NCBI RefSeq assembly: GCF_000455605.1
Contig: NC_017025.1
Span: forward strand, 1,860,001 to 1,924,000
Direction: 5' to 3'
Source: Flavobacterium indicum GPTSA100-9 = DSM 17447
GTDB lineage: Bacteria; Bacteroidota; Bacteroidia; Flavobacteriales; Flavobacteriaceae
DNA length: 64,000 bases
Made by a program: the position numbers and the translations under genes. This document shows, in pieces, positions 1 to 64,000 of the stretch. Numbering within the stretch: position 1 is the stretch's first letter; each line of letters starts with the position of its first letter. The notes under the pieces were generated by a model. The model was not told where the DNA came from and made no database searches. It worked only from the letters and a program-made list of their open reading frames with translations.

Positions 1-1456
1 AATAATACTTGAATTCTTCATTTTCTGGATCCATCATACCTCCAAAAACAGAAATTGGCCATAACCAAGAGGAAAACCAAGTATCTAATGCATCTGGATC
101 TTGTTTTAGGTTATTGGTTGTTAGTTCTTGGTTGTTCGTTTTTTCTTTAGCTAAAACCAAAGCGTCTTCAATAGTCTCAGCAACAACAAAATCTTCTTTT
201 CCATCACCATAATAGTAAGCAGGAATTTGTTGGCCCCACCACAATTGACGAGAAATATTCCAATCGCGGATATTATTTAACCAATGTGCATAGGTGTTAT
301 TGAAACGAGAGGGATGTAACTTAATCTCATCGGATTCTAAAACAGCTTTAATAGCAGGTTTCACTAACTCGTCCATTTTCAAGAACCATTGATCCGACAA
401 TCTTGGTTCGATTACTGCTTTTGTTCTTTCAGACGTCCCCACATTGTTAGTATGCAATTCAACTTTTGCTAAAGCACCAATTGATTCTAATTCTTTTTCA
501 ATGGCTGTACGAACTTCGAAACGATCTTTACCTTCATAATGCAAGCCGAATGAATTTAAAGTCGCGTCTTCATTGAAAATATCAATAATTTCTAATCCAT
601 GTTTATCTCCTAGTGTTTTATCGTTTACATCATGAGCTGGTGTAACTTTTAAACAACCCGTACCAAATTCCCTATCCACATATTCGTCGAAAATAATAGG
701 AATTACACGGTTACAAATAGGAACAATCGCTTTTTTCCCTTTTAAATGGAAATAACGTTCATCTTCAGGATGAATACAAATTGCAGTATCACCTAAAATA
801 GTTTCAGGACGAGTAGTTGCGATGGTTACAAACTCTTCACTTCCATCGATTTGATACTTTAAATGGTATAATTTACCTTGTCTTTCTTCGTATATTACTT
901 CTTCATCAGACAAAGTCGTTTTTGCTTCAGGATCCCAATTTACCATACGGTAACCGCGATAAATCATGCCTTTGTTATATAAATCAACGAACGATTTAAT
1001 AACAGAAGCCGACATATCGTCATCCATAGTAAATTTAGTTCTATCCCAATCGCAAGAACAACCCAATTGTTTTAATTGTTCTAAAATGGTTCCACCGTAT
1101 TTTTCGGTCCAATCAAACGCATGCTTTAAAAACTCCTCACGAGTTAAATCTGCTTTATTAATTCCTTCCGATTTTAATTTAGCTACTACTTTAGCCTCAG
1201 TTGCAATGGAAGCATGATCGGTTCCAGGCACCCAACAAGCGTTGAAGCCTTTTAAACGAGCACGACGTATTAATACATCTTGAATCGTATTATTTAACAT
1301 ATGCCCCATGTGTAACACTCCTGTTACGTTCGGTGGCGGAATTACTATAGTATAGGGAGTTCTATGATCTGGAGTTGAATGGAAATACTTGTTTTTCATC
1401 CAATAGTCATACCATTTTTTTTCTACTTGTTTGGCATCGAATTGTGCTGGTATCAT
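1..1456 (-). CDS. valS: Valyl-tRNA synthetase, N-terminal 485 residues (cut by window edge)
   Basis: Class I aminoacyl-tRNA synthetase that charges tRNA-Val in the cytoplasm. The product starts [19 protein letters not shown] and carries the HIGH-type signature as HMGH in [23 protein letters not shown], the editing-domain region, and [16 protein letters not shown] near the end of the visible part. The KMSKS loop and anticodon domain lie beyond base 1. Residues about 438-450 ([11 protein letters not shown]) are encoded by a heptanucleotide tandem repeat at 109-143, an unusual in-frame insertion just before the conserved LDTWFSS block. Confidence 0.97.
109..143. repeat. Heptanucleotide tandem repeat inside valS
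   Basis: Five consecutive 7-bp units (GGTTATT, GGTTGTT, AGTTCTT, GGTTGTT, CGTTTTT) lie within the valS reading frame. Seven is not a multiple of three, but three units add 21 bp, so the tract can stay open in all frames. It encodes an Asn/Thr/Gln-rich stretch on the minus strand. Confidence 0.7.
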
Positions 1457-1461
1457 ATAAA

Positions 1462-1489
1462 AGTTTGAAATTTGAAGTTAGAAGTTTAA
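1462..1489. repeat. Intergenic heptamer tract upstream of valS
   Basis: Four 7-bp units AGTTTGA, AATTTGA, AGTTAGA, AGTTTAA directly upstream of the valS start. The rest of this gap (1457-1789) is AT-rich; I see no gene or convincing promoter in it. Confidence 0.5.
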
Positions 1490-1789
1490 TTGTATTTTAA
1501 ACTCTAGTATGTTATTAAAAATGCTTACAAAAATTAACTTATCTACTTAAACGTAATAAGAGAAATCCATTCTAATCATTACAAAGCAAATAGATGGATT
1601 ACAAACAGACATTGTTGACTCGCTCTTGAAGAATCAAGAAAAAATTGCTTTTTATATGTCGATTACTTTGGTACACTTTTTGTATTTATTTATGCAAAAG
1701 TAGTTATATCAACAGAATAAAAAAAATGAATTTAGGTTTTGTTGGTAACTCAAAAAAAATTATTTTTACCAAACTCAAATTAACAAAAA

Positions 1790-2218
1790 ATGAAAAAAAA
1801 TATACTTTTATTAATTTTCTTCATCACTGGAATGCTTTCTTTTGCGCAAAATGGAGCAAAAATTGAATTTAAGGAAGAAACTATTAATTATGGAACCGTA
1901 GTTAAAGGAGAAGACAGTGGAAAACGTATTTTTGAATTTACAAATACAGGCAATGAACCTTTGGTTATAAAAGATGCTAAAAGTAGTTGCGGATGTACTG
2001 TTCCAAGTTTTCCAAAAGAACCTATTGCACCAGGAGCTACAAGTACTATAGAAGTACAATACAATATGAATCCTGGTCCAATCAGCAAAACCATAACTGT
2101 TACTACCAATGCAATTAATAAAGAAAGTGGGATGATTGCCTTGCGAATTAAAGGTTTAGTTATTGTGAAAGAAGAAAAAAGTGTACTGGAAAAGAAAAAA
2201 GAAGGTCCAAGATTATAA
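1790..2218 (+). CDS. Secreted DUF1573 domain protein
   Basis: 142 residues: a signal peptide ending around SFAQ, then a DUF1573 immunoglobulin-like domain with the family pattern YGTVVKGEDSG, FTNTGNEPLVI, SSCGCTVP and IAPGATSTIEVQYN. DUF1573 proteins are common exported proteins of Bacteroidota; their function is not known. It is a single gene with its own terminator just downstream. Confidence 0.85.
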   Translation: MKKNILLLIFFITGMLSFAQNGAKIEFKEETINYGTVVKGEDSGKRIFEFTNTGNEPLVIKDAKSSCGCTVPSFPKEPIAPGATSTIEVQYNMNPGPISKTITVTTNAINKESGMIALRIKGLVIVKEEKSVLEKKKEGPRL

Positions 2219-2223
2219 TATTT

Positions 2224-2249
2224 AAATCCCGATGTATTCGGGATTTTTT
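2224..2249. terminator. Bidirectional intrinsic terminator
   Basis: A 9-bp perfect stem (AAATCCCGA / TCGGGATTT) with loop TGTAT, followed by a T-run on the + strand. It ends the DUF1573 gene and overlaps the stop codon of the convergent protease gene. Confidence 0.8.
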
Positions 2250-3567
2250 ATATCTCTTCTTTAAGAATAAATTTTACTATTTTTTTTAGTCCTTTTCTAT
2301 CGATTTCAATTGTTATTTCTTGATCGAAAGCGGTTTCAAACAATTCTGTCAATTGATTCATCGTATAGGCTGAAGCCAATTTATTATTTACGCTTACCAG
2401 CTTATCTCCTACTTTTAACCCTAGTTGATCTGCAATAGAATTTAAACGAATATGAGAAATTTCAAATCCAGGTTTTAAGACGTAATTAAATCTATGAGCC
2501 GAATCTATAAAAATATTTTCATTTAAGTTTACTACTTGTACACTTCCTTCAATTCTTATTTTTTCTTCAACCACATCATAACCGGCATGATGGATGTTTA
2601 TCCCACTCATATTATAATAAAATGGGTTTGAAATTTTACTATTCGCTTTCAAATACATTTTTTCATCTTTATAATCGAACAATACTGAAAAACGATTTAA
2701 AATCCCACCTCCTAAAGATCCATTTCTTTCAATTAATAAATTTTTATTTGCAAAAGCAATTGAATCTGGAAATGAAATTATTGGCTTTTCTAAAATAAAA
2801 TCTGCTATGGTTAAGGAATTGAATCTAGCTCTTTTACCGTAAATATCGCCTCCCAACCCCGTTCCTAAATAATCCGCTATGGTTGTGATTCCAATAAAAT
2901 TGAATTTATTTTCAACAATCCACATTCCATCAGAAAGTCCTGTATCTACAAGTAATTCTAAACTTTGTTTTTGTGTGACATCTAATGAAATTTCAATAGG
3001 TAAATAGGGTTTGTCTACTTTAATTTTAATGGGTAATTGTTTGTACTCATTTTTTATTGCAGTAACTCTTTTTGTTTCTTTTTTAAAAACATTAATTTTT
3101 TTTTGATCGTATTGAATTTCAACTATATTTTCTTTAAAAAAATCTGCTCCTAATATACCATGAATAGGAATTCCGACAGAAGTAGACAATTGAAAATCTT
3201 CTTGCAATAATAAGATAACATCTAAATTTTGAGTAGATAAATTTTTCAATTGAAGTTTATTTGTTTTAGAAATGTAAGCATCCATAGGTTCTTTGATACC
3301 TGGACCTGTAATTCTAATTTTTGATGTGTTTTTAAAAGTGATACTATCTTTTTCAGGGAAACTAAATAAAATATTTAAACCTGAGCCTGTATCGACTATA
3401 AGATTTAATTCTGTATTATTTAGATTAGCTTTCACAACTATTAAATTGTTTACCAATGTAAATGGAATTGAAACCTTGTCTTTATTTTTAGCAAATTCCC
3501 ATTTTACTTGAGAAAAGTTAACTAAAGAAAAAAAACAAGTAAACATCAATGTTAATAGTCGTTTCAT
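2248..3567 (-). CDS. Retropepsin-like aspartyl protease with C-terminal PDZ domain
   Basis: 439 residues with a signal peptide. Two aspartyl-protease half-sites are visible, LIVDTGSGLNILF (about residue 55) and LLVDTGLSDGMW (about 205), each followed by hydrophobic blocks such as GILGADFF. The C-terminal about 90 residues form a PDZ domain (ISHIRLNSIADQLGLKVGDKL). It is probably an envelope-located peptidase; its substrate cannot be told from sequence. Monocistronic. Confidence 0.85.
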   Translation of the reverse strand: MKRLLTLMFTCFFSLVNFSQVKWEFAKNKDKVSIPFTLVNNLIVVKANLNNTELNLIVDTGSGLNILFSFPEKDSITFKNTSKIRITGPGIKEPMDAYISKTNKLQLKNLSTQNLDVILLLQEDFQLSTSVGIPIHGILGADFFKENIVEIQYDQKKINVFKKETKRVTAIKNEYKQLPIKIKVDKPYLPIEISLDVTQKQSLELLVDTGLSDGMWIVENKFNFIGITTIADYLGTGLGGDIYGKRARFNSLTIADFILEKPIISFPDSIAFANKNLLIERNGSLGGGILNRFSVLFDYKDEKMYLKANSKISNPFYYNMSGINIHHAGYDVVEEKIRIEGSVQVVNLNENIFIDSAHRFNYVLKPGFEISHIRLNSIADQLGLKVGDKLVSVNNKLASAYTMNQLTELFETAFDQEITIEIDRKGLKKIVKFILKEEI

Positions 3568-3933
3568 AACGAATCCTTTTTATTAAAATTACAACAATTA
3601 AATCACTATTTTGTTAAATTTAACACATCATTTAAGATAAAATCTACATCGAAGTTTAAATAGTATTCGAAGAAAATTAAAATTTTATTTTAAGTCTTCT
3701 AGGTTTTATATAACTACATTGACTACTTATTTAACAAGAATAAATTAACCACAATAATTAAACCAAAAATTAACGTATTGATAAAATATTCATTAAAGCA
3801 TTTTCTTTCCATCTTAAAACAAACAAGGTGATTGACAAATCATATCAGATACTCTACAAAAAACTAACAAAAAAGGAACTGATTTTTAATAAATTCTTAG
3901 TTTTAAGTAGTGTTTTTTAAAGAAAATAAATTG

Positions 3934-3941
3934 TAAATTTG
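3934..3941 (+). promoter_or_regulatory. aspC promoter, -7 element TAAATTTG
   Basis: TAAATTTG matches the Bacteroidota -7 consensus TAnnTTTG, 20 bp before the aspC ATG. A T-rich stretch about 20 bp upstream (3911-3918) can serve as the -33 region. The rest of the 394-bp gap (3568-3961) is AT-rich with no gene I can support. Confidence 0.65.
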
Positions 3942-3961
3942 CAATTCAAATTAACATAGCT

Positions 3962-5155
3962 ATGCCAAAAATATCAAACAAAGGGCAACAAATGCCTGAG
4001 TCGCCAATTAGAAAATTAGTTCCTTATGCTGAAGGAGCTAAAAAAAGAGGAACAAAAGTTTATCATCTAAATATTGGTCAACCTGACATTAAAACACCTG
4101 AAGTAGCACTAGAAGCGGTAAAAAACTTTGACATTAAAGTTTTAGAATACAGCCATAGTGCAGGTTTTGAAAGTTATAGAACAAAATTATCTAACTATTA
4201 TAAAAGCCATGGATTACCTGTAAATACTGAAGATATTATCATTACAACAGGTGGTTCAGAAGCGTTATTATTTGCTTTAGGTTCAACATTAGATCAAGGA
4301 GATGAAGTAATTATTCCTGAGCCGTTTTATGCTAATTATAATGGATTTGCTACAGCGAGTGGTGTTACGGTGGTTCCAGTAATGTCTGGTATAGAAACTG
4401 GTTTTGCATTACCTCCAATTGAAGCTTTTGAAAAATTAATTACACCTAAAACAAAAGCCATTTTAATTTGTAATCCTGGAAATCCAACTGGATATTTATA
4501 TTCAAAGGAAGAAATTGAAAAATTAGCTGAAATTGTTAAAAAACACGACTTATTCTTAATTGCCGATGAAGTATATAGAGAATTTGCCTATGATGGATTA
4601 AAACATTATTCTGTATTGAATATTCCAGGTTTAGAACAACATGCGATTATGATTGATTCAGTTTCAAAACGTTACAGTATGTGTGGTGCACGAATTGGAT
4701 GTGTTGTTTCTAAAAACAAAGAATTTATGGCAACAGCAATGAAATTTGCTCAAGCACGTTTAAGTCCGCCAACCTATGCTCAAGTTGCTAGTGAAGCTGC
4801 TTTAGACACACCACAAAGTTATTTTGATGAAGTGATTACAGAATATAAAGACCGTAGAGACACATTAGTTGAAGAAATGAATAAAATTGAAGGGGTTACC
4901 ATTGCAACTCCAAAAGGTGCTTTCTATTGTATTGCTAAATTACCTGTAAAAAATGCTGATGATTTTGCTCAATGGTTGTTAGAAGAATATAATTTCAATG
5001 GTGAAACGGTAATGGTAGCTCCAGCTGCAGGCTTCTACTCTACTCCAGGAGTTGGACTTGATGAAGTGCGAATAGCTTACGTTTTGAAAAAAGAAGATTT
5101 AATTAAATCCGTTCAAATTTTAAAAGAAGCTTTAAAAGTATATCCTAATAATTAA
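3962..5155 (+). CDS. aspC: PLP-dependent aspartate aminotransferase (class I/II)
   Basis: 397 residues, the usual length for fold-type I aspartate aminotransferases, which interconvert aspartate/2-oxoglutarate and oxaloacetate/glutamate. Visible motifs: NIGQPDIKTP, TTGGSEALLFAL, the PGNPTG loop, IADEVYREFAYDG, and the PLP lysine in SVSKRYSMCGARIG. The exact amino-acid substrate could differ within the subgroup. Confidence 0.9.
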   Translation: MPKISNKGQQMPESPIRKLVPYAEGAKKRGTKVYHLNIGQPDIKTPEVALEAVKNFDIKVLEYSHSAGFESYRTKLSNYYKSHGLPVNTEDIIITTGGSEALLFALGSTLDQGDEVIIPEPFYANYNGFATASGVTVVPVMSGIETGFALPPIEAFEKLITPKTKAILICNPGNPTGYLYSKEEIEKLAEIVKKHDLFLIADEVYREFAYDGLKHYSVLNIPGLEQHAIMIDSVSKRYSMCGARIGCVVSKNKEFMATAMKFAQARLSPPTYAQVASEAALDTPQSYFDEVITEYKDRRDTLVEEMNKIEGVTIATPKGAFYCIAKLPVKNADDFAQWLLEEYNFNGETVMVAPAAGFYSTPGVGLDEVRIAYVLKKEDLIKSVQILKEALKVYPNN

Positions 5156-5160
5156 AATAA

Positions 5161-5190
5161 AAAAAGGCGATTTTTACAAATCGCCTTTTT
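5161..5190. terminator. Strong bidirectional terminator
   Basis: A 13-bp perfect stem (5161-5173 with 5178-5190) with loop TTAC. A- and T-runs on both sides let it terminate both aspC and the convergent small membrane-protein gene. Confidence 0.9.
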
Positions 5191-5193
5191 TGT

Positions 5194-5502
5194 TTATTGT
5201 CCTTCACCTTTTTTAATGATATAAGTATAGAACCAGGTTAGTGTAAAAGTTGGTATAACATCTGTCAACGGAATCATTTCTTCAACAGTACCAAATAATG
5301 CTGCAACTTTTCCTGCAGTACCTTTATACATTAAAAGTAATAGTATTCCAGATAAGGGAGCCCATATTACATCTGAAAATTCTCCAAAAACAGGAACACT
5401 GTAAGAAATCATTCCAATTCCATCTAATAAAAGACTTAAAAATAATTTTTGATTCTTATCTGTTGGCTTTTCAGTTGTAGTTTCAATTGTATTTTGTGAC
5501 AT
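5194..5502 (-). CDS. Small conserved membrane protein
   Basis: 102 residues: a polar N-terminus (about 20 residues), then two to three hydrophobic segments (LFLSLLLDGIGMISYSVPVF, VIWAPLSGILLLLMY, IPTFTLTWFYTYIIKK). I do not recognise a named family. Its conserved look (VFGEFSDVIWAPLSG) suggests a Bacteroidota inner-membrane protein of unknown role. Confidence 0.7.
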   Translation of the reverse strand: MSQNTIETTTEKPTDKNQKLFLSLLLDGIGMISYSVPVFGEFSDVIWAPLSGILLLLMYKGTAGKVAALFGTVEEMIPLTDVIPTFTLTWFYTYIIKKGEGQ

Positions 5503-5620
5503 ATTCTTTTAATTAATTGCATGAACTAAGGTACAAATTAAATAGCAAAAGTTTAACAAAACATTGTAAAACTATTCCATCACTTTAAACTAGTTTTGAT
5601 CGAATAAATTCTGTAAAAAC

Positions 5621-6004
5621 ATGTTCCATAAAGTACATCATATAGCCATCATTTGTTCTGATTATGAAAAATCAAAACACTTTTATACAAAAATTCTAGG
5701 CTTAACAATCCTTCAAGAAGTATATCGTAAGGAAAGACAATCATACAAATTAGACTTAGCATTGAATGGAAATTATTGTATTGAATTATTTTCATTTCCA
5801 AATCCACCGAAACGTATTTCTAGACCCGAAGCTTGTGGATTACGACATTTGGCATTTGAAGTTTCAAATTTAGACGACATAATCAATCATTTAAATTCAA
5901 ATAATATTCATTCAGAACCCATTCGTATTGATGAATTTACAGGAAAACGATTTACGTTTATTGCAGATCCCGATGCCTTACCTATAGAATTTTATGAAAT
6001 GTAA
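5621..6004 (+). CDS. VOC-family metalloprotein, YaeR/glyoxalase I-like
   Basis: 127 residues, a single vicinal-oxygen-chelate module pair. Likely metal ligands are His in HHIAI, Glu in CIELFSFP, His in LRHLAFEV and Glu in PIEFYEM. The order and spacing match the YaeR-like subgroup related to lactoylglutathione lyase. The substrate is not established for this subgroup. Single gene. Confidence 0.85.
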   Translation: MFHKVHHIAIICSDYEKSKHFYTKILGLTILQEVYRKERQSYKLDLALNGNYCIELFSFPNPPKRISRPEACGLRHLAFEVSNLDDIINHLNSNNIHSEPIRIDEFTGKRFTFIADPDALPIEFYEM

Positions 6005-6184
6005 ATCGTTATAAGAAATGTAAAAAATTAAAGGTTTGATTATATAGAACTTTGTTTTTTTTTAAAACATCTTTAACAAGCAATTTTGCGTTCTTTAACC
6101 TCACTTAATATCTAAAACCGAAAGGTGTTTTTTTATTTCATCATTTTTGCTTACATTTAAGTATGAAATTAAAAAATCATTTTT

Positions 6185-6913
6185 GTGTTTAGACATCAAG
6201 GAAAATCTAGAACATTAAAACATAATTTACAAATAGCCTCATTACTATCTTTCGTGGCTGGAATTGTAAATGTTAGTGGGTTCTTAGCTGTTCAACGATT
6301 AACAACAAATATTACTGGGCATTTTGCCTTTTTTGTAGATGAGGTTTTCAAACTGAACTTCTTGAAAAGTTTTATTTATTTCATCTACATTTTTTGTTTT
6401 TTTCTTGGATCATTTACCTCAAGCTTTTTAATAGAATACATGACTAAAAAAAGGCATCATGTACATGTTTCTTATTTAGTACCTGTAGTTTTTGAGAGTA
6501 TGATTTTATTGTTTGTGTCATTATTTGGCTCTAATTTAATGAGTTATAACCCAGAAATTTTAGTTTTTTTATTATTATTTTCCATGGGGTTACAAAATTC
6601 ACTTGTTACCAAAATTTCAAATGCTACAGTGAGAACTACACATTTAACGGGTTTATTTACTGATTTAGGAATTGAACTGTCACAAATGATCTTTTATAAA
6701 CAGAAAGAGCAGCAAAATGTGTTAATATCAACTATAAAACTAAGATTAACCATTATTAGTTTTTTCTTTTTTGGAGGTCTTTTAAGCGGTATACTATATT
6801 CAAAAATTAAATTATACACGCTAACTCTAGCCGCATCTCTACTTTTTATTGGCGCAATTTATGATGACGTTAAGTTCAAAATACTACAACAAGCGCGAAA
6901 ACATCAAAAATAA
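6185..6913 (+). CDS. YoaK-family (DUF1275) membrane protein
   Basis: 242 residues with about six hydrophobic segments and the DUF1275 signature FVAGIVNVSGFLAVQRLTTNITGHFAFF. The start is GTG at 6185: an in-frame TAA at 6170 leaves no ATG upstream, and the nearby ATG at 6163 is in another frame and closes at once. Function unknown; possibly a transporter. Confidence 0.8.
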   Translation: MFRHQGKSRTLKHNLQIASLLSFVAGIVNVSGFLAVQRLTTNITGHFAFFVDEVFKLNFLKSFIYFIYIFCFFLGSFTSSFLIEYMTKKRHHVHVSYLVPVVFESMILLFVSLFGSNLMSYNPEILVFLLLFSMGLQNSLVTKISNATVRTTHLTGLFTDLGIELSQMIFYKQKEQQNVLISTIKLRLTIISFFFFGGLLSGILYSKIKLYTLTLAASLLFIGAIYDDVKFKILQQARKHQK

Positions 6914-6921
6914 ACATAAAA

Positions 6922-6947
6922 AAAGCTCGAATAGTTATTCGAGCTTT
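6922..6947. terminator. Bidirectional terminator between the DUF1275 gene and tRNA-Arg
   Basis: Stem AAAGCTCGAA (6922-6931) with TTCGAGCTTT (6938-6947), 6-nt loop. On the minus strand the stem is followed by a T-run, so it mainly ends the tRNA-Arg transcript. Confidence 0.8.
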
Positions 6948-6957
6948 GAAGTAGTCG

Positions 6958-7031
6958 TGACCTCGACAGGATTCAAACCTGTAACCTTCTGAGCCGTAAT
7001 CAGATGCGCTATTCAGTTGCGCCACGAGGCC
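6958..7031 (-). tRNA. tRNA-Arg (anticodon ACG)
   Basis: A 74-nt cloverleaf on the minus strand: acceptor GGCCTCG pairs with CGAGGTC (one G-T), discriminator A, anticodon stem-loop CTGATTACGGCTCAG with anticodon ACG, T-loop GGTTTGAATCC. CCA is not encoded. The wobble A would be converted to inosine by TadA to read CGN codons. Confidence 0.95.
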
Positions 7032-7180
7032 TTTGTTTTGTGGGTGCAAATATAGGAATAAATACATTCAATCCAAAAATTTCTATATAAAAAATTAAAT
7101 AAAAATATTTACCCTTAATCATCCTATTGTAAATCAACATTATGTATATTTAACCTTTCAATAAAAATAACTTTATAAGA

Positions 7181-7693
7181 ATGAAAATTGAAGATTTTTT
7201 CAGAGATGTACCTAATTTTCCTAAAGAAGGAATCTTATTTAAAGACATTACGCCTTTATTATTAAATCCAAAAGCAACACAATTTTGTTTAGACTCATTA
7301 ACAAATTCCTTAATTGAAAAAAAAATAGATAAAGTTATTGGTGTAGAAAGCCGTGGTTTCTTTTTTGGAATATTAATGGCTCAGAAATTAAATGCTGGTT
7401 TTGTACCAGTTCGTAAACCCAAAAAACTGCCCTATAAAACCATATCTGCATCTTATGCCCTAGAATATGGCACTGACAGTCTTGAAATTCATGTAGACGC
7501 TATTCAGCCTGGAGATAAAGTACTCATTCACGATGATGTTTTAGCTACCGGAGGCACCGCTGAAGCAGTTTGTAAATTAGTTGAACAATTAGGAGGCGAA
7601 ATAGTTCAGGTTAATTTCTTAATGGAACTATCTTTTTTAAATGGAAGAGAAAAATTAGCAGAAAAAGATATTTTTGCTGCTGTTACTTATTAG
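7181..7693 (+). CDS. apt: Adenine phosphoribosyltransferase
   Basis: 170 residues, normal family length. Salvages adenine with PRPP to AMP. Signatures: FFRDVPNFPKEGILFKDITP, GVESRGFFFG, and the PRPP-binding loop VLIHDDVLATGGTAEA. Its last 11 bases overlap a small convergent gene. Confidence 0.96.
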   Translation: MKIEDFFRDVPNFPKEGILFKDITPLLLNPKATQFCLDSLTNSLIEKKIDKVIGVESRGFFFGILMAQKLNAGFVPVRKPKKLPYKTISASYALEYGTDSLEIHVDAIQPGDKVLIHDDVLATGGTAEAVCKLVEQLGGEIVQVNFLMELSFLNGREKLAEKDIFAAVTY

Positions 7694-7835
7694 ATTCATC
7701 TAGAGCTTTACAGGTTACAAAATAACGATAGGCAATGATGGCTTTTTTCCATTTAGGTGCTTTAGCTAAATCTAATCTTTGCTTGGTAAAGCTAGGTAAA
7801 AGTAACTTATTAATCTTGGCTAGTAATCTATACAT
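7683..7835 (-). CDS. 50-residue basic conserved protein (family often labelled 'SsrA-binding protein')
   Basis: Translates as MYRLLAKINKLLLPSFTKQR, then LDLAKAPKWKKAIIAYRYFV and a short tail. A very short basic Flavobacteriaceae family of this type (LAKINKLLLPSFTK...KW..AI..) is often named SsrA-binding protein in databases, but it has no SmpB features; the true smpB is at 8881. I recall that labelling rather than having checked it. It overlaps the 3' end of apt by 11 bp in convergent orientation. Confidence 0.7.
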   Translation of the reverse strand: MYRLLAKINKLLLPSFTKQRLDLAKAPKWKKAIIAYRYFVTCKALDESNK

Positions 7836-7928
7836 GATTGATACACAAATTTTAAAAGTGCCAAAATTACAATTTTAAGTTGCATTTATCATTATTTTTT
7901 CATCAACAAAAAATTAAATAATAAAAAA

Positions 7929-7945
7929 GCACCTCAATGAGGTGC
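7929..7945. terminator. Terminator of the Lys/Ala-rich protein gene
   Basis: Stem GCACCTC / GAGGTGC with a 3-nt loop. In the minus direction it is followed by six Ts, directly downstream of the gene ending at 7952. Confidence 0.8.
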
Positions 7946-7951
7946 TTTCTA

Positions 7952-8461
7952 CTATTTATTATCGCTAATATAAGTTTTATTACCATTTTTGTTGATATAA
8001 TACTTACCGCCTCTAGGTCCTGTAAATACTTTTTTACCTTTGTATTCTCCAGTAACCTTATCTTTTACTGTTTTTTCTGCTGCTTTTGAAGCTGCAGTTT
8101 CTTTCATATCCTCTTTTTCTTCAGCAGCTGTTTTTTTAACTTTCGCCTTAGCTTTATTAGCATCAGCTTTAGTCTTTCCTGCTGTGGATTTGGCTTCTCC
8201 AGTTGCTGAAGCTTTGTTATCTTTTACTTTAGCTTCTGCTTTTGTTTTAGATTCTTTAGCTTTCGTTTTAGCCTTATCTGTTTCTTTTTTAGCTTTTTCT
8301 TTGGTTGAAGTCGCCTCTTTTTTAGCTTTTTCTTTTACTTCAGCTTTCGTTTTTTCAGCTTTTTCAACTTTCTTTGTAGCTTTCTTCTTCGTTTGTGTTT
8401 CTTGAGCCATCATTCCTAATGACAACAACATGGTCAAACAAACTACTAATACTTTTCTCAT
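7952..8461 (-). CDS. Secreted Lys/Ala/Glu-rich protein with a PBCV-type basic adaptor tail
   Basis: 169 residues: a signal peptide (VLVVCLTMLLSLGMMAQ), then about 110 residues of low-complexity KAK/KAE repeats resembling histone H1 tails, then a distinct C-terminal motif with GKKVFTGPRGGKYYINKNGN and a terminal KTYISDNK. The GPRGGKYYIN-GNKTYI pattern matches the small basic adaptor domain first described in chlorella virus proteins, as I remember it. Role unknown; it could bind acidic polymers outside the cytoplasm. Long antisense frames here are artefacts of the repeats. Confidence 0.75.
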   Translation of the reverse strand: MRKVLVVCLTMLLSLGMMAQETQTKKKATKKVEKAEKTKAEVKEKAKKEATSTKEKAKKETDKAKTKAKESKTKAEAKVKDNKASATGEAKSTAGKTKADANKAKAKVKKTAAEEKEDMKETAASKAAEKTVKDKVTGEYKGKKVFTGPRGGKYYINKNGNKTYISDNK

Positions 8462-8477
8462 TTTATTTTATTTAAAG

Positions 8478-8756
8478 TTATACAATCTTATGAACACGGT
8501 GAATAGGAATCACCACTCCTTTTTTAAGAATTACTCGTTCATTTGTAATTCCCCAAACTGTAGTTTCCACCATTTTCTTTGAAGCATCGTCTTCAAAATA
8601 GATTTTCATTTTTACATGTTCCAAATTTCCAAGTGTCATGGCACGATCTAAATCTGATTTTCTTTGTAAAATATCTTCTTTTTCTGTTAATACTTCTTCA
8701 GCAGGAAATTTCAATCCTTCAACTACTTCTTTTTCAATTAATTGGAAATCGCTCAT
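8478..8756 (-). CDS. Conserved hypothetical protein, 92 aa
   Basis: Soluble 92-residue protein ending VWGITNERVILKKGVVIPIHRVHKIV, which looks like a small beta-barrel. It sits 16 bp upstream of the Lys/Ala-rich gene on the same strand, so the two may be cotranscribed. I do not recognise the family and assign no function. Confidence 0.7.
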   Translation of the reverse strand: MSDFQLIEKEVVEGLKFPAEEVLTEKEDILQRKSDLDRAMTLGNLEHVKMKIYFEDDASKKMVETTVWGITNERVILKKGVVIPIHRVHKIV

Positions 8757-8845
8757 ACGTAATACTAATTAGTTTAATGGTTAAGTGTACTAAAATTACA
8801 AAATTCATTCCAATTTTAACAAATAAATTCAAAAAAATAATGCAA

Positions 8846-8873
8846 TTGAAATAAAAAATAAATTCTAAATTTG
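8846..8873 (+). promoter_or_regulatory. smpB promoter (TTG-N17-TAAATTTG), near-leaderless
   Basis: TTG at 8846-8848 and TAAATTTG at 8866-8873, spacer 17 bp: a very good match to the Bacteroidota sigma-A promoter. The smpB ATG is at 8881, only 7 bp after the -7 box, so the transcript should have almost no 5' leader. Confidence 0.75.
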
Positions 8874-8880
8874 CTTCGTT

Positions 8881-9336
8881 ATGCAAAAAAATGTAAACAT
8901 ATTAAATAAAAGAGCCAAATTTGATTTTGAAATCCTAGATAAATACGATGCCGGTATTGTATTATCTGGTACCGAAATCAAATCAATTCGTTTAGGAAAG
9001 GCATCTATCGCCGAGGCTTTTTGTGAATTTAACGACCGTAGTGAATTGTTTGTCATCAATTCAACTGTGGAAGAATATGCCTATGGAACACATTATAACC
9101 ATAGAGCCAAAAGTGAACGAAAGTTACTTTTAAACAGAAAAGAGCTAAAAAAACTGGAAAAAGACGTTCAAAATAAAGGTTTAACTATTGTTCCGTTACG
9201 ACTTTTTACAACAGACAAAGGGTTAGCAAAATTGGAAATTGCACTTTGTAGAGGTAAAAAGAACTTCGACAAACGTGAAACCATGAAAGAACGTGATACC
9301 AAACGCGATTTAGACCGTATCAAAAAATCATTCTAA
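8881..9336 (+). CDS. smpB: SsrA (tmRNA)-binding protein SmpB
   Basis: 151 residues, normal length. Partner of tmRNA in trans-translation, rescuing stalled ribosomes. Signatures: NKRAKFDFEILDKYDAGIVL, GTEIKSIRLGKASIAEAFCE, LFVINSTVEEY, and the basic tail KKNFDKRETMKERDTKRDLD expected to enter the ribosomal A site. Its stop codon lies inside the terminator stem. Confidence 0.97.
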   Translation: MQKNVNILNKRAKFDFEILDKYDAGIVLSGTEIKSIRLGKASIAEAFCEFNDRSELFVINSTVEEYAYGTHYNHRAKSERKLLLNRKELKKLEKDVQNKGLTIVPLRLFTTDKGLAKLEIALCRGKKNFDKRETMKERDTKRDLDRIKKSF

Positions 9337-9356
9337 AACAGAATGATTTTTTTTTA
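9325..9356 (+). terminator. smpB terminator overlapping the stop codon
   Basis: Stem AAATCATTCT (9325-9334) with AGAATGATTT (9340-9349), loop AAAAC, followed by nine Ts. The TAA stop is part of the left arm and loop. Confidence 0.85.
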
Positions 9357-9509
9357 ACTTATTATAATTCCCTTTACAATATTAATACCTTTTGTCGCTA
9401 AATATTTTACATCCTAAAATAATCTTCACCGCTTTTTTAGAAAATCATAAAAATACAAATAAGCAACTAACCACCTGAATATTAAGGTTTTTTTAAGACA
9501 ATTACATCG

Positions 9510-9517
9510 TAAATTTG
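9510..9517 (+). promoter_or_regulatory. mqo promoter, -7 element TAAATTTG
   Basis: TAAATTTG 20 bp before the mqo ATG, with a T-rich -33 region at 9487-9494 about 15-20 bp upstream. Confidence 0.6.
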
Positions 9518-9537
9518 CAAAAGAAACGTTTTTAGGT

Positions 9538-11040
9538 ATGACAAAAGATATTCAAAGATCAGAAGCGGATGTTGTTTTAATTGGTGCCGGAATCATGAGC
9601 GCCACATTGGGACTCTTATTAAAAGAATTGCAACCCGATTTAAAAATTGAAATTTTTGAACGATTAGACATCGCAGCAGCTGAGAGTTCAGACGCATGGA
9701 ATAATGCTGGTACCGGCCACGCTGCGTTTTGTGAATTAAATTACACTCCTGAATTGGCCGATGGAACGATTGATACTTCTAAAGCGGAGAAAATTGTAGA
9801 ATCTTTTGAAGTTTCCCGTCAATTTTGGGCTTATTTAGTCGAAAATGGAATTTTACAACATCCTGAAAGTTTCATCAAACATGTACCTCACATGAGTTTT
9901 GTTTGGGGTGAAAAAGACGTAAAATACCTTAAAAAACGGTTTGATGCTTTACAAAAATTCCATCTTTTTAAGGAAATGGAATATACTGAAGACTGCAATC
10001 TGATCAAAGAATGGGCACCTCTACTAATGGAAGAACGAAAAAGTACTAAAAAAGTAGCGGCTACTTCTATGAAATATGGGACTGATGTGAATTTTGGTGC
10101 TTTAACCCGTAGTATTTTTAAATACCTAGAACAATTAGAAGGTGTTACATTACACTTTAACCATGAAGTGAAAGGATTGAAAAAGAAAGATGACAACCAG
10201 TGGCGGGTAAAAGTGAAAGATGTAGCCACAGGCCATAAAAAAAGGATAAAAACAAAATTTGTTTTCATTGGGGCCGGCGGAGGCTCTATTCTACTTTTAG
10301 AAAAAGCGAATATACCTGAAGGTGAAGGTTTTGGTGGATTCCCTGTAAGCGGTCAATGGCTAAAATGTAACAATCCCGAAGTAATTGAAAAACATCGGGT
10401 TAAAGTCTACGGAAAAGCGGCTGTAGGCGCACCACCTATGTCGGTTCCTCATATTGACACTCGAATTATTGATGGAAAAAAAGCGCTTTTATTTGGACCT
10501 TATGCCGGATTTTCAACTAAATTCTTAAAAAAAGGTTCGTATTTCGATTTGGCAAAATCCATTCAATTAGACAATATTAAACCGATGGTTTCTGCAGGCA
10601 TTAATAATATTCCATTGACAAAATATTTAATTGAACAAGTTTTTCAATCTTCTGATGACCGAATGAAAGCTTTGCGTGACTATGTTCCGAGTGCTAAAGC
10701 GGAAGATTGGACTTTAGAAACGGCAGGTCAACGAGTTCAAGTGATTAAGAAAGACAAAAACGGTAAAGGCAAATTAGAATTTGGGACGGAAGTAGTGAAT
10801 GCCACAGACGGTTCGTTAGCCGTATTGTTAGGAGCCTCTCCTGGCGCTTCAACTGCTGTTTCTATTATGCTTGATTTACTTCATCGTTGTTTTCCAACAC
10901 AAATGGATTCGCCTGAATGGCAACATAAAATAAAAGAAATGATTCCTTCCTTTGGACAATCTCTAAATGCCAATCCTGAATTAGCTGATGCCATCCGCTT
11001 TAAAACCGGTACAATCCTTAAATTAAGAGAAGATTTATAA
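9538..11040 (+). CDS. mqo: Malate:quinone oxidoreductase
   Basis: 500 residues. FAD-dependent peripheral membrane enzyme that oxidises malate to oxaloacetate and reduces the quinone pool, linking the TCA cycle to respiration. The N-terminal Rossmann motif VVLIGAGIMSATLGLLL and the block DAWNNAGTGHAAFCELNYTP are diagnostic; the C-terminus ends in the family pattern LREDL. Single gene with its own promoter. Confidence 0.95.
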   Translation: MTKDIQRSEADVVLIGAGIMSATLGLLLKELQPDLKIEIFERLDIAAAESSDAWNNAGTGHAAFCELNYTPELADGTIDTSKAEKIVESFEVSRQFWAYLVENGILQHPESFIKHVPHMSFVWGEKDVKYLKKRFDALQKFHLFKEMEYTEDCNLIKEWAPLLMEERKSTKKVAATSMKYGTDVNFGALTRSIFKYLEQLEGVTLHFNHEVKGLKKKDDNQWRVKVKDVATGHKKRIKTKFVFIGAGGGSILLLEKANIPEGEGFGGFPVSGQWLKCNNPEVIEKHRVKVYGKAAVGAPPMSVPHIDTRIIDGKKALLFGPYAGFSTKFLKKGSYFDLAKSIQLDNIKPMVSAGINNIPLTKYLIEQVFQSSDDRMKALRDYVPSAKAEDWTLETAGQRVQVIKKDKNGKGKLEFGTEVVNATDGSLAVLLGASPGASTAVSIMLDLLHRCFPTQMDSPEWQHKIKEMIPSFGQSLNANPELADAIRFKTGTILKLREDL

Positions 11041-11180
11041 AATAAAGCTGTCCAGAAAGAAATGCTATTGTCAAACTGAACTTGTTTCAGTTTCTATAAA
11101 AACATGTATTCATTATTTTTATAGATTCCGAAATGAATTCGGAATGACAATTTCATAACTTTTTGGACAGCCTTTTATTT
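11041..11180. repeat. Long imperfect inverted repeat (REP/MITE-like) between convergent genes
   Basis: The left arm (from AATAAAGCTGTCCAGAAAG) and the right arm (ending CTTTTTGGACAGCC-TTTTATTT) are imperfect reverse complements over about 65 bp each, with the centre near 11105-11115. Each arm has its own inner hairpin: AAACTGAA/TTCAGTTT (11073-11093) and ATTCCGAA/TTCGGAAT (11125-11145). It may act as a terminator for both mqo and the convergent gene; it could also be a dispersed palindromic element. Confidence 0.75.
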
Positions 11181-11196
11181 CAGCTAGTAAAGCAGC

Positions 11197-12147
11197 TTAT
11201 TTTTTTCCTTTTGGTCCTTTAGAACCTTTATCTGAATTCAAATCCGTTTTTAATTTTTCTAAATCGGTTTTTGTTTTTTCTAATTCCGATTTTAATTTTT
11301 CAAGTTCTGATTTAGTATCATCACCTATTTTGATGGTTTTTTCAATTTGAATTTTATTCTCTTTCTTCATTTTATCCAATTCATTCAAATCGCCTTCTTT
11401 ATCGCTACTAAAGTTTTTCTCTTTAATAATCATAGTACCGCCTTTTCCATCAGAATATTTCTTAGTCACCGTACCATCATCTTCAATTTGCTCCTCTTCT
11501 AACTTCATATCTGGATTATCACCCATCATTTTTCCATCTTTAAAAATAAATGAACGCGACATACCATTTCCTTCGCCTAGACCTTTTTGTAACTCTTCTA
11601 ATTTTTCAAAATTAAAATCTTCGTTAAATTGAAATTGTTGTTTATCTAAAAGATTTTTTATTACATCGTTATCTAAATTTTGAAACATATCATCATTAAA
11701 CATGTTCCCCATTCCATTGCCATTCCATGCAAAAGCATCACCAAATGGACCATTCATTGCTCCTGAAGTAATATTGATTAAGCCTTTACCACGAGCATCC
11801 ACTTGTTTTTTAATTGAAATGGGAGCAATTGGGGTTTCATCGGCTACATTGTAGTTTCCAGAATTGCCATTTTTATCTTTGTACGCAATTTTAATCGCCG
11901 TAATTTCTTTTTTATCGTTTCTTTTTACACCAGAAAAAGAAACCTCAAAGTCAAATTTTTTAGCATCGGCTTCATCTTTCTTCAAGTCTTCATCTGTCAT
12001 ATTTTTATCGATACGCAATTCAAAACCGTTATTACGTTTAACGGCTAATTTTTGTAAATTGTCGTTTTGTGCCTGAGTAGTTGTTGGGATAAATAAACTC
12101 AATGAAAACACAAATAAACTTCTGATTAGTAATGATTTCATGTTCAT
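11197..12147 (-). CDS. Secreted coiled-coil protein of unknown function
   Basis: 316 residues with a signal peptide (MKSLLIRSLFVFSLSLF...TQAQ) and a highly charged body ending in leucine heptads (SELEKLKSELEKTKTDLEKL) that predict a coiled coil. The start at 12147 is chosen because a TAAATTTG -7 box lies at 12172-12179, between this start and the longest-ORF start at 12198. No family recognised. It lies downstream of the blaI-blaR1 pair with its own terminator and promoter between. Confidence 0.7.
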   Translation of the reverse strand: MNMKSLLIRSLFVFSLSLFIPTTTQAQNDNLQKLAVKRNNGFELRIDKNMTDEDLKKDEADAKKFDFEVSFSGVKRNDKKEITAIKIAYKDKNGNSGNYNVADETPIAPISIKKQVDARGKGLINITSGAMNGPFGDAFAWNGNGMGNMFNDDMFQNLDNDVIKNLLDKQQFQFNEDFNFEKLEELQKGLGEGNGMSRSFIFKDGKMMGDNPDMKLEEEQIEDDGTVTKKYSDGKGGTMIIKEKNFSSDKEGDLNELDKMKKENKIQIEKTIKIGDDTKSELEKLKSELEKTKTDLEKLKTDLNSDKGSKGPKGKK

Positions 12148-12171
12148 ATTTTTTGATTTTTGATTACGATT

Positions 12172-12198
12172 CAAATTTATTGTTCTTTTGGAATACAA
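12172..12198 (-). promoter_or_regulatory. Promoter TTG-N16-TAAATTTG for the coiled-coil protein gene
   Basis: On the minus strand TTG is followed by 16 bp and then TAAATTTG (12172-12179). The element decides the downstream start at 12147. Confidence 0.65.
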
Positions 12199-12232
12199 AA
12201 ATAAAAAAAATGTTAATTAACGTGTTTTAACA

Positions 12233-12260
12233 AAAAAACTGCTTTAAAAGCAGTTTTTTT
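12233..12260. terminator. Terminator of the blaI-blaR1 operon
   Basis: Stem ACTGCTT / AAGCAGT (12238-12244 with 12248-12254) flanked by A7 and T7 runs, just after the BlaR1-like stop codon. Confidence 0.8.
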
Positions 12261-12274
12261 GTTATTTATAAGAA

Positions 12275-13765
12275 TTATTTAGTTGTAATAAATATTTTAG
12301 ATTTACTATCTGTATTCTTATATACATTTATGTTTTTAATCGATTCTGGAGTGATTTTACTAATTTCTGATGCTTCCTTTTTTACATCATTAACAAATAA
12401 TTCAACATTGGAAACATCAACAACTATTGTAGGTTGACCTGGTAATTTCAATTTATTTTTATCATAAATTACTACTCCATCTCCATTATCTAATTGAATA
12501 ACTTTGTTTTCTGAGCGTACTTTTACTTCATTTCCTTGAATGTTTTTCACCGTTTCAATAACTACAATGCCGTCTTTACCTTTTTCTCCAAATCTGTTCA
12601 CAGCTTGATTACCTTTTATTACATCTACAGTCACAATTTTTTCTGGAGATACTTTTTTCAATTCACTTTCTTGAATTTCTTTTCCATCCACAATTATAAC
12701 TGGTGTTTTACCTTCAATTAACAGTTTTTCATCTGAATTGGTTTTGTAAATTACTGTTTTTGTTTTCTTTACAGAATCCATTTCTGTATTCCCTTCTTCA
12801 TTAATGATAATTTTTGTTTCAATTTCTTTCTCATGTTGTGCTTCTTTGGTAATCGTTTTTTTCGATTTCCCTTTTGATTTTACTTCTTGCGCAACTGTTT
12901 TTACTTGAAATAATAACATAAATCCAACTAATACGGGAAGAATTAATCCGTATTTCCAAACATTTTTCTTGCTGGTTTGCTTTTTGTTTAACATAACGAT
13001 TCGTTTTTTGATTAATGATTGATTGAATGAATTGCTGGCAACAAAACTAGCTGTTTTAGTGTTGAATTTTAACATCGCTTTTTGATAGACGATTCGGTCT
13101 TTTACTTGTGCAATGGCAGCTTCATCGGCTAAAAACTCTAAATTTTGAACCACACTCTTTTGATACAGCCAAACCACTGGATTGAACCAAAAGAAAATTG
13201 TAATGAATTGAACTAATAAGGTATCGACACTGTGGTTTTGGTTCGAATGCGCCTCTTCATGCAATAAAATCGCTTCTAATTCGTCCTGATTGATCAGTTC
13301 AGGATTGTACACGATGTAATTAAAAAATGAAAATGGCGATTGCACCAAGTGCGATTGTAAATAGGTTTTGCGTTGCTTTTCGATTCGTTCAGATTGATTA
13401 ATTACCGAAAAAAGCTTTCCTAAACCTATTAGGAGTTTAAGTATTAAAATTGAGGCAATTACCCCATAAGCGAACAGCATAATGGTTTCCCAATTGATGG
13501 AATGAACAGGTTCTACTGAAGTCACTGGAACAAAATTTACTGTTTCAGTTGAAGCGGATTTAGGCATCAAAACCTCTTTTACTTCTATGTATTGGATTTT
13601 TGTAAATGTAATAAAAGGCAAAACAACCGACACAACAATCCCTCCTAGCAAATAATATCTAGAAAATTGGAAAAAGGTATCCTTAGCCAATAAAAACTTA
13701 TACAACAGGTAAAAACAGATCAATAGTCCGTTAGCCTTCAATAGATATTCAAACAGCGGATGCAT
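12275..13765 (-). CDS. BlaR1/MecR1-family M56 membrane metallopeptidase
   Basis: 496 residues. Four hydrophobic segments in the first about 300 residues surround the zinc-peptidase motif HEEAH (about residue 168) and NLEFLADEAA, typical of peptidase M56. After a last membrane segment (about residue 275) the periplasmic part contains TonB-plug-like pieces (ITPESIKNINVYKNTDS), common in Bacteroidota M56 proteins. It likely senses an envelope signal and cleaves the BlaI-type repressor encoded 2 bp upstream. Its ligand is unknown; beta-lactam sensing cannot be assumed. Confidence 0.88.
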   Translation of the reverse strand: MHPLFEYLLKANGLLICFYLLYKFLLAKDTFFQFSRYYLLGGIVVSVVLPFITFTKIQYIEVKEVLMPKSASTETVNFVPVTSVEPVHSINWETIMLFAYGVIASILILKLLIGLGKLFSVINQSERIEKQRKTYLQSHLVQSPFSFFNYIVYNPELINQDELEAILLHEEAHSNQNHSVDTLLVQFITIFFWFNPVVWLYQKSVVQNLEFLADEAAIAQVKDRIVYQKAMLKFNTKTASFVASNSFNQSLIKKRIVMLNKKQTSKKNVWKYGLILPVLVGFMLLFQVKTVAQEVKSKGKSKKTITKEAQHEKEIETKIIINEEGNTEMDSVKKTKTVIYKTNSDEKLLIEGKTPVIIVDGKEIQESELKKVSPEKIVTVDVIKGNQAVNRFGEKGKDGIVVIETVKNIQGNEVKVRSENKVIQLDNGDGVVIYDKNKLKLPGQPTIVVDVSNVELFVNDVKKEASEISKITPESIKNINVYKNTDSKSKIFITTK

Positions 13766-13767
13766 AC

Positions 13768-14127
13768 TTACTTCTTTTGCTCAATGATGGAAAGTATCTC
13801 GCGTAGTTCTTCAGCTGAAATTTTTTCCTCTTCAGCAAAATAAGAAACCAAGTTTTTATACGAATTATCAAAATAATTCTGTATCGCCGTTTTCATAAAG
13901 GTCTTTCTGTAATCTTCAATGGCTATGATGGGATAATATTGATGCGAATTCCCATAAGCCTCATAAGACACATATCCTTTTTCTTCTAAATTTCTAATGA
14001 TAGTCGACAAAGTATTGTAGTGCGGTTTGTCTTCCGTTATTTCTGCTAATACATCTTTTACAAAGGCTTTTTTTAATCGCCATAAAATATGCATTACTTC
14101 TTCTTCTTTGTTGGTCAATTTTTGCAT
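13768..14127 (-). CDS. BlaI/MecI/CopY-family transcriptional repressor
   Basis: 119 residues with a winged helix (LTNKEEEVMHILWRLKKAFV, HYNTLSTIIRNLEEKGYV) and a C-terminal dimerisation helix region. The start at 14127 (MQKLTNKEEE) is preferred over 14157 because the promoter -7 box covers the upstream region. It forms an operon with the M56 gene and faces four candidate operators at 14128-14211. Confidence 0.92.
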   Translation of the reverse strand: MQKLTNKEEEVMHILWRLKKAFVKDVLAEITEDKPHYNTLSTIIRNLEEKGYVSYEAYGNSHQYYPIIAIEDYRKTFMKTAIQNYFDNSYKNLVSYFAEEEKISAEELREILSIIEQKK

Positions 14128-14211
14128 AACTACTTTTTTAGTTATACAAACATACAACTATATTTTTAGTTAACAAACTATTTTTATAGTTTTTCAACTA
14201 ATTTTTTAGTT
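14128..14211. promoter_or_regulatory. Four tandem AACTA-N6-TAGTT operators at blaI
   Basis: Four perfect 16-bp dyads AACTA-N6-TAGTT at 14128-14143, 14156-14171, 14176-14191 and 14196-14211. The minus-strand blaI promoter (TTTG at 14174-14177, 19-bp spacer, TATGTTTG at 14147-14154) is embedded in them: one dyad lies between -7 and the ATG, one in the spacer, one overlaps -33, one is upstream and touches the stop codon of the MFS gene. This is the layout of autorepression by BlaI. Confidence 0.8.
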
Positions 14212-15424
14212 TGAATTCGTTGTCGACCAATTTAAGCACCCAAATCCCTAATAAAGTGCCAATGATTCCAAGTACACCCATAAACATCCAATTGGCTTGA
14301 TAACCATACCATTCTACTATTGTAAATCCGACTTTAGCACTTACTATATGTGCCAAACTATAGGTCATTGTAAAAATAGCCATATACCTTCCCTGATGGT
14401 GTTTTGGAGCGCGACTCATAGCAAAACTATTGGAAAACGGAAAAGAAAACATTTCAGCAAAGGTCATGAACAACATCATAACCACAAGAACGCCCGACCA
14501 AAAATTGATAAGCAATAAAAAGACACTAATGGTCATGAACAAACATCCAAAAATGATGACTTTGATTTTATCGACTTTATTTTTTTCAATATAATTCACA
14601 ATCGGCATTTCTAAGAAAAAAACCAAAACCCCATTTAAGGTCAACAATAAACCGGTTTGTAATTCGGTTAAATTAAATTGCATTTTATGGTACACAGGCA
14701 CGGTTGTAAACAATTGAAAAAACATGATTCCAACAATCAATGTCGAAACTAAAAAGATCCAATACACTTTATCTTTAAACACCGAATCAACTAAAATTTC
14801 ACCCGGATGTTCGGTATCTTGATAGGTCGATTTCTTTTTCTCCTTTACTTTAAGCCAGAATATCAAAATAGCTATAATACAGGTAGTTCCGTCTACCCAA
14901 AAAAGTCCTTTGTAACCGATATTCATAATGATTAAACCACCTAAGGCGGGACCCGCAGCAAAACCTAAATTAATCGCCAATCGCACCAAAGTTAACGCTC
15001 GAGTTCGGTTCTCAGGTTTCGCATACGCACCTAACGAAACGAACATAGCAGGTCGGAACATATCGGCAATGGTCATGATCACAAACATACTGATGCACAT
15101 ACCCTCAAACGAGGTTACGTATTGCAAAGCAAAAAACAACACGCCACTAGTCAACAAGCTAAATATCATGATTTTATAAAAACCAATCGTGTCGGATAAT
15201 TTTCCACCTAGCCAAGAGCCCAACATTGATCCGATACCAAAAAACACCATAATAGTCCCCACTTGCGACAATGAAAAATGCAAATCTTCATGCAAATACT
15301 TCGACAAGAACGGTAAAACCATCGTTCCTGCGCGGTTGATAAAGGTAATTAAGGTAAGAATCCAGATTTCTCTAGAGAACCCTCTAAAGTTGTTCAAATA
15401 GGCTTGTAGTGCTTTTAAAATCAT
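14198..15424 (-). CDS. MFS transporter (drug-efflux type)
   Basis: 408 residues with about 12 hydrophobic segments. MFS motif A is seen as GSWLGGKLSDTIGFYKIMI, and R-rich loops as ENRTRALTLVRLAINLG. It resembles the DHA1 efflux group such as MdtH; the substrate is unknown. It precedes blaI on the same strand and has its own promoter (TAAATTTG, minus strand, 15441-15448). Confidence 0.85.
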   Translation of the reverse strand: MILKALQAYLNNFRGFSREIWILTLITFINRAGTMVLPFLSKYLHEDLHFSLSQVGTIMVFFGIGSMLGSWLGGKLSDTIGFYKIMIFSLLTSGVLFFALQYVTSFEGMCISMFVIMTIADMFRPAMFVSLGAYAKPENRTRALTLVRLAINLGFAAGPALGGLIIMNIGYKGLFWVDGTTCIIAILIFWLKVKEKKKSTYQDTEHPGEILVDSVFKDKVYWIFLVSTLIVGIMFFQLFTTVPVYHKMQFNLTELQTGLLLTLNGVLVFFLEMPIVNYIEKNKVDKIKVIIFGCLFMTISVFLLLINFWSGVLVVMMLFMTFAEMFSFPFSNSFAMSRAPKHHQGRYMAIFTMTYSLAHIVSAKVGFTIVEWYGYQANWMFMGVLGIIGTLLGIWVLKLVDNEFKLKN

Positions 15425-15510
15425 AGTATAGTTTGAGTTACAAATTTACAAAAGCCAAGGCAACTTATCATCAATTAAAAATTATATATTTTTGTTAAAA
15501 ATCCGACCCT

Positions 15511-16155
15511 ATGAAATACGTCAATTTACACACACATACTTCTAGAAATTTATCCAACACAATTGAAATCGTCAATCAATATCCGCACGATTTTCAGGAA
15601 GGATTTTCGACTTATTCTATCGGAATTCACCCTTGGTATTTAGAAGAAAGTCGTTTAGAGGAAGATTTAAAAATAATTAAATCAAAACTTTCAACAAATG
15701 AATGTATTGCATTGGGAGAGTGTGGATTAGATAAACGTATAGAAAAAATCTATAGTAGCCAAATAGCGGTTTTTGAGGCACAATTAGACCTCAACAAGTC
15801 GTTTTCGAAGCCGGTCATCTTGCACTGTGTCGCTTCGTTTGATGAAGTCATTTCGAGCAAAAAAAACAGTGGTCTCACCTGCCCTTTTATCATTCATGGG
15901 TTTTCAAAAAATGAACAAGTTGCCAAACAATTATTGAAGCAGGATTTCTATTTGTCGTTTGGAAAATACTTATTACGTAACCCTGATTTACGAGAAGTAT
16001 TTGCTCAAATTCCAAATGAAAAAATATTTTTAGAAACGGATACAATTGCGGAAAGTTTGGAAGAAGTTTATACTTTTGCAGCACAATGCAAAAACATATC
16101 TGTAGAAGAAATGCAAGCGATTGTTTGGGAGAATTATGTTCGAGTGTTTAGTTAA
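15511..16155 (+). CDS. TatD-family metal-dependent hydrolase
   Basis: 214 residues, somewhat shorter than E. coli TatD (about 260). TIM-barrel signatures: YVNLHTHTS, YSIGIHPWYLE, LGECGLDK, PVILHCVASFDE, FIIHGFSKN and FLETDT. Family members are Mg-dependent DNases or hydrolases. A TATTTTTG -7-like element is at 15487-15494. The shortness suggests a divergent flavobacterial branch. Confidence 0.85.
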   Translation: MKYVNLHTHTSRNLSNTIEIVNQYPHDFQEGFSTYSIGIHPWYLEESRLEEDLKIIKSKLSTNECIALGECGLDKRIEKIYSSQIAVFEAQLDLNKSFSKPVILHCVASFDEVISSKKNSGLTCPFIIHGFSKNEQVAKQLLKQDFYLSFGKYLLRNPDLREVFAQIPNEKIFLETDTIAESLEEVYTFAAQCKNISVEEMQAIVWENYVRVFS

Positions 16156-16267
16156 ATGCTGGATGTTAGATGTTGGATGTTAGATGTTGGATGTTAGATG
16201 TTGGATGTTAGATGTTGGATGTTAGATGTTGGATGTTGGATGTTAGATGTTGGATGTTGGATGTTGA
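16156..16267. repeat. Heptamer minisatellite, 16 units
   Basis: Sixteen contiguous 7-bp units, nearly all ATGTTRG (ATGTTAG or ATGTTGG, mostly alternating), starting immediately after the TatD stop codon (ATGCTGG first, ATGTTGA last). There is no coding potential in context; the tract looks prone to slippage. Confidence 0.95.
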
Positions 16268-16369
16268 AGTTTAAAGAAAATAGAAAAATTATTTAGGAAC
16301 CTGTGATTGATATTAGAAAAACAAAACTAATTAACATTCACTAGTTACTAATTACTAATAAGATGAAAA

Positions 16370-17086
16370 ATGGCAAAGTGGCAAGAAAGAGCTGAATTAT
16401 TATTCAAGCCGGAAGGATTAGAGAAATTAAGAAACGCAAAAGTATTGGTTGTTGGATTAGGTGGTGTAGGTTCGTTTGCGGCTGAATTTTTAGCACGTGC
16501 TGGCGTGGGCAACATGACGATAGTTGATGGCGATATTGTTGACATTACCAATATTAACCGTCAATTACCTGCGTTACACAGTACGGTGGGGCAACCAAAA
16601 GTAAAAATTGTAGGTGATCGTTTAATGGATATTAACCCAGAATTGAATTTGACGCGTGTAGAAGAGTTTTTATCCCCTGAACGTGCTATTGAAATTGTTA
16701 CCCCTGAGTTTGATTACGTTTTGGACTGTATTGACAGCATTACACCTAAATTAAACCTGATTGTAGCAGCCAAACGCAAAAAGGTGAAGGTAATTAGTAA
16801 TATGGGCGCAGGAGGCAAATTATTGTCTCAAAAAATTGTGGTGCGCGACATTAGTAAAACCGAAGTTTGTCCGTTAGCTAAAAACATACGCAAGCGTTTA
16901 AAGAAAGAAGGTATTTCTAGTGGTGTAAAAGCCGTATACTCGTTGGAACATCCTGATGAAACCAGTTTAAAAACTACGGACGGCACCAACTTTAAAAAAT
17001 CATTCTACGGTACCAACAGTTGGATGCCTGCCCTATTTGGTTTACACGCAGCCGAAACTGTAGTGAAAGAGTTGTTACGTAAGTAA
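16370..17086 (+). CDS. tcdA: tRNA threonylcarbamoyladenosine dehydratase (ThiF/E1-like)
   Basis: 238 residues. ATP-dependent cyclisation of t6A37 in tRNAs to ct6A. E1-like fold: nucleotide motif VLVVGLGGVGSFAAEFLARA, TIVDGDIVDITNINRQLPA, DCIDSITPKL and VISNMGAGGK. Length and motifs match TcdA (YgdL) rather than ThiF or MoeB. It is flanked on both sides by heptamer repeats. Confidence 0.92.
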   Translation: MAKWQERAELLFKPEGLEKLRNAKVLVVGLGGVGSFAAEFLARAGVGNMTIVDGDIVDITNINRQLPALHSTVGQPKVKIVGDRLMDINPELNLTRVEEFLSPERAIEIVTPEFDYVLDCIDSITPKLNLIVAAKRKKVKVISNMGAGGKLLSQKIVVRDISKTEVCPLAKNIRKRLKKEGISSGVKAVYSLEHPDETSLKTTDGTNFKKSFYGTNSWMPALFGLHAAETVVKELLRK

Positions 17087-17093
17087 TGTAAGC

Positions 17094-17142
17094 AGTCGAA
17101 AGTCGAAAGTCGAAAGTCGAAAGTTAAAAGTTGAAAGTCGAA
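17094..17142. repeat. Heptamer tract (AGTCGAA)7
   Basis: Seven 7-bp units: AGTCGAA four times, AGTTAAA, AGTTGAA, AGTCGAA, starting 8 bp after the tcdA stop. Confidence 0.9.
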
Positions 17143-17169
17143 ACTTGAAACCCATCTAAAAATAAAAAC

Positions 17170-17201
17170 AAGCCTGGATTAGAACTACTTCAGGCTTTTT
17201 T
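17170..17201 (+). terminator. Probable tcdA terminator
   Basis: Stem AAGCCTG (17170-17176) with CAGGCTT (17191-17197), 14-nt loop, then Ts. Confidence 0.65.
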
Positions 17202-17214
17202 ATGCTCGTTAGTT

Positions 17215-17286
17215 ATTGAATTTACTATTGCTTTTGAAATTGCAATTGACATTGACATTGTAGTTGAAATTGATATTGAAATCTTT
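17215..17286. repeat. Degenerate hexamer tract (ATTGAN)
   Basis: About twelve 6-bp units of the type ATTGAA/ATTGAC/ATTGCA/GTTGAA. The antisense frame over it is repeat-derived and not a gene. Together with the heptamers this fills most of the 378-bp gap before the cassette-like block. Confidence 0.7.
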
Positions 17287-17427
17287 GTTAATAATTTACT
17301 ACAAGAAATAATTTTTTGTTTGTTTTTTTTGTATTTTTGGGATAATGTGAAGCAAAATAAATTACAAATCATCGTTTATCTTACTGATTTAGAACAAAAG
17401 GGATGGATTTATTTCGCATATAAACTA

Positions 17428-17437
17428 GTTAGCGGTA
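17428..17437. other. Left boundary of cassette-like unit 1 (GTTAGCGGTA)
   Basis: GTTAGCGGTA fits the core-site consensus GTTRRRY (GTTAGCG differs only at the last pyrimidine). It is the exact reverse complement of TACCGCTAAC at 18421-18430, at the other end of the same unit. Confidence 0.55.
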
Positions 17438-17464
17438 ATATTTAGACAACCAAAGTATAAATAG

Positions 17465-18046
17465 ATGAAATTAACAGAAAATCAGAAGAAAACAATACTT
17501 TACTTTATCATAGGAACCGTAATAATTGTATCATTATTTATGTTTTCCTTAGAAGATAAAGACAAAACAATTGTAAACTTCTTTACACTATTTGGAACAT
17601 TTGCATCAATTTTTGGATTATGGATTGCTTACATACAAATCATCAGTTTGAAATTAACAAACGAACAGACAAAAATCGCTGTCGAAAATTCTCTAAATAA
17701 AATAAATCAATTACTCTCAATTTCTGAACTTTCAAAAGCAATTAAGATTATTCAAGAAATTCAGACTTCAAATATAAATGGCAAACATGAAGTTGCGCTC
17801 ATTAGAATGAAAGATTTAAAGTCTATATTAATTCAAATAAAATATAATTCTGAATTAAATATTTATACAGAAACTAACATTTATAATCAAAACATTACCG
17901 ATATTAGCATAGACATTAATAATTTAAATGATTTTTTAATAGGAAGGAAAAAAGGACTAAATTTCTCTAAATTGAACAGTAATTTAGAAGAATTATCAAC
18001 AACTATAACTGAATTCGAAAACAAACTTAAATTTGAAGTAAAATGA
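17465..18046 (+). CDS. Two-TM membrane protein of unknown function (cassette unit 1)
   Basis: 193 residues: two N-terminal membrane helices (ILYFIIGTVIIVSLFMF and VNFFTLFGTFASIFGLWIAYI), then a cytoplasmic helical domain of about 130 residues rich in Ile, Asn and Glu. It ends in an ATGA overlap with the next gene, so the two are translationally coupled. No family recognised. The two-helix anchor plus soluble domain is a layout seen in many accessory and effector proteins, but no function is assigned. Confidence 0.7.
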   Translation: MKLTENQKKTILYFIIGTVIIVSLFMFSLEDKDKTIVNFFTLFGTFASIFGLWIAYIQIISLKLTNEQTKIAVENSLNKINQLLSISELSKAIKIIQEIQTSNINGKHEVALIRMKDLKSILIQIKYNSELNIYTETNIYNQNITDISIDINNLNDFLIGRKKGLNFSKLNSNLEELSTTITEFENKLKFEVK

Positions 18047-18414
18047 TATCAGAAAATATTAAAATATTAATTGACAAGCTCAAAAAGAAAACTGAATCAG
18101 GTCAAGCTATTTGGACAAAAACAAGTCGAGATACTGAATTTAAATTAGAGTTGCAGAAAGGAGCTATTGTTACTGACAATTGGGAAGACGGACAAGGTTT
18201 CTTTGTTGACTTAGCAATTTTAAATGAAAATGGAGAAATAATTGAAAGAGATTTTTTCAACGTTAATGAAGAGGATTATAAAACTCTTTATGAAGTTTAT
18301 TTACTTGCAAAAAACAGCTATTATAAGGTTGATGAAACATTGAAGACAATTTTTGATGAATTAGATAGTCCGAAAATTGTTGGAAAAGACAAAAATAAAG
18401 ATTTACCTTTTTAA
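18043..18414 (+). CDS. Hypothetical soluble protein, 123 aa (cassette unit 1)
   Basis: Pattern GQAIWTKTSRDTEFKLELQKGAI, FFVDLAILNENGEIIERDFF, then a helical C-terminus ending DLPF. Small alpha/beta protein with no recognised family. It starts inside the stop of the membrane-protein gene (ATGA) and its stop lies 6 bp before the inverted-repeat site at 18421. Confidence 0.7.
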   Translation: MISENIKILIDKLKKKTESGQAIWTKTSRDTEFKLELQKGAIVTDNWEDGQGFFVDLAILNENGEIIERDFFNVNEEDYKTLYEVYLLAKNSYYKVDETLKTIFDELDSPKIVGKDKNKDLPF

Positions 18415-18420
18415 AAATAC

Positions 18421-18559
18421 TACCGCTAACAGCTGTTAGCCGCTATGGCTGGTTTTTCTTGAGTTGTACTTCTTTTTTCATGTAAAAAGTTTATCTTAGC
18501 AGACAGTACGCAGTTCGCTAGAATCGCCACAATCGGCTAGCAGCGAAACGTTATAGGGA
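18421..18559. repeat. attC-like site 1
   Basis: Outer left core TACCGCTAAC (18421-18430), outer right core GTTATAGGGA (18550-18559). The inner arms TGTTAGCCG (18434-18442) and CGGCTAGCA (18534-18542) pair with one wobble. Clearly GC-richer than the flanking genes. Confidence 0.6.
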
Positions 18560-18582
18560 ATTTTACTCTACGAAACACAAAT

Positions 18583-19074
18583 ATGATTATGAAACACCCA
18601 AAAGTATATTTGCTCACCAAAAAAGACAATAAATATGAAATATATTTTGGTGAGTTTTCAACTTTGGATGGAATAAAATTGCTTGACAAAAATTTAAAAA
18701 TAAAGTTTGAGGAATTTGGAGCAACAAACTATAAAAAAATTGGATTCGCAACAGAAAATGACATTCCTAAACTTGAAAGTATTGTGGAATTCGTTAATTT
18801 TTTAGAAAACGGAGATTACATTGATATAATTCAGTGTGAAATTGAAATTATTGGAATCGGAAAATTATCTACTCATGATGATGGTGAATGTTGTTTTACT
18901 TTAGATTCTAAAGAAATGACATTTGAATTAATCAAAAAAGCTGCTCCTATTGAATATCAAGACAAAATCTTATCGGAATTAATCAACAACCAAAACAAAT
19001 ACATTAAAATTGATTCTAATGGAAATATAGAAAGATATTTCACTTTCAACGATTATATTAAAAACTGTCCCTAA
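18583..19074 (+). CDS. Hypothetical protein, 163 aa (cassette unit 2)
   Basis: Soluble acidic protein. It starts ATGATTATG, so codon 1 or 3 could initiate. Composition and size resemble small cassette-borne or immunity-type proteins, but no motif is diagnostic. Its TAA stop is part of the left core (TCCCTAAC) of the next attC-like site. Confidence 0.65.
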   Translation: MIMKHPKVYLLTKKDNKYEIYFGEFSTLDGIKLLDKNLKIKFEEFGATNYKKIGFATENDIPKLESIVEFVNFLENGDYIDIIQCEIEIIGIGKLSTHDDGECCFTLDSKEMTFELIKKAAPIEYQDKILSELINNQNKYIKIDSNGNIERYFTFNDYIKNCP

Positions 19075-19209
19075 CAACGGTTTGACACAATAGCAACTTT
19101 TACTTTTAAAATCACTTTCGATTTTCCGCTGGAAAATCTTAACTTGGCAAGAAACAATCATTCACACAGCCGCTACTGAACTAATCGCTGTAAGGTTGTG
19201 CGTCATTTT
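19068..19209. repeat. attC-like site 2
   Basis: Left core TCCCTAAC (19068-19075), right core GTTGTGCG (from 19195). Inner arms GACACAATAGC (19084-19094) and GCTACTGAAC (19172-19181) are imperfectly complementary. A perfect hairpin GATTTTCC-GCT-GGAAAATC (19121-19139) forms the tip. Confidence 0.6.
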
Positions 19210-19221
19210 GAAAAACAAATC

Positions 19222-19857
19222 GTGAAATATATTAAACTGATTTTATTATTAACTTTTTTAAGTTCGTGTACAACGAATAAATCATTTGTTGGTTTATATG
19301 GAAAGTGCAGAAAAAGTTACTTTGCTTGCACTCAAATAGAATTAAAAGCAGACAATACTTTTGAGTACTTCATTTTTATGGATGTTGGTGGCGGAAATGT
19401 TATAAAAGGTACTTGGAATACTATTTCGAATGATACAATTGTTTTAAATACATATAACCAACCAGAAATTTTAAAAACAACCTATAAAGGAAAAATAAAT
19501 CCAGATTTAAATGGAAAGGTTAGAATAAAGATATCTGACAAAAATGGTGCTCTTGGATTTGCAAGTGTAGAAATTAATGACAAAGTATCTGGAATTGCGA
19601 CGAATGAGTATGGAATTGCTGAATTTGAAACTAAATCTTTAAAAAATGTTCATTACAAGTTTTTAGGACAAAATGAAACAATCAAAATTGATAACTCGAA
19701 TTATAATGATATAGAAATTTTGATAAAAGATTTAAACATTAATGCAATTCCAGAATTTCTGACTGATTACAAAATCGTAGTAAAAGGAAATAAACTTATA
19801 CTAAATACCAATTATATTCATAAAAAAACGAATTTAAAAAACAAGCAGTGGAAATAA
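19222..19857 (+). CDS. Predicted lipoprotein, 211 aa (cassette unit 3)
   Basis: Starts GTG at 19222 (MKYIKLILLLTFLSSC): an SPII signal with lipobox FLSSC. The longer reading from GTG 19198 would begin inside the recombination-site core, so it is rejected. The body has beta-strand character with a carboxypeptidase-regulatory-like stretch (VRIKISDKNGALGFASVEIN, GIATNEYGIAEFETKSL). Probably membrane-anchored outside the cytoplasm. Function unknown. Confidence 0.65.
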   Translation: MKYIKLILLLTFLSSCTTNKSFVGLYGKCRKSYFACTQIELKADNTFEYFIFMDVGGGNVIKGTWNTISNDTIVLNTYNQPEILKTTYKGKINPDLNGKVRIKISDKNGALGFASVEINDKVSGIATNEYGIAEFETKSLKNVHYKFLGQNETIKIDNSNYNDIEILIKDLNINAIPEFLTDYKIVVKGNKLILNTNYIHKKTNLKNKQWK

Positions 19858-20056
19858 AAATGAACACAACAGGCCTTTGGCATGATTCCTCTAGCATTTG
19901 CTTCACTCGTGTATGAATTTGTCGTAAATTCTTGTTTATTTTCCGCAAGAAATTTTATCTTTGATAGCCCGGAGGCTGAAAGGCGAACGGATGAAATAAA
20001 ATAATAGATTCCAAATTTCGCCACCTCGCTAAGCCTGGGAACATTATACAACATGT
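19857..20056. repeat. attC-like site 3
   Basis: The left edge AAAATGAACACAAC (19857-19870) complements the unit-3 start GTTGTGCGTCATTTT. Arms AGGCCTTTGGC (19871-19881) and GCCACC...AAGCCT (20020-20036) pair imperfectly. An inner hairpin AAATTCTTG/CAAGAAATTT is at 19926-19954. The right core is the degenerate ATTATACAAC (20043-20052). Confidence 0.5.
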
Positions 20057-20081
20057 AAAGAAACTCTACAAAGAACCAATT

Positions 20082-20756
20082 ATGAGAAATTATTTTATTT
20101 ACATATTATTTTTTGTATTGTTAAGTTGTAGCAAAAAAGAAAAGGAAAATTTTATTCCAATCGAATATCTTTATCCAATTGAAAATATTGGAAATGGAAA
20201 ACAATTCAACTATTATAGAGTTGGCTCACTTCATAAAAAAAATTCAGTTGTTAATTTAAGTATTATAAATAATTCAAAAGAGCAATTTCTGGTAAAATCA
20301 GAGTATTGCAATGGCATTAAAACAGACTCTATCAAAACAACTCTTAAAGGTGGATTATTAGAAATCTATAATTTTAATCTACTTTATAAAACACAATATG
20401 AAATACTTAAAGGTAAAATCATCGAAAACAAAATAATTGATGATGGAAGCGAACTAGGGAAAAGGATTTCCAAGATTTTATATAATGGTAAGTATAGAGA
20501 GGTTTTGGTCGATCAAGAAGAAAAATTTCTATACGATACAATAATAAATATTGATGGTTTAGAACATAAAGCACTTGTAACTGAAACAAAAATTAAAACT
20601 CTTTATAAAAAAAATGGAATTGAATATGGAAATGAAACGTTAAACAAAAAATCATATTATGTAAAAGGTTTTGGTTTATATTCTTATGGAATTGAAAGTA
20701 AAGATGATTCATCGAAATACTTCCAAATGTCAATTGATAATTTAGAAGAAAAATAA
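20082..20756 (+). CDS. Predicted lipoprotein, 224 aa (cassette unit 4)
   Basis: Signal MRNYFIYILFFVLLSC with lipobox LLSC, then a Lys/Asn-rich beta-type body. No family recognised. It is followed 6 bp later by GCATAACAACAGC (20763-20775), which resembles the left half of the other sites; the right half is not found before the purC terminator, so the array may be truncated here. Confidence 0.6.
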   Translation: MRNYFIYILFFVLLSCSKKEKENFIPIEYLYPIENIGNGKQFNYYRVGSLHKKNSVVNLSIINNSKEQFLVKSEYCNGIKTDSIKTTLKGGLLEIYNFNLLYKTQYEILKGKIIENKIIDDGSELGKRISKILYNGKYREVLVDQEEKFLYDTIINIDGLEHKALVTETKIKTLYKKNGIEYGNETLNKKSYYVKGFGLYSYGIESKDDSSKYFQMSIDNLEEK

Positions 20757-20824
20757 CACATAGCATAACAACAGCAACTGTAATACAATCATTTAAAAAA
20801 ATAATTTATCAAAATAATTAAACA

Positions 20825-20853
20825 AAAAAGCCTAACTCACGTTAGGCTTTTTA
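20825..20853. terminator. Bidirectional terminator (purC)
   Basis: Stem AAAGCCTAAC (20827-20836) with GTTAGGCTTT (20841-20850), loop TCAC, A and T runs outside. Confidence 0.85.
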
Positions 20854-20855
20854 TT

Positions 20856-21806
20856 TTATCTATTCTTTAAATAGTTTTCTACATTTTCTAAAATGCGGGC
20901 TTCTATATTCGTGATGTCACTTTTCACAAAAGCTTCACCAATGATGTTTTCGTATAATTCTATGTAACGTTCAGAAACCGTTGCAATGTATTCGTCGGTC
21001 ATTTCAGGGATTTGTTGTCCTTCTTTACCTTGGAATCCGTTAGCAATTAACCATTGACGTACAAATTCTTTAGACAATTGCTTTTGTGCTTCTCCTCTAT
21101 CTTGTCTTTCTTGGTAGCCTTCAGCATAAAAATAGCGCGAAGAATCCGGTGTATGAATTTCGTCAATCAACACGATTTTTCCGTCTTTAGTTTTACCAAA
21201 TTCATATTTCGTATCTACTAAAATCAAGCCTCTTGAAGCGGCAATTTCGGTTCCACGTTGGAATAACGCTCTCGTATAATTTTCTAATACACTATAATCT
21301 TCTTCAGAAACAATCCCTTTGGCTAAGATATCTTCTCTTGAAATATCCATATCATGTTCCCCATTGTCTGCTTTAGTCGTTGGCGTAATGATTGGCGTAG
21401 GGAATTTATCGTTTTCTTTTAATCCTTCAGGAAGTGTAACACCACATAATACACGTTTACCAGCAGCATATTCACGTGCGGCATGCCCAGAAACATAACC
21501 ACGAATCACCATTTCCACTTTAAAAGGCGTACATAAATGTCCGACTGCCACGTTTGGATCGGGTGTTGCGATTAACCAATTCGGAACAATATCTTCCGTT
21601 AATTGCATGAAACGAGTGGCAATTTGGTTTAAGATTTGACCTTTATAGGGAATTCCTTTAGGCATCACCACATCAAAAGCCGACAAACGATCAGTAGCAA
21701 TCATTACCAATAAATCGTCATTGATGTTGTATACTTCGCGAACTTTTCCTCTATAAACGGATTTTTGACCAGTGAAATTGAATTGGGTCGTCGTAATTGT
21801 ATTCAT
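20856..21806 (-). CDS. purC: SAICAR synthase
   Basis: 316 residues. Phosphoribosylaminoimidazole-succinocarboxamide synthase of purine synthesis. Motifs: [61 protein letters not shown] and [13 protein letters not shown]. The longer length (about 316, versus about 240 in E. coli) is normal for this branch. The start at 21806 ([11 protein letters not shown]) is chosen because the longer ORF would begin at the TTG that forms the -33 promoter element. Confidence 0.95.
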
Positions 21807-21830
21807 TATGTTGTGTTGTTGTTGTTTTTG

Positions 21831-21860
21831 CAAAGGTAGCCTCTTTTTAGAGAATTGCAA
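21831..21860 (-). promoter_or_regulatory. purC promoter (TTG-N19-TACCTTTG)
   Basis: On the minus strand TTG (21858-21860), a 19-bp spacer and TACCTTTG (21831-21838), 24 bp before the ATG at 21806. Confidence 0.75.
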
Positions 21861-21878
21861 CCCTTAACTTATTTTATA

Positions 21879-24224
21879 TTATTTTTTTAAATACGTTTCA
21901 AAATGTTCTAAAATGCGTCCGTATTCATCAATCCACGAATAAGTTTCTTTAAACCCATGGGCTTCTATAGGATACGAAGCCAAACTCCAATTCTTTTTCC
22001 CTAATTCAATGAAGCGTTGACTCAATCGAACAATATCTTTATATTCCACATTGTCGTCGACCATACCGTGCAACATCAATAAATTTCCTTTTAAGTTTTC
22101 AGCATAATAAATAGGAGAACTTTTTTTATACGCCTCCGGATCGGTTTCAGGGAAATTCAAAATATTACCTGTATAGCCATGGTTGTAATGTGCCCAATCG
22201 GTTACCGAACGCAAGGCTGCTCCGGCCTTAAATTCGTCGGGTTGAGTCAATAGAGCCATTAAGGTAATGAATCCGCCATACGAACCACCATAAATTCCAA
22301 CTCGTTTCGAATCAATTCCGTAATTAGAAACCAATAGCTTTTTACCATCAATTTGATCCGACAAATCTTTTCCACCCATGAATCGGTAAATTCCCGTTCT
22401 GTGGTCTCTTCCATACCCATCACTCGCACGATAATCAATATCTAAGACAGTATAACCTTTATCAGCTAATAAATTATGGAACATATATTCTCTCACATAG
22501 TTACTCCAAAAGTTATGTGCATTTTGCAAATAACCCGCTCCATGAACAAAAATAACTGCTGCTCCATTTTTTACTTCCGCTTTGGGTTGGTAAATTCGCG
22601 CATACACGTCTTTTCCATCTTGTGCTTTAAAGGAAATTACCTCAGGAGTTCTCCAATTGTATTGCTTAAATTCTGCTGATTGTGATTGTGTAATCGGTTG
22701 TAATTTGGCATTCGTTACATTGGAACTCCAATACAAATCCCACGGTTGGTTTTTATACGAATAACGAACTACAAGGGATTGTTCATTGGGACTCAATTTA
22801 ACTTCATGCGCTCCGTCTTGAGTCAAGATAGGTTGAAGCTTACCTTCTGCAATTGCCAATTTATAGAATTCTCGGTTACCTGGATGGTTTTTATTTGCTG
22901 AGATGTAAAAGTTTTTTTTATCTGCCGATAACACAACTTGGCGTACTTCCCAATTCCCTGAAGTCAAGGCTTTACTCGTTTTAGTTGACAACTGATAGGT
23001 ATACAAATGCGAATAGCCTGTCTTTTCCGATTGAAAATAAACCGTTTCGTTATCACCTAAAAAACCTAACGTTCCATTTGAAAACGAATACGAAGGGATG
23101 CCCGGCCCGGCAATCCAAGCTTCGTCGTGCTGGTGATCAATTTCAGTAAAAGTATTATTGGATAAATCAACAGAAATCAGCCATCGGTCTTTATTGTCCA
23201 TACTTCTTAAAGAAAGTACAGCATACGTTCCTGTTTCATTAAACAAGGTTTCGTCTATATACAATTCTTTAACCTTCTCTTTTTCCTGTTTTAAGTTCTC
23301 ATATTCCTTATAGTATTCGGGAAATTTGGTTACCCCCGATAATTTTGAAAAATCCATATAATACAAGGTATCTTTAGCTACATTGTAAATTCCATATTTC
23401 ATTTCAAAAATATTTTCGGTAGAAACCTTCTCCTTAGTATCACGCGAAGCATTATAGCCATCGGCCGTAATAAAAACTTCCATCTTTTCTGCCGCTACTT
23501 CTGGTTCTTTATAAGAAGAAAAAGTAACGAATTTACCTTTTGGATGTATCGCCCAATTCACCAATTGTAACTTATTGAAATACTGTGGTTTTGGTGCTAA
23601 TTTAGGCAAGTCTTTCGTTTTACTTTCCTGCCATATTTTTTTTGCTTCTTGGTCGTTGATGTATTGAAACAACTCTTTTTGTTGGTCTTTTAAAAATGAA
23701 GTCGACGCCTCTTCTTTTTTGGGCTCTTTAATTTTAAAGAAATTAGTCAATTGCAATACGCTTCCTTCTTTACTATTGAACTGAATAAAATTGCCTTTTT
23801 GCTCTAAAAAAAACACACCTTTTTCAATACCTAGAACAAAACTTGCTATTCCATCTGGGTGTTGAAAGAGTTTCTTTTTTACTTTAGATTTACTATCGTA
23901 AGAAAACAAAATTCCTTTATCCAAATAATAAAAGGTAGTGGCATCCCATCCTTTTTGAAAACGCATTTTCGAAAAATACGCTTCTTCATTGGAAGCCAAC
24001 TCGGGTTTTTTCATTCCCTTTTTCCAGAAATAAGTACTGTTCCCCCACTCTTTATTCGGATTCCATTCAAAATAAACTTTTTCACCATCAACCGACCATC
24101 GGTGATTTTCAGGTTGAAACCCAACAAAGGCATCACCTTTCATGATATCTTCTAACTTTAATTGTTGACTTTGACCCCAGAACGATTGAGCTACTACAAA
24201 AGCAACTAAACAAAACTTTTTCAT
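21879..24224 (-). CDS. S9-family prolyl oligopeptidase (DPP IV-like), exported
   Basis: 781 residues with a signal peptide, an N-terminal beta-propeller (about 30-520) and a C-terminal alpha/beta hydrolase domain. Catalytic Ser in GIYGGSYGGF (about 645), Asp in HGMVDDNVEY (about 722), His in EAHGF (about 755). Likely a periplasmic peptidase releasing dipeptides or cleaving after proline. Its ATG overlaps the phoH stop by one base, so it is cotranscribed with phoH. Confidence 0.92.
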   Translation of the reverse strand: MKKFCLVAFVVAQSFWGQSQQLKLEDIMKGDAFVGFQPENHRWSVDGEKVYFEWNPNKEWGNSTYFWKKGMKKPELASNEEAYFSKMRFQKGWDATTFYYLDKGILFSYDSKSKVKKKLFQHPDGIASFVLGIEKGVFFLEQKGNFIQFNSKEGSVLQLTNFFKIKEPKKEEASTSFLKDQQKELFQYINDQEAKKIWQESKTKDLPKLAPKPQYFNKLQLVNWAIHPKGKFVTFSSYKEPEVAAEKMEVFITADGYNASRDTKEKVSTENIFEMKYGIYNVAKDTLYYMDFSKLSGVTKFPEYYKEYENLKQEKEKVKELYIDETLFNETGTYAVLSLRSMDNKDRWLISVDLSNNTFTEIDHQHDEAWIAGPGIPSYSFSNGTLGFLGDNETVYFQSEKTGYSHLYTYQLSTKTSKALTSGNWEVRQVVLSADKKNFYISANKNHPGNREFYKLAIAEGKLQPILTQDGAHEVKLSPNEQSLVVRYSYKNQPWDLYWSSNVTNAKLQPITQSQSAEFKQYNWRTPEVISFKAQDGKDVYARIYQPKAEVKNGAAVIFVHGAGYLQNAHNFWSNYVREYMFHNLLADKGYTVLDIDYRASDGYGRDHRTGIYRFMGGKDLSDQIDGKKLLVSNYGIDSKRVGIYGGSYGGFITLMALLTQPDEFKAGAALRSVTDWAHYNHGYTGNILNFPETDPEAYKKSSPIYYAENLKGNLLMLHGMVDDNVEYKDIVRLSQRFIELGKKNWSLASYPIEAHGFKETYSWIDEYGRILEHFETYLKK

Positions 24225-25180
24225 TAATCTTGATTCTCTATACTTTTATATGCATCAATAATTTTCTTCACTAAACGGTGACGCACAATATCTTTATCAT
24301 CTAAATAAATAATTCCAATTCCGTCCACATCTTTTAACACCAATAAAGCTTCTTTTAACCCTGAAATGGTTCGTCTTGGTAAATCCACCTGACCGGGATC
24401 ACCGGTGATTATGAATTTGGCATTTTTTCCCATACGCGTTAAGAACATTTTCATTTGCGAATGGGTGGTATTTTGAGCTTCATCTAAAATCACAAAAGCA
24501 TTATCGAGCGTACGCCCACGCATGAAAGCCAACGGAGCAATTTGAATAATTCCTTTTAAAATATAATCTTCAAGTGTTTGTGGCGGAATCATGTCGCGTA
24601 ACGCATCATATAATGGTTGCATATACGGATCTAATTTTTCTTTCATATCACCCGGTAAAAAACCTAAGTTCTCCCCTGCTTCAACGGCAGGTCTGGTTAA
24701 AATGATTCGTTTAACTTGTTTTTCTTTTAATGCTTTTACGGCTAAAGCCACACCAGTATAGGTTTTCCCTGTACCCGCAGGCCCCACTGCAAACACCATA
24801 TCGTTTTTACGCACATATTCAACTAATTTTTGTTGATTCGGCGTCATGGCTTTGATTAATTTACCTCCTAGACCATGAACCAAAATTTCATCTTTGGAAT
24901 CCATTACACCTGTTTGTTGGGCATCGCCTTCAATAACACGCATAATTACATTATCGTCAATTTGATTAAATCGAGAAAAATGCGTCATTAATCGACGGAA
25001 ACGGGTTTCAAATTCATCTAATATTTCTTCTTCACCAAAAGCTTTTAACGTGGTTCCGCGTGCCACAATTTTTAATTTAGGATAGTATTTTTTTATCGAT
25101 TCTAAGTGACTATCATGTGCGCCCCAAAACTCTTTAGGTGCAATGTTTTCTAATTCAATAATTCTTTCGTTCAAAGGCAA
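24224..25180 (-). CDS. PhoH-family ATPase
   Basis: 318 residues. P-loop NTPase with Walker [20 protein letters not shown], Walker [12 protein letters not shown], and the PhoH motif [11 protein letters not shown]. An N-terminal KH/R3H-like region precedes the ATPase. PhoH2-type proteins are linked to RNA handling; the precise role is not settled. Divergent from the SAM hydrolase gene. Confidence 0.93.
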
Positions 25181-25189
25181 TAATTTTAA

Positions 25190-25223
25190 TTGTTTTATAT
25201 CTATAAAAAAAAGAGTAGTTTTG
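25190..25223 (+). promoter_or_regulatory. Candidate promoter TTG-N23-TAGTTTTG
   Basis: TAGTTTTG (25216-25223) in the divergent intergenic region, about 58 bp before the next + gene. The spacer to the nearest TTG is long (23 bp), so only the -7 box is convincing. Confidence 0.45.
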
Positions 25224-25281
25224 TATCACTCAAATATAACAAAAACAAAGTTTCGTTTTAAAAGAAGTTATAAACAATACG

Positions 25282-26109
25282 ATGTCAATAATTACGCTTA
25301 TTTCTGATTTTGGATTAAAAGACCATTATGTTGGGATTTTAAAAGGTAAAATCTATTCCCAATTCCCAGAAGTGAACATCGTTGACATTTCGCACTTCGT
25401 TTCCAAATTCAATATTTTTGATGCCAGTTATCTGCTAGAGGTTTCGTACCATCATTTTCCAAAAGGTACAGTACATGTTATGGCAGTAGATGCGGCCCAA
25501 ACACAAGACACGAATCATGTGGCACTGTTGTATGACGGACATTATTTTATTGGGGCAGATAATGGGGTTTTTGGACATTTAACGAGTAAAATGAAGGCAG
25601 ATAAAATGGTTCAAATTAACATTCACGACCGCATTCCCAATGGCTCTAGTGATTTGGATGTTTTTGCTGCTGTAGCGGCACATTTGGCTAAAGGTGGCGC
25701 CTTAACCGTTATTGGAAAAGAAATTGAGGAAGTGAAACAATTGTATCGTTTGAATGTAATTGTAGATGAAAACCAACAATTCATCAAAGGTAATGTGGTG
25801 TATATTGATGATTTTGGAAATTGTGTGACCAATATTTCTCAAAAACAAGTAGAAGAACTAGCAAAAGGAAGAAATGCAAGCCTTCGATTTTTCAATAAAA
25901 AAATTGATAAAATCAGGAAAAGCTATACCGATTTTAAGAAAAACGACCAAATTTCATTGAAATCTCACGAAGGAAATGCTTTAGCCATCTTCAATGAAGC
26001 CGGATTTTTAGAAATCGCCATTTACAAAAGTAATCCCGAATCAATTGGTTCTGCTTCTTCGCTTTTAGGTCTTCGTTTTAGAGATGTGGTAACGGTTGAA
26101 TTTGAATAG
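25282..26109 (+). CDS. SAM hydroxide adenosyltransferase / S-adenosylmethionine hydrolase (DUF62)
   Basis: 275 residues. Converts SAM and hydroxide to adenosine and methionine; related to fluorinase. Motifs: ITLISDFGLKDHYVGILKG at the N-terminus, VDISH, GTVHVMAVD, FIGADNGVF, and the C-terminal VVYIDDFGNCVTNI. Followed 46 bp later by a small monooxygenase-like gene. Confidence 0.92.
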   Translation: MSIITLISDFGLKDHYVGILKGKIYSQFPEVNIVDISHFVSKFNIFDASYLLEVSYHHFPKGTVHVMAVDAAQTQDTNHVALLYDGHYFIGADNGVFGHLTSKMKADKMVQINIHDRIPNGSSDLDVFAAVAAHLAKGGALTVIGKEIEEVKQLYRLNVIVDENQQFIKGNVVYIDDFGNCVTNISQKQVEELAKGRNASLRFFNKKIDKIRKSYTDFKKNDQISLKSHEGNALAIFNEAGFLEIAIYKSNPESIGSASSLLGLRFRDVVTVEFE

Positions 26110-26155
26110 AAAGAAAGAATTAATTAAATTGAAGTAGTAGACTTAAAGAAAAACT

Positions 26156-26452
26156 ATGTTTGTACGAATCGTTAAAATGCGTTTTCAAGAGGATAAAATT
26201 GAGGCGTTTTTAGAAAATTTTCACGAAGTAAAAAATCACATTAGAGGATTTGAAGGCAATCAATTCTTAGAATTGTATCGTGATAAAGAGGACCCAAGAA
26301 TATTTTTTACCTACAGTTATTGGGATAAAGAAGAAAGCTTGGAAAACTATAGAAATTCCGATTTATTCAAAGAAGTTTGGGCCTTTACCAAAGCTTTGTT
26401 TAGCGACAAACCAGAGGCTTGGAGTGTAGATAAATTGGTTACGTTAGACTAA
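26156..26452 (+). CDS. Antibiotic biosynthesis monooxygenase (ABM)-fold protein
   Basis: 98 residues with a ferredoxin-like ABM/YgiN pattern: FVRIVKMRFQEDKIEAFLENF, GNQFLELYRDKEDPRIFFTY, SYWDKEESLENYRNSDLFKE. Family members include quinol and haem-degrading monooxygenases; the substrate is not determined. Likely cotranscribed with the preceding gene. Confidence 0.82.
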   Translation: MFVRIVKMRFQEDKIEAFLENFHEVKNHIRGFEGNQFLELYRDKEDPRIFFTYSYWDKEESLENYRNSDLFKEVWAFTKALFSDKPEAWSVDKLVTLD

Positions 26453-26560
26453 TTTTTTACCTCCATGTTGAATTTAAGATTTTTATAACGAATCGTCTGG
26501 TTGTAAACACCAACTTATATGAATCTTTTTTATACTTTTACGCAAATTATACTTTACTAA

Positions 26561-27286
26561 ATGAAAGCACTTTTATTACGTGAAATAAAATCATTCTTTG
26601 GTTCTCCAATAGGGTATTTAGTGATTGCTATTTTCCTGTTGTTAAACGGACTATTTCTTTGGGTTTTTGAAGGCGAATTCAATATACTTAACTCGGGGTT
26701 TGCCGATATGAGTCCGTTTTTCAAATTGGCGCCTTGGATTTTAATTTTCTTAATTCCGGCGGTAACCATGAAAAGTTTTTCGGATGAGAAAAAACAAGGA
26801 ACTTTAGAAATCCTTTTTACCAAACCTTTGAGTTTATGGGAAATTGTAAACGGTAAATTCTTTGGGGCATTTTTATTAATCATCATTGCCATTATTCCTA
26901 CTTTAGTATATGTGTTTATTATTTCTGATTTTACCTTAGCACAAAGTGAATTTGATTACGGAAGTACCATTGGTTCGTATTTTGGATTATTGTTTTTAAT
27001 TGCAGGTTATACCGCTATTGGAATATTTACTTCAACCTTATCAGACAATCAAATTGTGGCGTTTATTGTAGCCGTATTTTTGTGTTTCTTTTTCTATTTT
27101 GGGTTTGATGGATTGGCCAATTTATTTGGAAACTTCAATTCATTTGTAGCTTCATTTGGAATGGATTTTCACTTTAAAAGTATGAGCCGCGGGGTAATTG
27201 ACACCCGTGATATTGTATATTTTATTAGTATTACCGTATTGTTTATGGCCGCTACAGTATATCAATTAAAATCTTTAAAAGCATAA
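26561..27286 (+). CDS. gldF: Gliding-motility ABC transporter permease GldF
   Basis: 241 residues with six membrane segments, ABC-2 type. N-terminus MKALLLREIKSFFGSPIGYLVIA, and TLEILFTKPLSLWEIVNGKF. In Flavobacterium johnsoniae GldA, GldF and GldG form an ABC transporter needed for gliding in several species. Overlaps gldG by one base (TAATG). Confidence 0.93.
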   Translation: MKALLLREIKSFFGSPIGYLVIAIFLLLNGLFLWVFEGEFNILNSGFADMSPFFKLAPWILIFLIPAVTMKSFSDEKKQGTLEILFTKPLSLWEIVNGKFFGAFLLIIIAIIPTLVYVFIISDFTLAQSEFDYGSTIGSYFGLLFLIAGYTAIGIFTSTLSDNQIVAFIVAVFLCFFFYFGFDGLANLFGNFNSFVASFGMDFHFKSMSRGVIDTRDIVYFISITVLFMAATVYQLKSLKA

Positions 27287-28968
27287 TGAAACAGTCAAAG
27301 AAAAATAATTTAAAACAATTAGGACTTTTAGCGGCTGGATTATTCCTTTTAAACTTCGCTAGCCATTATATTTACAAACGTTTTGATTTAACGCAAGACC
27401 AACGCTATACCTTATCTGAAACGACCAAAAACATTATTGATGGCGTGGACAGTCCTTTAATCATTGATGTGTTTTTAGAAGGTAATTTCCCTGGTGAATT
27501 CAAAAAACTACAAGCCGAAACACGACAGTTGTTAGAAGAATTTAGTGCCTACAACTCCAACATCACTTTTCAATTTGTCAATCCGATTGAAAAAGAAGAA
27601 GAACGCGTAGCTACCATGAAAAAGTTCTACGACAAAGGTATGTTACCAATTAACGTAACTTTAGAAGAAAAAGGAAAACAAACCCAAGAAGTGGTTTTCC
27701 CATGGGCCTTGGCGAATTATGGCGACAAAGGTGCTAAAGTACAACTGTTGAAAAACATGATGGGGGCTTCTACGGAACAAAAAGTGGTGAGTTCCGTGCA
27801 ACATTTAGAATATGCGTTTGCAGACGCCATTAATAAAGTATCCAAAGAAAAGCAAAAGAAAATTGCAGTTATTAAAGGTAATGGTGAGCTGGAAGATATG
27901 TTTATTGCTGATTTCTTAAAATCGGTACGTGAGAATTATTACATCGGACCCATCACATTAGATTCGGTTGCCAAACAACCGAATGAAACACTAAAAGCCT
28001 TAAAAGAATACGACTTAGCGATTATTGCTAAACCTACGGAGAAATTCTCTGATGAAGAAAAACAAGTGTTGGATCAATTCATCATGAAAGGGGGTAAAAC
28101 TTTATGGTTGGTAGAACCGGTACAAGCGGAATTGGACAGTTTATACAACGCTTCGGGAAGTACTTTAGCCGTGAATCGTGATTTGAATTTAACCGATATG
28201 TTCTTTAAATACGGATTGAGAATTAACCCACAAATCATCAAAGACGAACAAGGTGCTCCGATTGTTTTATACTCAGGAAATCAAGGAAGTGAATCCCAAA
28301 AAGAACAATATCCATGGCGTTTTTCTCCTTTTGTTTATTCTACGTCAACCCATCCCATTGCTAAAAACATTGAAGGCGTGAAATTTGAATTTGCTTCTCC
28401 TATTGAATTGCTTAATGGAGGGGTTAAAAAAACAGTTCTATTAGAAAGTTCTCAATTTTCTAAAACCATTGGATTGCCTTTCCCAATTAATTTAGGAATG
28501 GTTACCGAAGAAACGTCTCCAAAAGACTATACAAATGGCGGATTTATTCCTTTAGCCGTTTTATTAGAAGGTTCATTTACGTCTATGTATAAAAATCGGG
28601 TTTTACCTTTTAAAGAAGCCGATTACAAAGACCACAGTGCACCTACGAAAATGATTGTTATTTCGGATGGAGATGTTATTAAAAACCAATTAGATAGAGG
28701 AATGCCGTTGGAATTAGGTTTTGATAAATGGACGAATTTAATGTTTGGAAACAAAGAATTTATGCTAAACAGTGTAAATTACTTGTTAGATGATACCGGA
28801 CTTATTAACATTAGAAGTAAAGAAATTCGTTTGCCTATGCTAGACAAGCAAAAAGTATATGACAATTATACCTTTACTCAAATGCTAACTGTTGCATTAC
28901 CAATAGTTATCTTAGCCGCATTCGGATTTGTATTTACCTATTTAAGAAAGAAAAAATACAGCAAATAG
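27286..28968 (+). CDS. gldG: Gliding-motility ABC transporter auxiliary protein GldG
   Basis: 560 residues: an N-terminal membrane helix (LGLLAAGLFLLNFASHYIY), a large extracytoplasmic part with the GldG pattern FDLTQDQRYTLSETTKNII and VDVFLEG-type strands, and a C-terminal helix (LTVALPIVILAAFGFVFTYL). Translationally coupled to gldF. The ATPase gene gldA is not in this window. Confidence 0.93.
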   Translation: MKQSKKNNLKQLGLLAAGLFLLNFASHYIYKRFDLTQDQRYTLSETTKNIIDGVDSPLIIDVFLEGNFPGEFKKLQAETRQLLEEFSAYNSNITFQFVNPIEKEEERVATMKKFYDKGMLPINVTLEEKGKQTQEVVFPWALANYGDKGAKVQLLKNMMGASTEQKVVSSVQHLEYAFADAINKVSKEKQKKIAVIKGNGELEDMFIADFLKSVRENYYIGPITLDSVAKQPNETLKALKEYDLAIIAKPTEKFSDEEKQVLDQFIMKGGKTLWLVEPVQAELDSLYNASGSTLAVNRDLNLTDMFFKYGLRINPQIIKDEQGAPIVLYSGNQGSESQKEQYPWRFSPFVYSTSTHPIAKNIEGVKFEFASPIELLNGGVKKTVLLESSQFSKTIGLPFPINLGMVTEETSPKDYTNGGFIPLAVLLEGSFTSMYKNRVLPFKEADYKDHSAPTKMIVISDGDVIKNQLDRGMPLELGFDKWTNLMFGNKEFMLNSVNYLLDDTGLINIRSKEIRLPMLDKQKVYDNYTFTQMLTVALPIVILAAFGFVFTYLRKKKYSK

Positions 28969-29007
28969 ATGTTAATAACTATTTTTTCAGATATTGTTGT
29001 AAACGAA

Positions 29008-29015
29008 TATATTTG
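29008..29015 (+). promoter_or_regulatory. dnaN promoter, -7 element TATATTTG
   Basis: TATATTTG ends at 29015, exactly on the GTG that opens the longest ORF. Translation must therefore start downstream (29030-29039). A T6 run at 28982-28987 lies about 20 bp upstream as the -33 region. Confidence 0.6.
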
Positions 29016-29038
29016 TGAAGTCTAAAATTATGAAGATG

Positions 29039-30157
29039 ATGAATTTTATTGTATCTAGCTCTTATTTACTAAAACAATTACAAGTTTTAGGAAGTGTGAT
29101 TAACTCAAGTAATACCTTACCTATTCTTGATAATTTCTTATTTGAATTAGATAATAATCAGTTAAAAGTTTCGGCTTCTGACTTAGAAACGACAATGTCG
29201 GCCACGTTAGAAATTGAATCGAATAGCACGGGAAGTGTAGCTATACCAGCTAAATTATTATTAGACATTTTAAAAACTTTCCCTGAGCAACCTTTAACGT
29301 TCACTGTAGAAGATAACAATACTGTCGAAATCAGTTCTAACTCAGGTAAATATGCCATTGCGTATGCTGCTGGAGAAGAATTTCCTAAGGCTGTAGTTTT
29401 AGAAGACCCTTCATCAACTATTATTCCGGCTGAAGTGTTAGCTAACGCGGTTGGAAAAACCATATTTGCTACAGGAAACGACGATTTAAGACCGGTAATG
29501 AGTGGCGTTTTCTTCCAATTCTCAACAGAAGGATTAATTTTTGTTGCAACTGATGCACATAAATTAGTGAAATATGCTAGAACCGATGTAAAAGCGTCGC
29601 AATCGGCTGAGTTCATTATGCCTAAAAAACCATTGAATATCTTAAAAGGAATTTTAGCAGCTTCTGATGCAGAAGTAAAAGTAGAATACAACGATTCGAA
29701 TGCGACTTTCTCGTTTGATAATTATGTATTAACGTGTCGTTTAATCGATGGTAAATACCCAAATTATGAAGCGGTAATCCCTAAAGAAAACCCGAATAAA
29801 TTAATTATAGGTAGAACTCAGTTTTTAAACTCAGTACGTCGTGTGGCAATTTTTGCTAATAAAACAACACACCAAATCCGTTTAAAAATTGCTGGAACAG
29901 AATTAAACATTTCTGCCGAAGATATCGACTACTCAAACAAAGCAGATGAGCGTTTAACGTGTGATTACCAAGGCGATGACATGCAAATTGGATTCAACTC
30001 ACGTTTTTTACAAGAGATGTTAAACAACTTAAGCAGCGATGAAATTCAATTAGAAATGTCGTTACCTAACCGTGCGGGTATTTTAACCCCTATTGATGGA
30101 TTAGACGAAGGCGAAACAGTTACTATGCTTGTTATGCCTGTAATGCTTAACAATTAA
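29039..30157 (+). CDS. dnaN: DNA polymerase III sliding clamp (beta subunit)
   Basis: 372 residues from MNFIVSSSYLLKQLQVLG, the family's usual length and N-terminus. Three clamp domains are visible: SVINSSNTLPILDNFLFEL; FATGNDDLRPVMSGVFF with TDAHKLV; SRFLQEMLNNLSSDEIQLEM with a C-terminal MLVMPVML. Starts at 29030 or 29036 are possible; 29015 is excluded by the promoter. It sits between gldG and an accessory operon. Confidence 0.95.
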   Translation: MNFIVSSSYLLKQLQVLGSVINSSNTLPILDNFLFELDNNQLKVSASDLETTMSATLEIESNSTGSVAIPAKLLLDILKTFPEQPLTFTVEDNNTVEISSNSGKYAIAYAAGEEFPKAVVLEDPSSTIIPAEVLANAVGKTIFATGNDDLRPVMSGVFFQFSTEGLIFVATDAHKLVKYARTDVKASQSAEFIMPKKPLNILKGILAASDAEVKVEYNDSNATFSFDNYVLTCRLIDGKYPNYEAVIPKENPNKLIIGRTQFLNSVRRVAIFANKTTHQIRLKIAGTELNISAEDIDYSNKADERLTCDYQGDDMQIGFNSRFLQEMLNNLSSDEIQLEMSLPNRAGILTPIDGLDEGETVTMLVMPVMLNN

Positions 30158-30243
30158 TCTTTAATTTTCTGTATCATTGGAACTTTGTTTCTAGGATACT
30201 TTAAATCTTTAAATAGATAAAGAACTAAACCAACCCTTACTTA

Positions 30244-30280
30244 AAAAGCCACAAGAACGAATTGCGTAATTGTGGTTTTT
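30244..30280 (+). terminator. dnaN terminator
   Basis: Stem AAAAGCCACAA (30244-30254) with TTGTGGTTTTT (30270-30280), 15-nt loop, followed by more Ts. It separates dnaN from the accessory operon. Confidence 0.75.
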
Positions 30281-30337
30281 TTATTTAAATTATATTCAAT
30301 TATTTTTTATTTTTAGAAAATTATTACAAATGAATTT

Positions 30338-31726
30338 ATGCAAACAGAAGCTATTTTTGAAAACATTGCAGAAAGAATAATCAAAGAAATAGATAAAGCA
30401 GAAGATTCTATCTACATAGCTGTTGCGTGGTTTACTAACAAAAATATATTTAACAAACTGCTTATTAAATCTGAAAAATGCAAAATTCAAATTATCATTT
30501 CAAATGATGAAATCAATAATAATTCATACGTAGATTTTGATTTATTAACTAATAAGAAAGCATCGATTTACAAAGTAGGAAACGGAGACACTGAATTAAT
30601 GCACAATAAATTCTGTGTAATTGATTACAACACGGTTATTACAGGATCTTACAATTGGAGCTACAAGGCAGAAAATAATTTTGAAAACATCATTATTCAC
30701 TCTCAAGATTATGAACTTGCAAATCAATTTGTAAATGAATTTAAGCAAATTGTAAAAAAATATTACCCAAAAACTGAAAATATAAATTTTGATTTATCCA
30801 TTGATAAAATTATCAAACGATTAGAAATAATCAAAAATTTAATTGTTTTAGAGGAAGTTGAAGAAATAGATACTAACACAAAAAAATTAAAAGAGCTTTC
30901 AATTAATGAAGACTTAGAATCTATTTTTTATAGTTTAACCAATAAAGAATACTCAACAGCAATTGAATTAATTCAAAAATATATCTCAAACTTTCAACAA
31001 TTAATAATTTGGGATGATCCCGAAATTTCAAGTTTAAAGTTAGAAATAAAACTTTTGGAGCATGAAATAAATGCTTTTGAAAATGAAAAATTTGATATAG
31101 AAAAAACAATTAATGTATTCAATCATCGTCATACCTTAGAATTAGGAGACCTTATTTTAGAAATATTAAATTTAAAAAAGACACTTTTTAAAGACCAAAA
31201 AGAAAAATTTAAAGAAGCAGAAGAAGATTTCAACAATTATAATAATTATTATAAAAACGAAATACAAAAAGAAGTTTTTGAAATAACTATTGAGGAAAAA
31301 AAAGAGTTAAAAAGGATTTACAAAAATGCTTCTATTTTATGTCATCCTGACAAGTTCATTAATGAACCTATTGAAATACAGCAACAAGCAGAGGAATTAT
31401 TTAAAGAACTTAATGAAGCCAACAGTAAAAACGATATTAAACGGGTAACTGAAATTTTAGAAAATTTAAAAAAAGGAATTTTACAGCCAAATGTAAGTGG
31501 TAAAATCAGTGATAAAGAACGGTTAAGAAAAACTTTGATTCAACTAAAAAACAAACTGACTCAATTAGAGAAAAATTTAAAAGATCTAAAAGAAAGTAAA
31601 ACATACCAAAGCATAATAAACATTAACGACTGGGATATTTATTTTGAACAAAATAAAGAATTATTACAAAAAGAACTAAAAGATTTGAAAGATGGAGAAC
31701 AACAGATTAATACCTTTAAACAATAG
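30338..31726 (+). CDS. PLD-superfamily nuclease domain fused to a J-domain-like segment
   Basis: 462 residues. The N-terminal about 140 residues are a single phospholipase D module with HxKx4D at H89/K91/D96 (MHNKFCVID) followed by GSYNWS, as in Nuc-type nucleases that dimerise to build one active site. The middle is helical. Residues about 320-380 (KKELKRIYKNASILCHPDKF) contain an HPDK J-domain-like hairpin. The C-terminus is a predicted coiled coil. First gene of a four-gene overlapping operon; a DNA/RNA-targeting role is inferred. Confidence 0.8.
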   Translation: MQTEAIFENIAERIIKEIDKAEDSIYIAVAWFTNKNIFNKLLIKSEKCKIQIIISNDEINNNSYVDFDLLTNKKASIYKVGNGDTELMHNKFCVIDYNTVITGSYNWSYKAENNFENIIIHSQDYELANQFVNEFKQIVKKYYPKTENINFDLSIDKIIKRLEIIKNLIVLEEVEEIDTNTKKLKELSINEDLESIFYSLTNKEYSTAIELIQKYISNFQQLIIWDDPEISSLKLEIKLLEHEINAFENEKFDIEKTINVFNHRHTLELGDLILEILNLKKTLFKDQKEKFKEAEEDFNNYNNYYKNEIQKEVFEITIEEKKELKRIYKNASILCHPDKFINEPIEIQQQAEELFKELNEANSKNDIKRVTEILENLKKGILQPNVSGKISDKERLRKTLIQLKNKLTQLEKNLKDLKESKTYQSIININDWDIYFEQNKELLQKELKDLKDGEQQINTFKQ

Positions 31727-33086
31727 TTTAGCTCTAAACCAAACAGGAATAGTTCTTGATATTACCAAAAAACTTACTCTTAATCAAAATAGAAAATTGG
31801 TAAAGGAAATATTTAATAAAAACCCAAGTCTTTTTATCAATCTCATAAGTTATTATTATCCACTAAATATAAAATTTCTGGAAAAATATGTTAAAAGTTG
31901 GAATTGGCATACTTTAAACTTTAATGAGAATTTTCCTTGGTCAATTGAATTAATACAAAAATTTGATAATCACTGGGATTGGAATTACTTAAGTGAAAAT
32001 GAAAAAATTTCTTGGTCGATTGAATTAATAGAAGAATTTGAAAATAAATGGAATTGGGATAAATTGAGTAAAAATAATAGTATTCCATGGGCAATTGAAT
32101 TAATACAAAAATTTGAAAACAAATGGAATTGGGAAGAATTAAGTAGAAATAAAAACTTACCATGGTCGCTTGAATTAATTTCAAACTTTACAGATAAATG
32201 GGATTGGCAAAATTTAAGTTGGAATGAAAGTTTACCTTGGACAATTAATTTAATAGAAAAATATAAAGACAAATGGGATTGGGGCTTTTTGAGTTGTTGT
32301 GAAAGCATACCTTGGACAATTAATTTAATTGAAAAATATGAAGACAAATGGGATTGGAACTTCAATTTAAGTAGAAATAGAAATCTTCCGTGGTCCATAG
32401 GGCTAATCAGAAAATATATAACCATATGGGATTCATATTGGTTAAGTTTAAATGAAAATCTTCCATGGTCATCACATCTTATAGAAATATTTATTGATAA
32501 ATGGGATTGGTATTGGTTAAGTAGAAATGAGTCTTTACCTTGGTCAATAGAGTTAATTGAAACTTATATTGACAAATGGGATTGGAAGAGTTTAAGCGGA
32601 AATGAGTCGTTACCATGGACAGTTGAATTAATTGAAAAATATTATGACAAATGGGATTGGGGTTATTTAAGTTCCAATGAATCTTTACCTTGGTCAGAAA
32701 GTTTAATAGAAAAATATCGAGAAAACTGGCACTTCCACCCTAATACTCCATTTAGTTCCACAATATCAAGAAACACTAAACTTCCATTAACTAAAGTGTT
32801 AATTGAGAGATATTTAGATAAATGGTTTTGGGGTTACTGGCCTGGAGGTTTTGAAGGTTTATCAAGTAATTCAGGGATAATTTTATCAAGTAATGAAATT
32901 GAAATATTTGATAAATATTGGGATTGGCCGGCTTTAAGTAATAACAAAAGTGTAACATGGACTATTGATATAATTCATCAATTTGCAGAAAAAATAGAAT
33001 CATCACCATATATATGGGATACGATAAAAGAATATGTTGATGATGTTTTAATTGAAGAAGTTTTAAAAGAAATTAAAAATGAGTGA
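31692..33086 (+). CDS. W-x-W repeat protein (about 14 repeats), unknown function
   Basis: 464 residues made almost entirely of a roughly 24-residue repeat of the type DKWDWxxLSxNESLPWSIEL followed by IEKY. I count about 14 copies, the last three degenerate, after a 60-residue N-terminal cap. It is expected to form an extended helical solenoid, perhaps a recognition scaffold. The start overlaps the PLD gene by 35 bp and the stop overlaps the next gene by 8 bp. I have no named family for the repeat. Confidence 0.75.
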   Translation: MENNRLIPLNNSLALNQTGIVLDITKKLTLNQNRKLVKEIFNKNPSLFINLISYYYPLNIKFLEKYVKSWNWHTLNFNENFPWSIELIQKFDNHWDWNYLSENEKISWSIELIEEFENKWNWDKLSKNNSIPWAIELIQKFENKWNWEELSRNKNLPWSLELISNFTDKWDWQNLSWNESLPWTINLIEKYKDKWDWGFLSCCESIPWTINLIEKYEDKWDWNFNLSRNRNLPWSIGLIRKYITIWDSYWLSLNENLPWSSHLIEIFIDKWDWYWLSRNESLPWSIELIETYIDKWDWKSLSGNESLPWTVELIEKYYDKWDWGYLSSNESLPWSESLIEKYRENWHFHPNTPFSSTISRNTKLPLTKVLIERYLDKWFWGYWPGGFEGLSSNSGIILSSNEIEIFDKYWDWPALSNNKSVTWTIDIIHQFAEKIESSPYIWDTIKEYVDDVLIEEVLKEIKNE

Positions 33087-33762
33087 CATAAAAATTGCAG
33101 GGAACTTAACTATTAAACATTGGGAAAAAACTAAGAAAAAACTCAAACCCAATTACAATCATTATTGGGATCAGGCATACGATTTTTTTGAATTACGAAT
33201 TTGCACAAGATATTTAAAGCCTATAGATACTATTTTAAATATAAAATCTAACAATGGAGAAGGTTTTGCTGTAGTTAATTTACAATGTTCACTTATTGAA
33301 ATGATTGAAAGTTTTGTAAATGGCTGGATAAATGAAGAGAATAAGTGGAAGAGAAATAATGTTGTAATAACAAATTCAGATATTGGGCTGTTAAAAAAAA
33401 CAAAAGACCCTATAAAAAATGTCGGCGTCTTTATTTCATTTTTCAAAAATAGAAGTGTTTTTCAAAAATATAATATTGAAGGTGATAAGTTTTTTTGGAA
33501 TGTTCGTTGCGCTTTATTACACGAAACACAAACAAAAAATAAGTGGAAAATCAGAAAAGACATAGATAAAACAGGATTATCATATTTAGAAAAGAAAGAG
33601 GAAAAAATTATTTACAGAGAAAATTTCCAAAGAGATTTAAAATTATTAATTGAAAATTACAAAAAAACAATAGTAAATGGAGGTAATTTCGATGGGATTC
33701 CAGCATGCGTATTAAGAGAGAACTTCATTTCAAAATTCAACCACATTTGTAAACAATCATAA
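33079..33762 (+). CDS. HEPN-like protein (candidate RNase)
   Basis: 227 residues, mostly helical. FFWNVRCALLHETQTKNKW contains R143-x4-H148, the Rx4-6H motif of HEPN ribonucleases, in the expected helix context. The rest (for example VVNLQCSLIEMIESFVNGWI) fits a HEPN helical bundle. HEPN proteins are common RNase toxins and defence effectors; catalytic activity here is inference. It lies in the same operon with an 8-bp overlap. Confidence 0.6.
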   Translation: MSDIKIAGNLTIKHWEKTKKKLKPNYNHYWDQAYDFFELRICTRYLKPIDTILNIKSNNGEGFAVVNLQCSLIEMIESFVNGWINEENKWKRNNVVITNSDIGLLKKTKDPIKNVGVFISFFKNRSVFQKYNIEGDKFFWNVRCALLHETQTKNKWKIRKDIDKTGLSYLEKKEEKIIYRENFQRDLKLLIENYKKTIVNGGNFDGIPACVLRENFISKFNHICKQS

Positions 33763-33764
33763 CA

Positions 33765-34643
33765 ATGTCAAAACTAACCGCAATTTTAGCATGGGGTTCT
33801 TTAATTTGGGACCCTAAAGATTTAGAATATAATAAACAATTAGGTTGGGTTTATGACGGTCCAGTTTTACCCATTGAATTTGCAAGGATTTCAAAAAATG
33901 GTAGATTGACATTAGTTATTACTGAAAATGGTACTTTCAATAAAACTTTCTACACATTTGCTAATATGAAATTAACCTTTGAAGAGGCTATTGAAAATTT
34001 AAGAAAAAGAGAAGGATGTAACAAAAAAGATATTGGTTTTTACAAAGCGGAAACCGATGAATTTCACTGTGAAGATTTCAAGTTTAAAGAAGAAATCAGA
34101 AACTGGTCAAGCGAAAAGAAAATTAAAAATATCATATGGACAGATTTACCTGAGAAATGGAGTTTTAATAACGAAAAGGATGAAACTGTAAATGTAAATC
34201 CAAACGAAAGAATCGAATATTTGAAAAATTTAGCAGGTAAAAAAAAAGAACTTGCAGAAAAATATATTAGAAATGCACCTAAACAAGTTAAAACCAAATA
34301 CAGAAATCTGATTGAACAAGAACTAGATTGGACACCAACAATAGAAAACAATAAACCTTATGTTAATGAATTGGTTTTAGTTGACCATAGATTAACATTT
34401 TCTAAAATGGGTTCAATTGGAGAATTTAGTTGTTTAAAATGTTATCATACAGAAATGGTTGCTTCTTATACAAGATTAAGTGAAGGCTACCAATGTCAAT
34501 CATGTGGAAAGTTTCATAACATAGAAAGAAGTGTAGAACTTCCAACTTGTAATTGTGGAGGAGAATTAGAACGAAATAAACCTTTATTTTGCCCAAAATG
34601 CAAATCATTTTCAGTAAAATTTAGTTTAAAATATTTTGGTTAA
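33765..34643 (+). CDS. Gamma-glutamylcyclotransferase-like protein with C-terminal zinc ribbon
   Basis: 292 residues. The N-terminal ILAWGSLIWDPKDL, GPVLPIEFARIS and GRLTLVI match the GGCT/ChaC-like fold. The C-terminal about 75 residues hold Cys pairs CLKC, CQSC, CNCGG and CPKC, i.e. one or two zinc ribbons. The fusion suggests binding of nucleic acid or of partner proteins rather than simple glutathione metabolism. Starts 2 bp after the HEPN-like gene; last in the operon. Confidence 0.65.
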   Translation: MSKLTAILAWGSLIWDPKDLEYNKQLGWVYDGPVLPIEFARISKNGRLTLVITENGTFNKTFYTFANMKLTFEEAIENLRKREGCNKKDIGFYKAETDEFHCEDFKFKEEIRNWSSEKKIKNIIWTDLPEKWSFNNEKDETVNVNPNERIEYLKNLAGKKKELAEKYIRNAPKQVKTKYRNLIEQELDWTPTIENNKPYVNELVLVDHRLTFSKMGSIGEFSCLKCYHTEMVASYTRLSEGYQCQSCGKFHNIERSVELPTCNCGGELERNKPLFCPKCKSFSVKFSLKYFG

Positions 34644-34687
34644 TTCATAAGTTAAAAATTCATACTAATAAACTACTTTCCAACTAT

Positions 34688-34760
34688 AGCCCCGATTGAA
34701 GCGGTTACCGTGTAAAAGCGAAAAGCGGGACTGGACTTCTTTGAAGCACCACTCTCCTGC
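34688..34760 (+). ncRNA. GC-rich structured RNA candidate (Flavo-1-like)
   Basis: An island of clearly higher GC in AT-rich surroundings. AGCCCCGATTGAAGCGG is followed by GCGAAAAGCGGGACT: CCCG (34691-34694) can pair with CGGG (34726-34729), with an inner CGG-TTA-CCG hairpin (34702-34710) and a CTTC-TTT-GAAG hairpin near 34736-34746. The AGCCCCGATTG...GCGGGA skeleton resembles elements I associate with the Flavo-1 RNA motif of Flavobacteria. Strand and ends are uncertain. Confidence 0.5.
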
Positions 34761-34810
34761 TCCTAAAAAAAATTGATTCCCGAATTATTCTATACTACTA
34801 ACTAAAGAAG

Positions 34811-34818
34811 TATCTTTG
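34811..34818 (+). promoter_or_regulatory. mnmE promoter, -7 element TATCTTTG
   Basis: TATCTTTG lies 18 bp before the ATG at 34836 and makes the longer TTG start at 34827 unlikely. Confidence 0.6.
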
Positions 34819-34835
34819 CAAAAAAATTGGTCATT

Positions 34836-36245
34836 ATGATTCCACAAGATACTATTGTTGCGTTAGCGACGCCTTCGGGTGCAGGTGCCATTGCGGTTAT
34901 TCGTTTGTCTGGAAAAGAGGCAATTTCTATTGCTGCGGAAGTTTTTCAATCGGTTTCAGGTAAAGACATAAGCAAGCAACGTACGCATACTATTCATTTG
35001 GGGCATATTGTTTCGGAAGGTAAAATTTATGACCAAGTGTTGCTTTCAATTTTTAAAGGACCGAATTCTTATACGGGTGAACATGTGGTGGAAATTTCTT
35101 GCCACGGTTCTACTTTTATTCAGCAACAAATTATTCAACTTTTACTTCGTAAAGGTGCGAAAATGGCTCAGGCGGGTGAATTTACGTTACGTGCTTTCTT
35201 AAACGGTAAACTCGATTTATCTCAGGCGGAAGCGGTAGCCGATTTAATTGCTTCCGACAATGAGGCGAGTCACCAAATTGCCATGCAACAAATGCGCGGT
35301 GGGTTCAGTAATGAAATTGCCAAATTGCGTGAGGAATTGTTGAATTTTGCTTCGTTGATTGAACTGGAATTAGACTTTGCAGAAGAAGATGTGGAGTTTG
35401 CGGATCGTTCGGCGTTTCATGAATTGCTAAACCGCATTGAGTTTGTGTTAAAACGTTTAATTGACAGTTTTGCGGTGGGGAACGTGATTAAAAACGGGAT
35501 TCCGGTTGCGATTGTAGGCGAACCAAATGTGGGGAAATCGACCTTATTGAATGCCTTATTGAACGAAGAACGTGCGATTGTTTCGGACATTGCGGGTACG
35601 ACACGAGACACTATTGAAGACGAATTGGTGATTAACGGTATTGGCTTCCGTTTTATTGATACGGCCGGGATTCGTGAAACGAAGGATGTGGTGGAAAGTA
35701 TTGGAATCCAGAAGACGTTTGAAAAAATGGAACAGGCGCAGGTGGTGCTGTTTTTAGTTGATAGTTCACAGTTCACTGCTGACAGTATAGAAAATCTGAA
35801 AATTGAAATTGAAAAGGTAAAAAACAAATATCCTACTAAAGCCATCGTCGCTATTATCAATAAAGTAGATTTATTGTCTGAGGAAGATGTGAAAAGTATT
35901 CAAGAACAACTTTCGACTTTTGACGTGCAACTTTCGACTATTTTTATTTCTGCGAAACAAAAAATTGGTATTGACGAACTTAAAAACACGTTACTTTCTT
36001 TTGTCAACACGGGTGCGTTACGAAACAACGAGACGATTGTTACCAATACGCGTCATTATGATTCGTTATTAAAGGCTTTGGAAGAAATTCAGAAGGTAAA
36101 ATGGGGCTTGGAATCGCACTTATCGTCTGATTTAATTGCGATTGACATCCGCTCGGCCCTACACTTCTTTGGGGAAATTACAGGTGAAGTCACGAATGAT
36201 GAGTTGCTTGGGAATATTTTCGCGAATTTCTGTATCGGGAAATAA
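34836..36245 (+). CDS. mnmE: tRNA modification GTPase MnmE (TrmE)
   Basis: 469 residues. With MnmG it modifies U34 of certain tRNAs. N-terminal DTIVALATPSGAGAIAVIRL, G-domain P-loop VGEPNVGKSTLLNALL, switch IAGTTRDTIEDE, DTAGI, and the C-terminal CIGK with its catalytic Cys. Two short heptamer tracts (35763-35783 and 35907-35941) are embedded in frame in the G domain and give the repeat QLSTFDV-QLST, an unusual lineage-specific insertion. Confidence 0.96.
   Translation: MIPQDTIVALATPSGAGAIAVIRLSGKEAISIAAEVFQSVSGKDISKQRTHTIHLGHIVSEGKIYDQVLLSIFKGPNSYTGEHVVEISCHGSTFIQQQIIQLLLRKGAKMAQAGEFTLRAFLNGKLDLSQAEAVADLIASDNEASHQIAMQQMRGGFSNEIAKLREELLNFASLIELELDFAEEDVEFADRSAFHELLNRIEFVLKRLIDSFAVGNVIKNGIPVAIVGEPNVGKSTLLNALLNEERAIVSDIAGTTRDTIEDELVINGIGFRFIDTAGIRETKDVVESIGIQKTFEKMEQAQVVLFLVDSSQFTADSIENLKIEIEKVKNKYPTKAIVAIINKVDLLSEEDVKSIQEQLSTFDVQLSTIFISAKQKIGIDELKNTLLSFVNTGALRNNETIVTNTRHYDSLLKALEEIQKVKWGLESHLSSDLIAIDIRSALHFFGEITGEVTNDELLGNIFANFCIGK
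35763..35783. repeat. Heptamer tract inside mnmE (1)
   Basis: AGTTCAC, AGTTCAC, TGCTGAC in frame, encoding part of DSSQFTADS. Confidence 0.6.
35907..35941. repeat. Heptamer tract inside mnmE (2)
   Basis: CAACTTT, CGACTTT, TGACGTG, CAACTTT, CGACTAT: five 7-bp units. Three units make 21 bp, giving a seven-residue protein repeat (QLSTFDV, QLST...). Confidence 0.75.
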
Positions 36246-36306
36246 AAAATCTACTCATTTATTAATTTACCTCTATAACTGATACTAATTCAATTTCATT
36301 GTATAG

Positions 36307-36347
36307 AAAACCCTAACACGTTTATTGTTGGGGTTTTGATTTTTTAG
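36307..36347 (+). terminator. mnmE terminator
   Basis: Stem AAAACCCTAACA (36307-36318) with TGTTGGGGTTTT (36326-36337, one G-T pair), followed by GATTTTTT. Confidence 0.75.
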
Positions 36348-36369
36348 GGAATGACTATTATTTTTACAC

Positions 36370-36630
36370 TTTACGGTTATCCGTAAAATTAGATTTTAAT
36401 TTATCTATAAATTTGAATTTTTGAGGAGGAATTGACAATAAGTATTGAAAACATAAGAAAAAACATTGTTTTTAATAGCTTAAACTATATTTTTTTTCAT
36501 ATTTTTGAATAAATTTTTCTTTTAAAACTAATATAAGAATTTTATCATTTATTTTAATATTATACTTTCATATTAAAGTGATGATTTAAAAAATAACAAC
36601 ATACAAATAAATTTATCTCAATTAAAATAA
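36370..36630 (+). promoter_or_regulatory. Leader and candidate operators of the dnd operon
   Basis: This AT-rich gap holds a perfect dyad TTTACGG-TTAT-CCGTAAA (36370-36387), a -7 box TAAATTTG (36408-36415) just after it, and a second dyad ACTTT-N6-AAAGT (36564-36579). If the box is used, the dndC leader is about 210 nt. The first dyad sits where a -33 element would be, so it is a plausible operator, for instance for DndB. No gene seen. Confidence 0.4.
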
Positions 36631-37953
36631 ATGGCATTAGACCTAAATTACTTAGAGAATGAAATAATTGATCAATTTCTATTTGATGATTCAAAAAGAC
36701 CATGGATTATTGGCTTTAGTGGAGGGAAAGATAGTACAATGTTGCTTCAGGTTGTTTGGAGATCTCTGTTAAAGATTGATCCTTTTTTAAGGCAAACTAG
36801 AAGAATTTATATTGTATGTAATGATACTTTAGTTGAAAATCCAAGAATTGTAAAATTTATCAATTCGACTTTATCCAAAATACAAGAAGCTGCAGTTCAT
36901 TATGAATTGCCAATAACAGTGCATCAAACTACACCTGAATTAGAAAATAGTTTCTGGGTTAAATTAATTGGATTAGGATATCCTGCACCGAATAAATTTT
37001 ATAGATGGTGTACCGAAAGATTAAAAATTAACCCAACAACAAAATTTATCACTGAAAAGATTAATGAAAATGGTGAAGCGATAATTTTGTTAGGAACTAG
37101 AAGTGCTGAAAGTTCTGCTAGAGCTGCTTCTATAAAAAAACACGAGGTAAAAGGTCAACGTTTAAGAAAACATCAATTACCAAATTCTTATGTTTATGCT
37201 CCAATAAAAGATGTTACAACAAATGAATTATGGCAATATTTAAATCAAGTGCCACCACCATGGGGAGGAACGAACAAAGAGTTAATCACTTTGTATAGGA
37301 ATGCTAATGCTGGAGATTGTCCATTAGTTATTGATGAATCAACTCCTAGTTGTGGTAATAGTAGATTTGGATGTTGGACATGTACTGTTGTCAATAAAGA
37401 TAAAAGTATGGAAGGACTAATTGAAAATGGAGAGGAGTGGATGTCTCCATTAATGGAAATTAGAAATTTTTTAGTTGAAACTAGAGACAATCCAGAAAAA
37501 TATAGACAAAAAGAGAGAAGAAACAAAACAATATCTGAAAACCTTTGGGGGCCTTATACTTTTAATACAAGGGTTGAAATATTGACCAGAATTTTAAAAG
37601 CGCAGAAAAACATTCAAAAAGAAGAAGGTGTAGAATTAATTACACATCAGGAAATGGTTTTAATACAGTATTATTGGTATAGAGACTGTTTCTTTAAAAC
37701 AAGGGTATCGGATATTTATAATTCTATTTACAAAACTAAAATCGATATGAGTAAACAAGAAGAAAAATTCAAACAAGAATCTGACTTATTGAAAGAATCT
37801 TGTAAAAATGAACAGAAAGATGTTGACTTAATTCAAGATTTGTTGGCATTACAAAAAACAAAAACCTTAATGATTCGTAAACGAGGTTTACAAGCTGATA
37901 TCGAAAATAGACTTGACCAGTATCTTGAATCGGATAAAAAATCTAATAATTAA
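36631..37953 (+). CDS. dndC: DNA phosphorothioation protein DndC
   Basis: 440 residues. PAPS-reductase-like ATP pyrophosphatase that activates DNA for sulfur insertion. P-loop SGGKDST (S30-T36); Cys residues C127, C230, C241, C248 and C251 (SCGNSRFGCWTC) can hold the Fe-S cluster known in DndC. FYRWCTERLKI and GTRSAESSAR are typical. The C-terminal about 100 residues are helical. First gene of the operon; dndD follows 1 bp after its stop. Confidence 0.93.
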   Translation: MALDLNYLENEIIDQFLFDDSKRPWIIGFSGGKDSTMLLQVVWRSLLKIDPFLRQTRRIYIVCNDTLVENPRIVKFINSTLSKIQEAAVHYELPITVHQTTPELENSFWVKLIGLGYPAPNKFYRWCTERLKINPTTKFITEKINENGEAIILLGTRSAESSARAASIKKHEVKGQRLRKHQLPNSYVYAPIKDVTTNELWQYLNQVPPPWGGTNKELITLYRNANAGDCPLVIDESTPSCGNSRFGCWTCTVVNKDKSMEGLIENGEEWMSPLMEIRNFLVETRDNPEKYRQKERRNKTISENLWGPYTFNTRVEILTRILKAQKNIQKEEGVELITHQEMVLIQYYWYRDCFFKTRVSDIYNSIYKTKIDMSKQEEKFKQESDLLKESCKNEQKDVDLIQDLLALQKTKTLMIRKRGLQADIENRLDQYLESDKKSNN

Positions 37954-37954
37954 A

Positions 37955-40051
37955 ATGACAATTAAAGAAATAGAATTAAATAATTTTAGAATCTATAAAG
38001 GGTCTAATCTTATTGATTTATCTAACATAGATGATAAAAATATTTTCGTTGTAAGCGGAAGGAATGGGTTTGGTAAAACGACTTTTTTAATGTCGTTGGT
38101 ATGGTGTTTGTATGGTAGACAAATGCAAGATGTTGATGATATATACAAAAAAGAAATCGACGACCAAGGTGGTTATGGAAAATACATTGGAAATTCTCTT
38201 AATAGATTAGCTAAATCTGAGGACGACTATAACTTTCATGTATCTATTACATTCACAAATGTCAACATACCAGAAGTACCTTGTAAAGAAATTAGAATAA
38301 AAAGAAGCTATAATGCTAAAACAAGTTCATCAGAAGATGTTGAAGTTTTAATTGATGGTTATCCAAGTGAAATTGCTAAGGAAGTAGGACCTGAAATTTT
38401 TATTCGTGAATTTATTATGCCAATTGAAATTGCAAAATTTTTCTTTTTTGATGCAGAAAAAATTGTAAGTCTTGCAGAAGTAAATACTCCAGAACAAAAA
38501 AGAAAGTTGAGCAAAGCTTATTCTGAAGTTTTAGGAATAAAGAAATATGAGGATTTGAAAGGGGAACTAGAGGGTTTACAACTGAAGTTAAGACAAGATA
38601 CTGCAAGTGCTACTGAAAAAAGTCAACTTCGTATTTTAGAAGCAGAACATCAAAATTGCGATGATAAAATTAAAGATAACGAGACTAAAATAGCTGAATT
38701 ACGTGAAAAGCGTAGTGAAAAAAATAAAGAGTCAAGAGATATTCAAGAAAAGCTAATTAAATCAGGAAGTTTAATAACTGTAGAGGAACTTCATGAATTA
38801 AGAAATCAAGAGGAAGAATTAACTAAAAGACAAAACGAACTTCAAAATCAATTAAAGGAATCCTATGATATCATTCCTTTTGCTATTGCAGGAGAAAAGT
38901 TCCTTGAAGTTAATGACCAATTAGAAAATGAAACAAACTTTAAGGCTGCAAAATTTAAAGATGAAAACGTAAAAGGAGTTACTAATAAAATATTAACCGA
39001 TCTGACCAAAGAACCTAAGCCTGAAGATTTGGTAATTGATTACAAGGTTGAACGTTATTTCGCAGATGCTTTCGAAAAATTAATTCGAAAACACTTTTTC
39101 TCTGATACTCCTGATTTACCGACAGATTTTAAAATGCTTTTAGAATTTTCTGATTCAGAAAAAAATGAATTACAAGCATTACTAAATAACATTAAGTACT
39201 CTTTCAAAGAATCGTTTAAACGTATCACTTCTGAATACAACCAAACCAGAAATGATTTGAATTCGATTCGTAAAAAAATTAGAGATGCGGAGACCAATCA
39301 AGAAAGTCCAATGATTACTGAGTTTAGAAATCAAAAAGAGTTGTTGGATAAAGAAATTATTGGAATTGATGCTACAATAGATTCATTAAATAGAGAAATT
39401 GGTGAATTTATTAATGAACGAACTCAGAAAGGAAAACGAATCGAAGAACTTTCTAAAAAACTAAATGTTTCTGAAAAGAATAAAGCTAAAGATGAGTTGA
39501 TTACAAGGAATATTGGTCAGCTTAAGGATTTTATTGAAAAATTCAAATCGAAGAAAAAAGAATCTCTTGAAAAACAGATTTTAGAAGGATTAGAAACCTT
39601 ATTACACAAAAAAGGATTTGTTAAGAAAGTTGAAGTTGAAATCATTGGTGACACTATTGATATCGTTTTAAAAAATGTTCGTGGTGAAGAGATTAAAAAA
39701 GAGTCTTTAAGTAAAGGTGAACAGCAGATGTATGCAACTGCTTTACTACGCGCTCTAGTTGAAGAAAGTGATATTCAATTCCCAGTATTTATTGACTCCC
39801 CAATGCAGAAATTTGATGAACAACATGCGGAAAATATTGTTAAGTATTTTTATCCTAACATTTCAGATCAAGTTGTTATTTTCCCATTGATTAACAAAGA
39901 GCTTACTGAGAAAGAATACAATATTTTATCGAATAATATTGCAAAAACTTTCTTAATCAATAACATTCATGAAGATAAGAGTGAATTCTTACCTCTAGAA
40001 CCAAAAGATTTTATTTCAACATACAATAAAATGTATAACAATGCTAATTAA
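37955..40051 (+). CDS. dndD: DNA phosphorothioation ATPase DndD (SMC/Rad50-like)
   Basis: 698 residues from MTIKEIELNNFRIYKG. Walker A SGRNGFGKTTF (about 34-44), long central coiled coil (about 200-560), ABC signature LSKGEQQM (about 585) and Walker B PVFIDSP. DndD is thought to open or nick DNA for thiolation. The longer ORF start at 37913 lies inside dndC and is rejected. Overlaps the next gene by 11 bp. Confidence 0.92.
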   Translation: MTIKEIELNNFRIYKGSNLIDLSNIDDKNIFVVSGRNGFGKTTFLMSLVWCLYGRQMQDVDDIYKKEIDDQGGYGKYIGNSLNRLAKSEDDYNFHVSITFTNVNIPEVPCKEIRIKRSYNAKTSSSEDVEVLIDGYPSEIAKEVGPEIFIREFIMPIEIAKFFFFDAEKIVSLAEVNTPEQKRKLSKAYSEVLGIKKYEDLKGELEGLQLKLRQDTASATEKSQLRILEAEHQNCDDKIKDNETKIAELREKRSEKNKESRDIQEKLIKSGSLITVEELHELRNQEEELTKRQNELQNQLKESYDIIPFAIAGEKFLEVNDQLENETNFKAAKFKDENVKGVTNKILTDLTKEPKPEDLVIDYKVERYFADAFEKLIRKHFFSDTPDLPTDFKMLLEFSDSEKNELQALLNNIKYSFKESFKRITSEYNQTRNDLNSIRKKIRDAETNQESPMITEFRNQKELLDKEIIGIDATIDSLNREIGEFINERTQKGKRIEELSKKLNVSEKNKAKDELITRNIGQLKDFIEKFKSKKKESLEKQILEGLETLLHKKGFVKKVEVEIIGDTIDIVLKNVRGEEIKKESLSKGEQQMYATALLRALVEESDIQFPVFIDSPMQKFDEQHAENIVKYFYPNISDQVVIFPLINKELTEKEYNILSNNIAKTFLINNIHEDKSEFLPLEPKDFISTYNKMYNNAN

Positions 40052-41603
40052 TATTAGAACATCAGAGGCAAATAAAGCAGTTGTCCAAGAACTTACAAGA
40101 AGACTTAATTTAGGAACTGAAAATGTTGTTTCTAGAATCGCTTTCTCATACTCTATCTCAAAAAATATTAAATTAGATTTAGAAAAAGATCTATTTGATA
40201 GTAAAGGGAAAGAATATAAAGATGATATTTTATTTGGAAAATATAGAGAGTATTACATTGCTTTAATTTGTCAGCATTACGGACTTTACAAAACAGATAA
40301 GGATATTGGAAAATATATCAAAATGCATATTGATCATGGTTTAACTTTGATGAATAAACTTTTTGAAGACAATAAAAACTATTCAGGTTTAGATTTTCTA
40401 TTAGAACATATTGAAACAGGAATTGAAAAATTAGAAGAGAGTCAAGTTTCAAATGATGCCATCATTTTTGATGAACATACGAGAAAAAACAGAATCGTTA
40501 ACAAGGATTACTTTGCTGAAAGCATCAAAATTTTAGTTGGTAAATCATTTGAAGAGGAAGAAATTAATTTCTATTTAAACGACACTTCAATTCATAATAA
40601 TGCGCATATAGCAGTAGCAGGAAATTCAGGAACAGGAAAAACATATTTTGCAAATTCTCTTTTAAAACAAGTAGTTAAGGAAAGTAAAGGACAGGTGAAC
40701 TTTATATTTCTTGATTTCAAAGGAATAACTGAAGAGGATGAGAAAAAGAACAGTGAGTTTTTTAATTCAACTAACTGTGAATTGATTAAAGCACCACACA
40801 AACCTTTTCCAGTAAACCCATTATCTTTTATTGACAACATCAATGAAAAGAATAAAATTATGGGGATTAACAAGTTTGTAGATATTATCACTAGTTATAG
40901 TAACATTGGTAAAAACCAACAACAAACTTTAAAAGATGCCACCCGTGATGTTTTCAATAGCAAAAAAGGGAATGAATATCCTTCATTCAAAGAGATTTAT
41001 GAAAAGGTATTAGAATACGAAGGAGATAAAGCAAGTACCTTACGTGAAATATTAGAAAGTTTAAGTGAATTGGATTTATTTGAAACTAAAGCAGACAGTA
41101 AAAATAGTTTCTTGAACTCTAATTATTATTTAAGTCTTTCTGGAGACTTGCCAAAAAATGTTCGATTTACATCGGTGTTTTTAATCATCAATTATATCTA
41201 TAATACGTTTATGAATATGGATAATGCCCCAATTGAAGGCAACTATCAAGGGATGCGTTATGTATTGTTAATAGACGAAGCTCATACTATTTTCAAAGAA
41301 AAGAAATCACAAGATTTATTAGAAAAGATATTGCGTGAAATTCGTTCAAAAGGAGTTTCTGTAGTTTTATTGTCACAAGGAATTGAAGAATTCAATCAGC
41401 CTTCATTTGACTTTAGTAGTATGTGTGAAACAGCCTTTTTGTTTGACATTAAAGACAAAACCAACTTAAAAATGATGCAAAAGTTCTTAGGAATTGGTGA
41501 CAAAGAAGCGTTGAAGCTTAAATCGAGTATGGAAAAAATTCAAAAATATCAATTGGTTTCTAATCTTAAAGAATTTAAGGTTGGGGAGCTTTTTAAAGCA
41601 TAA
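40041..41603 (+). CDS. DndE domain fused to a HerA/FtsK-type ATPase
   Basis: 520 residues. Residues 1 to about 115 match DndE (IRTSEANKAVVQELTRRLNL, VVSRIAFSYSIS), which normally stands alone at about 110-130 residues and binds nicked DNA. The rest is a P-loop ATPase: Walker A AGNSGTGKT (about 193-201), Walker B VLLIDEAH (about 408-415), SKGVSVVLLSQGIEEF. It resembles the HerA/DptH-like DNA translocases of Dnd restriction modules. The fusion would join modification and translocation functions. Confidence 0.85.
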   Translation: MLINIRTSEANKAVVQELTRRLNLGTENVVSRIAFSYSISKNIKLDLEKDLFDSKGKEYKDDILFGKYREYYIALICQHYGLYKTDKDIGKYIKMHIDHGLTLMNKLFEDNKNYSGLDFLLEHIETGIEKLEESQVSNDAIIFDEHTRKNRIVNKDYFAESIKILVGKSFEEEEINFYLNDTSIHNNAHIAVAGNSGTGKTYFANSLLKQVVKESKGQVNFIFLDFKGITEEDEKKNSEFFNSTNCELIKAPHKPFPVNPLSFIDNINEKNKIMGINKFVDIITSYSNIGKNQQQTLKDATRDVFNSKKGNEYPSFKEIYEKVLEYEGDKASTLREILESLSELDLFETKADSKNSFLNSNYYLSLSGDLPKNVRFTSVFLIINYIYNTFMNMDNAPIEGNYQGMRYVLLIDEAHTIFKEKKSQDLLEKILREIRSKGVSVVLLSQGIEEFNQPSFDFSSMCETAFLFDIKDKTNLKMMQKFLGIGDKEALKLKSSMEKIQKYQLVSNLKEFKVGELFKA

Positions 41604-41607
41604 TGAG

Positions 41608-42060
41608 ATGGGAGATAAAACTAAAAATATATTTATTACAATAGCGTATTTCATTTTTGCAATTGCCTTTTTAAGTTCTTTGGGGATTTGGTTACCTATG
41701 GCAATTGACAATTACAATTTAGATGGAATTTCAGATGAAACTTTCAAAACATTACCAAGTAATTTATTGACTTATTCTTTAGGAATTTTTTTAATAGCTA
41801 CTATAGATAGAGTTTTATTTTTATTTTTCAGAACAGGTGAATATAGTAATAATATACTTGAATTTTTTGCAATATTATTTTTGATTTGTGGAACAGGATT
41901 CCTAGTTTTTGTATCATTAAAATCGATAAAAAATTCAAGTATAGATGAAGCACTTAAGTATGCTAAATATATTACTGTTATAGCTTGGGCAGCATGGTTT
42001 TATGTAAAACTTCAAGCGTCAAAATCGAATAATTTTTCACCAATAGGAGGTATACTATGA
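41608..42060 (+). CDS. Four-TM protein inside the dnd operon
   Basis: 150 residues with about four membrane segments (IFITIAYFIFAIAFLSSLGIWL, LLTYSLGIFLIATI, ILEFFAILFLICGTGFLVFV, ITVIAWAAWFYVKL). It starts 4 bp after the DndE-ATPase stop; longer starts fall inside that gene. It ends in an ATGA overlap with dndB. No family recognised. Tight coupling argues that it belongs to the system, perhaps as an abortive-infection or sensor part, but that is speculation. Confidence 0.75.
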   Translation: MGDKTKNIFITIAYFIFAIAFLSSLGIWLPMAIDNYNLDGISDETFKTLPSNLLTYSLGIFLIATIDRVLFLFFRTGEYSNNILEFFAILFLICGTGFLVFVSLKSIKNSSIDEALKYAKYITVIAWAAWFYVKLQASKSNNFSPIGGIL

Positions 42061-43286
42061 GTTTTAAAGAATTATACGCAATTAGAGTTTCACAGCCACT
42101 TTGTGATTTTTATGTAACTTCAATATCAGCTACAGATTTGCTTAAAATTTCATTTTCTGAGCAGTTACAATATGTTGATGAAAAAGGTAAACTTCAAGGG
42201 AATCAAAGAAAAGTCGATGATAAAAGACTGAAAGAGATAGGTAGATATATAGATTCAGTTGAAATGTCTTTTCCAAATGCAATAATTTTAGGTGCAAATT
42301 ATAATGAGGATGGCGAGATAATAGAAAATGAAGAAATTAGATGGTCCTTCGAACAAGTCGAAGGGAATTTATTTAAAATAATAATACCCTCGGATGCTAA
42401 GTTAGCATCAATAATAGATGGTCAACATAGATTAAAAGGTTTTGAAGATAAGTATTTAACAAATAAATCTAGATTAAATGTTGATTTACCTTGCTCTATT
42501 TTTTTCGATTTACCTAATTCCTATCAGGCATTTTTATTTGCAACAATTAATGGTAATCAAAAAAGAGTTGATAAGAGTTTAGCATTGGAACAATTTGGTT
42601 TTAATGTTGATGATGAGCCTCAACATACATGGACTCCTGAGAAACTTGCAGTATACTATACTCGTAAATTAAATTTTAAAGAGAGTCCTATTTCAGGTCA
42701 TATCAAAATTGCACCAAAAATTGATAAGGATTTAAAAAAACAAATTTTCCAAAAAGAAATTGAATGGACAATATCAACAGCAACTATAGTTGATGGTATT
42801 CTTAGTCTAATTACTTCAAATCCAAAAAGAGACAGGGTTGAAATGGCTCAAGAAAATATTTGGGGAAAACGCTCAAGAAGTATGGTTGAAAAATTCAAAT
42901 CTGATAAATCCCCTCTAAGAAATGAGTATTTAAATAAAAAGGATGATTATATTTACGAAATTATAAATAACTATCTTTCAGCTGTAAAAGAAACTTTGTG
43001 GGAGGATTTTGATTCAAAATCATATATATTTAAGACAGTTGGTATTCAAGCTCTTTTTGATTTATTAAGAAGAATCCTTTTAAAAGAAAAGATTTCTGAA
43101 AAAAGTCAGTTCATTAAATATCTAACACCAGCATTGAAATTTGACTTTAGTAGTAGTAGTGTTCAAGCATCTGGAATAGGACGAAAAGACATACGAAATG
43201 CATTATTACTTTCATCTGGAATAATTAATGAGGATATGCTAACCGATAATGACAACAATAAAATTAAGGATTTTATACGTAAATAG
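42057..43286 (+). CDS. dndB: DGQHR-domain protein, DndB-like
   Basis: 409 residues with the diagnostic ASIIDGQHRLKGFE (about 118-131), followed by CSIFFDLPNSYQAFLFATINGNQKRVDKSL, as in DndB/DndB-like DGQHR proteins. DndB represses dnd operons in characterised systems. Here it is the fifth gene of the operon rather than its first. Overlaps the upstream gene by 4 bp and the downstream one by 1 bp. Confidence 0.88.
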   Translation: MSFKELYAIRVSQPLCDFYVTSISATDLLKISFSEQLQYVDEKGKLQGNQRKVDDKRLKEIGRYIDSVEMSFPNAIILGANYNEDGEIIENEEIRWSFEQVEGNLFKIIIPSDAKLASIIDGQHRLKGFEDKYLTNKSRLNVDLPCSIFFDLPNSYQAFLFATINGNQKRVDKSLALEQFGFNVDDEPQHTWTPEKLAVYYTRKLNFKESPISGHIKIAPKIDKDLKKQIFQKEIEWTISTATIVDGILSLITSNPKRDRVEMAQENIWGKRSRSMVEKFKSDKSPLRNEYLNKKDDYIYEIINNYLSAVKETLWEDFDSKSYIFKTVGIQALFDLLRRILLKEKISEKSQFIKYLTPALKFDFSSSSVQASGIGRKDIRNALLLSSGIINEDMLTDNDNNKIKDFIRK

Positions 43287-44599
43287 TGAATCATCATCTA
43301 AACATATTTCGTTTTTTTAACGAAAACAATTCTGTAGAATTTATTGAAAATAATTTAAGTAGAGCTTTTTCAATTAGCTTGTTAAACTCATCTATATTAT
43401 TCAATGACTTTTTAAAAACTATTATTTCAGAGGAAGATTATAATTATCTATTTTCGGTATTCAACAATGAAGATGCATTATTTGAAATTGACTTACAAAT
43501 CGATACCGATTATATTGATCGAGATGCTTTCAATAAAGTGTATGCAATAGCATTGACAGAACATAGGCTAAACATGGATGATTTCTTTCAGCAAAACCAT
43601 GTAAAAAAACAAAACCTTACAGACATAGTTATCAGCATAAAAGATATACTTATTGTTATTGAAGTTAAAAAATACAATCATGATTGTAAATGGCAACTTT
43701 TTAATCAAATCTATCCATTTATTAAAGACGATTCTTTTAATAACAAAATAACTCCTAAAAGTATTTCATGGAGTGAAGTTGTTACTTTGTTTGAAAAAGT
43801 TAACAATGTAGGTCGATTAACAAATTCAGAATCTCCATTTTTAAGAGATTTTTTAAAATACGCTTCTTATCACAGACCTAATTGGTTTAATCCAAAGCCT
43901 TTTAATACTGTTAAATTTTCGACGACAGGTCAAAATGCTCATAGTATAACTCAAAGATTAAAGCAAGCTCTTTCAAAATGTAAATATCCTTTACTAGATT
44001 ATTCTGATCGATTAGGAGTGGCTGTTCCTTTTCATTGGGCAAGTGAAATTATACCTCACTTGTATCATTATGAAAACGATAAAATCAAAAATTATATAGG
44101 TTTTTGTATTTGGCCTGGTAATACTAAAACACAAGGTTATTCAGTTTATAACAAACCATTAGATTGGGTGAATAAAAATAACTTAATGATAAATGGTAAA
44201 GATTATGAGTTAGAGATTGTTTATGATCTTAAATTTAGCCATTTTAATAAATATCTAACTAATTTTCAATATACAGAAAATGATGTTCAAGAGGTCTTTC
44301 ATTCTAACAAATACTTTCACGAGTTCTCAGGAAAATGGAATATTAATCAATGGAATGAATTTGAAGAATTTTTAGATTCAAAATTTAAAAAAGAATTTGA
44401 TTGGAGATCGAAGTGCAATTGGGAAAACAAATTAATTAACACGGATAGAACCTATTTTACAGTTTCTTTTGGATATGAAGTCTGTGTGTTTATTCCTTAT
44501 AGTGAATTTATGGAATTAGATAAAAAAGAAGACGATATTGAAAAAGTTACAAATTTTGTTAATTCAATAATCGACTCTTTACAAAACCTTTTAAATTAA
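43286..44599 (+). CDS. PD-(D/E)XK nuclease-like protein of the dnd locus
   Basis: 437 residues. LTDIVISIKDILIVIEVKKYNHD has D113 and E126-V-K128 in the order and spacing of the PD-(D/E)XK core, after an N-terminal helical region. The C-terminal about 300 residues are unassigned. Start is GTG at 43286, overlapping the dndB TAG by one base. It is the best candidate for the restriction nuclease of this locus, since DndF/G/H are absent. Convergent 4-bp overlap with dndA. Confidence 0.65.
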   Translation: MNHHLNIFRFFNENNSVEFIENNLSRAFSISLLNSSILFNDFLKTIISEEDYNYLFSVFNNEDALFEIDLQIDTDYIDRDAFNKVYAIALTEHRLNMDDFFQQNHVKKQNLTDIVISIKDILIVIEVKKYNHDCKWQLFNQIYPFIKDDSFNNKITPKSISWSEVVTLFEKVNNVGRLTNSESPFLRDFLKYASYHRPNWFNPKPFNTVKFSTTGQNAHSITQRLKQALSKCKYPLLDYSDRLGVAVPFHWASEIIPHLYHYENDKIKNYIGFCIWPGNTKTQGYSVYNKPLDWVNKNNLMINGKDYELEIVYDLKFSHFNKYLTNFQYTENDVQEVFHSNKYFHEFSGKWNINQWNEFEEFLDSKFKKEFDWRSKCNWENKLINTDRTYFTVSFGYEVCVFIPYSEFMELDKKEDDIEKVTNFVNSIIDSLQNLLN

Positions 44600-45771
44600 A
44601 AAATCATAGCTCTTAATCCTGCAACAACTGTTTTAACCTGATTGATAACTATATTAAGTTCTTCTTTTGTATTATATTTTCCTAATGAAAAACGAATACT
44701 ATTGAAAGCATGATTTTCATCTAAACCCATTGCAATTAGAACGTGTGATGGGTCAATACTGGTTGAAGTACAAGCACTACCGTTACTCACAGCTATCAGA
44801 GGTAAATTATTTTCAGGATTGCTTAAACCCATTATAACGGCTTCGCTGTCAGCACCTACAAAACAAATATTTGTTACATTGTAAAGACGGTTTTTAGTAT
44901 CTCCATTGACAAATGAGTTTTCAATTGTTAATAATTGAATTTCCAGATAATCTCTTAGCTCTTTTATTTGTTTTAGATTTTCCTCTAATTCCTTTTGAGC
45001 CAACTCACAGGCTTTGCCTAAAGCCACAATTCCTGGCACATTAAGTGTTCCGCTTCTTAATCCTCTTTCATGTCCACCACCATGAAGCAACGCAGGTATT
45101 TTAATTCTGTTTGCACGTTGTCTAACATATAAAGCACCAACTCCTTTTGGAGCATATATCTTATGTCCACTGAAGCACAATAAGTCTATTCCTAATTCAT
45201 CAACATTTAGTTCTAATTTACCAACTGCTTGAGTGGCATCAGTCATAAAAATTGCCTCAACTCCATGTGTTAATTCAGCAAGCTCTTTGATGGGTTGAAT
45301 TACTCCAGTTTCATTATTAACCATCATCACAGAAACTAAAATAGTATCTTCTCTTAACTGTGATTTGAAAAGATCTAAATCAATTAAACCGTTTTTTTGA
45401 ACTGGTAAATAGGTAACTTCGAATCCTTTAGTTTCTAAAAATTTGCAAGTATCTAAAACTGCACTGTGTTCCGTTTCAACCGTAATAATATGCTTTCCTT
45501 TATCTGAATAACTTTCCGCAACACCTTTTATTGCCAGGTTAATAGCTTCTGTTGCTCCGCTAGTGAAAACAATTTCATTTGTTTCTGCACCTATAATTTC
45601 TGCTACTTGTTTTCTTGCTTCTTTAACAGCATTATATGCCCCAACACCAAACTGATGTGTACTATTTGCATTGGCAAAATTTGTGGTTAAATAAGGCAGC
45701 ATTGCATCCAAAACTCTTTGGTCTATTTGGGTAGTTGCATTGTTATCTAAGTATATTAATTCTTTATTCAT
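44596..45771 (-). CDS. dndA: Cysteine desulfurase DndA (IscS/NifS-type)
   Basis: 391 residues. PLP enzyme providing sulfane sulfur. MNKELIYLDNNATTQID, the PLP lysine in CFSGHKIYAPKG (K204), and the catalytic Cys in VSNGSACTSTSIDPSHVL (C334). Its position back-to-back with the dnd operon supports DndA rather than a housekeeping IscS. Transcribed toward the operon from its own promoter, with a convergent 4-bp overlap. Confidence 0.85.
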   Translation of the reverse strand: MNKELIYLDNNATTQIDQRVLDAMLPYLTTNFANANSTHQFGVGAYNAVKEARKQVAEIIGAETNEIVFTSGATEAINLAIKGVAESYSDKGKHIITVETEHSAVLDTCKFLETKGFEVTYLPVQKNGLIDLDLFKSQLREDTILVSVMMVNNETGVIQPIKELAELTHGVEAIFMTDATQAVGKLELNVDELGIDLLCFSGHKIYAPKGVGALYVRQRANRIKIPALLHGGGHERGLRSGTLNVPGIVALGKACELAQKELEENLKQIKELRDYLEIQLLTIENSFVNGDTKNRLYNVTNICFVGADSEAVIMGLSNPENNLPLIAVSNGSACTSTSIDPSHVLIAMGLDENHAFNSIRFSLGKYNTKEELNIVINQVKTVVAGLRAMIF

Positions 45772-45775
45772 TTTA

Positions 45776-45783
45776 CAAAGTTA
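45776..45783 (-). promoter_or_regulatory. dndA promoter, -7 element TAACTTTG, near-leaderless
   Basis: TAACTTTG on the minus strand ends only 4 bp before the dndA ATG, so transcription should begin at or next to the start codon. Confidence 0.6.
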
Positions 45784-45901
45784 GTTAGAAAAATTACTTT
45801 AAAAGTTTACTTTTATCAAATCAATTAAAAATTCTAACATTCTAAACCTAATTCTCCACTAAATTAACATAATTCAGAATCATTTTATAATTTAAAAAAA
45901 C

Positions 45902-45928
45902 AAAAAAGGATAGCCTTTCAGCTATCCT
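45902..45928 (-). terminator. Terminator downstream of the acyl-CoA synthetase gene
   Basis: Stem AGGATAGC / GCTATCCT (45907-45914 with 45921-45928), loop CTTTCA, T-run following on the minus strand. It lies about 180 bp after the 46110 stop; the intervening DNA holds a TAGGTA-AAAA-TACCTA dyad. Confidence 0.75.
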
Positions 45929-46066
45929 AATTTCTTTATAGTTGTAATTCTTTCAAGTCCTAAAACCTGACTTCCTCACAGCTACAAAACTATTTAATCA
46001 ATCTCCATTACAAATGTAGTGGTAAATAATGTGGTGTAAAAGAGTAAAATTACCTGATTTTTCATA

Positions 46067-46082
46067 TAGGTAAAAATACCTA
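46067..46082. promoter_or_regulatory. Palindrome TAGGTA-AAAA-TACCTA
   Basis: Perfect 6-bp dyad with a 4-bp spacer in the 338-bp gap 45772-46109. It resembles NarL/LuxR-type response-regulator sites, but no nearby gene start explains it. Confidence 0.35.
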
Positions 46083-46109
46083 GTTCGATAAGTTTATAAG
46101 CTTTACATA

Positions 46110-47753
46110 CTAGGAAGTTTTGATTTTTAATAGCTGCTGTAAGTTCAATTCTTCTATGGAAATTTCTCTCATTTCTACTTTTCTAACTTTACCCGAAACT
46201 GTCATAGGAAAACTTTCCACAAACTTCCAATATTTTGGGATTTTGTAATGAGCAATTTGATCCTGGCAAAACTGTAACAAATCGTCTGAGGTAACGGGTG
46301 CATTCTTTTTAAGTTTCACCCATGCCATGATGGCTTCTCCTAATTTTTCGTCGGGAACACCAATAACTTGTACATCTTCAATCCATTCATGAGTATATAA
46401 AAATTCCTCAATTTCTCTTGGTGAAATATTTTCGCCTCCTCTTATAATAACATCTTTAATTCTTCCTGTAATATTAATGTAACCTTCTTCGTCCATTTGG
46501 GCTAAATCGCCCGTATGCATCCAACCGGCATCGTCCAAAACTTGATGTGTTGCTTCTGGATTGTTCCAATATTTCAACATCACCGAATACCCTCTCGTAC
46601 ATAATTCTCCACTTGTTCCTTTTGGTACTATTTCTCCAGTATCTGGATTGATAATTTTTATTTCTAAATGATCTTGTATGGTTCCTACGGTACTCACTTG
46701 TTTTTCCAAAGGAACACCAATCTTGGTTTGTGTTGAAACAGGTGATGTTTCGGTCATCCCATAACAAATTGAAACTTCTCTCATGTACATTTTTGACTGA
46801 ACTTGTTTCATGATTTCAACCGGACAGGGGGAACCTGCCATAACTCCTGTTCGTAATGATTTTAAATCGAATTTGTCAAATTCTGGAGTTTGCAACATGG
46901 CAATAAACATAGCTGGTACACCATAAAGTGATGTGCATTTTTCAATTTGAACGGCTTTTAATGCTTGGTTTGCCTCAAAACTTTCTGAAGGAATTACCAT
47001 GCATGCGCCATGTGTAGTGCAAGCTAAATTACCAATTACCATTCCAAAACAATGAAAAAATGGTACGGGAATGCATACTCTATCTTTTTCTGTGTAGTGT
47101 AATCGATGACCAATAAAATAGCCATTATTAAGGATATTATGATGTGAAAGTGTTACGCCTTTAGGAAAACCTGTTGTTCCTGATGTGTATTGTAAATTTA
47201 CTGGTTCATCAAATTGAACGGAACTTTCAATAGTTTCCAGTGCTTCATTAGACACTAATTCAGCTAGTTGAAGTAATTGATCCCAATCTTGCTCAAAGAA
47301 AATAGTTTGCTCTAAATGTGAACATTCTCTTGCTGCTTTTTTTAGCATTTTTTTGTAATCACTCGTTTTAAACTCTAATGGTGAAACCATCATTCTTAAA
47401 CCTGACTGATTAATGACATAAATTAACTCATTAGTTCTGTAAGCCGGATTAATATTTACTAATATAACACCTATTCGAGCAGTTGCATATTGTAAAATTG
47501 TCCACTCATAACGATTGGGAGACCAAATTCCTACCCTATCCCCTTTTTGTATACCCTTTGCTATTAATCCTTTTGCTACTTGAGTGGTCAGTTGCCATAA
47601 GGTTTCATAGTCGCATTTAAAATTTTGAGACAAAGACACTATGGCATCATTCTTAGGATACATAGCGACTGTTCGTTTTAAGTTTTGGCCAATAGTTTCA
47701 CCTAATAAAGGTGTTGAGGATGCACCGAATGTGTAGGATAAATTTTGATACAT
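46110..47753 (-). CDS. AMP-binding fatty-acyl-CoA synthetase
   Basis: 547 residues from MYQNLSYTFGASSTPLLG. Activates a carboxylic acid with ATP and CoA. P-loop-like LQYTSGTTGFPKGVTLSHHN, ICYGMTETSPVS, WMHTGDLAQMDEEGYINITGR, KDVIIRGGENISPREIEE and the C-terminal lysine in PMTVSGKVRKVEM. Resembles the medium/long-chain acyl-CoA ligase group. The start at 47753 is downstream of a -7 box (TAAATTTG, minus strand, 47781-47788). Confidence 0.9.
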   Translation of the reverse strand: MYQNLSYTFGASSTPLLGETIGQNLKRTVAMYPKNDAIVSLSQNFKCDYETLWQLTTQVAKGLIAKGIQKGDRVGIWSPNRYEWTILQYATARIGVILVNINPAYRTNELIYVINQSGLRMMVSPLEFKTSDYKKMLKKAARECSHLEQTIFFEQDWDQLLQLAELVSNEALETIESSVQFDEPVNLQYTSGTTGFPKGVTLSHHNILNNGYFIGHRLHYTEKDRVCIPVPFFHCFGMVIGNLACTTHGACMVIPSESFEANQALKAVQIEKCTSLYGVPAMFIAMLQTPEFDKFDLKSLRTGVMAGSPCPVEIMKQVQSKMYMREVSICYGMTETSPVSTQTKIGVPLEKQVSTVGTIQDHLEIKIINPDTGEIVPKGTSGELCTRGYSVMLKYWNNPEATHQVLDDAGWMHTGDLAQMDEEGYINITGRIKDVIIRGGENISPREIEEFLYTHEWIEDVQVIGVPDEKLGEAIMAWVKLKKNAPVTSDDLLQFCQDQIAHYKIPKYWKFVESFPMTVSGKVRKVEMREISIEELNLQQLLKIKTS

Positions 47754-47780
47754 AGTTATTCCGTATAAAGTAACGTGTAA

Positions 47781-47788
47781 CAAATTTA
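47781..47788 (-). promoter_or_regulatory. Promoter -7 element of the acyl-CoA synthetase gene
   Basis: TAAATTTG on the minus strand, 27 bp before the chosen start at 47753; it rules against the longer ORF starting at 47804. Confidence 0.55.
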
Positions 47789-47874
47789 TCTTTATTAACA
47801 CCAACTCATTCCTAAAAACAGCTATACTTTGCTAAATAACTATACTTTTTTACTTTATTTTGAAATAGATAAAA

Positions 47875-47901
47875 AAAAGACATTCAAAATTGAATGTCTT
47901 T
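47875..47901 (-). terminator. Terminator of the LamG/T9SS protein gene
   Basis: Stem AAAAGACATTC with GAATGTCTTTT around AAAATT, followed by a T-run in the minus direction. Confidence 0.85.
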
Positions 47902-47917
47902 TATAAGGGAAAAAAAT

Positions 47918-50104
47918 TTAATTTTTTACAATTTTAAATGTACTTGTTTCGTTATCTGAATGTACTTTAACTAAATAAGTTGCTGAAGGTAAAGCCGCTA
48001 CATCTACCGTAATTGCTGAACCTGTAGTTGAAACCGTTAGTACATTTTGACCTAAAAGGTTAAATACCTCAACTTTAGAAATAACCGTATCGTTTTCAAT
48101 ATGCAATACATTTGCTGTTGGATTTGGATAATAGGCTACTTTACTGGTTTCAAAATTAGCAGCTGCTAAGAAAGGAGAACATGTTACACCTGTATTCACT
48201 GCCGCAAAATTAGACCAATTGGAAGCCGTGCCGTTTAATGCAAAATTAGTTAGGGTTCCGTTATAATTGTTTCCACTAGAATCGGTTAACGTGGTTAATC
48301 CAGAATTGTTCCCATTCCCTATGCCTTGGTTGAATTTATAATAAGCTATTAACCCTGTTTGTGATGCCCCTAATTCGCAGTTCATGTTGTTTAGTAGTTC
48401 TGCATCGGTTAATGCTCTCGACCAAATTCTGATTTCATCCAAGTTCCCGGTATATTTCTCATTTGATAAATTGGTTCCAATGTGGATGGGATTGATCAAA
48501 TTGGATTTAAAACTGCTACCTGTAACTCCAGTGGTTGTTCCTACTAAAACACCATTTAAGTACAATCTTAATTCAGAACCATTCCATACACCTGCCACAT
48601 GTTGCCATTGATTCAGTACCGCGATATTTGAAACTGAAACCGCTTTAAAATTAGTTCCGTTGCTATCATTTACCCATAACTGATAGGCCGTTCCGTCTCT
48701 TCGTAACATAAACTGCATGTCTACACTAGATGTATTGTAGTTTCCAATAATCGAACCTAAGTTATAACCAAATGTGTTCATAAAAGACGTATTGTACACC
48801 CAAGCCTCTACCGTAAAAGTGTTGATTGGATCTAACACGGCATTTATGGCAGTACCTAAAGTTATTCTGTCGTTTGAATCATCTAAATGTAAGGAACCTG
48901 CATTAATAGTTACATTCACAGCAGTTCTTGTACTTTCACATCCGTTATTAGTTTGTGAAACATAATATGTCCCCGATGTTAAAAGCGTTGAAGTACTTAA
49001 TTCCGTTCCACCTGTAGCAGTAGTGTACCATTTTAAATTGGTTCCCGAAGCCACCAAACTAGCAACGGTGGCATTAGCTTCATAGGTTTGATTAGCTGTT
49101 GCCGTTGGTGCTGGTGTAGTAGTTATTGTTACGTTAACTGCTACTCTATCTGATTCGCACGTTCCTGTAGTTTGCGACACATAATAAGTTCCTGTTGTTA
49201 AACTTTGTGTGGCAGCCAAAGCCGTTCCACCAGTAGCTGAGGTAAACCAATTGATTGTGCCTGTGCCTGTTGCTTGTAAGTCTGAAACTAGTGCGGCTGT
49301 ACAAAAACTTTGGTTCGAATTCACCACTAAGGTATTGTACAATGTTCCGGCGATGGCATTGGCCGGACTTCCTGGAGCTACAAAATTGGAAGTAGTTCCA
49401 TTCATTAAAAAGTTGTTGATCGCTCCATCATTACCGTTTGGAGTTTCATCTAATAAATCAATTATGCCATTATTATCGGCATTTGCTATTCCTTGATTGC
49501 ATTTATAATACGCAACTAATCCGGTTTGTCCAGAGGCTAATTCGGCATCTTTATTGTATTGTAATTCACAAGCCGAAAGCACTCTATTCCAAATCCTTAC
49601 CTCATCCAGTTTACCATTTAATAAATTGGTTCCATTATCAAACGCCCCCAAACGAACCATATTTCCGTTGGTATATGGAGCAACATTGGTATTTGAAGCC
49701 ACTAAAGTTCCATTTTTGTACAATTTCATCGTTGTTGTAGCGGCATCATAAGTAACGGCAACATGATACCACGTATTTGTTACTAACGGAGTGGGATCCT
49801 GAACAGCAGTCCAAACTCCATTATGACCCGCACTAAGCCTATTTCCTGAAGTATTCGGGATAAAAAAAGCATGTCGCCCATCCGTTGCACCTCCCGAAAT
49901 AATATTATTGGAAAGTCCAAAATTAGTAACATACACCCAAGCTTCTTTAGTATATGAGCCTGGTAATAGATTACCGCATAACACATAATCATCTGCACCA
50001 TCAAAGTACAATGCTTCCCCTTGTTGGGCAAAATTAAAGTTTGAAATTAAAAAGAAACTCAACCAAGCGGCTTTTTTAATTTTTGAAAGTAATTGTGTTT
50101 TCAT
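47918..50104 (-). CDS. Secreted double-LamG protein with type IX sorting domain
   Basis: 728 residues. Signal peptide (AWLSFFLISNFNFAQQ), first LamG/concanavalin-like domain (about 30-195), two Ig-like repeats with SGTYYVSQT-CES (about 255-400), second LamG (about 405-600), and a C-terminal T9SS type A sorting domain (VAYYPNPTANVLHIE, ATYLVKV, STFKIVKN). Exported through the type IX system and probably attached at the cell surface; may bind polysaccharide. It lies beside, and divergent from, the histidine kinase gene. Confidence 0.9.
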   Translation of the reverse strand: MKTQLLSKIKKAAWLSFFLISNFNFAQQGEALYFDGADDYVLCGNLLPGSYTKEAWVYVTNFGLSNNIISGGATDGRHAFFIPNTSGNRLSAGHNGVWTAVQDPTPLVTNTWYHVAVTYDAATTTMKLYKNGTLVASNTNVAPYTNGNMVRLGAFDNGTNLLNGKLDEVRIWNRVLSACELQYNKDAELASGQTGLVAYYKCNQGIANADNNGIIDLLDETPNGNDGAINNFLMNGTTSNFVAPGSPANAIAGTLYNTLVVNSNQSFCTAALVSDLQATGTGTINWFTSATGGTALAATQSLTTGTYYVSQTTGTCESDRVAVNVTITTTPAPTATANQTYEANATVASLVASGTNLKWYTTATGGTELSTSTLLTSGTYYVSQTNNGCESTRTAVNVTINAGSLHLDDSNDRITLGTAINAVLDPINTFTVEAWVYNTSFMNTFGYNLGSIIGNYNTSSVDMQFMLRRDGTAYQLWVNDSNGTNFKAVSVSNIAVLNQWQHVAGVWNGSELRLYLNGVLVGTTTGVTGSSFKSNLINPIHIGTNLSNEKYTGNLDEIRIWSRALTDAELLNNMNCELGASQTGLIAYYKFNQGIGNGNNSGLTTLTDSSGNNYNGTLTNFALNGTASNWSNFAAVNTGVTCSPFLAAANFETSKVAYYPNPTANVLHIENDTVISKVEVFNLLGQNVLTVSTTGSAITVDVAALPSATYLVKVHSDNETSTFKIVKN

Positions 50105-50211
50105 TATTCGATTTTTTTATTTGATTACAAAGTTGAATGAAACCATTAAATAATGAATTAGGGGGAAACCCCAGAAATGAAACACCGTCTTTTTTTCTAT
50201 GGATAAATCAA

Positions 50212-50219
50212 TACATTTG
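50212..50219 (+). promoter_or_regulatory. Histidine-kinase operon promoter, -7 element TACATTTG
   Basis: TACATTTG 14 bp before the ATG at 50234, with a T7 run about 20 bp upstream as -33. A GGGGG-AAA-CCCC dyad (50160-50172) sits farther upstream. Confidence 0.6.
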
Positions 50220-50233
50220 TAAAAAATCAACGA

Positions 50234-52225
50234 ATGATCGCTTTTAAAAAAATATTTTCTATACTGCTACTGACTTTGCTTTTACAAAATTGCAAAGAAT
50301 CGGACACTCCGTATTATTTTGAAAAAGTTACCCCTCCCAAGGAAGATGCAACTAAAGTTTGGTTACGACAAAATGAAAATTACAAAGCAGATAAAGAGAA
50401 ATACCTTCGTGTTTTTTTTACGTATTACCATTCTAAGTTGGCGCAAAAGGACTATTTGAATGCTTCTAAAATCCTTGATGTTATAACTACAAAATTGGTT
50501 TATTTTTATGATTTTGACCCGCGTCTGACTAAAACGGTACATGAATTTGACAAAAAGTACCGCCATTTAGTACCCGCATTAAAAACAACTCACATCGATA
50601 ATTATTTTGCTAATTTAGAATTTGACAGAGACCATGTGTCAAAGGCAAAGGATTATTTTTTAAAGATTACGGCACTGGAACCCAATGATTATAAAAGTTG
50701 CTATAAAATTGCTCGTGCTTATTATGACTTATCCTATGCGTATTTTATTTTAGGTGATATTGAAAAGAGTATTGAAGCCAATGAAAAGTCGAGAATTTAT
50801 TCTGAACGCATTCGAGATAAAGAAAGTATTGTATCTGTTCATTTGAATTACATCAACATATACAAAGCCAATGGTTCGTTTGATAAAGCCATTGCGAGTG
50901 CCAACGAAGCCATCCGCGTTTTTAAAGAAGAAGGAAATACGTATGATTACTTTATGGCCAAATACAACAAATGTTCAATATATGGATATTTTGGAAAAAC
51001 CAGATTAAAAAACCAATACATTCATTCCACGTATTCGGAATACCTATCCAGTAAATTTGATAGTGATGTGATGTTACTTTGTTTATCGGATTATGAAATT
51101 GCGGCTTTACTTGAAGAAAATAAAATTGAAGAGGCGAAGAAAGTTTTGGATCGTATTCAACCTGTTGCTGCTAAAAATACGTCTCAAAATTGGCAAAATG
51201 ATTACCATGCGGCTTTGGCATTATATGAAATAAAAACAGATGCTAAAAATTGCAATACCGATTATATCGAAAAAGCATTGCCAAATATATTAGAAAATGA
51301 GAACTATGAACGAGCAAATTTATTTTATAATGTATTACTAAAGAAGGCTATACAAAATAAAGATTTTGAGAAAGCGGTAGTTTATACTGAAGAAGTGTAT
51401 AGAACTAAGGATAGTTTATCTAACATTCAAAATAAATTAAAAAACTTGGAATTGGCGGCTAAATATGAAACCAAAGAAAAAGAGCAGCAAATTGCACTAC
51501 AACAAGGAACTATTACGCAAAAAAACACAACTATACTAACCTTAATCATCGCTTTTATTGCCGCTTCCTTGGCATTATTAGTTTATTATTTAAGACAAAA
51601 ACAACAAAAATTAGTTAAAGAAAAAGAACAATCGCAAATGTTTACAAAAAATTTATTAGATAAAACGGAAGAGGAACGAAAACGAATTGCTTCCGATTTG
51701 CATGATAGTGTAAGTCATGAACTTCTTTCTTTAAAAAAATCTTTTGAGGAAAACCAACATGTTTTGAACGAAAAAGTCGATTTAATTATCAATGACATTC
51801 GAACGATTAGTAGAAACTTACACCCCGTAATGTTTGAAAAAGTGGGACTTATTCCGAGTGTAGAGCAGTTTGTGGATCGAATTGAACACACGCATCAGTT
51901 TCTAATCACTACTTCTTTTTCGTATAAGCAAGGATTGTCCATTGAAAAAGAGTTACAAGTGTACCGAATTATTCAAGAAGGAGTAACGAATTGTATTAAA
52001 TATGCTGAGGCTGTTGCCGCAAAATTAACAATAGAGGAAACCGAATCAATGGTAAAAATCGTACTTGAAGATAATGGCAAAGGATTTGATGTTGAAGAAA
52101 CGCTACAAACGAAAGATTGTTTTGGTTTACATAATATAATAGAACGAAGTAGAGCGATTGGTGGTGAAGCCCAAATCAGTTCTTCTTCACAAGGAACAAA
52201 AATTACCATTGAAATAAAGAAATAA
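50234..52225 (+). CDS. TPR-containing NarL-type sensor histidine kinase
   Basis: 663 residues. N-terminal signal/lipoprotein-like segment (SILLLTLLLQNC), extracytoplasmic TPR-like helical repeats (about 50-420), a membrane helix (TILTLIIAFIAASLALLVYYL, about 435-455), a HisKA_3 dimerisation helix with EERKRIASDLHDSVSHELL (His about 488), and an HATPase domain with VTNCIKYAEA, EDNGKGFD and FGLHNIIERSRAIGG. Pairs with the response regulator 3 bp downstream. Confidence 0.9.
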   Translation: MIAFKKIFSILLLTLLLQNCKESDTPYYFEKVTPPKEDATKVWLRQNENYKADKEKYLRVFFTYYHSKLAQKDYLNASKILDVITTKLVYFYDFDPRLTKTVHEFDKKYRHLVPALKTTHIDNYFANLEFDRDHVSKAKDYFLKITALEPNDYKSCYKIARAYYDLSYAYFILGDIEKSIEANEKSRIYSERIRDKESIVSVHLNYINIYKANGSFDKAIASANEAIRVFKEEGNTYDYFMAKYNKCSIYGYFGKTRLKNQYIHSTYSEYLSSKFDSDVMLLCLSDYEIAALLEENKIEEAKKVLDRIQPVAAKNTSQNWQNDYHAALALYEIKTDAKNCNTDYIEKALPNILENENYERANLFYNVLLKKAIQNKDFEKAVVYTEEVYRTKDSLSNIQNKLKNLELAAKYETKEKEQQIALQQGTITQKNTTILTLIIAFIAASLALLVYYLRQKQQKLVKEKEQSQMFTKNLLDKTEEERKRIASDLHDSVSHELLSLKKSFEENQHVLNEKVDLIINDIRTISRNLHPVMFEKVGLIPSVEQFVDRIEHTHQFLITTSFSYKQGLSIEKELQVYRIIQEGVTNCIKYAEAVAAKLTIEETESMVKIVLEDNGKGFDVEETLQTKDCFGLHNIIERSRAIGGEAQISSSSQGTKITIEIKK

Positions 52226-52228
52226 TTC

Positions 52229-52855
52229 ATGAAAATTGTTATTGCCGATGATCATCCATTAACCCTACAAGGCACTGTGGCTTATGTGGAACAAATGGGT
52301 CATAAGGTGGTGTGTTACTGTAGTAATGGCAACGCTGCTTTGAATTACATTCAAGTACACCATCCAGATGTTGCTATATTAGACATCAATATGCCTGGAT
52401 TAAATGGACTTGAGGTGGCGGAAAAAGTATTTGAAATCAAAAGTCCAACCAAGATTGTTTTACTGACCATGCACAATGAAATAAGTATTTTAAATAAAGC
52501 CAAAGAATACCAAATTTATGGCTATGTTTTAAAAGAAAAAGCCTTTCCTGATTTACAGCAATGTCTGGAACAGATTGAAAAAGGGAAACGATTTTACTCA
52601 GATTCCATGCATTATGATGTGGCTACTCCACCCAAAGATGAAGCGGGCGCTTATTCAGAATTGTCGTTACGTGAAAAAAAGATTATTGAATTAATTGCAT
52701 TGCAAAAAACGAGCAAACAAATTGCGGATTTACTTTTTATTTCAGAAAAAACGGTAGAAAGTCATCGTACCCGAATCATTGAAAAATTAGGATTACCCAA
52801 AGAAAAAAATGTTTTATTAAAATGGGCTATGAAAAACGCAGCTTCTTCCTCGTGA
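52229..52855 (+). CDS. NarL/LuxR-type response regulator
   Basis: 208 residues. Receiver domain with ADDHP, phospho-acceptor Asp in VAILDINMPGLNG (about D52), and K in YVLKEKAF; C-terminal LuxR helix-turn-helix with LSLREKKIIELIALQKTSKQ and SEKTVESHRTRIIEKLGL. Partner of the kinase immediately upstream. Confidence 0.94.
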   Translation: MKIVIADDHPLTLQGTVAYVEQMGHKVVCYCSNGNAALNYIQVHHPDVAILDINMPGLNGLEVAEKVFEIKSPTKIVLLTMHNEISILNKAKEYQIYGYVLKEKAFPDLQQCLEQIEKGKRFYSDSMHYDVATPPKDEAGAYSELSLREKKIIELIALQKTSKQIADLLFISEKTVESHRTRIIEKLGLPKEKNVLLKWAMKNAASSS

Positions 52856-52869
52856 AAAAGAGAACGTTC

Positions 52870-53247
52870 TTAGCTAAAAAACTTGCCGGAAACATAATAC
52901 CATTTGTCTTGAACCTTCTTAAAAGTTGATTTTTCATGATGAATTTGAGGGGTTCCTAAAGCATCAAAATAATAGGCTTTAAAAGTAACGGTCTTTTCAG
53001 TTGCTTCTAACACTTCCAATTTCATCCATTTATTTTGTTGTGCCCATTGCAAAATTTCGGTTTTGGAAGTATATCTTCTTTCCGACAAGAGTGTGGTGGC
53101 ATACAAATAGTCTGCTTGGTGCAACGTATATGCCGTATAACGGGAACGCATTAAAGCTTCTGCCGTGGGTGCAGACTGATTTAGTAGATGTGGCATACAG
53201 CAATTTTCTAATACTTGTTGACTTCCACAAGGACATAGCTTATTCAT
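52870..53247 (-). CDS. YchJ-family SEC-C motif protein
   Basis: 125 residues. N-terminal zinc-binding CPCGS-x9-C-C (LCPCGSQQVLENCC), PTAEALMRSRYTAYTLHQADYL, and a cystatin-like body W-x-KLEVL. Function unknown (YchJ/UPF0225). Its start codon overlaps the stop of the small basic gene at 53240-53389. Confidence 0.9.
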   Translation of the reverse strand: MNKLCPCGSQQVLENCCMPHLLNQSAPTAEALMRSRYTAYTLHQADYLYATTLLSERRYTSKTEILQWAQQNKWMKLEVLEATEKTVTFKAYYFDALGTPQIHHEKSTFKKVQDKWYYVSGKFFS

Positions 53248-53389
53248 TTTCTTGTTTCTTTTGATTAAATTGGGCTAAAATTTGTTTCTTCTTTAATGCA
53301 GCGGTTTCTTTTTTTTCTTGAATCGATTTCTTTTTGTCGTCCACTTTCTTTTTATGTGCCAATCGGTTGGTTTCGTTACGTCGTCCCAT
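53240..53389 (-). CDS. 49-residue basic protein, probably a real small gene
   Basis: MGRRNETNRLAHKKKVDDKK and so on, Lys-rich, ending KKQENE. It starts 14 bp inside the end of the upstream gene (stop at 53376) and its TAA overlaps the YchJ ATG region (GAAAATGAATAA). The double overlap in a same-strand series of genes suggests translational coupling. No family recognised. Confidence 0.55.
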   Translation of the reverse strand: MGRRNETNRLAHKKKVDDKKKSIQEKKETAALKKKQILAQFNQKKQENE

Positions 53390-53915
53390 TTATTTTTTGT
53401 ATGATTTGAAACAAAGGTTCATTAGTTTGAATTAAAAGTTCTAGTATCTTTTGTTTGGCCAATTCTTCATCATAAACATCTAAATACTTCTTCCATTTGT
53501 CTTCTTGCAATACTTCATTAATTTTTTGCATCCGTTTTGCCGTTTCATTGGCGTTTCGTACCAATTGTCCGGTATAATTTGTGTCGTTTTTGTGAAAAAA
53601 TTGGGCCTGATTAGTCATCCAATCTATGTCGATATAAAATAATTTTTCAGTTTCATTATTGGGATAAAAATCGGTCCACAGAGCAAAACCACAAACTTCA
53701 TTTTGATTTTTGTAGGCTTTATTTACCGCTAATCGCCATCGACAATTGGCCGCTCTTCCCCAATGATTTGAAACTCTAAACACGCCATCCTCCGTAAAAT
53801 AATAAGTACTTCCTGAGGCACTTTTGTAGTTGGGCGTTTTATCAATTAGATTGGAACGGTCTACTTGTTTAAAAATACAAAAAGTATGTTTATGAAAATT
53901 AAATCTGTTGTACAC
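53376..53915 (-). CDS. Conserved hypothetical protein, about 179 aa
   Basis: Soluble protein with YYFTEDGVFRVSNHWGRAANCRWRL and FYPNNETEKLFYIDIDWMTN, then helical. No named family. Start is uncertain: no ATG is available; GTG at 53915 is preferred because a -7 box (TATTTTTG, minus strand, 53929-53936) overlaps the longer TTG start at 53939. Confidence 0.6.
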   Translation of the reverse strand: MYNRFNFHKHTFCIFKQVDRSNLIDKTPNYKSASGSTYYFTEDGVFRVSNHWGRAANCRWRLAVNKAYKNQNEVCGFALWTDFYPNNETEKLFYIDIDWMTNQAQFFHKNDTNYTGQLVRNANETAKRMQKINEVLQEDKWKKYLDVYDEELAKQKILELLIQTNEPLFQIIQKINGTT

Positions 53916-53940
53916 GCTTTTTTTTGAGCAAAAATACAAC

Positions 53941-54315
53941 TTAATCGTTTAATATGATACGAAGTGTATCAAGTGAGATGGGTTTTACAAGAAACGATTG
54001 TACACATTGATATTTTTTTGAAATTTGTACGTCTTTCGGATTTATACTACTTGATAAAATATAAATTTGAGTTGCTATCGTATTTTTAATTTTTTTCCAT
54101 TCGTTTAAAAAATCCCAAGCATCCCAAACAGGCATGTTAATATCTAAAAAAATCACATCTGGAAATTCAAGTACAGTAGCATTAAAATAATCAAACGCTT
54201 CTTTACCATTCTTAAAACAAACTAACTTTATGTCTTGATTAATTTTAGCTATTTGATGTTTTAAAGTAAATAATAAAATAGGATCATCATCAATTATACA
54301 AATAGTTTTATGCAT
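53941..54315 (-). CDS. Single-domain response regulator (CheY-like)
   Basis: 124 residues from MHKTICIIDDDPILLF. Acidic pocket DDD, phospho-acceptor Asp in VIFLDINMPVWDAWDFL, Thr/Ser switch in YILSSSI, Lys in FLVKPIS. No output domain. Overlaps the end of the upstream histidine kinase by 8 bp, so it is the kinase partner. Confidence 0.92.
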   Translation of the reverse strand: MHKTICIIDDDPILLFTLKHQIAKINQDIKLVCFKNGKEAFDYFNATVLEFPDVIFLDINMPVWDAWDFLNEWKKIKNTIATQIYILSSSINPKDVQISKKYQCVQSFLVKPISLDTLRIILND

Positions 54316-55894
54316 AAGGCTTTTTAAAAAATAAATTAAACTTAGTTCCCTCATTTACTTTACTTTTCACTTCAATCCAACCTCCCATGCCTTCCATTTG
54401 GTTCTTGGTAATAAACAATCCCAAACCTCTTGCATTTTCTGTAAAATGAAAAGTTTTATACATGCCAAATATTTTGTCTTTATTTCGCTCTAAATCAATA
54501 CCCAAACCATTATCTTCAAAAGAAACATTAATATAATCCCCTTCATCTTTTGCTTCTATAAATAACTGTTTTTGCACGTTTGTACGTGCGTATTTAATCG
54601 CATTCGAAATTAAGTTTTGAAACACAGAATCTAAATATTCTGCATAGCCTAAAACTACAATTTGTTCCTTACACACTAATTTAACTTCAAAATTATTTTG
54701 AATTAATTCCAATTGAAAAATATCTAAGGCTCTGGCTATTACTTGTTTTAAAGGTATTTGTTTTAATTCATCTTTACCTGCATTATACAATAACGCAACT
54801 TCAGACAAATGATTGGTGGTTTCTATCATGTTTTCTGATGCTAAAAGTAGCATTTTAAAAAACTCATTATCTTTTACTGGATATTTTTCACCAATTAAAT
54901 GAATCAAGGCACTAATATTGGAAGAATGGGATCTTAAATTATGAGATACTATATGAGCAAAATTTTGCAAGCGCTCATTTTGTACTTTTGAAAGGTTTAA
55001 TAATTTTAATAAGTTGGTTTCCTTATTGTTTTGGTCTGTTCTATCTCTTCCGTACAAATAGTACTTATTATCTAAATAATAAACCCGCCATTTTACTTCT
55101 CTATAAAACCCTTTATTGTCTTTAATTCTACATAAAAATGTTTCTACTTCGTTGGTATTTGGTGTTTTATCAAAAATGGATTCAATGAATTTTTTATCTG
55201 TCTCATGAATATAGTGAAACCAATTGGTAGCTTTTACTTCGGAATTGTGTTGTTCATAATCTTCAATCCAAGATTCATTCACTTTTAAAATTTCAAACGC
55301 GCGATCTGTAATTACAATTAAATCCTTAAAAGCTTTAAAAAAATCTTCTAAATTTTCATTTTTGTTTTTTAATAATTGAGCTTGTTCTTCCAATTTAATT
55401 GTACTCTTACGCAACTGCATAATATTCATAACTTGTCTTGCCAAAGCTTTTAATGCAGTAATTTGGTCCTGATTTAAAAGAATCGTATCATCATGAAAAA
55501 CACAAAGTGTTCCTAAGGGCAAATTATCATCCGATCGCAAAGGAACTCCAGCATAAAAAACAATATGTGGTTCTTGGACTACAAATGGGTTATCATGAAA
55601 ATGAATATCTTTTCGTGCATCTTCAACGATATAAATGTCTTTGTTTTCATATATGGCATGTCCACAAAAACTTAGTTCCCGAGGTGTTTCATTAATATCA
55701 ATTCCGCACTTTGATTTAAACCATTGACGATCAGAATCTATTAAAGTAATTAAGGCATATTTTGAATTGCAAATCTGAGCAGCTAACAACGTAATAAAAT
55801 CATAATCTTCTTCTTCTAAAGAATCCAAAATCTTATACGAATACAATTCTTGCAAACGAATAAATTCATTATTTGGAATTTTTGGAGAAATCAT
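54308..55894 (-). CDS. GAF-PAS sensor histidine kinase
   Basis: 528 residues, soluble. GAF domain (about 25-165: CNSKYALITLIDSDRQWFKS, RELSFCGHAIYENKDIYIVE, FYAGVPLRS-x-LPLGTLCVFHD), PAS domain (about 190-300), phospho-acceptor His in FAHIVSHNLRSHSSNISALI, N-box LISNAIKYART, G boxes DNGLGIDLERN and GLGLFITKNQMEGMGGWIEV. Works with the CheY-like protein encoded next. It may respond to a cytoplasmic small molecule or light; the signal is unknown. Confidence 0.92.
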   Translation of the reverse strand: MISPKIPNNEFIRLQELYSYKILDSLEEEDYDFITLLAAQICNSKYALITLIDSDRQWFKSKCGIDINETPRELSFCGHAIYENKDIYIVEDARKDIHFHDNPFVVQEPHIVFYAGVPLRSDDNLPLGTLCVFHDDTILLNQDQITALKALARQVMNIMQLRKSTIKLEEQAQLLKNKNENLEDFFKAFKDLIVITDRAFEILKVNESWIEDYEQHNSEVKATNWFHYIHETDKKFIESIFDKTPNTNEVETFLCRIKDNKGFYREVKWRVYYLDNKYYLYGRDRTDQNNKETNLLKLLNLSKVQNERLQNFAHIVSHNLRSHSSNISALIHLIGEKYPVKDNEFFKMLLLASENMIETTNHLSEVALLYNAGKDELKQIPLKQVIARALDIFQLELIQNNFEVKLVCKEQIVVLGYAEYLDSVFQNLISNAIKYARTNVQKQLFIEAKDEGDYINVSFEDNGLGIDLERNKDKIFGMYKTFHFTENARGLGLFITKNQMEGMGGWIEVKSKVNEGTKFNLFFKKPYA

Positions 55895-55985
55895 TTTAAG
55901 ATTATTTGATTTCCCTAAATTTAGAAAAAAGATTACAATTTAGCAAGAAAAAAAGTTAAAATGTAAAAATAAAAGATAAATGGTG

Positions 55986-56573
55986 TTAAAATTCAAATAA
56001 TTCCAATTGCCAAACCTGCTTTTTAATTTCACCAAATTCTTTTATTTGCGGATAAAATAAGACTTTTTGATTGATCACGCTTTCGCTTTCCCCCATTTCA
56101 CTTTTCATTTTTAAGTTATATTCAACTAAAAAAAAGTGCGGTCCTACTTCATTAATTCTCGCGTTTGAGAGTTCAAATGTTAATTTTTGATTACAACTAT
56201 TATTTAAAAGTTGCGCTAAAGTCACTTTTGTTTCGGGCTTAATGAAATTGGTTACTAGAAATTGGTTTTTTGAAAAGAGTGCTTCAATGGCTAATTTAAT
56301 TTCATTTTGCTCTGCTACATCTTGTGTTACTGCTAATAAATTCAAGTACGCATAAAAATCTTCAATTCTTGAAATGGCTTGATTTTCATAAGCTTGGATA
56401 GCCGCTGAACTGAATGTTTTTTGTATTAGTGCGCTGTTTTGTTTTTTGTTTGCTGCGGTTGTTGCTTCCAGTTGAACTTTTTCTGTTGCTTCTTTTTGAT
56501 GTGTACCCGCACTTTGTCCAATTGAAAAATTGGAAATTAAAAAAGCGAAGAATAGTATAAATTTATTTCTCAT
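55986..56573 (-). CDS. Secreted protein of unknown function, 195 aa
   Basis: Start at MRNKFILFFAFLISNFSIGQS gives a clean signal peptide. Mature part is helical, then beta (NSCNQKLTFELSNARINEVG, HFFLVEYNLKM). No family recognised. Follows the next gene upstream by 1 bp, so the two form an operon. Confidence 0.65.
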   Translation of the reverse strand: MRNKFILFFAFLISNFSIGQSAGTHQKEATEKVQLEATTAANKKQNSALIQKTFSSAAIQAYENQAISRIEDFYAYLNLLAVTQDVAEQNEIKLAIEALFSKNQFLVTNFIKPETKVTLAQLLNNSCNQKLTFELSNARINEVGPHFFLVEYNLKMKSEMGESESVINQKVLFYPQIKEFGEIKKQVWQLELFEF

Positions 56574-56574
56574 T

Positions 56575-57477
56575 TTAATCCTGTATAATTCTAATAAATT
56601 TAATTCTATCATTTTCATCATTCTCTACTTCAATAATTGACATCTTTTTTAACGAAGGAGATGGAATTATTAATTTTTGTGCAAATTCCTCTTTATTCAA
56701 ATACTCTGCTCCCAGATTATTCGGTAGCATAACAATCACTTCTAAGTTATCAGACAATATTTTCTTTAACTGTTGCTTTCTGATTTGCCAATCTTTAATG
56801 TCACTTTTTAAAAATGCTTTTAAAACCATCGCATAATCGTTAGGTTTTAATTCAATAGTATTAACCGCAAGATTAGGCTCTAATACAATTTTCTTAGATT
56901 GATAAAAGGGACTTTTTATTAAAACTTTAATTGGTTTTTCATTTGTAATTTCTTCTTTTTCTAAATCTACTGGTTTTTCAATAGAATCCTCAATAATGTA
57001 AGCTTTGACTTCTTGTTTAGAAACACTGTCATTTGTAAAGCTATTTTTTAATACTATTGAGGTCTGATTTGGCTTTTTAATCTTAAAATAAAGTATTCCT
57101 ATAAATAGTAAAAAAAGGACTGAATATAACAGATAACTCAACTTCCACTTACTTTTTTGCTTATTGGATTGCGGAAGCGTTTCAAGCGTATTAATGGCAT
57201 TAAATTTAAAGGCATCCCAACTTTTTTCATTCGCATAACTCGATAAAATATCTAACATATCTTTTCGAGGTAGCTTTACATTTGTTTCAGGTTTTAAATG
57301 GGTATATATCCACTTTTCACTTACTGTACTTTTGGTTTGGATTTGAATCTCATCAATTAATTGTAAAATATCTTGTGAACTAAAATTTTTCCAATTGCCA
57401 TTAAAGTACGGATTGCTTTCTTTATAGCGTTCCAATACTTTCTCTTTTAATTGATAAAATAATTCTAAATCTGTCAT
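56575..57477 (-). CDS. Single-TM protein of unknown function, 300 aa
   Basis: About 110 cytoplasmic residues (FYQLKEKVLERYKESNPYFN, WIYTHLKPETNVKLPRKDML), one membrane helix (LSYLLYSVLFLLFIGILYF), then an extracytoplasmic domain (about 165 residues). The layout resembles anti-sigma or signalling proteins of Bacteroidota, but no motif proves it. Divergent from the SIMPL-like gene, with shared TTTRCATCA motifs between. Confidence 0.65.
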   Translation of the reverse strand: MTDLELFYQLKEKVLERYKESNPYFNGNWKNFSSQDILQLIDEIQIQTKSTVSEKWIYTHLKPETNVKLPRKDMLDILSSYANEKSWDAFKFNAINTLETLPQSNKQKSKWKLSYLLYSVLFLLFIGILYFKIKKPNQTSIVLKNSFTNDSVSKQEVKAYIIEDSIEKPVDLEKEEITNEKPIKVLIKSPFYQSKKIVLEPNLAVNTIELKPNDYAMVLKAFLKSDIKDWQIRKQQLKKILSDNLEVIVMLPNNLGAEYLNKEEFAQKLIIPSPSLKKMSIIEVENDENDRIKFIRIIQD

Positions 57478-57485
57478 CTTTAACT

Positions 57486-57622
57486 TGATGTAAAAGTAAT
57501 TTTAGTCCGTTTGCCTTTTACTGTAAAAGCACTGTAAATGTACTGAAAAAACTTTACAAAGCTAAAACAGTAGATTTACCAAGATAAAATTTACATCAGA
57601 AATTAAGTTTGCATCAGAAACT
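57486..57622. promoter_or_regulatory. Divergent intergenic region with three TTTRCATCA motifs and a -7 box
   Basis: TTTACATCAGAAATT (57590-57604) and TTTGCATCAGAAACT (57608-57622) are direct repeats 18 bp apart; an inverted copy TTTACATCA lies on the minus strand at 57486-57494. A -7 box TAAGTTTG (57604-57611) straddles the two direct repeats. This suggests one regulator controls both divergent genes. Confidence 0.5.
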
Positions 57623-57638
57623 TAAAAAACAATGTATT

Positions 57639-58634
57639 ATGAAAATTAAAAATGTATTATCAGGCTTATTCCTTGCAACTTCTATTGGTGCATTGGCACA
57701 ACATTCAGGAAATGTAAACAGTAAAGAAGCAGCAAGTGGCAATTACAATTATCAAAACCAATATCAAAACCCTACGATTAATACGATTCAAACGTCGTAC
57801 AGTAATGATTTGGAAATGGTAATTCAAATAAAAGGAATATACAATGAAAAAGCTACCAGTCAAAAAGCCGTTTTTAGTGTTTTACAAGTCGGCAAAACAG
57901 CTGAAGAAGTAACCAATTTAATGGATGAAAGAATAGAAAATGTTATGAAAGAAGTAAAACTATTTAGTCCCGAAATAGAAGTGGTTTCAGACATGATTTC
58001 TTTTATCCCTACTTATGAATATGAAATTCAAAAGAAAATTTTCAATCCAAAAACATACAATGAAAAACCAGCAGGCTTTGAATTAAAAAAGAACTTAATC
58101 ATTAAATATAAAAACACGAATGATTTAAACAAAATAATGAACATTTGTGCCAAACAAGAAATTTATGATTTAGCAAAAGTTGATTATGTAACCAGTAATT
58201 TAGATCATATTCGTGATGTTTTACAACTAAAAGCATCAGAAGAATACAAACAAATGTTAACCAATTACTCTGCAATAATGAATACCGATTTATTTAAAAA
58301 AGAAAAAACATTAGTAGAAGGGTATAACACTATTTACCCTATGGAAAGTTACAAATCGTACACGGCATACAGTCAGGCAGCTATAAATTTTGCTCCTGAT
58401 TCCCAAGTCAACTCAATCAAAAAAAATAGCACCCAATTTTATGATGCAGCCCTAGCGAAATCACACACCTTTGTTGTAAATGCGGATATTACCGAACCCA
58501 CCATTCAAATTTTTTATGATTTAACAATTAAAATAAAACTCAAAGAAGATCAATTGCCTAAAAATACAATCATAAGAAACAACCGCTATTACATTATCAC
58601 ACCAGCAGGAGACATAAAACCATTAGCATTATAA
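57639..58634 (+). CDS. SIMPL (DUF541)-like exported protein
   Basis: 331 residues. Signal peptide MKIKNVLSGLFLATSIGALAQ, a Gln/Asn/Tyr-rich linker (NYNYQNQYQNP), then a SIMPL-type body (DLEMVIQIKGIYNEKATSQK, TAEEVTNLMDERIENVMKEV). Function unknown. The start at 57639 is chosen because the longest ORF would begin inside the promoter -7 box. Confidence 0.65.
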   Translation: MKIKNVLSGLFLATSIGALAQHSGNVNSKEAASGNYNYQNQYQNPTINTIQTSYSNDLEMVIQIKGIYNEKATSQKAVFSVLQVGKTAEEVTNLMDERIENVMKEVKLFSPEIEVVSDMISFIPTYEYEIQKKIFNPKTYNEKPAGFELKKNLIIKYKNTNDLNKIMNICAKQEIYDLAKVDYVTSNLDHIRDVLQLKASEEYKQMLTNYSAIMNTDLFKKEKTLVEGYNTIYPMESYKSYTAYSQAAINFAPDSQVNSIKKNSTQFYDAALAKSHTFVVNADITEPTIQIFYDLTIKIKLKEDQLPKNTIIRNNRYYIITPAGDIKPLAL

Positions 58635-58638
58635 CATT

Positions 58639-58660
58639 AAACCTCTTCGGAGGTTTTTTC
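58639..58660 (+). terminator. UUCG-tetraloop terminator
   Basis: Stem AAACCTC / GAGGTTT closed by TTCG (58639-58656), then a T-run. Confidence 0.9.
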
Positions 58661-58735
58661 TTTTTTATCTATTATTGTAACTTTAGTAACATTTTTTTAA
58701 GAGAATAAAGAAGTATCTTTACAAAAAAATAAACT

Positions 58736-59368
58736 ATGCGAGAAATTTTAGAAAATGCTTATGGCTATATTTTTGAGGAAGAATTAATAAATGAAATATT
58801 AAAGGTTTCTCAATATAAAAAATTTAAAGCTGATGAGTATTTAATTGAAATTGGAGATTATATAAAAACCATGCCTTTACTAATTCATGGCGCTATAAAA
58901 ATACTAAGAGAAGATGAAAATGGAGATGAATTTTTGCTGTACTTTTTAGAGCGAGGTGATACTTGCGCAATGACTTTAACTTGTTGCATGGGACAACACA
59001 AAAGTAAAATACGAGCTGTCGCTGAAACGGATGGTGAAATGCTTATGATTCCTGTTGAAAAAATGGAAGAATGGTTGACCAAATACAAAACCTGGCGAAA
59101 TTTTGTTTTTGAAAGTTATAATGTGCGTTTAAATGAAATGCTAGAAGCTATAGATACTTTGGCCTTCAAAAATTTAGATGAACGTATATTCAAATACCTT
59201 TCGGACAAGGTAAAAGTATTAGGAACAACTGAAATTGCTAACACGCATCAAGAAATTGCTTCTGAAATGCATACTTCTAGAGTGGTGGTATCAAGATTGT
59301 TAAAAGGATTAGAATTACAAGGAAAAATCAAACTTCATCGCAATAAAATTGAAGTTTTAGTATTCTAA
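58736..59368 (+). CDS. Crp/Fnr-family transcriptional regulator
   Basis: 210 residues. Cyclic-nucleotide-binding-like beta-barrel (about 15-120: FKADEYLIEIGDYIKTMPLL, FLLYFLERGDTCAMTLTCCM) and a C-terminal helix-turn-helix (HQEIASEMHTSRVVVSRLLK). The exposed CC (TLTCCMGQ) could sense thiol or persulfide state. Lies 32 bp upstream of the MBL-rhodanese gene, its likely target. Confidence 0.9.
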   Translation: MREILENAYGYIFEEELINEILKVSQYKKFKADEYLIEIGDYIKTMPLLIHGAIKILREDENGDEFLLYFLERGDTCAMTLTCCMGQHKSKIRAVAETDGEMLMIPVEKMEEWLTKYKTWRNFVFESYNVRLNEMLEAIDTLAFKNLDERIFKYLSDKVKVLGTTEIANTHQEIASEMHTSRVVVSRLLKGLELQGKIKLHRNKIEVLVF

Positions 59369-59377
59369 TTTTTACAT

Positions 59378-59385
59378 TAATTTTG
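59378..59385 (+). promoter_or_regulatory. MBL-rhodanese gene promoter, -7 element TAATTTTG
   Basis: TAATTTTG lies 15 bp before the ATG, within the 32-bp gap after the regulator gene, so the gene can be transcribed on its own. Confidence 0.5.
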
Positions 59386-59400
59386 CAAAAAAGATAGATT

Positions 59401-60807
59401 ATGAAAATTGAACAAATATATACTGGTTGTATTGCTCACGCAGCTTATTACATAGAAAATAACGGTGAAGCAGCTATTTTTGATCCGTTACGTGAAGTTG
59501 GCCCTTATCTAGAGCGAGCAACTAATGACAAGGCAAAAATTAAATACATTTTTGAAACGCATTTTCATGCTGATTTTGTTTCTGGACATTTGGATTTGGC
59601 TGAAAAAACAGGTGCCAAAATTGTTTATGGTCCAACAGCTCAACCTAATTTTGAAGCAATTATTGCAGAAGATGGTCAAGAATTCAACATTGGAAATTAT
59701 ACAATTAAAGCGATTCATACGCCAGGGCATACCTTAGAAAGTACTTGCTATTTATTAATCGATGAAAACGGCAATCAACAGGGTATTATAACCGGAGACA
59801 CTTTGTTTATTGGAGATGTTGGCAGACCCGATTTAGCTCAAAAATTAGTTGAAAATTTAACTGAAGATACTTTAGCAGGATATTTATTCGATTCGTTACG
59901 CAACAAAATAATGCCGTTGTCTGATGATTTAATAGTTTATCCTAATCATGGTGCAGGCAGTGCTTGTGGAAAAAACATGAGTAAAGAAACGACCGATACG
60001 TTAGGCAATCAGAAAAAAGTGAATTATGCTTTGAGAGCGGACATGACTAAAGAAGAATTTAAGAAAGAACTTCTTGACGGATTAACTCCTCCTCCTGCCT
60101 ATTTCCCTCAAAACGTAATGATGAACATTCAAGGTTATGACAGTTTAGAAAAAATCATTAAAAAAGGAACTGTTCGTTTAAATCCAGAAGAATTTAAAGC
60201 CTTAGCACAACAAACAAATGCCGTTGTTTTAGATGTTCGCCATGAAAATGATTTTGTAAAAGAACATATTCCGTCTTCTATTTTTATTGGATTACATGGC
60301 CAATTTGCTCCTTGGGTAGGTGCCTTAATTAGAGATGTGAAACAACCTATTTTATTAATTACACCTGAAGGAAAAGAAGAAGAAACCATTACCCGATTGT
60401 CTCGAGTTGGATTTGATAACACATTAGGTATATTGAATGGCGGAATAGAAGCTTGGAAAAAAGCTGGTTATGAAACGGATTCAATAAACTCTATCACACC
60501 AGAAACTTTTGAAAAAGAATACCAAACAAAAACTGTAATAGATGCAAGAAGACCTGGAGAGTACCAAGCAGAACATGTAGTAGGCGCTAAAAATATTCCT
60601 TTGGATTTTATAAACGAACTCTATAAAGAACTACCGCAGGATGAGCCTTATTATTTACATTGTGCTGGAGGTTATCGTTCCGTAATTATGTCTTCTATTT
60701 TAAAATCTAGAGGGTATCACAATATGATAAATGTTGAAAAAGGTATGGGCGGAATCAAAAACACTTCAATAGAATTAACCAAATTTGTGTGCCCAAGTAC
60801 ACTTTAA
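59401..60807 (+). CDS. MBL-fold persulfide dioxygenase-like enzyme with two rhodanese domains
   Basis: 468 residues. Metallo-beta-lactamase domain with THFHADFVSGH and HTPGHTLEST (metal ligands, ETHE1-like), then two rhodanese domains: the first (VVLDVRHENDFVKEHIP) has ITPEGKE in place of the active-site loop and lacks the Cys; the second keeps it (YLHCAGGYRS). The layout resembles CstB/Blh enzymes oxidising low-molecular-weight persulfides. Preceded by a Crp/Fnr regulator. Confidence 0.9.
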   Translation: MKIEQIYTGCIAHAAYYIENNGEAAIFDPLREVGPYLERATNDKAKIKYIFETHFHADFVSGHLDLAEKTGAKIVYGPTAQPNFEAIIAEDGQEFNIGNYTIKAIHTPGHTLESTCYLLIDENGNQQGIITGDTLFIGDVGRPDLAQKLVENLTEDTLAGYLFDSLRNKIMPLSDDLIVYPNHGAGSACGKNMSKETTDTLGNQKKVNYALRADMTKEEFKKELLDGLTPPPAYFPQNVMMNIQGYDSLEKIIKKGTVRLNPEEFKALAQQTNAVVLDVRHENDFVKEHIPSSIFIGLHGQFAPWVGALIRDVKQPILLITPEGKEEETITRLSRVGFDNTLGILNGGIEAWKKAGYETDSINSITPETFEKEYQTKTVIDARRPGEYQAEHVVGAKNIPLDFINELYKELPQDEPYYLHCAGGYRSVIMSSILKSRGYHNMINVEKGMGGIKNTSIELTKFVCPSTL

Positions 60808-60823
60808 CAGTAATAGTATAGAT

Positions 60824-60845
60824 GTACTAAATTTAAGTACATTTG
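60824..60845 (+). promoter_or_regulatory. tlpA-like gene promoter with dyad
   Basis: -7 box TACATTTG (60838-60845), 35 bp before the ATG, overlapped by the dyad GTACT-N7-AGTAC (60824-60840): a possible operator. Confidence 0.5.
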
Positions 60846-60879
60846 CAATCATTTAAAACCCTAAGGAATAATTAAAAAA

Positions 60880-62013
60880 ATGAAAAAATTAGTATTATTT
60901 GTAACAGCCGTTATTTTAGTTTCATGTAACAATAAATATAAAGTAGAAGGAACTACTAAAGATGTAAAAAATGGAACAAAAGCTATCTTATTAACTTCTA
61001 ATGAAATGGGAGGTCCTCAACCATTAGATACGAGTATTGTAACTGATGGAAAATTCAGTTTTGAAGGAAAAGCAGAGTTGCCAGAAATTGCATTTGTAAC
61101 TTTTGAAACTGAAAATGGAGGTTCATTGCCTTTTATTTTAGAAAATGGAACCATAACTTTAGATTATGACAATAAAAATATTCAAAATTCTAAAATATCA
61201 GGAACAGACAACAACGATTTATATGCAAAATACAATTTAGAAAATAAAGATATTTTTGCAAAGGCTAAAAAGATTAACGATGAGAACATTGCTATTTTAT
61301 CTAAAAAGCCTGAAACTGAAGAAGAAAAAGCAAAAGTAAAAGTTGTAATGGAACAATTTAGAGCTTTGCAAGAAGAAATGAATGTAAAATCTAAAAACTT
61401 TATCAAAGCAAATCCAAATACATTTGTTTCAGTACTTCTAACAGAAAATTTATTTTTCAAAGGTTTATTAACGGATAAGGAAACTGACAAAATAATTAGT
61501 CAATTAGACGATAATTTGAAGAAAACAAAAAGTGCACTTAGCATTATAAAAATGTTGAATTTAAATAAACAAACCGAAAAAAACCAAAAACAAGACAGTA
61601 AAAAAGCATTAGAATTTTCGGCAAAATCGCCTGAAGGTAAAGAAATTTCTTTGAAAGAATCAATGGGTAAAGTTACTATTATTGATTTTTGGGCTTCTTG
61701 GTGTGGACCGTGTAGAAAAGAAAATCCAAATGTGGTAGCACTTTATAACGAATTACACAGTAAAGGTCTAAACATTATTGGCGTTTCTTTAGATGAAGAT
61801 GCTTCAAAATGGAAAGAAGCTATAGCTAAAGATAAATTAACATGGACACATGTATCTAATTTAAAAGGATGGAAAGATCCTATTGCACAAATGTATAATG
61901 TAGACCAAATTCCTTCTACTTTTATTTTAGATGAAAAAGGAACTATTGTTGCAAAAGATTTAAGAGGCGAAGAATTAAAAGCCAAAGTTAAAGCACTTTT
62001 AGGGGTGAAATAA
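60880..62013 (+). CDS. TlpA-family thioredoxin lipoprotein with DUF4369 domain
   Basis: 377 residues. Lipobox AVILVSC, N-terminal DUF4369-type beta domain (YKVEGTTKDVKNGTKAILL, LDTSIVTDGKFSFEGKAEL), helical middle, and C-terminal thioredoxin fold with WCGPC (about 271-275) and cis-Pro in QIPSTFILD. Anchored outside the cytoplasm; probably a disulfide reductase. Confidence 0.92.
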   Translation: MKKLVLFVTAVILVSCNNKYKVEGTTKDVKNGTKAILLTSNEMGGPQPLDTSIVTDGKFSFEGKAELPEIAFVTFETENGGSLPFILENGTITLDYDNKNIQNSKISGTDNNDLYAKYNLENKDIFAKAKKINDENIAILSKKPETEEEKAKVKVVMEQFRALQEEMNVKSKNFIKANPNTFVSVLLTENLFFKGLLTDKETDKIISQLDDNLKKTKSALSIIKMLNLNKQTEKNQKQDSKKALEFSAKSPEGKEISLKESMGKVTIIDFWASWCGPCRKENPNVVALYNELHSKGLNIIGVSLDEDASKWKEAIAKDKLTWTHVSNLKGWKDPIAQMYNVDQIPSTFILDEKGTIVAKDLRGEELKAKVKALLGVK

Positions 62014-62035
62014 ACTCTAATTATTATAAAAATAA

Positions 62036-62064
62036 AAAAATCTCCTTATTTGGAGATTTTTTTA
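62036..62064 (+). terminator. Terminator of the TlpA-like gene
   Basis: Stem AAATCTCC / GGAGATTT around TTATTT, followed by T7. Confidence 0.85.
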
Positions 62065-62117
62065 TTCTTCATTATCAGAACTTTAGAAAATAATTGAAAA
62101 AATACCTAAAAAAACCT

Positions 62118-62147
62118 TTGGAACTTTAAAAATCTACCCTATATTTG
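62118..62147 (+). promoter_or_regulatory. tRNA-Tyr promoter (TTG-N19-TATATTTG)
   Basis: TTG at 62118-62120, 19-bp spacer, TATATTTG at 62140-62147; the tRNA begins 18 bp later. Confidence 0.75.
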
Positions 62148-62165
62148 CAACCGCTAATCAGGGCT

Positions 62166-62249
62166 GGGGAGATACTCAAGCGGCCAACGAGGGCAGACTG
62201 TAAATCTGCTGGGAAACCTTCGCAGGTTCGAATCCTGCTCTCCCCACCA
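62166..62249 (+). tRNA. tRNA-Tyr (anticodon GTA)
   Basis: 84 nt with encoded CCA. Acceptor GGGGAGA pairs with TCTCCCC; anticodon loop CTGTAAA in stem GCAGA/TCTGC; long variable arm as expected for bacterial tRNA-Tyr; T-arm GCAGGTTCGAATCCTGC. Confidence 0.97.
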
Positions 62250-62253
62250 CACT

Positions 62254-62282
62254 AAAGCACTTCGAAAGAAGTGCTTTTTTTT
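62254..62282 (+). terminator. tRNA-Tyr terminator
   Basis: Ten-base-pair stem AAAGCACTTC / GAAGTGCTTT with GAAA loop, then Ts. Confidence 0.92.
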
Positions 62283-62357
62283 GTTTACATAAAATACAAA
62301 AAAAGCACCAATTATTTGATGCTTCTTTTATATTTACTTTTTATATCATTTATAACT

Positions 62358-63047
62358 TTATTCCAAAATAAAACTTACTTGCACTGTACTTGTAACTTCT
62401 ATTTCACCTACCGCTAAAGTTTCTCTAGTATCTGCTACTTCCATAGCCGCAGCTTTTGCATACATTACTGGTTGTGGATAATAAGTATTTGACTGATCAA
62501 AAATAAAAATGGCTTTACCAAGCTTTTGTCCAGGTAACACTGAAAGATAGTCTTCTGCCTTCTTTTTAGCATTTAACATGGCTTTTTTACGTGCTTCTGT
62601 TTCGTATTGCTCAATTTTTGATGATTTAAACTCTACTCCATCTATTCTATTTATTCCCGTTTCCATTACATCCATCATGAAAAGGTCATATTTCGACACG
62701 TCTTTTAATGTAACTGTTACTGTTTGATTGGCTTCATAAGAATATTTCTTTTTCTCATAATCGTAATTCTTGTACAAGTTCATTTGTGCAGTTTGATAAT
62801 CTGCAGTAGGAATATTAAATTTCTTAATGTACTTCAATACTTTATCAATCACAATATCGTTTTGTGCCTTAACTTCTTTAGCATCTTTACCATTATTTTG
62901 TACCCCTAACGTAATTACTGCAATATCAGGAGTTACTTTTACTTTACCTTCTCCATTCACAGAAATTTGTGGAATGTTATTTTTTTGTTCTTGACTCATA
63001 GCTCCAAATGTTGTCATCAAGGTTAAAATTAAAATCATTTTTTTCAT
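62358..63047 (-). CDS. SIMPL (DUF541) domain exported protein
   Basis: 229 residues. Signal peptide MKKMILILTLMTTFGAMSQ, then the classic SIMPL pattern ISVNGEGKVKVTPDIAVITLGVQ, GINRIDGVEFKSSKIEQYET and EARKKAMLNAKKKAEDYLSV. Function unknown in general. The longer start at 63092 sits at the end of the rhomboid gene and would hide the signal peptide, so 63047 is used. Follows the rhomboid gene on the same strand. Confidence 0.9.
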   Translation of the reverse strand: MKKMILILTLMTTFGAMSQEQKNNIPQISVNGEGKVKVTPDIAVITLGVQNNGKDAKEVKAQNDIVIDKVLKYIKKFNIPTADYQTAQMNLYKNYDYEKKKYSYEANQTVTVTLKDVSKYDLFMMDVMETGINRIDGVEFKSSKIEQYETEARKKAMLNAKKKAEDYLSVLPGQKLGKAIFIFDQSNTYYPQPVMYAKAAAMEVADTRETLAVGEIEVTSTVQVSFILE

Positions 63048-63092
63048 CGTATATCTATTTAGTTTTTTCTTATAAAACAATAAGTATGCCAA

Positions 63093-63728
63093 TTATATTT
63101 TTTTCAATTTGACCATTACAAATAATACGATAATTGGGATTGACATAACTGCTATAAACAAAGGGTTTTGATAAAGCAATTCGGGCTTTATAAGCAACGT
63201 CAACACTAATCCTCCTAGAGCACCGCCAAAATGAGCCGTATGACCAATATTATCAAATCTGCCTTTCATTCCAAATATCGAATACGCTAAATATAAAACC
63301 GCAAAAACATAGCCCGGCATGGGAATAAAAAATACCAATAACCGAATATTAGGCTCTAATAAAACAGCACTATATATTATTCCAGAAACCGCTCCAGATG
63401 CGCCAATTGCAGAATAATAAGGTTCATTTTTATGAAAGTAATACATGAACAAGCTTCCTAACATCATACTTCCAAAATAAATTAATAGAATATTTCTAGT
63501 TTCAAAATTGGCTAGTAAAATTGGAGAAAAACTCCAAAAAGAAAACATATTAAAAAACAAGTGAAAAAAGTCAGCATGCAAAAATCCAGAAGAAAACAAC
63601 CTGTATTGTTGTCCATATTTTACCGCTGATACATTAAACTTAAATTTTTCAAAAAAAGAAGGATCATTAAATCCTTTTAAACTCACTAAAATTGTGGCAC
63701 CAATAATGAAATAAGTAATAGGAAACAT
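63093..63728 (-). CDS. Rhomboid-family intramembrane serine protease
   Basis: 211 residues with about six membrane helices. HADFFHLFFNMFSFW, catalytic Ser in SAIGASGAVSGII (about 111) and catalytic His in GHTAHFGGALGG (about 167). It lacks extra soluble domains. Probably cotranscribed with the SIMPL gene downstream. Confidence 0.93.
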   Translation of the reverse strand: MFPITYFIIGATILVSLKGFNDPSFFEKFKFNVSAVKYGQQYRLFSSGFLHADFFHLFFNMFSFWSFSPILLANFETRNILLIYFGSMMLGSLFMYYFHKNEPYYSAIGASGAVSGIIYSAVLLEPNIRLLVFFIPMPGYVFAVLYLAYSIFGMKGRFDNIGHTAHFGGALGGLVLTLLIKPELLYQNPLFIAVMSIPIIVLFVMVKLKKI

Positions 63729-63778
63729 AATATAAAGTTAAAAGATAAAGGTACTATTTTTAAACTAATACAAAATAG

Positions 63779-63786
63779 TATATTTG
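63779..63786 (+). promoter_or_regulatory. Promoter -7 element TATATTTG
   Basis: TATATTTG 15 bp before the ATG of the acyltransferase gene at 63801. Confidence 0.6.
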
Positions 63787-63800
63787 TAAAAAATAGTTAC

Positions 63801-64000
63801 ATGCAATTTCTACTCTATATTTTAGTTTACCCTATTTTATGGCTGATTTCTATACTGCCGTTTCCTCTTTTTTATTTATTTTCTGATTGTATTTGTTTTC
63901 TAGTGTATCGCGTTATTGGTTATAGAAAAAAAACAGTAAGAGCAAATATTGCTTTAACACTTCCGCATTTAACAACACAAGAACAAAGAAAAATTGAAAG
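63801..64000 (+). CDS. Lipid A acyltransferase (LpxL/HtrB-like), N-terminal fragment
   Basis: The first 66 codons: MQFLLYILVYPILWLISILP, then PFPLFYLFSDCICFLVYRVI, then GYRKKTVRANIALTLPHLT. The hydrophobic N-terminus followed by YRKKTVRANI matches lysophospholipid/lipid A lauroyl acyltransferases of Bacteroidota. The catalytic HX4D motif is outside the window. Confidence 0.85.
   Translation, partial: MQFLLYILVYPILWLISILPFPLFYLFSDCICFLVYRVIGYRKKTVRANIALTLPHLTTQEQRKIE

Follow-up and report, generated by a model that had tools for sequence, protein, structure and literature searches.

Six genes packed along the forward strand, met at their far end by a convergent dndA, make up the locus described here, which lies within the window, the 64,000-nucleotide stretch of Flavobacterium indicum GPTSA100-9 DNA that was analysed. 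The genes, with the evidence behind each name, are as follows (coordinates are those of the window).

36631..37953, + strand: dndC, PP-loop sulfurtransferase, 440 aa (TIGR03183, PADLOC DndC)
37955..40051, + strand: dndD, SMC/ABC-type ATPase, 698 aa (TIGR03185; best PADLOC model PbeC)
40041..41603, + strand: dndE-herA fusion, 520 aa (PF08870; PADLOC DndH)
41608..42060, + strand: 4-TM membrane protein, 150 aa, first gene of the TM-DGQHR unit (hydropathy, homologues)
42057..43286, + strand: DGQHR_dnd_1 protein, 409 aa, second gene of the TM-DGQHR unit (TIGR04172)
43286..44599, + strand: putative PD-(D/E)XK accessory nuclease, 437 aa, GTG start (conserved residues; PF14281 in relatives)
44596..45771, - strand: dndA, cysteine desulfurase, convergent (TIGR03235 below cut-off; identity to sister dndA)

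The spacing runs from -11 to +4: +1 between dndC and dndD, -11 between dndD and dndE-herA, +4 between dndE-herA and the 4-TM gene, -4 between that gene and the DGQHR gene, -1 between the DGQHR gene and the nuclease, and -4 between the nuclease and dndA. The initial annotation had described one tight six-gene operon with dndA converging on it, made of dndC, dndD, a DndE-ATPase fusion, a 4-TM gene, a DGQHR gene and a PD-(D/E)XK gene; both arrangement and content were confirmed, with the starts of dndD and of the 4-TM gene corrected to 37955 and 41608 (ATG). Because the same core is found in other genomes, the operon is more than a chance arrangement. The reading as a Dnd locus that has a dndA of its own is supported. 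A look for a downstream repeat of the mnmE 3' end as an attachment site led nowhere, its last 16-24 bases occurring once in the window. So did the search for an empty site beside the AMP-ligase gene: it gave matches in five of 121 genomes, the locus's own included, and on the short loci of the four relatives (63-66% identity) neither mnmE nor dndA was seen.

A predicted modification core with a DndE-HerA fusion

DndC scores 447.4 bits on TIGR03183 against a cut-off of 290.4 and 501 bits on the PADLOC DndC model; its PP-loop, SGGKDS, lies at residue 30, and it has cysteines at 230, 241, 248 and 251. DndD scores 285.7 bits on TIGR03185 (cut-off 245.85), has Walker A, signature and Walker B stretches, and matched no solved structure below E 0.001. 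Its top-scoring PADLOC model is PbeC (714 bits), a likeness shared with the PbeABCD/CxC systems, from which the locus differs in having no C-x-C hook in the DndD sequence, no PbeA match among the operon proteins, and a DndC. For DndA, TIGR03235 gives 422.3 bits, below its cut-off of 480, and is outscored by IscS- and NifS-type models that are also below their own cut-offs. Its counterparts in the sister Dnd loci L007, L008 and L074 nonetheless share 81, 74 and 74% identity with it, against 59% for its best other match in a sample of 150 genomes of the genus, its own included, and on these grounds a housekeeping gene that merely lies nearby was rejected.

In the fusion, DndE occupies residues 5-106 and a HerA/DndH-type ATPase about 132-504. 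The DndE part scores 81.5 bits on PF08870 (cut-off 25) and 43.1 bits on the stricter TIGR03184, below its cut-off of 71.85; the ATPase part, with Walker A at 194 and Walker B at 409, scores 99 bits on the PADLOC DndH model over residues 132-504. Against the PDB, the fusion matches DptH (7es4, E 3.4e-12) and DndE (7x4e, E 7e-4). With DndE and HerA joined in a single polypeptide next to DndD, the locus belongs to the fusion subtype. On plasmids the fusion itself matched six records, none covering 80%; on alphaproteobacterial plasmids DndE is likewise fused to an FtsK-type motor, which suggests that the partner of the motor is DndE/DndD and not the nuclease.

The claim that DndF, DndG and DndH are missing stands, across the genome, for DndF and, beyond the ATPase half of the fusion, for DndH. 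The DndF profile TIGR03238 is silent in the locus's own genome (G000) and in G372, while it matches in the control genomes G080 and G374, the gene in G080 being DndF by PADLOC as well. When the genome was searched with the 1743-aa DndH of G080, its identity confirmed by PADLOC, the only match was to residues 1360-1715 of that query and fell on the ATPase half of the fusion itself. The DndG profile TIGR03237, for which there was no positive control, had no match here. Compared with DndFGH (DptFGH), the locus thus shares an ATPase half homologous to the ATPase domain of DndH, and differs in that its genome has neither DndF nor the rest of DndH.

Both the DndE-HerA fusion and Dnd loci without DndFGH are already published, the latter as a common condition of phosphorothioate (PT) loci (Rakesh, Aravind and Krishnan 2024, PMC10853773), and Dnd systems in which DndE is fused to HerA/FtsK appear there as HerA 'clade 3'. 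The present locus resembles those systems in joining DndE and HerA/FtsK in one polypeptide beside a DndD-related ABC ATPase, an arrangement found in a subset of PT loci, and in being decoupled from DndFGH with nucleases nearby. It is unlike them, as they are described there, in having a TM-DGQHR unit; the main text of that paper contains neither 'HsdR' nor a literal 'type I R-M', and 'transmembrane' occurs once, in a cited title.

A kept core and exchanged companions

Eight loci, the present one included, keep dndC, dndD and dndE-herA while the rest is swapped, a core-plus-swapped-cassette pattern that is new here. The set was defined by the presence of dndC and a fusion 53-92% identical to that of the window; two distant fusion loci (L059, 30%, and L087, 27%) and an incomplete one (L078) were left out. 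The nuclease occurs in three of the eight, its own locus and those of two other Flavobacterium species (L007 and L008), where fusion, nuclease and dndA are found together, whereas the fusion is kept without this nuclease in L056 and L074-L077. After the core, L075 and L077 have solely the TM-DGQHR pair and L056 has a DGQHR gene and a 319-aa gene not assigned to a family; in these three loci no recognised nuclease was found.

The nuclease itself matches no Pfam family. Its relatives number 129 proteins at E <= 0.001, of which 120 were listed; 113 of those listed reach 400 aa or more, and 110 of these keep TD-x6-D-x5-E[VIL]K. Across 28 aligned homologues E21, D113, D120, E126, K128, Q137 and Q141 are invariant, and three of the 28 match PF14281 PDDEXK_4 (best E 6e-5). 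These residues fit the E...D...ExK pattern of PD-(D/E)XK enzymes, their putative active-site roles being read from the known motif; no solved structure matched below E 0.2. Eight of 23 nuclease loci lie beside type I R-M genes, between hsdS and hsdR in six of them and with HsdR among the neighbours in seven, and three of the 23 are Dnd loci (among the 23, L014 and L015 have the same run of neighbours, L024 and L025 are copies in one genome, and L009-L012 extend under 3 kb on one side). The commoner type I R-M context rules out a nuclease specific to PT systems, and a nuclease family common to PT systems and type I R-M is new here. In the literature on type I R-M (hsdS, hsdR, accessory gene), PDDEXK appeared in none among the matches listed, and the search for the nuclease in viral contigs and phage records led nowhere. 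One further relative, at 28.6% identity and not among the 23, comes from a Vibrio plasmid (L123), where no Dnd or Hsd gene is annotated nearby.

The fifth gene had been called dndB, oddly placed, and it is a different gene. Its product scores 469.6 bits on TIGR04172 (NCBIfam DGQHR_dnd_1; cut-off 450), has the NQR, DGQHR and FATIN motifs intact at 49, 121 and 161, and belongs to the ParB/sulfiredoxin superfamily, PF14072 (the DndB superfamily) being its sole Pfam match. Up to E 0.1 it gives no match to TIGR03233, the model for true DndB, whereas the true DndB of L116 scores 445, so a displaced dndB is ruled out; the gene is a DGQHR_dnd_1 paralogue, found elsewhere beside a true dndB and here paired with the 4-TM gene. 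A Pfam scan found no C-terminal HNH/DUF1524 domain on the protein, and no solved structure matched below E 0.7. Long homologues (at least 515 aa) make up 34 of the 120 listed; their motif lies at the same place as in the short ones, so that the extra residues are C-terminal, and a TM-DGQHR fusion was rejected as their origin. They have no TM segment in the first 200 residues, and the C-terminal extensions of the three that were scanned had no Pfam match.

The 4-TM protein has 16 homologues. Three of its segments rise above the threshold of a simple hydropathy window, used in place of a trained predictor, and the fourth was called in the initial annotation. It is homologous to the TM partners of DGQHR genes on proteobacterial plasmids (hhalign 96.8%, or 92.0% without two intermediate rows), while nine TM partners, including those of L007 and L085, have no detectable homology to it. 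A TM gene and the DGQHR gene make up a two-gene unit in 22 of the DGQHR loci counted, 29 in all, which comprise nine loci (own included), L007, L075 and L077, 16 plasmids and one phage, with 6, 3, 13 and 0 TM partners, respectively; the plasmids are 16 of the best 20 of 35 DGQHR records, H8, H14, H15 and H20 being left out. The seven without a partner are G099, G261, G210, H17, H18, H19 and H28. Outside the 29 are L059 and L076 (DndB-like with a DGQHR motif), L060 (739 aa) and L110 (cut at the locus end), none with a TM partner, which would make the count 22 of 33 (11 lacking), as well as the genes annotated as dndB in L116, L119 and L120. Eight of 13 DGQHR genes have a TM gene as partner, compared with 4 of 179 genes of other kinds, and the Fisher value of 1.5e-8 overstates the association, as many of the 22 loci are related; L059 and L076 are within the 13, and L060 and L110 are not, because they have no close same-strand neighbour upstream. 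The unit occurs in Bacteroidota and Proteobacteria with Dnd, Pbe, DndFGH and type II R-M genes as neighbours: on three plasmids (L116, L119 and L120) it adjoins an annotated dndB, and on three more (L121, L122 and L125) it lies beside type II R-M genes, in stretches whose annotation includes no dnd gene. A literature search for DGQHR together with transmembrane found no paper, and TM-DGQHR as a recurrent two-gene unit is new here. In H5 (E. coli H240), the DGQHR gene reads as two ORFs.

Effector cassette, restriction arm or regulator

Our leading reading, which we hold to be an even call, is that of a fusion-subtype PT operon in which the genes after the core form an interchangeable effector cassette, made of the TM-DGQHR unit and the nuclease. 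The operon would mark the cell's DNA as self by putting sulfur into it: going by the roles of the known Dnd families, DndA would supply the sulfur, DndC would activate and transfer it, and DndD with DndE-HerA would find the sites, the fused HerA motor most likely driving the scanning or translocation of the modification complex. The DGQHR protein would probably sense the modification state of the DNA, or its failure, by NTP hydrolysis, and would then switch on the membrane protein, leading to growth stop or death of the infected cell, while the nuclease would probably cut unmarked DNA or serve as a back-up effector. The sensor role is suggested by analogy, since the ParB-superfamily domains of SspE and DndI sense PT: in SspE the DGQQR domain has a GTPase activity that PT stimulates and that licenses the nuclease of the protein (PMC13251355), and DndI has the DUF262-HNH layout of SspE (PMC11662687). 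The reading is further backed by the sister loci with one core and differing cassettes, the recurrent TM-DGQHR pairing, the TM homology across phyla, the type I R-M contexts of the nuclease and the intact DGQHR motifs; the DGQHR loci that lack a TM partner and the nine TM partners without homology to that of the window count against it. As in IscS-DndBCDE-DndI and SspABCD-SspE, PT modification is here coupled to a ParB-superfamily protein; the motif is DGQHR in place of the DGQQR of SspE, and, unlike SspE and DndI, the protein has no HNH/DUF1524 and its partner is a membrane protein.

A modification core with exchangeable effectors, one of them probably a membrane effector gated by the DGQHR protein, is favoured here. 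In the restriction arm originally proposed, the fused HerA ATPase would act with the PD-(D/E)XK nuclease in place of DndFGH, bringing unmodified DNA to it. The ATPase domain of DndH translocates unmodified DNA to a nuclease, and the homology of the fused ATPase to that domain, the absence of DndF and otherwise of DndH, and the company of fusion, nuclease and dndA in L007 and L008 all speak for such an arm. It nevertheless appears unlikely, as the five loci that keep the fusion without this nuclease, the many nuclease loci without a fusion (among them type I R-M with HsdR) and the alphaproteobacterial DndE-FtsK fusions point the other way. With the core kept, the rest swapped and three loci without a recognised nuclease, an ATPase-plus-nuclease replacement of DndFGH is weakly supported, and the original claim is not supported as worded, for the nuclease is found in three of eight fusion loci and more often beside type I R-M.

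The pair might instead be regulatory, since its relative DndB is reported as a transcriptional regulator (PMC10853773): the DGQHR protein would repress or tune the operon as DndB does, the 4-TM protein would act as its membrane anchor or sense envelope stress, and the nuclease would be the sole effector. Membership of DGQHR_dnd_1 in the DndB superfamily (PF14072) and an operon whose regulator's place is free, there being no true dndB, agree with this, and we consider it improbable given that the unit sits beside an annotated dndB on three plasmids and beside type II R-M with no dnd annotated in three further loci. A locus for modification alone, in which PT would act in redox protection or gene regulation while the cassette consists of passengers or addiction-like modules, would suit the three loci without a recognised nuclease; the tight overlaps of the six genes, and the fact that both parts of the cassette are associated with R-M systems, make it very unlikely.

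An effector role for the TM-DGQHR unit, as in the leading reading, would account for protection in the nuclease-less loci and would link the sensing of modification to membrane killing across PT and methylation systems. A broader and more tentative possibility is that the unit is an undescribed mobile anti-invader module, in which an NTPase reads DNA modification and fires a membrane effector in PT and R-M systems alike, with the nuclease as a parallel accessory; were this true, base-methylation R-M would have a membrane-based abortive arm. The nuclease shared between the two kinds of system offers a second test of part exchange between R-M and PT.

Layout of the locus and its missing genes

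The genome that holds this Dnd locus is 2.99 Mb in one contig, and the nearest named relatives at the locus level are Flavobacterium psychrolimnae and F. hydrophilum. The genes follow one another with no meaningful gaps:

36631-44599, + strand: dndC; dndD; dndE-herA fusion; predicted four-segment transmembrane (TM) protein gene; DGQHR gene; predicted PD-(D/E)XK nuclease gene
Convergent, overlapping this run by 4 bases: cysteine desulfurase gene (dndA)

Family searches concur with the initial annotation on DndC, DndD and the one-chain fusion of DndE to an ATPase. The ATPase half is DndH-type, aligning to residues 1308-1694 of the PADLOC DndH model, and it also matches the solved DptH chain 7es4. 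That DndF, DndG and DndH are missing had also been claimed, and this was borne out for DndF and, beyond this ATPase, for DndH. The DndF model TIGR03238 has no match in this genome and does match in two comparison genomes (G080 and G374, not G372); its G080 match opens a gene run assigned by PADLOC to DndF, DndG and DndH (L085). When the full-length DndH of G080 was used as the query here, it recovered the fusion alone, over the ATPase part. The dndA gene shares 81, 74 and 74% identity with its convergent counterparts in the related loci L007, L008 and L074, respectively; matches at E <= 1e-110 occur in 24 of 150 sampled genomes of the genus, the best besides its own at 59%. By its sequence, dndA probably belongs to the Dnd system.

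GC content is 28.9% at 36246-45771 versus 31.8% in the window outside 31601-45771. Upstream of mnmE, a run of accessory-looking genes (30338-34643) comprises, by eye, a phospholipase-D-like protein, a WDW-type repeat protein without any Pfam match above cut-off, plus two hypothetical proteins; the GC of 31692-34643 is 27.9%.

The core and its relatives

Eight loci, this one included, combine a dndC with a fusion sharing 53-92% identity with the one in the window, and all eight keep dndC, dndD and dndE-herA.

Genes after the core in the eight compared loci
This locus: TM, DGQHR, nuclease
L007: TM, DGQHR, relative of the L008 REase, 90-aa protein, nuclease
L008: GHKL ATPase, Methyltransf_35, Mrr-type REase, 100-aa protein, nuclease
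L074: relatives of the GHKL ATPase, Methyltransf_35 and Mrr-type REase of L008, then a 260-aa protein
L075 and L077: TM and DGQHR only
L076: GIY-YIG-like protein (below cut-off), DndB-family protein
L056: DGQHR, 319-aa protein without Pfam match

The TM-DGQHR pair is thus present in four of the eight and the nuclease in three, while no nuclease was recognised in three (L056, L075, L077); the scanned flanks of L075 and L077 hold a peptidase, an HTH protein, a glycoside hydrolase, a DUF4007 protein and two proteins without match. The GHKL ATPase, Methyltransf_35 and Mrr-type REase form an alternative cassette behind the same core (L008:6629-9699, assigned by scanning; L074:9898-12960, assigned by similarity), whose REase has a weak HARE-HTH match. 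Next to dndA in L008, a gene at 12592-13812 looks by eye like a tyrosine recombinase, a hint that the Dnd island of L008 is mobile.

Motors of another type are joined to DndE on alphaproteobacterial plasmids, in genes annotated as 'DNA translocase FtsK' that encode a DndE stretch (two of the three pass the Pfam cut-off, L118 falls short of it) and then an FtsK-type motor:

L118:1098-2621
L124:9474-11000
L115:10376-11866

This fusion is apparently separate from DndE-HerA. At eight further loci (L057, L058, L079-L084), with no dndC match, a 637-745-aa protein precedes a DndD-like ATPase and a DndE-HerA fusion; the arrangement is in pieces at L083 and L084, and the one 637-745-aa protein scanned has RNA polymerase alpha-CTD, sigma-70 region 4 and helicase-associated matches.

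The paired TM-DGQHR unit

Fusions of DndE to HerA/FtsK, Dnd loci lacking DndFGH, and varied nucleases adjoining such loci are already in print (PMC10853773, in the part available), and the interest of this locus lies in the paired TM-DGQHR unit. In the literature searched, which excluded subscription papers, preprints and supplements and was available in part, we found no description of this unit or of the nuclease family. The DGQHR gene had initially been called dndB. Its product exceeds the TIGR04172 (DGQHR_dnd_1) cut-off, TIGR03233, the model for DndB, is missing from its family matches, and genes of the same kind adjoin an annotated dndB on plasmids from Rhizobium leguminosarum, Aliivibrio wodanis and Pseudoalteromonas shioyasakiensis; as its family matches place it, this gene is not dndB.

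A TM protein (141-228 aa, 3 or 4 predicted TM segments) lies directly upstream on the same strand in 22 of the 29 DGQHR loci counted. Across 50 loci, requiring the same strand and at most 60 bp, such a protein is the immediate upstream neighbour of 8/13 DGQHR-motif genes versus 4/179 other genes coding for 250 aa or more, a difference that common ancestry of the loci inflates.

Contexts of the TM-DGQHR unit
Dnd: this locus, L007, L075, L077, L109 (dndC, dndD, dndE), L116
DndE-FtsK loci: L118, L124
DndFGH: L085 (PADLOC), L119 (annotation), L120 (dptG annotated), L117 (by eye)
Pbe: L113, L114, L115 (PADLOC)
Type II R-M: L121, L122, L125 (annotated BglII/BstYI-type enzymes)
Adenine methyltransferases: L126 (annotation), L106 (PF02086)
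No modification gene recognised: L107 (scanned neighbour HEPN-like), L108 (scanned neighbour Schlafen AlbA_2-like)

By hhalign, TM proteins from the Bacteroidota set to which the window's protein belongs match those from proteobacterial plasmids (96.8%, E 2.5e-10), and without the intermediate rows L075 and L077 the match stands at 92.0% (E 6.5e-7); a G-[IVF]-W stretch occurs in 11/11 and 6/8 rows, and the alignments place both sets in one family. Nine TM partners belonging to other DGQHR lineages, L007 and L085 among their loci, gave no link to this family (11.7%, 5.6%, 0.4%); hence the family has diverged very far, or else proteins have come to occupy the position on separate occasions. The TM proteins of L117 and L126 entered no alignment.

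Gene content, packing and conservation are observed; the roles of three proteins we infer. The HerA motor would serve the DndD/DndE complex, since it and DndE form one chain and, on alphaproteobacterial plasmids, FtsK-type motors are likewise fused to DndE. The DGQHR protein may be an NTPase sensor, since it retains the QR, DGQHR and FxxxN motifs described for its superfamily (PMC4619093, part available) and SspE carries a related DGQQR domain, a phosphorothioate (PT)-stimulated GTPase that licenses a nuclease (PMC13251355, part available). The TM protein would then be its effector.

Near TM-DGQHR pairs we also noted a HEPN pEK499_p136 protein (L107:8972-9481), a Schlafen AlbA_2 protein (L108:10477-11442) and a convergent DUF4007 protein (L077:11706-12245). 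The DGQHR_dnd_1 homologues come in two sizes, about 408 aa and 518-549 aa; the long form (34 of 120 homologues listed, within P0173-P0256) is extended at the C-terminus, with no Pfam match to the extension in the 3 scanned. A second two-gene arrangement (L127, L128, L129, L130, L056) has a DGQHR protein of 324-355 aa and then a partner of 294-325 aa, the partners of L128, L129 and L130 being clearly related among themselves; its neighbours include NotI-type R-M and inovirus genes.

The nuclease as a probable accessory

The nuclease has 129 homologues; among the 120 listed, every one that carries an organism name is from Bacteroidota, and a search for loci adds two Verrucomicrobia MAG contigs. 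Across 28 aligned homologues, E21, D113, D120, E126, K128, Q137 and Q141 are invariant and three match PDDEXK_4. In the initial annotation this nuclease, with the fused ATPase, took the place of DndFGH in restriction; the contexts of the family speak against it. Among 23 loci (19 and 4 from two locus sets, this one excluded), type I R-M genes are near the nuclease in eight (L017, L018, L020-L023, L102, L104; Pfam confirms nine Hsd proteins), Dnd genes in three (L007, L008, L013), and neither is in view in 12, four of which have < 3 kb on one side. It lies between hsdS and hsdR in six loci (L018, L020-L023, L102), an interval that also holds one to five other ORFs, and in L020 its first base is the last base of hsdS; hsdR follows it in L017, with the contig end on the opposite side, and in L104 it precedes hsdM, with no hsdR recognised. 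With HsdR already next to it, such a nuclease cannot just be the restriction subunit that a PT system lacks, and so we read it as a probable general accessory. In type I R-M loci, a protein of ~185 aa follows the nuclease (L020:11341-11898, L102:7931-8479), with a weak GIY-YIG match in L020 and a counterpart in L102 that is alike by eye.
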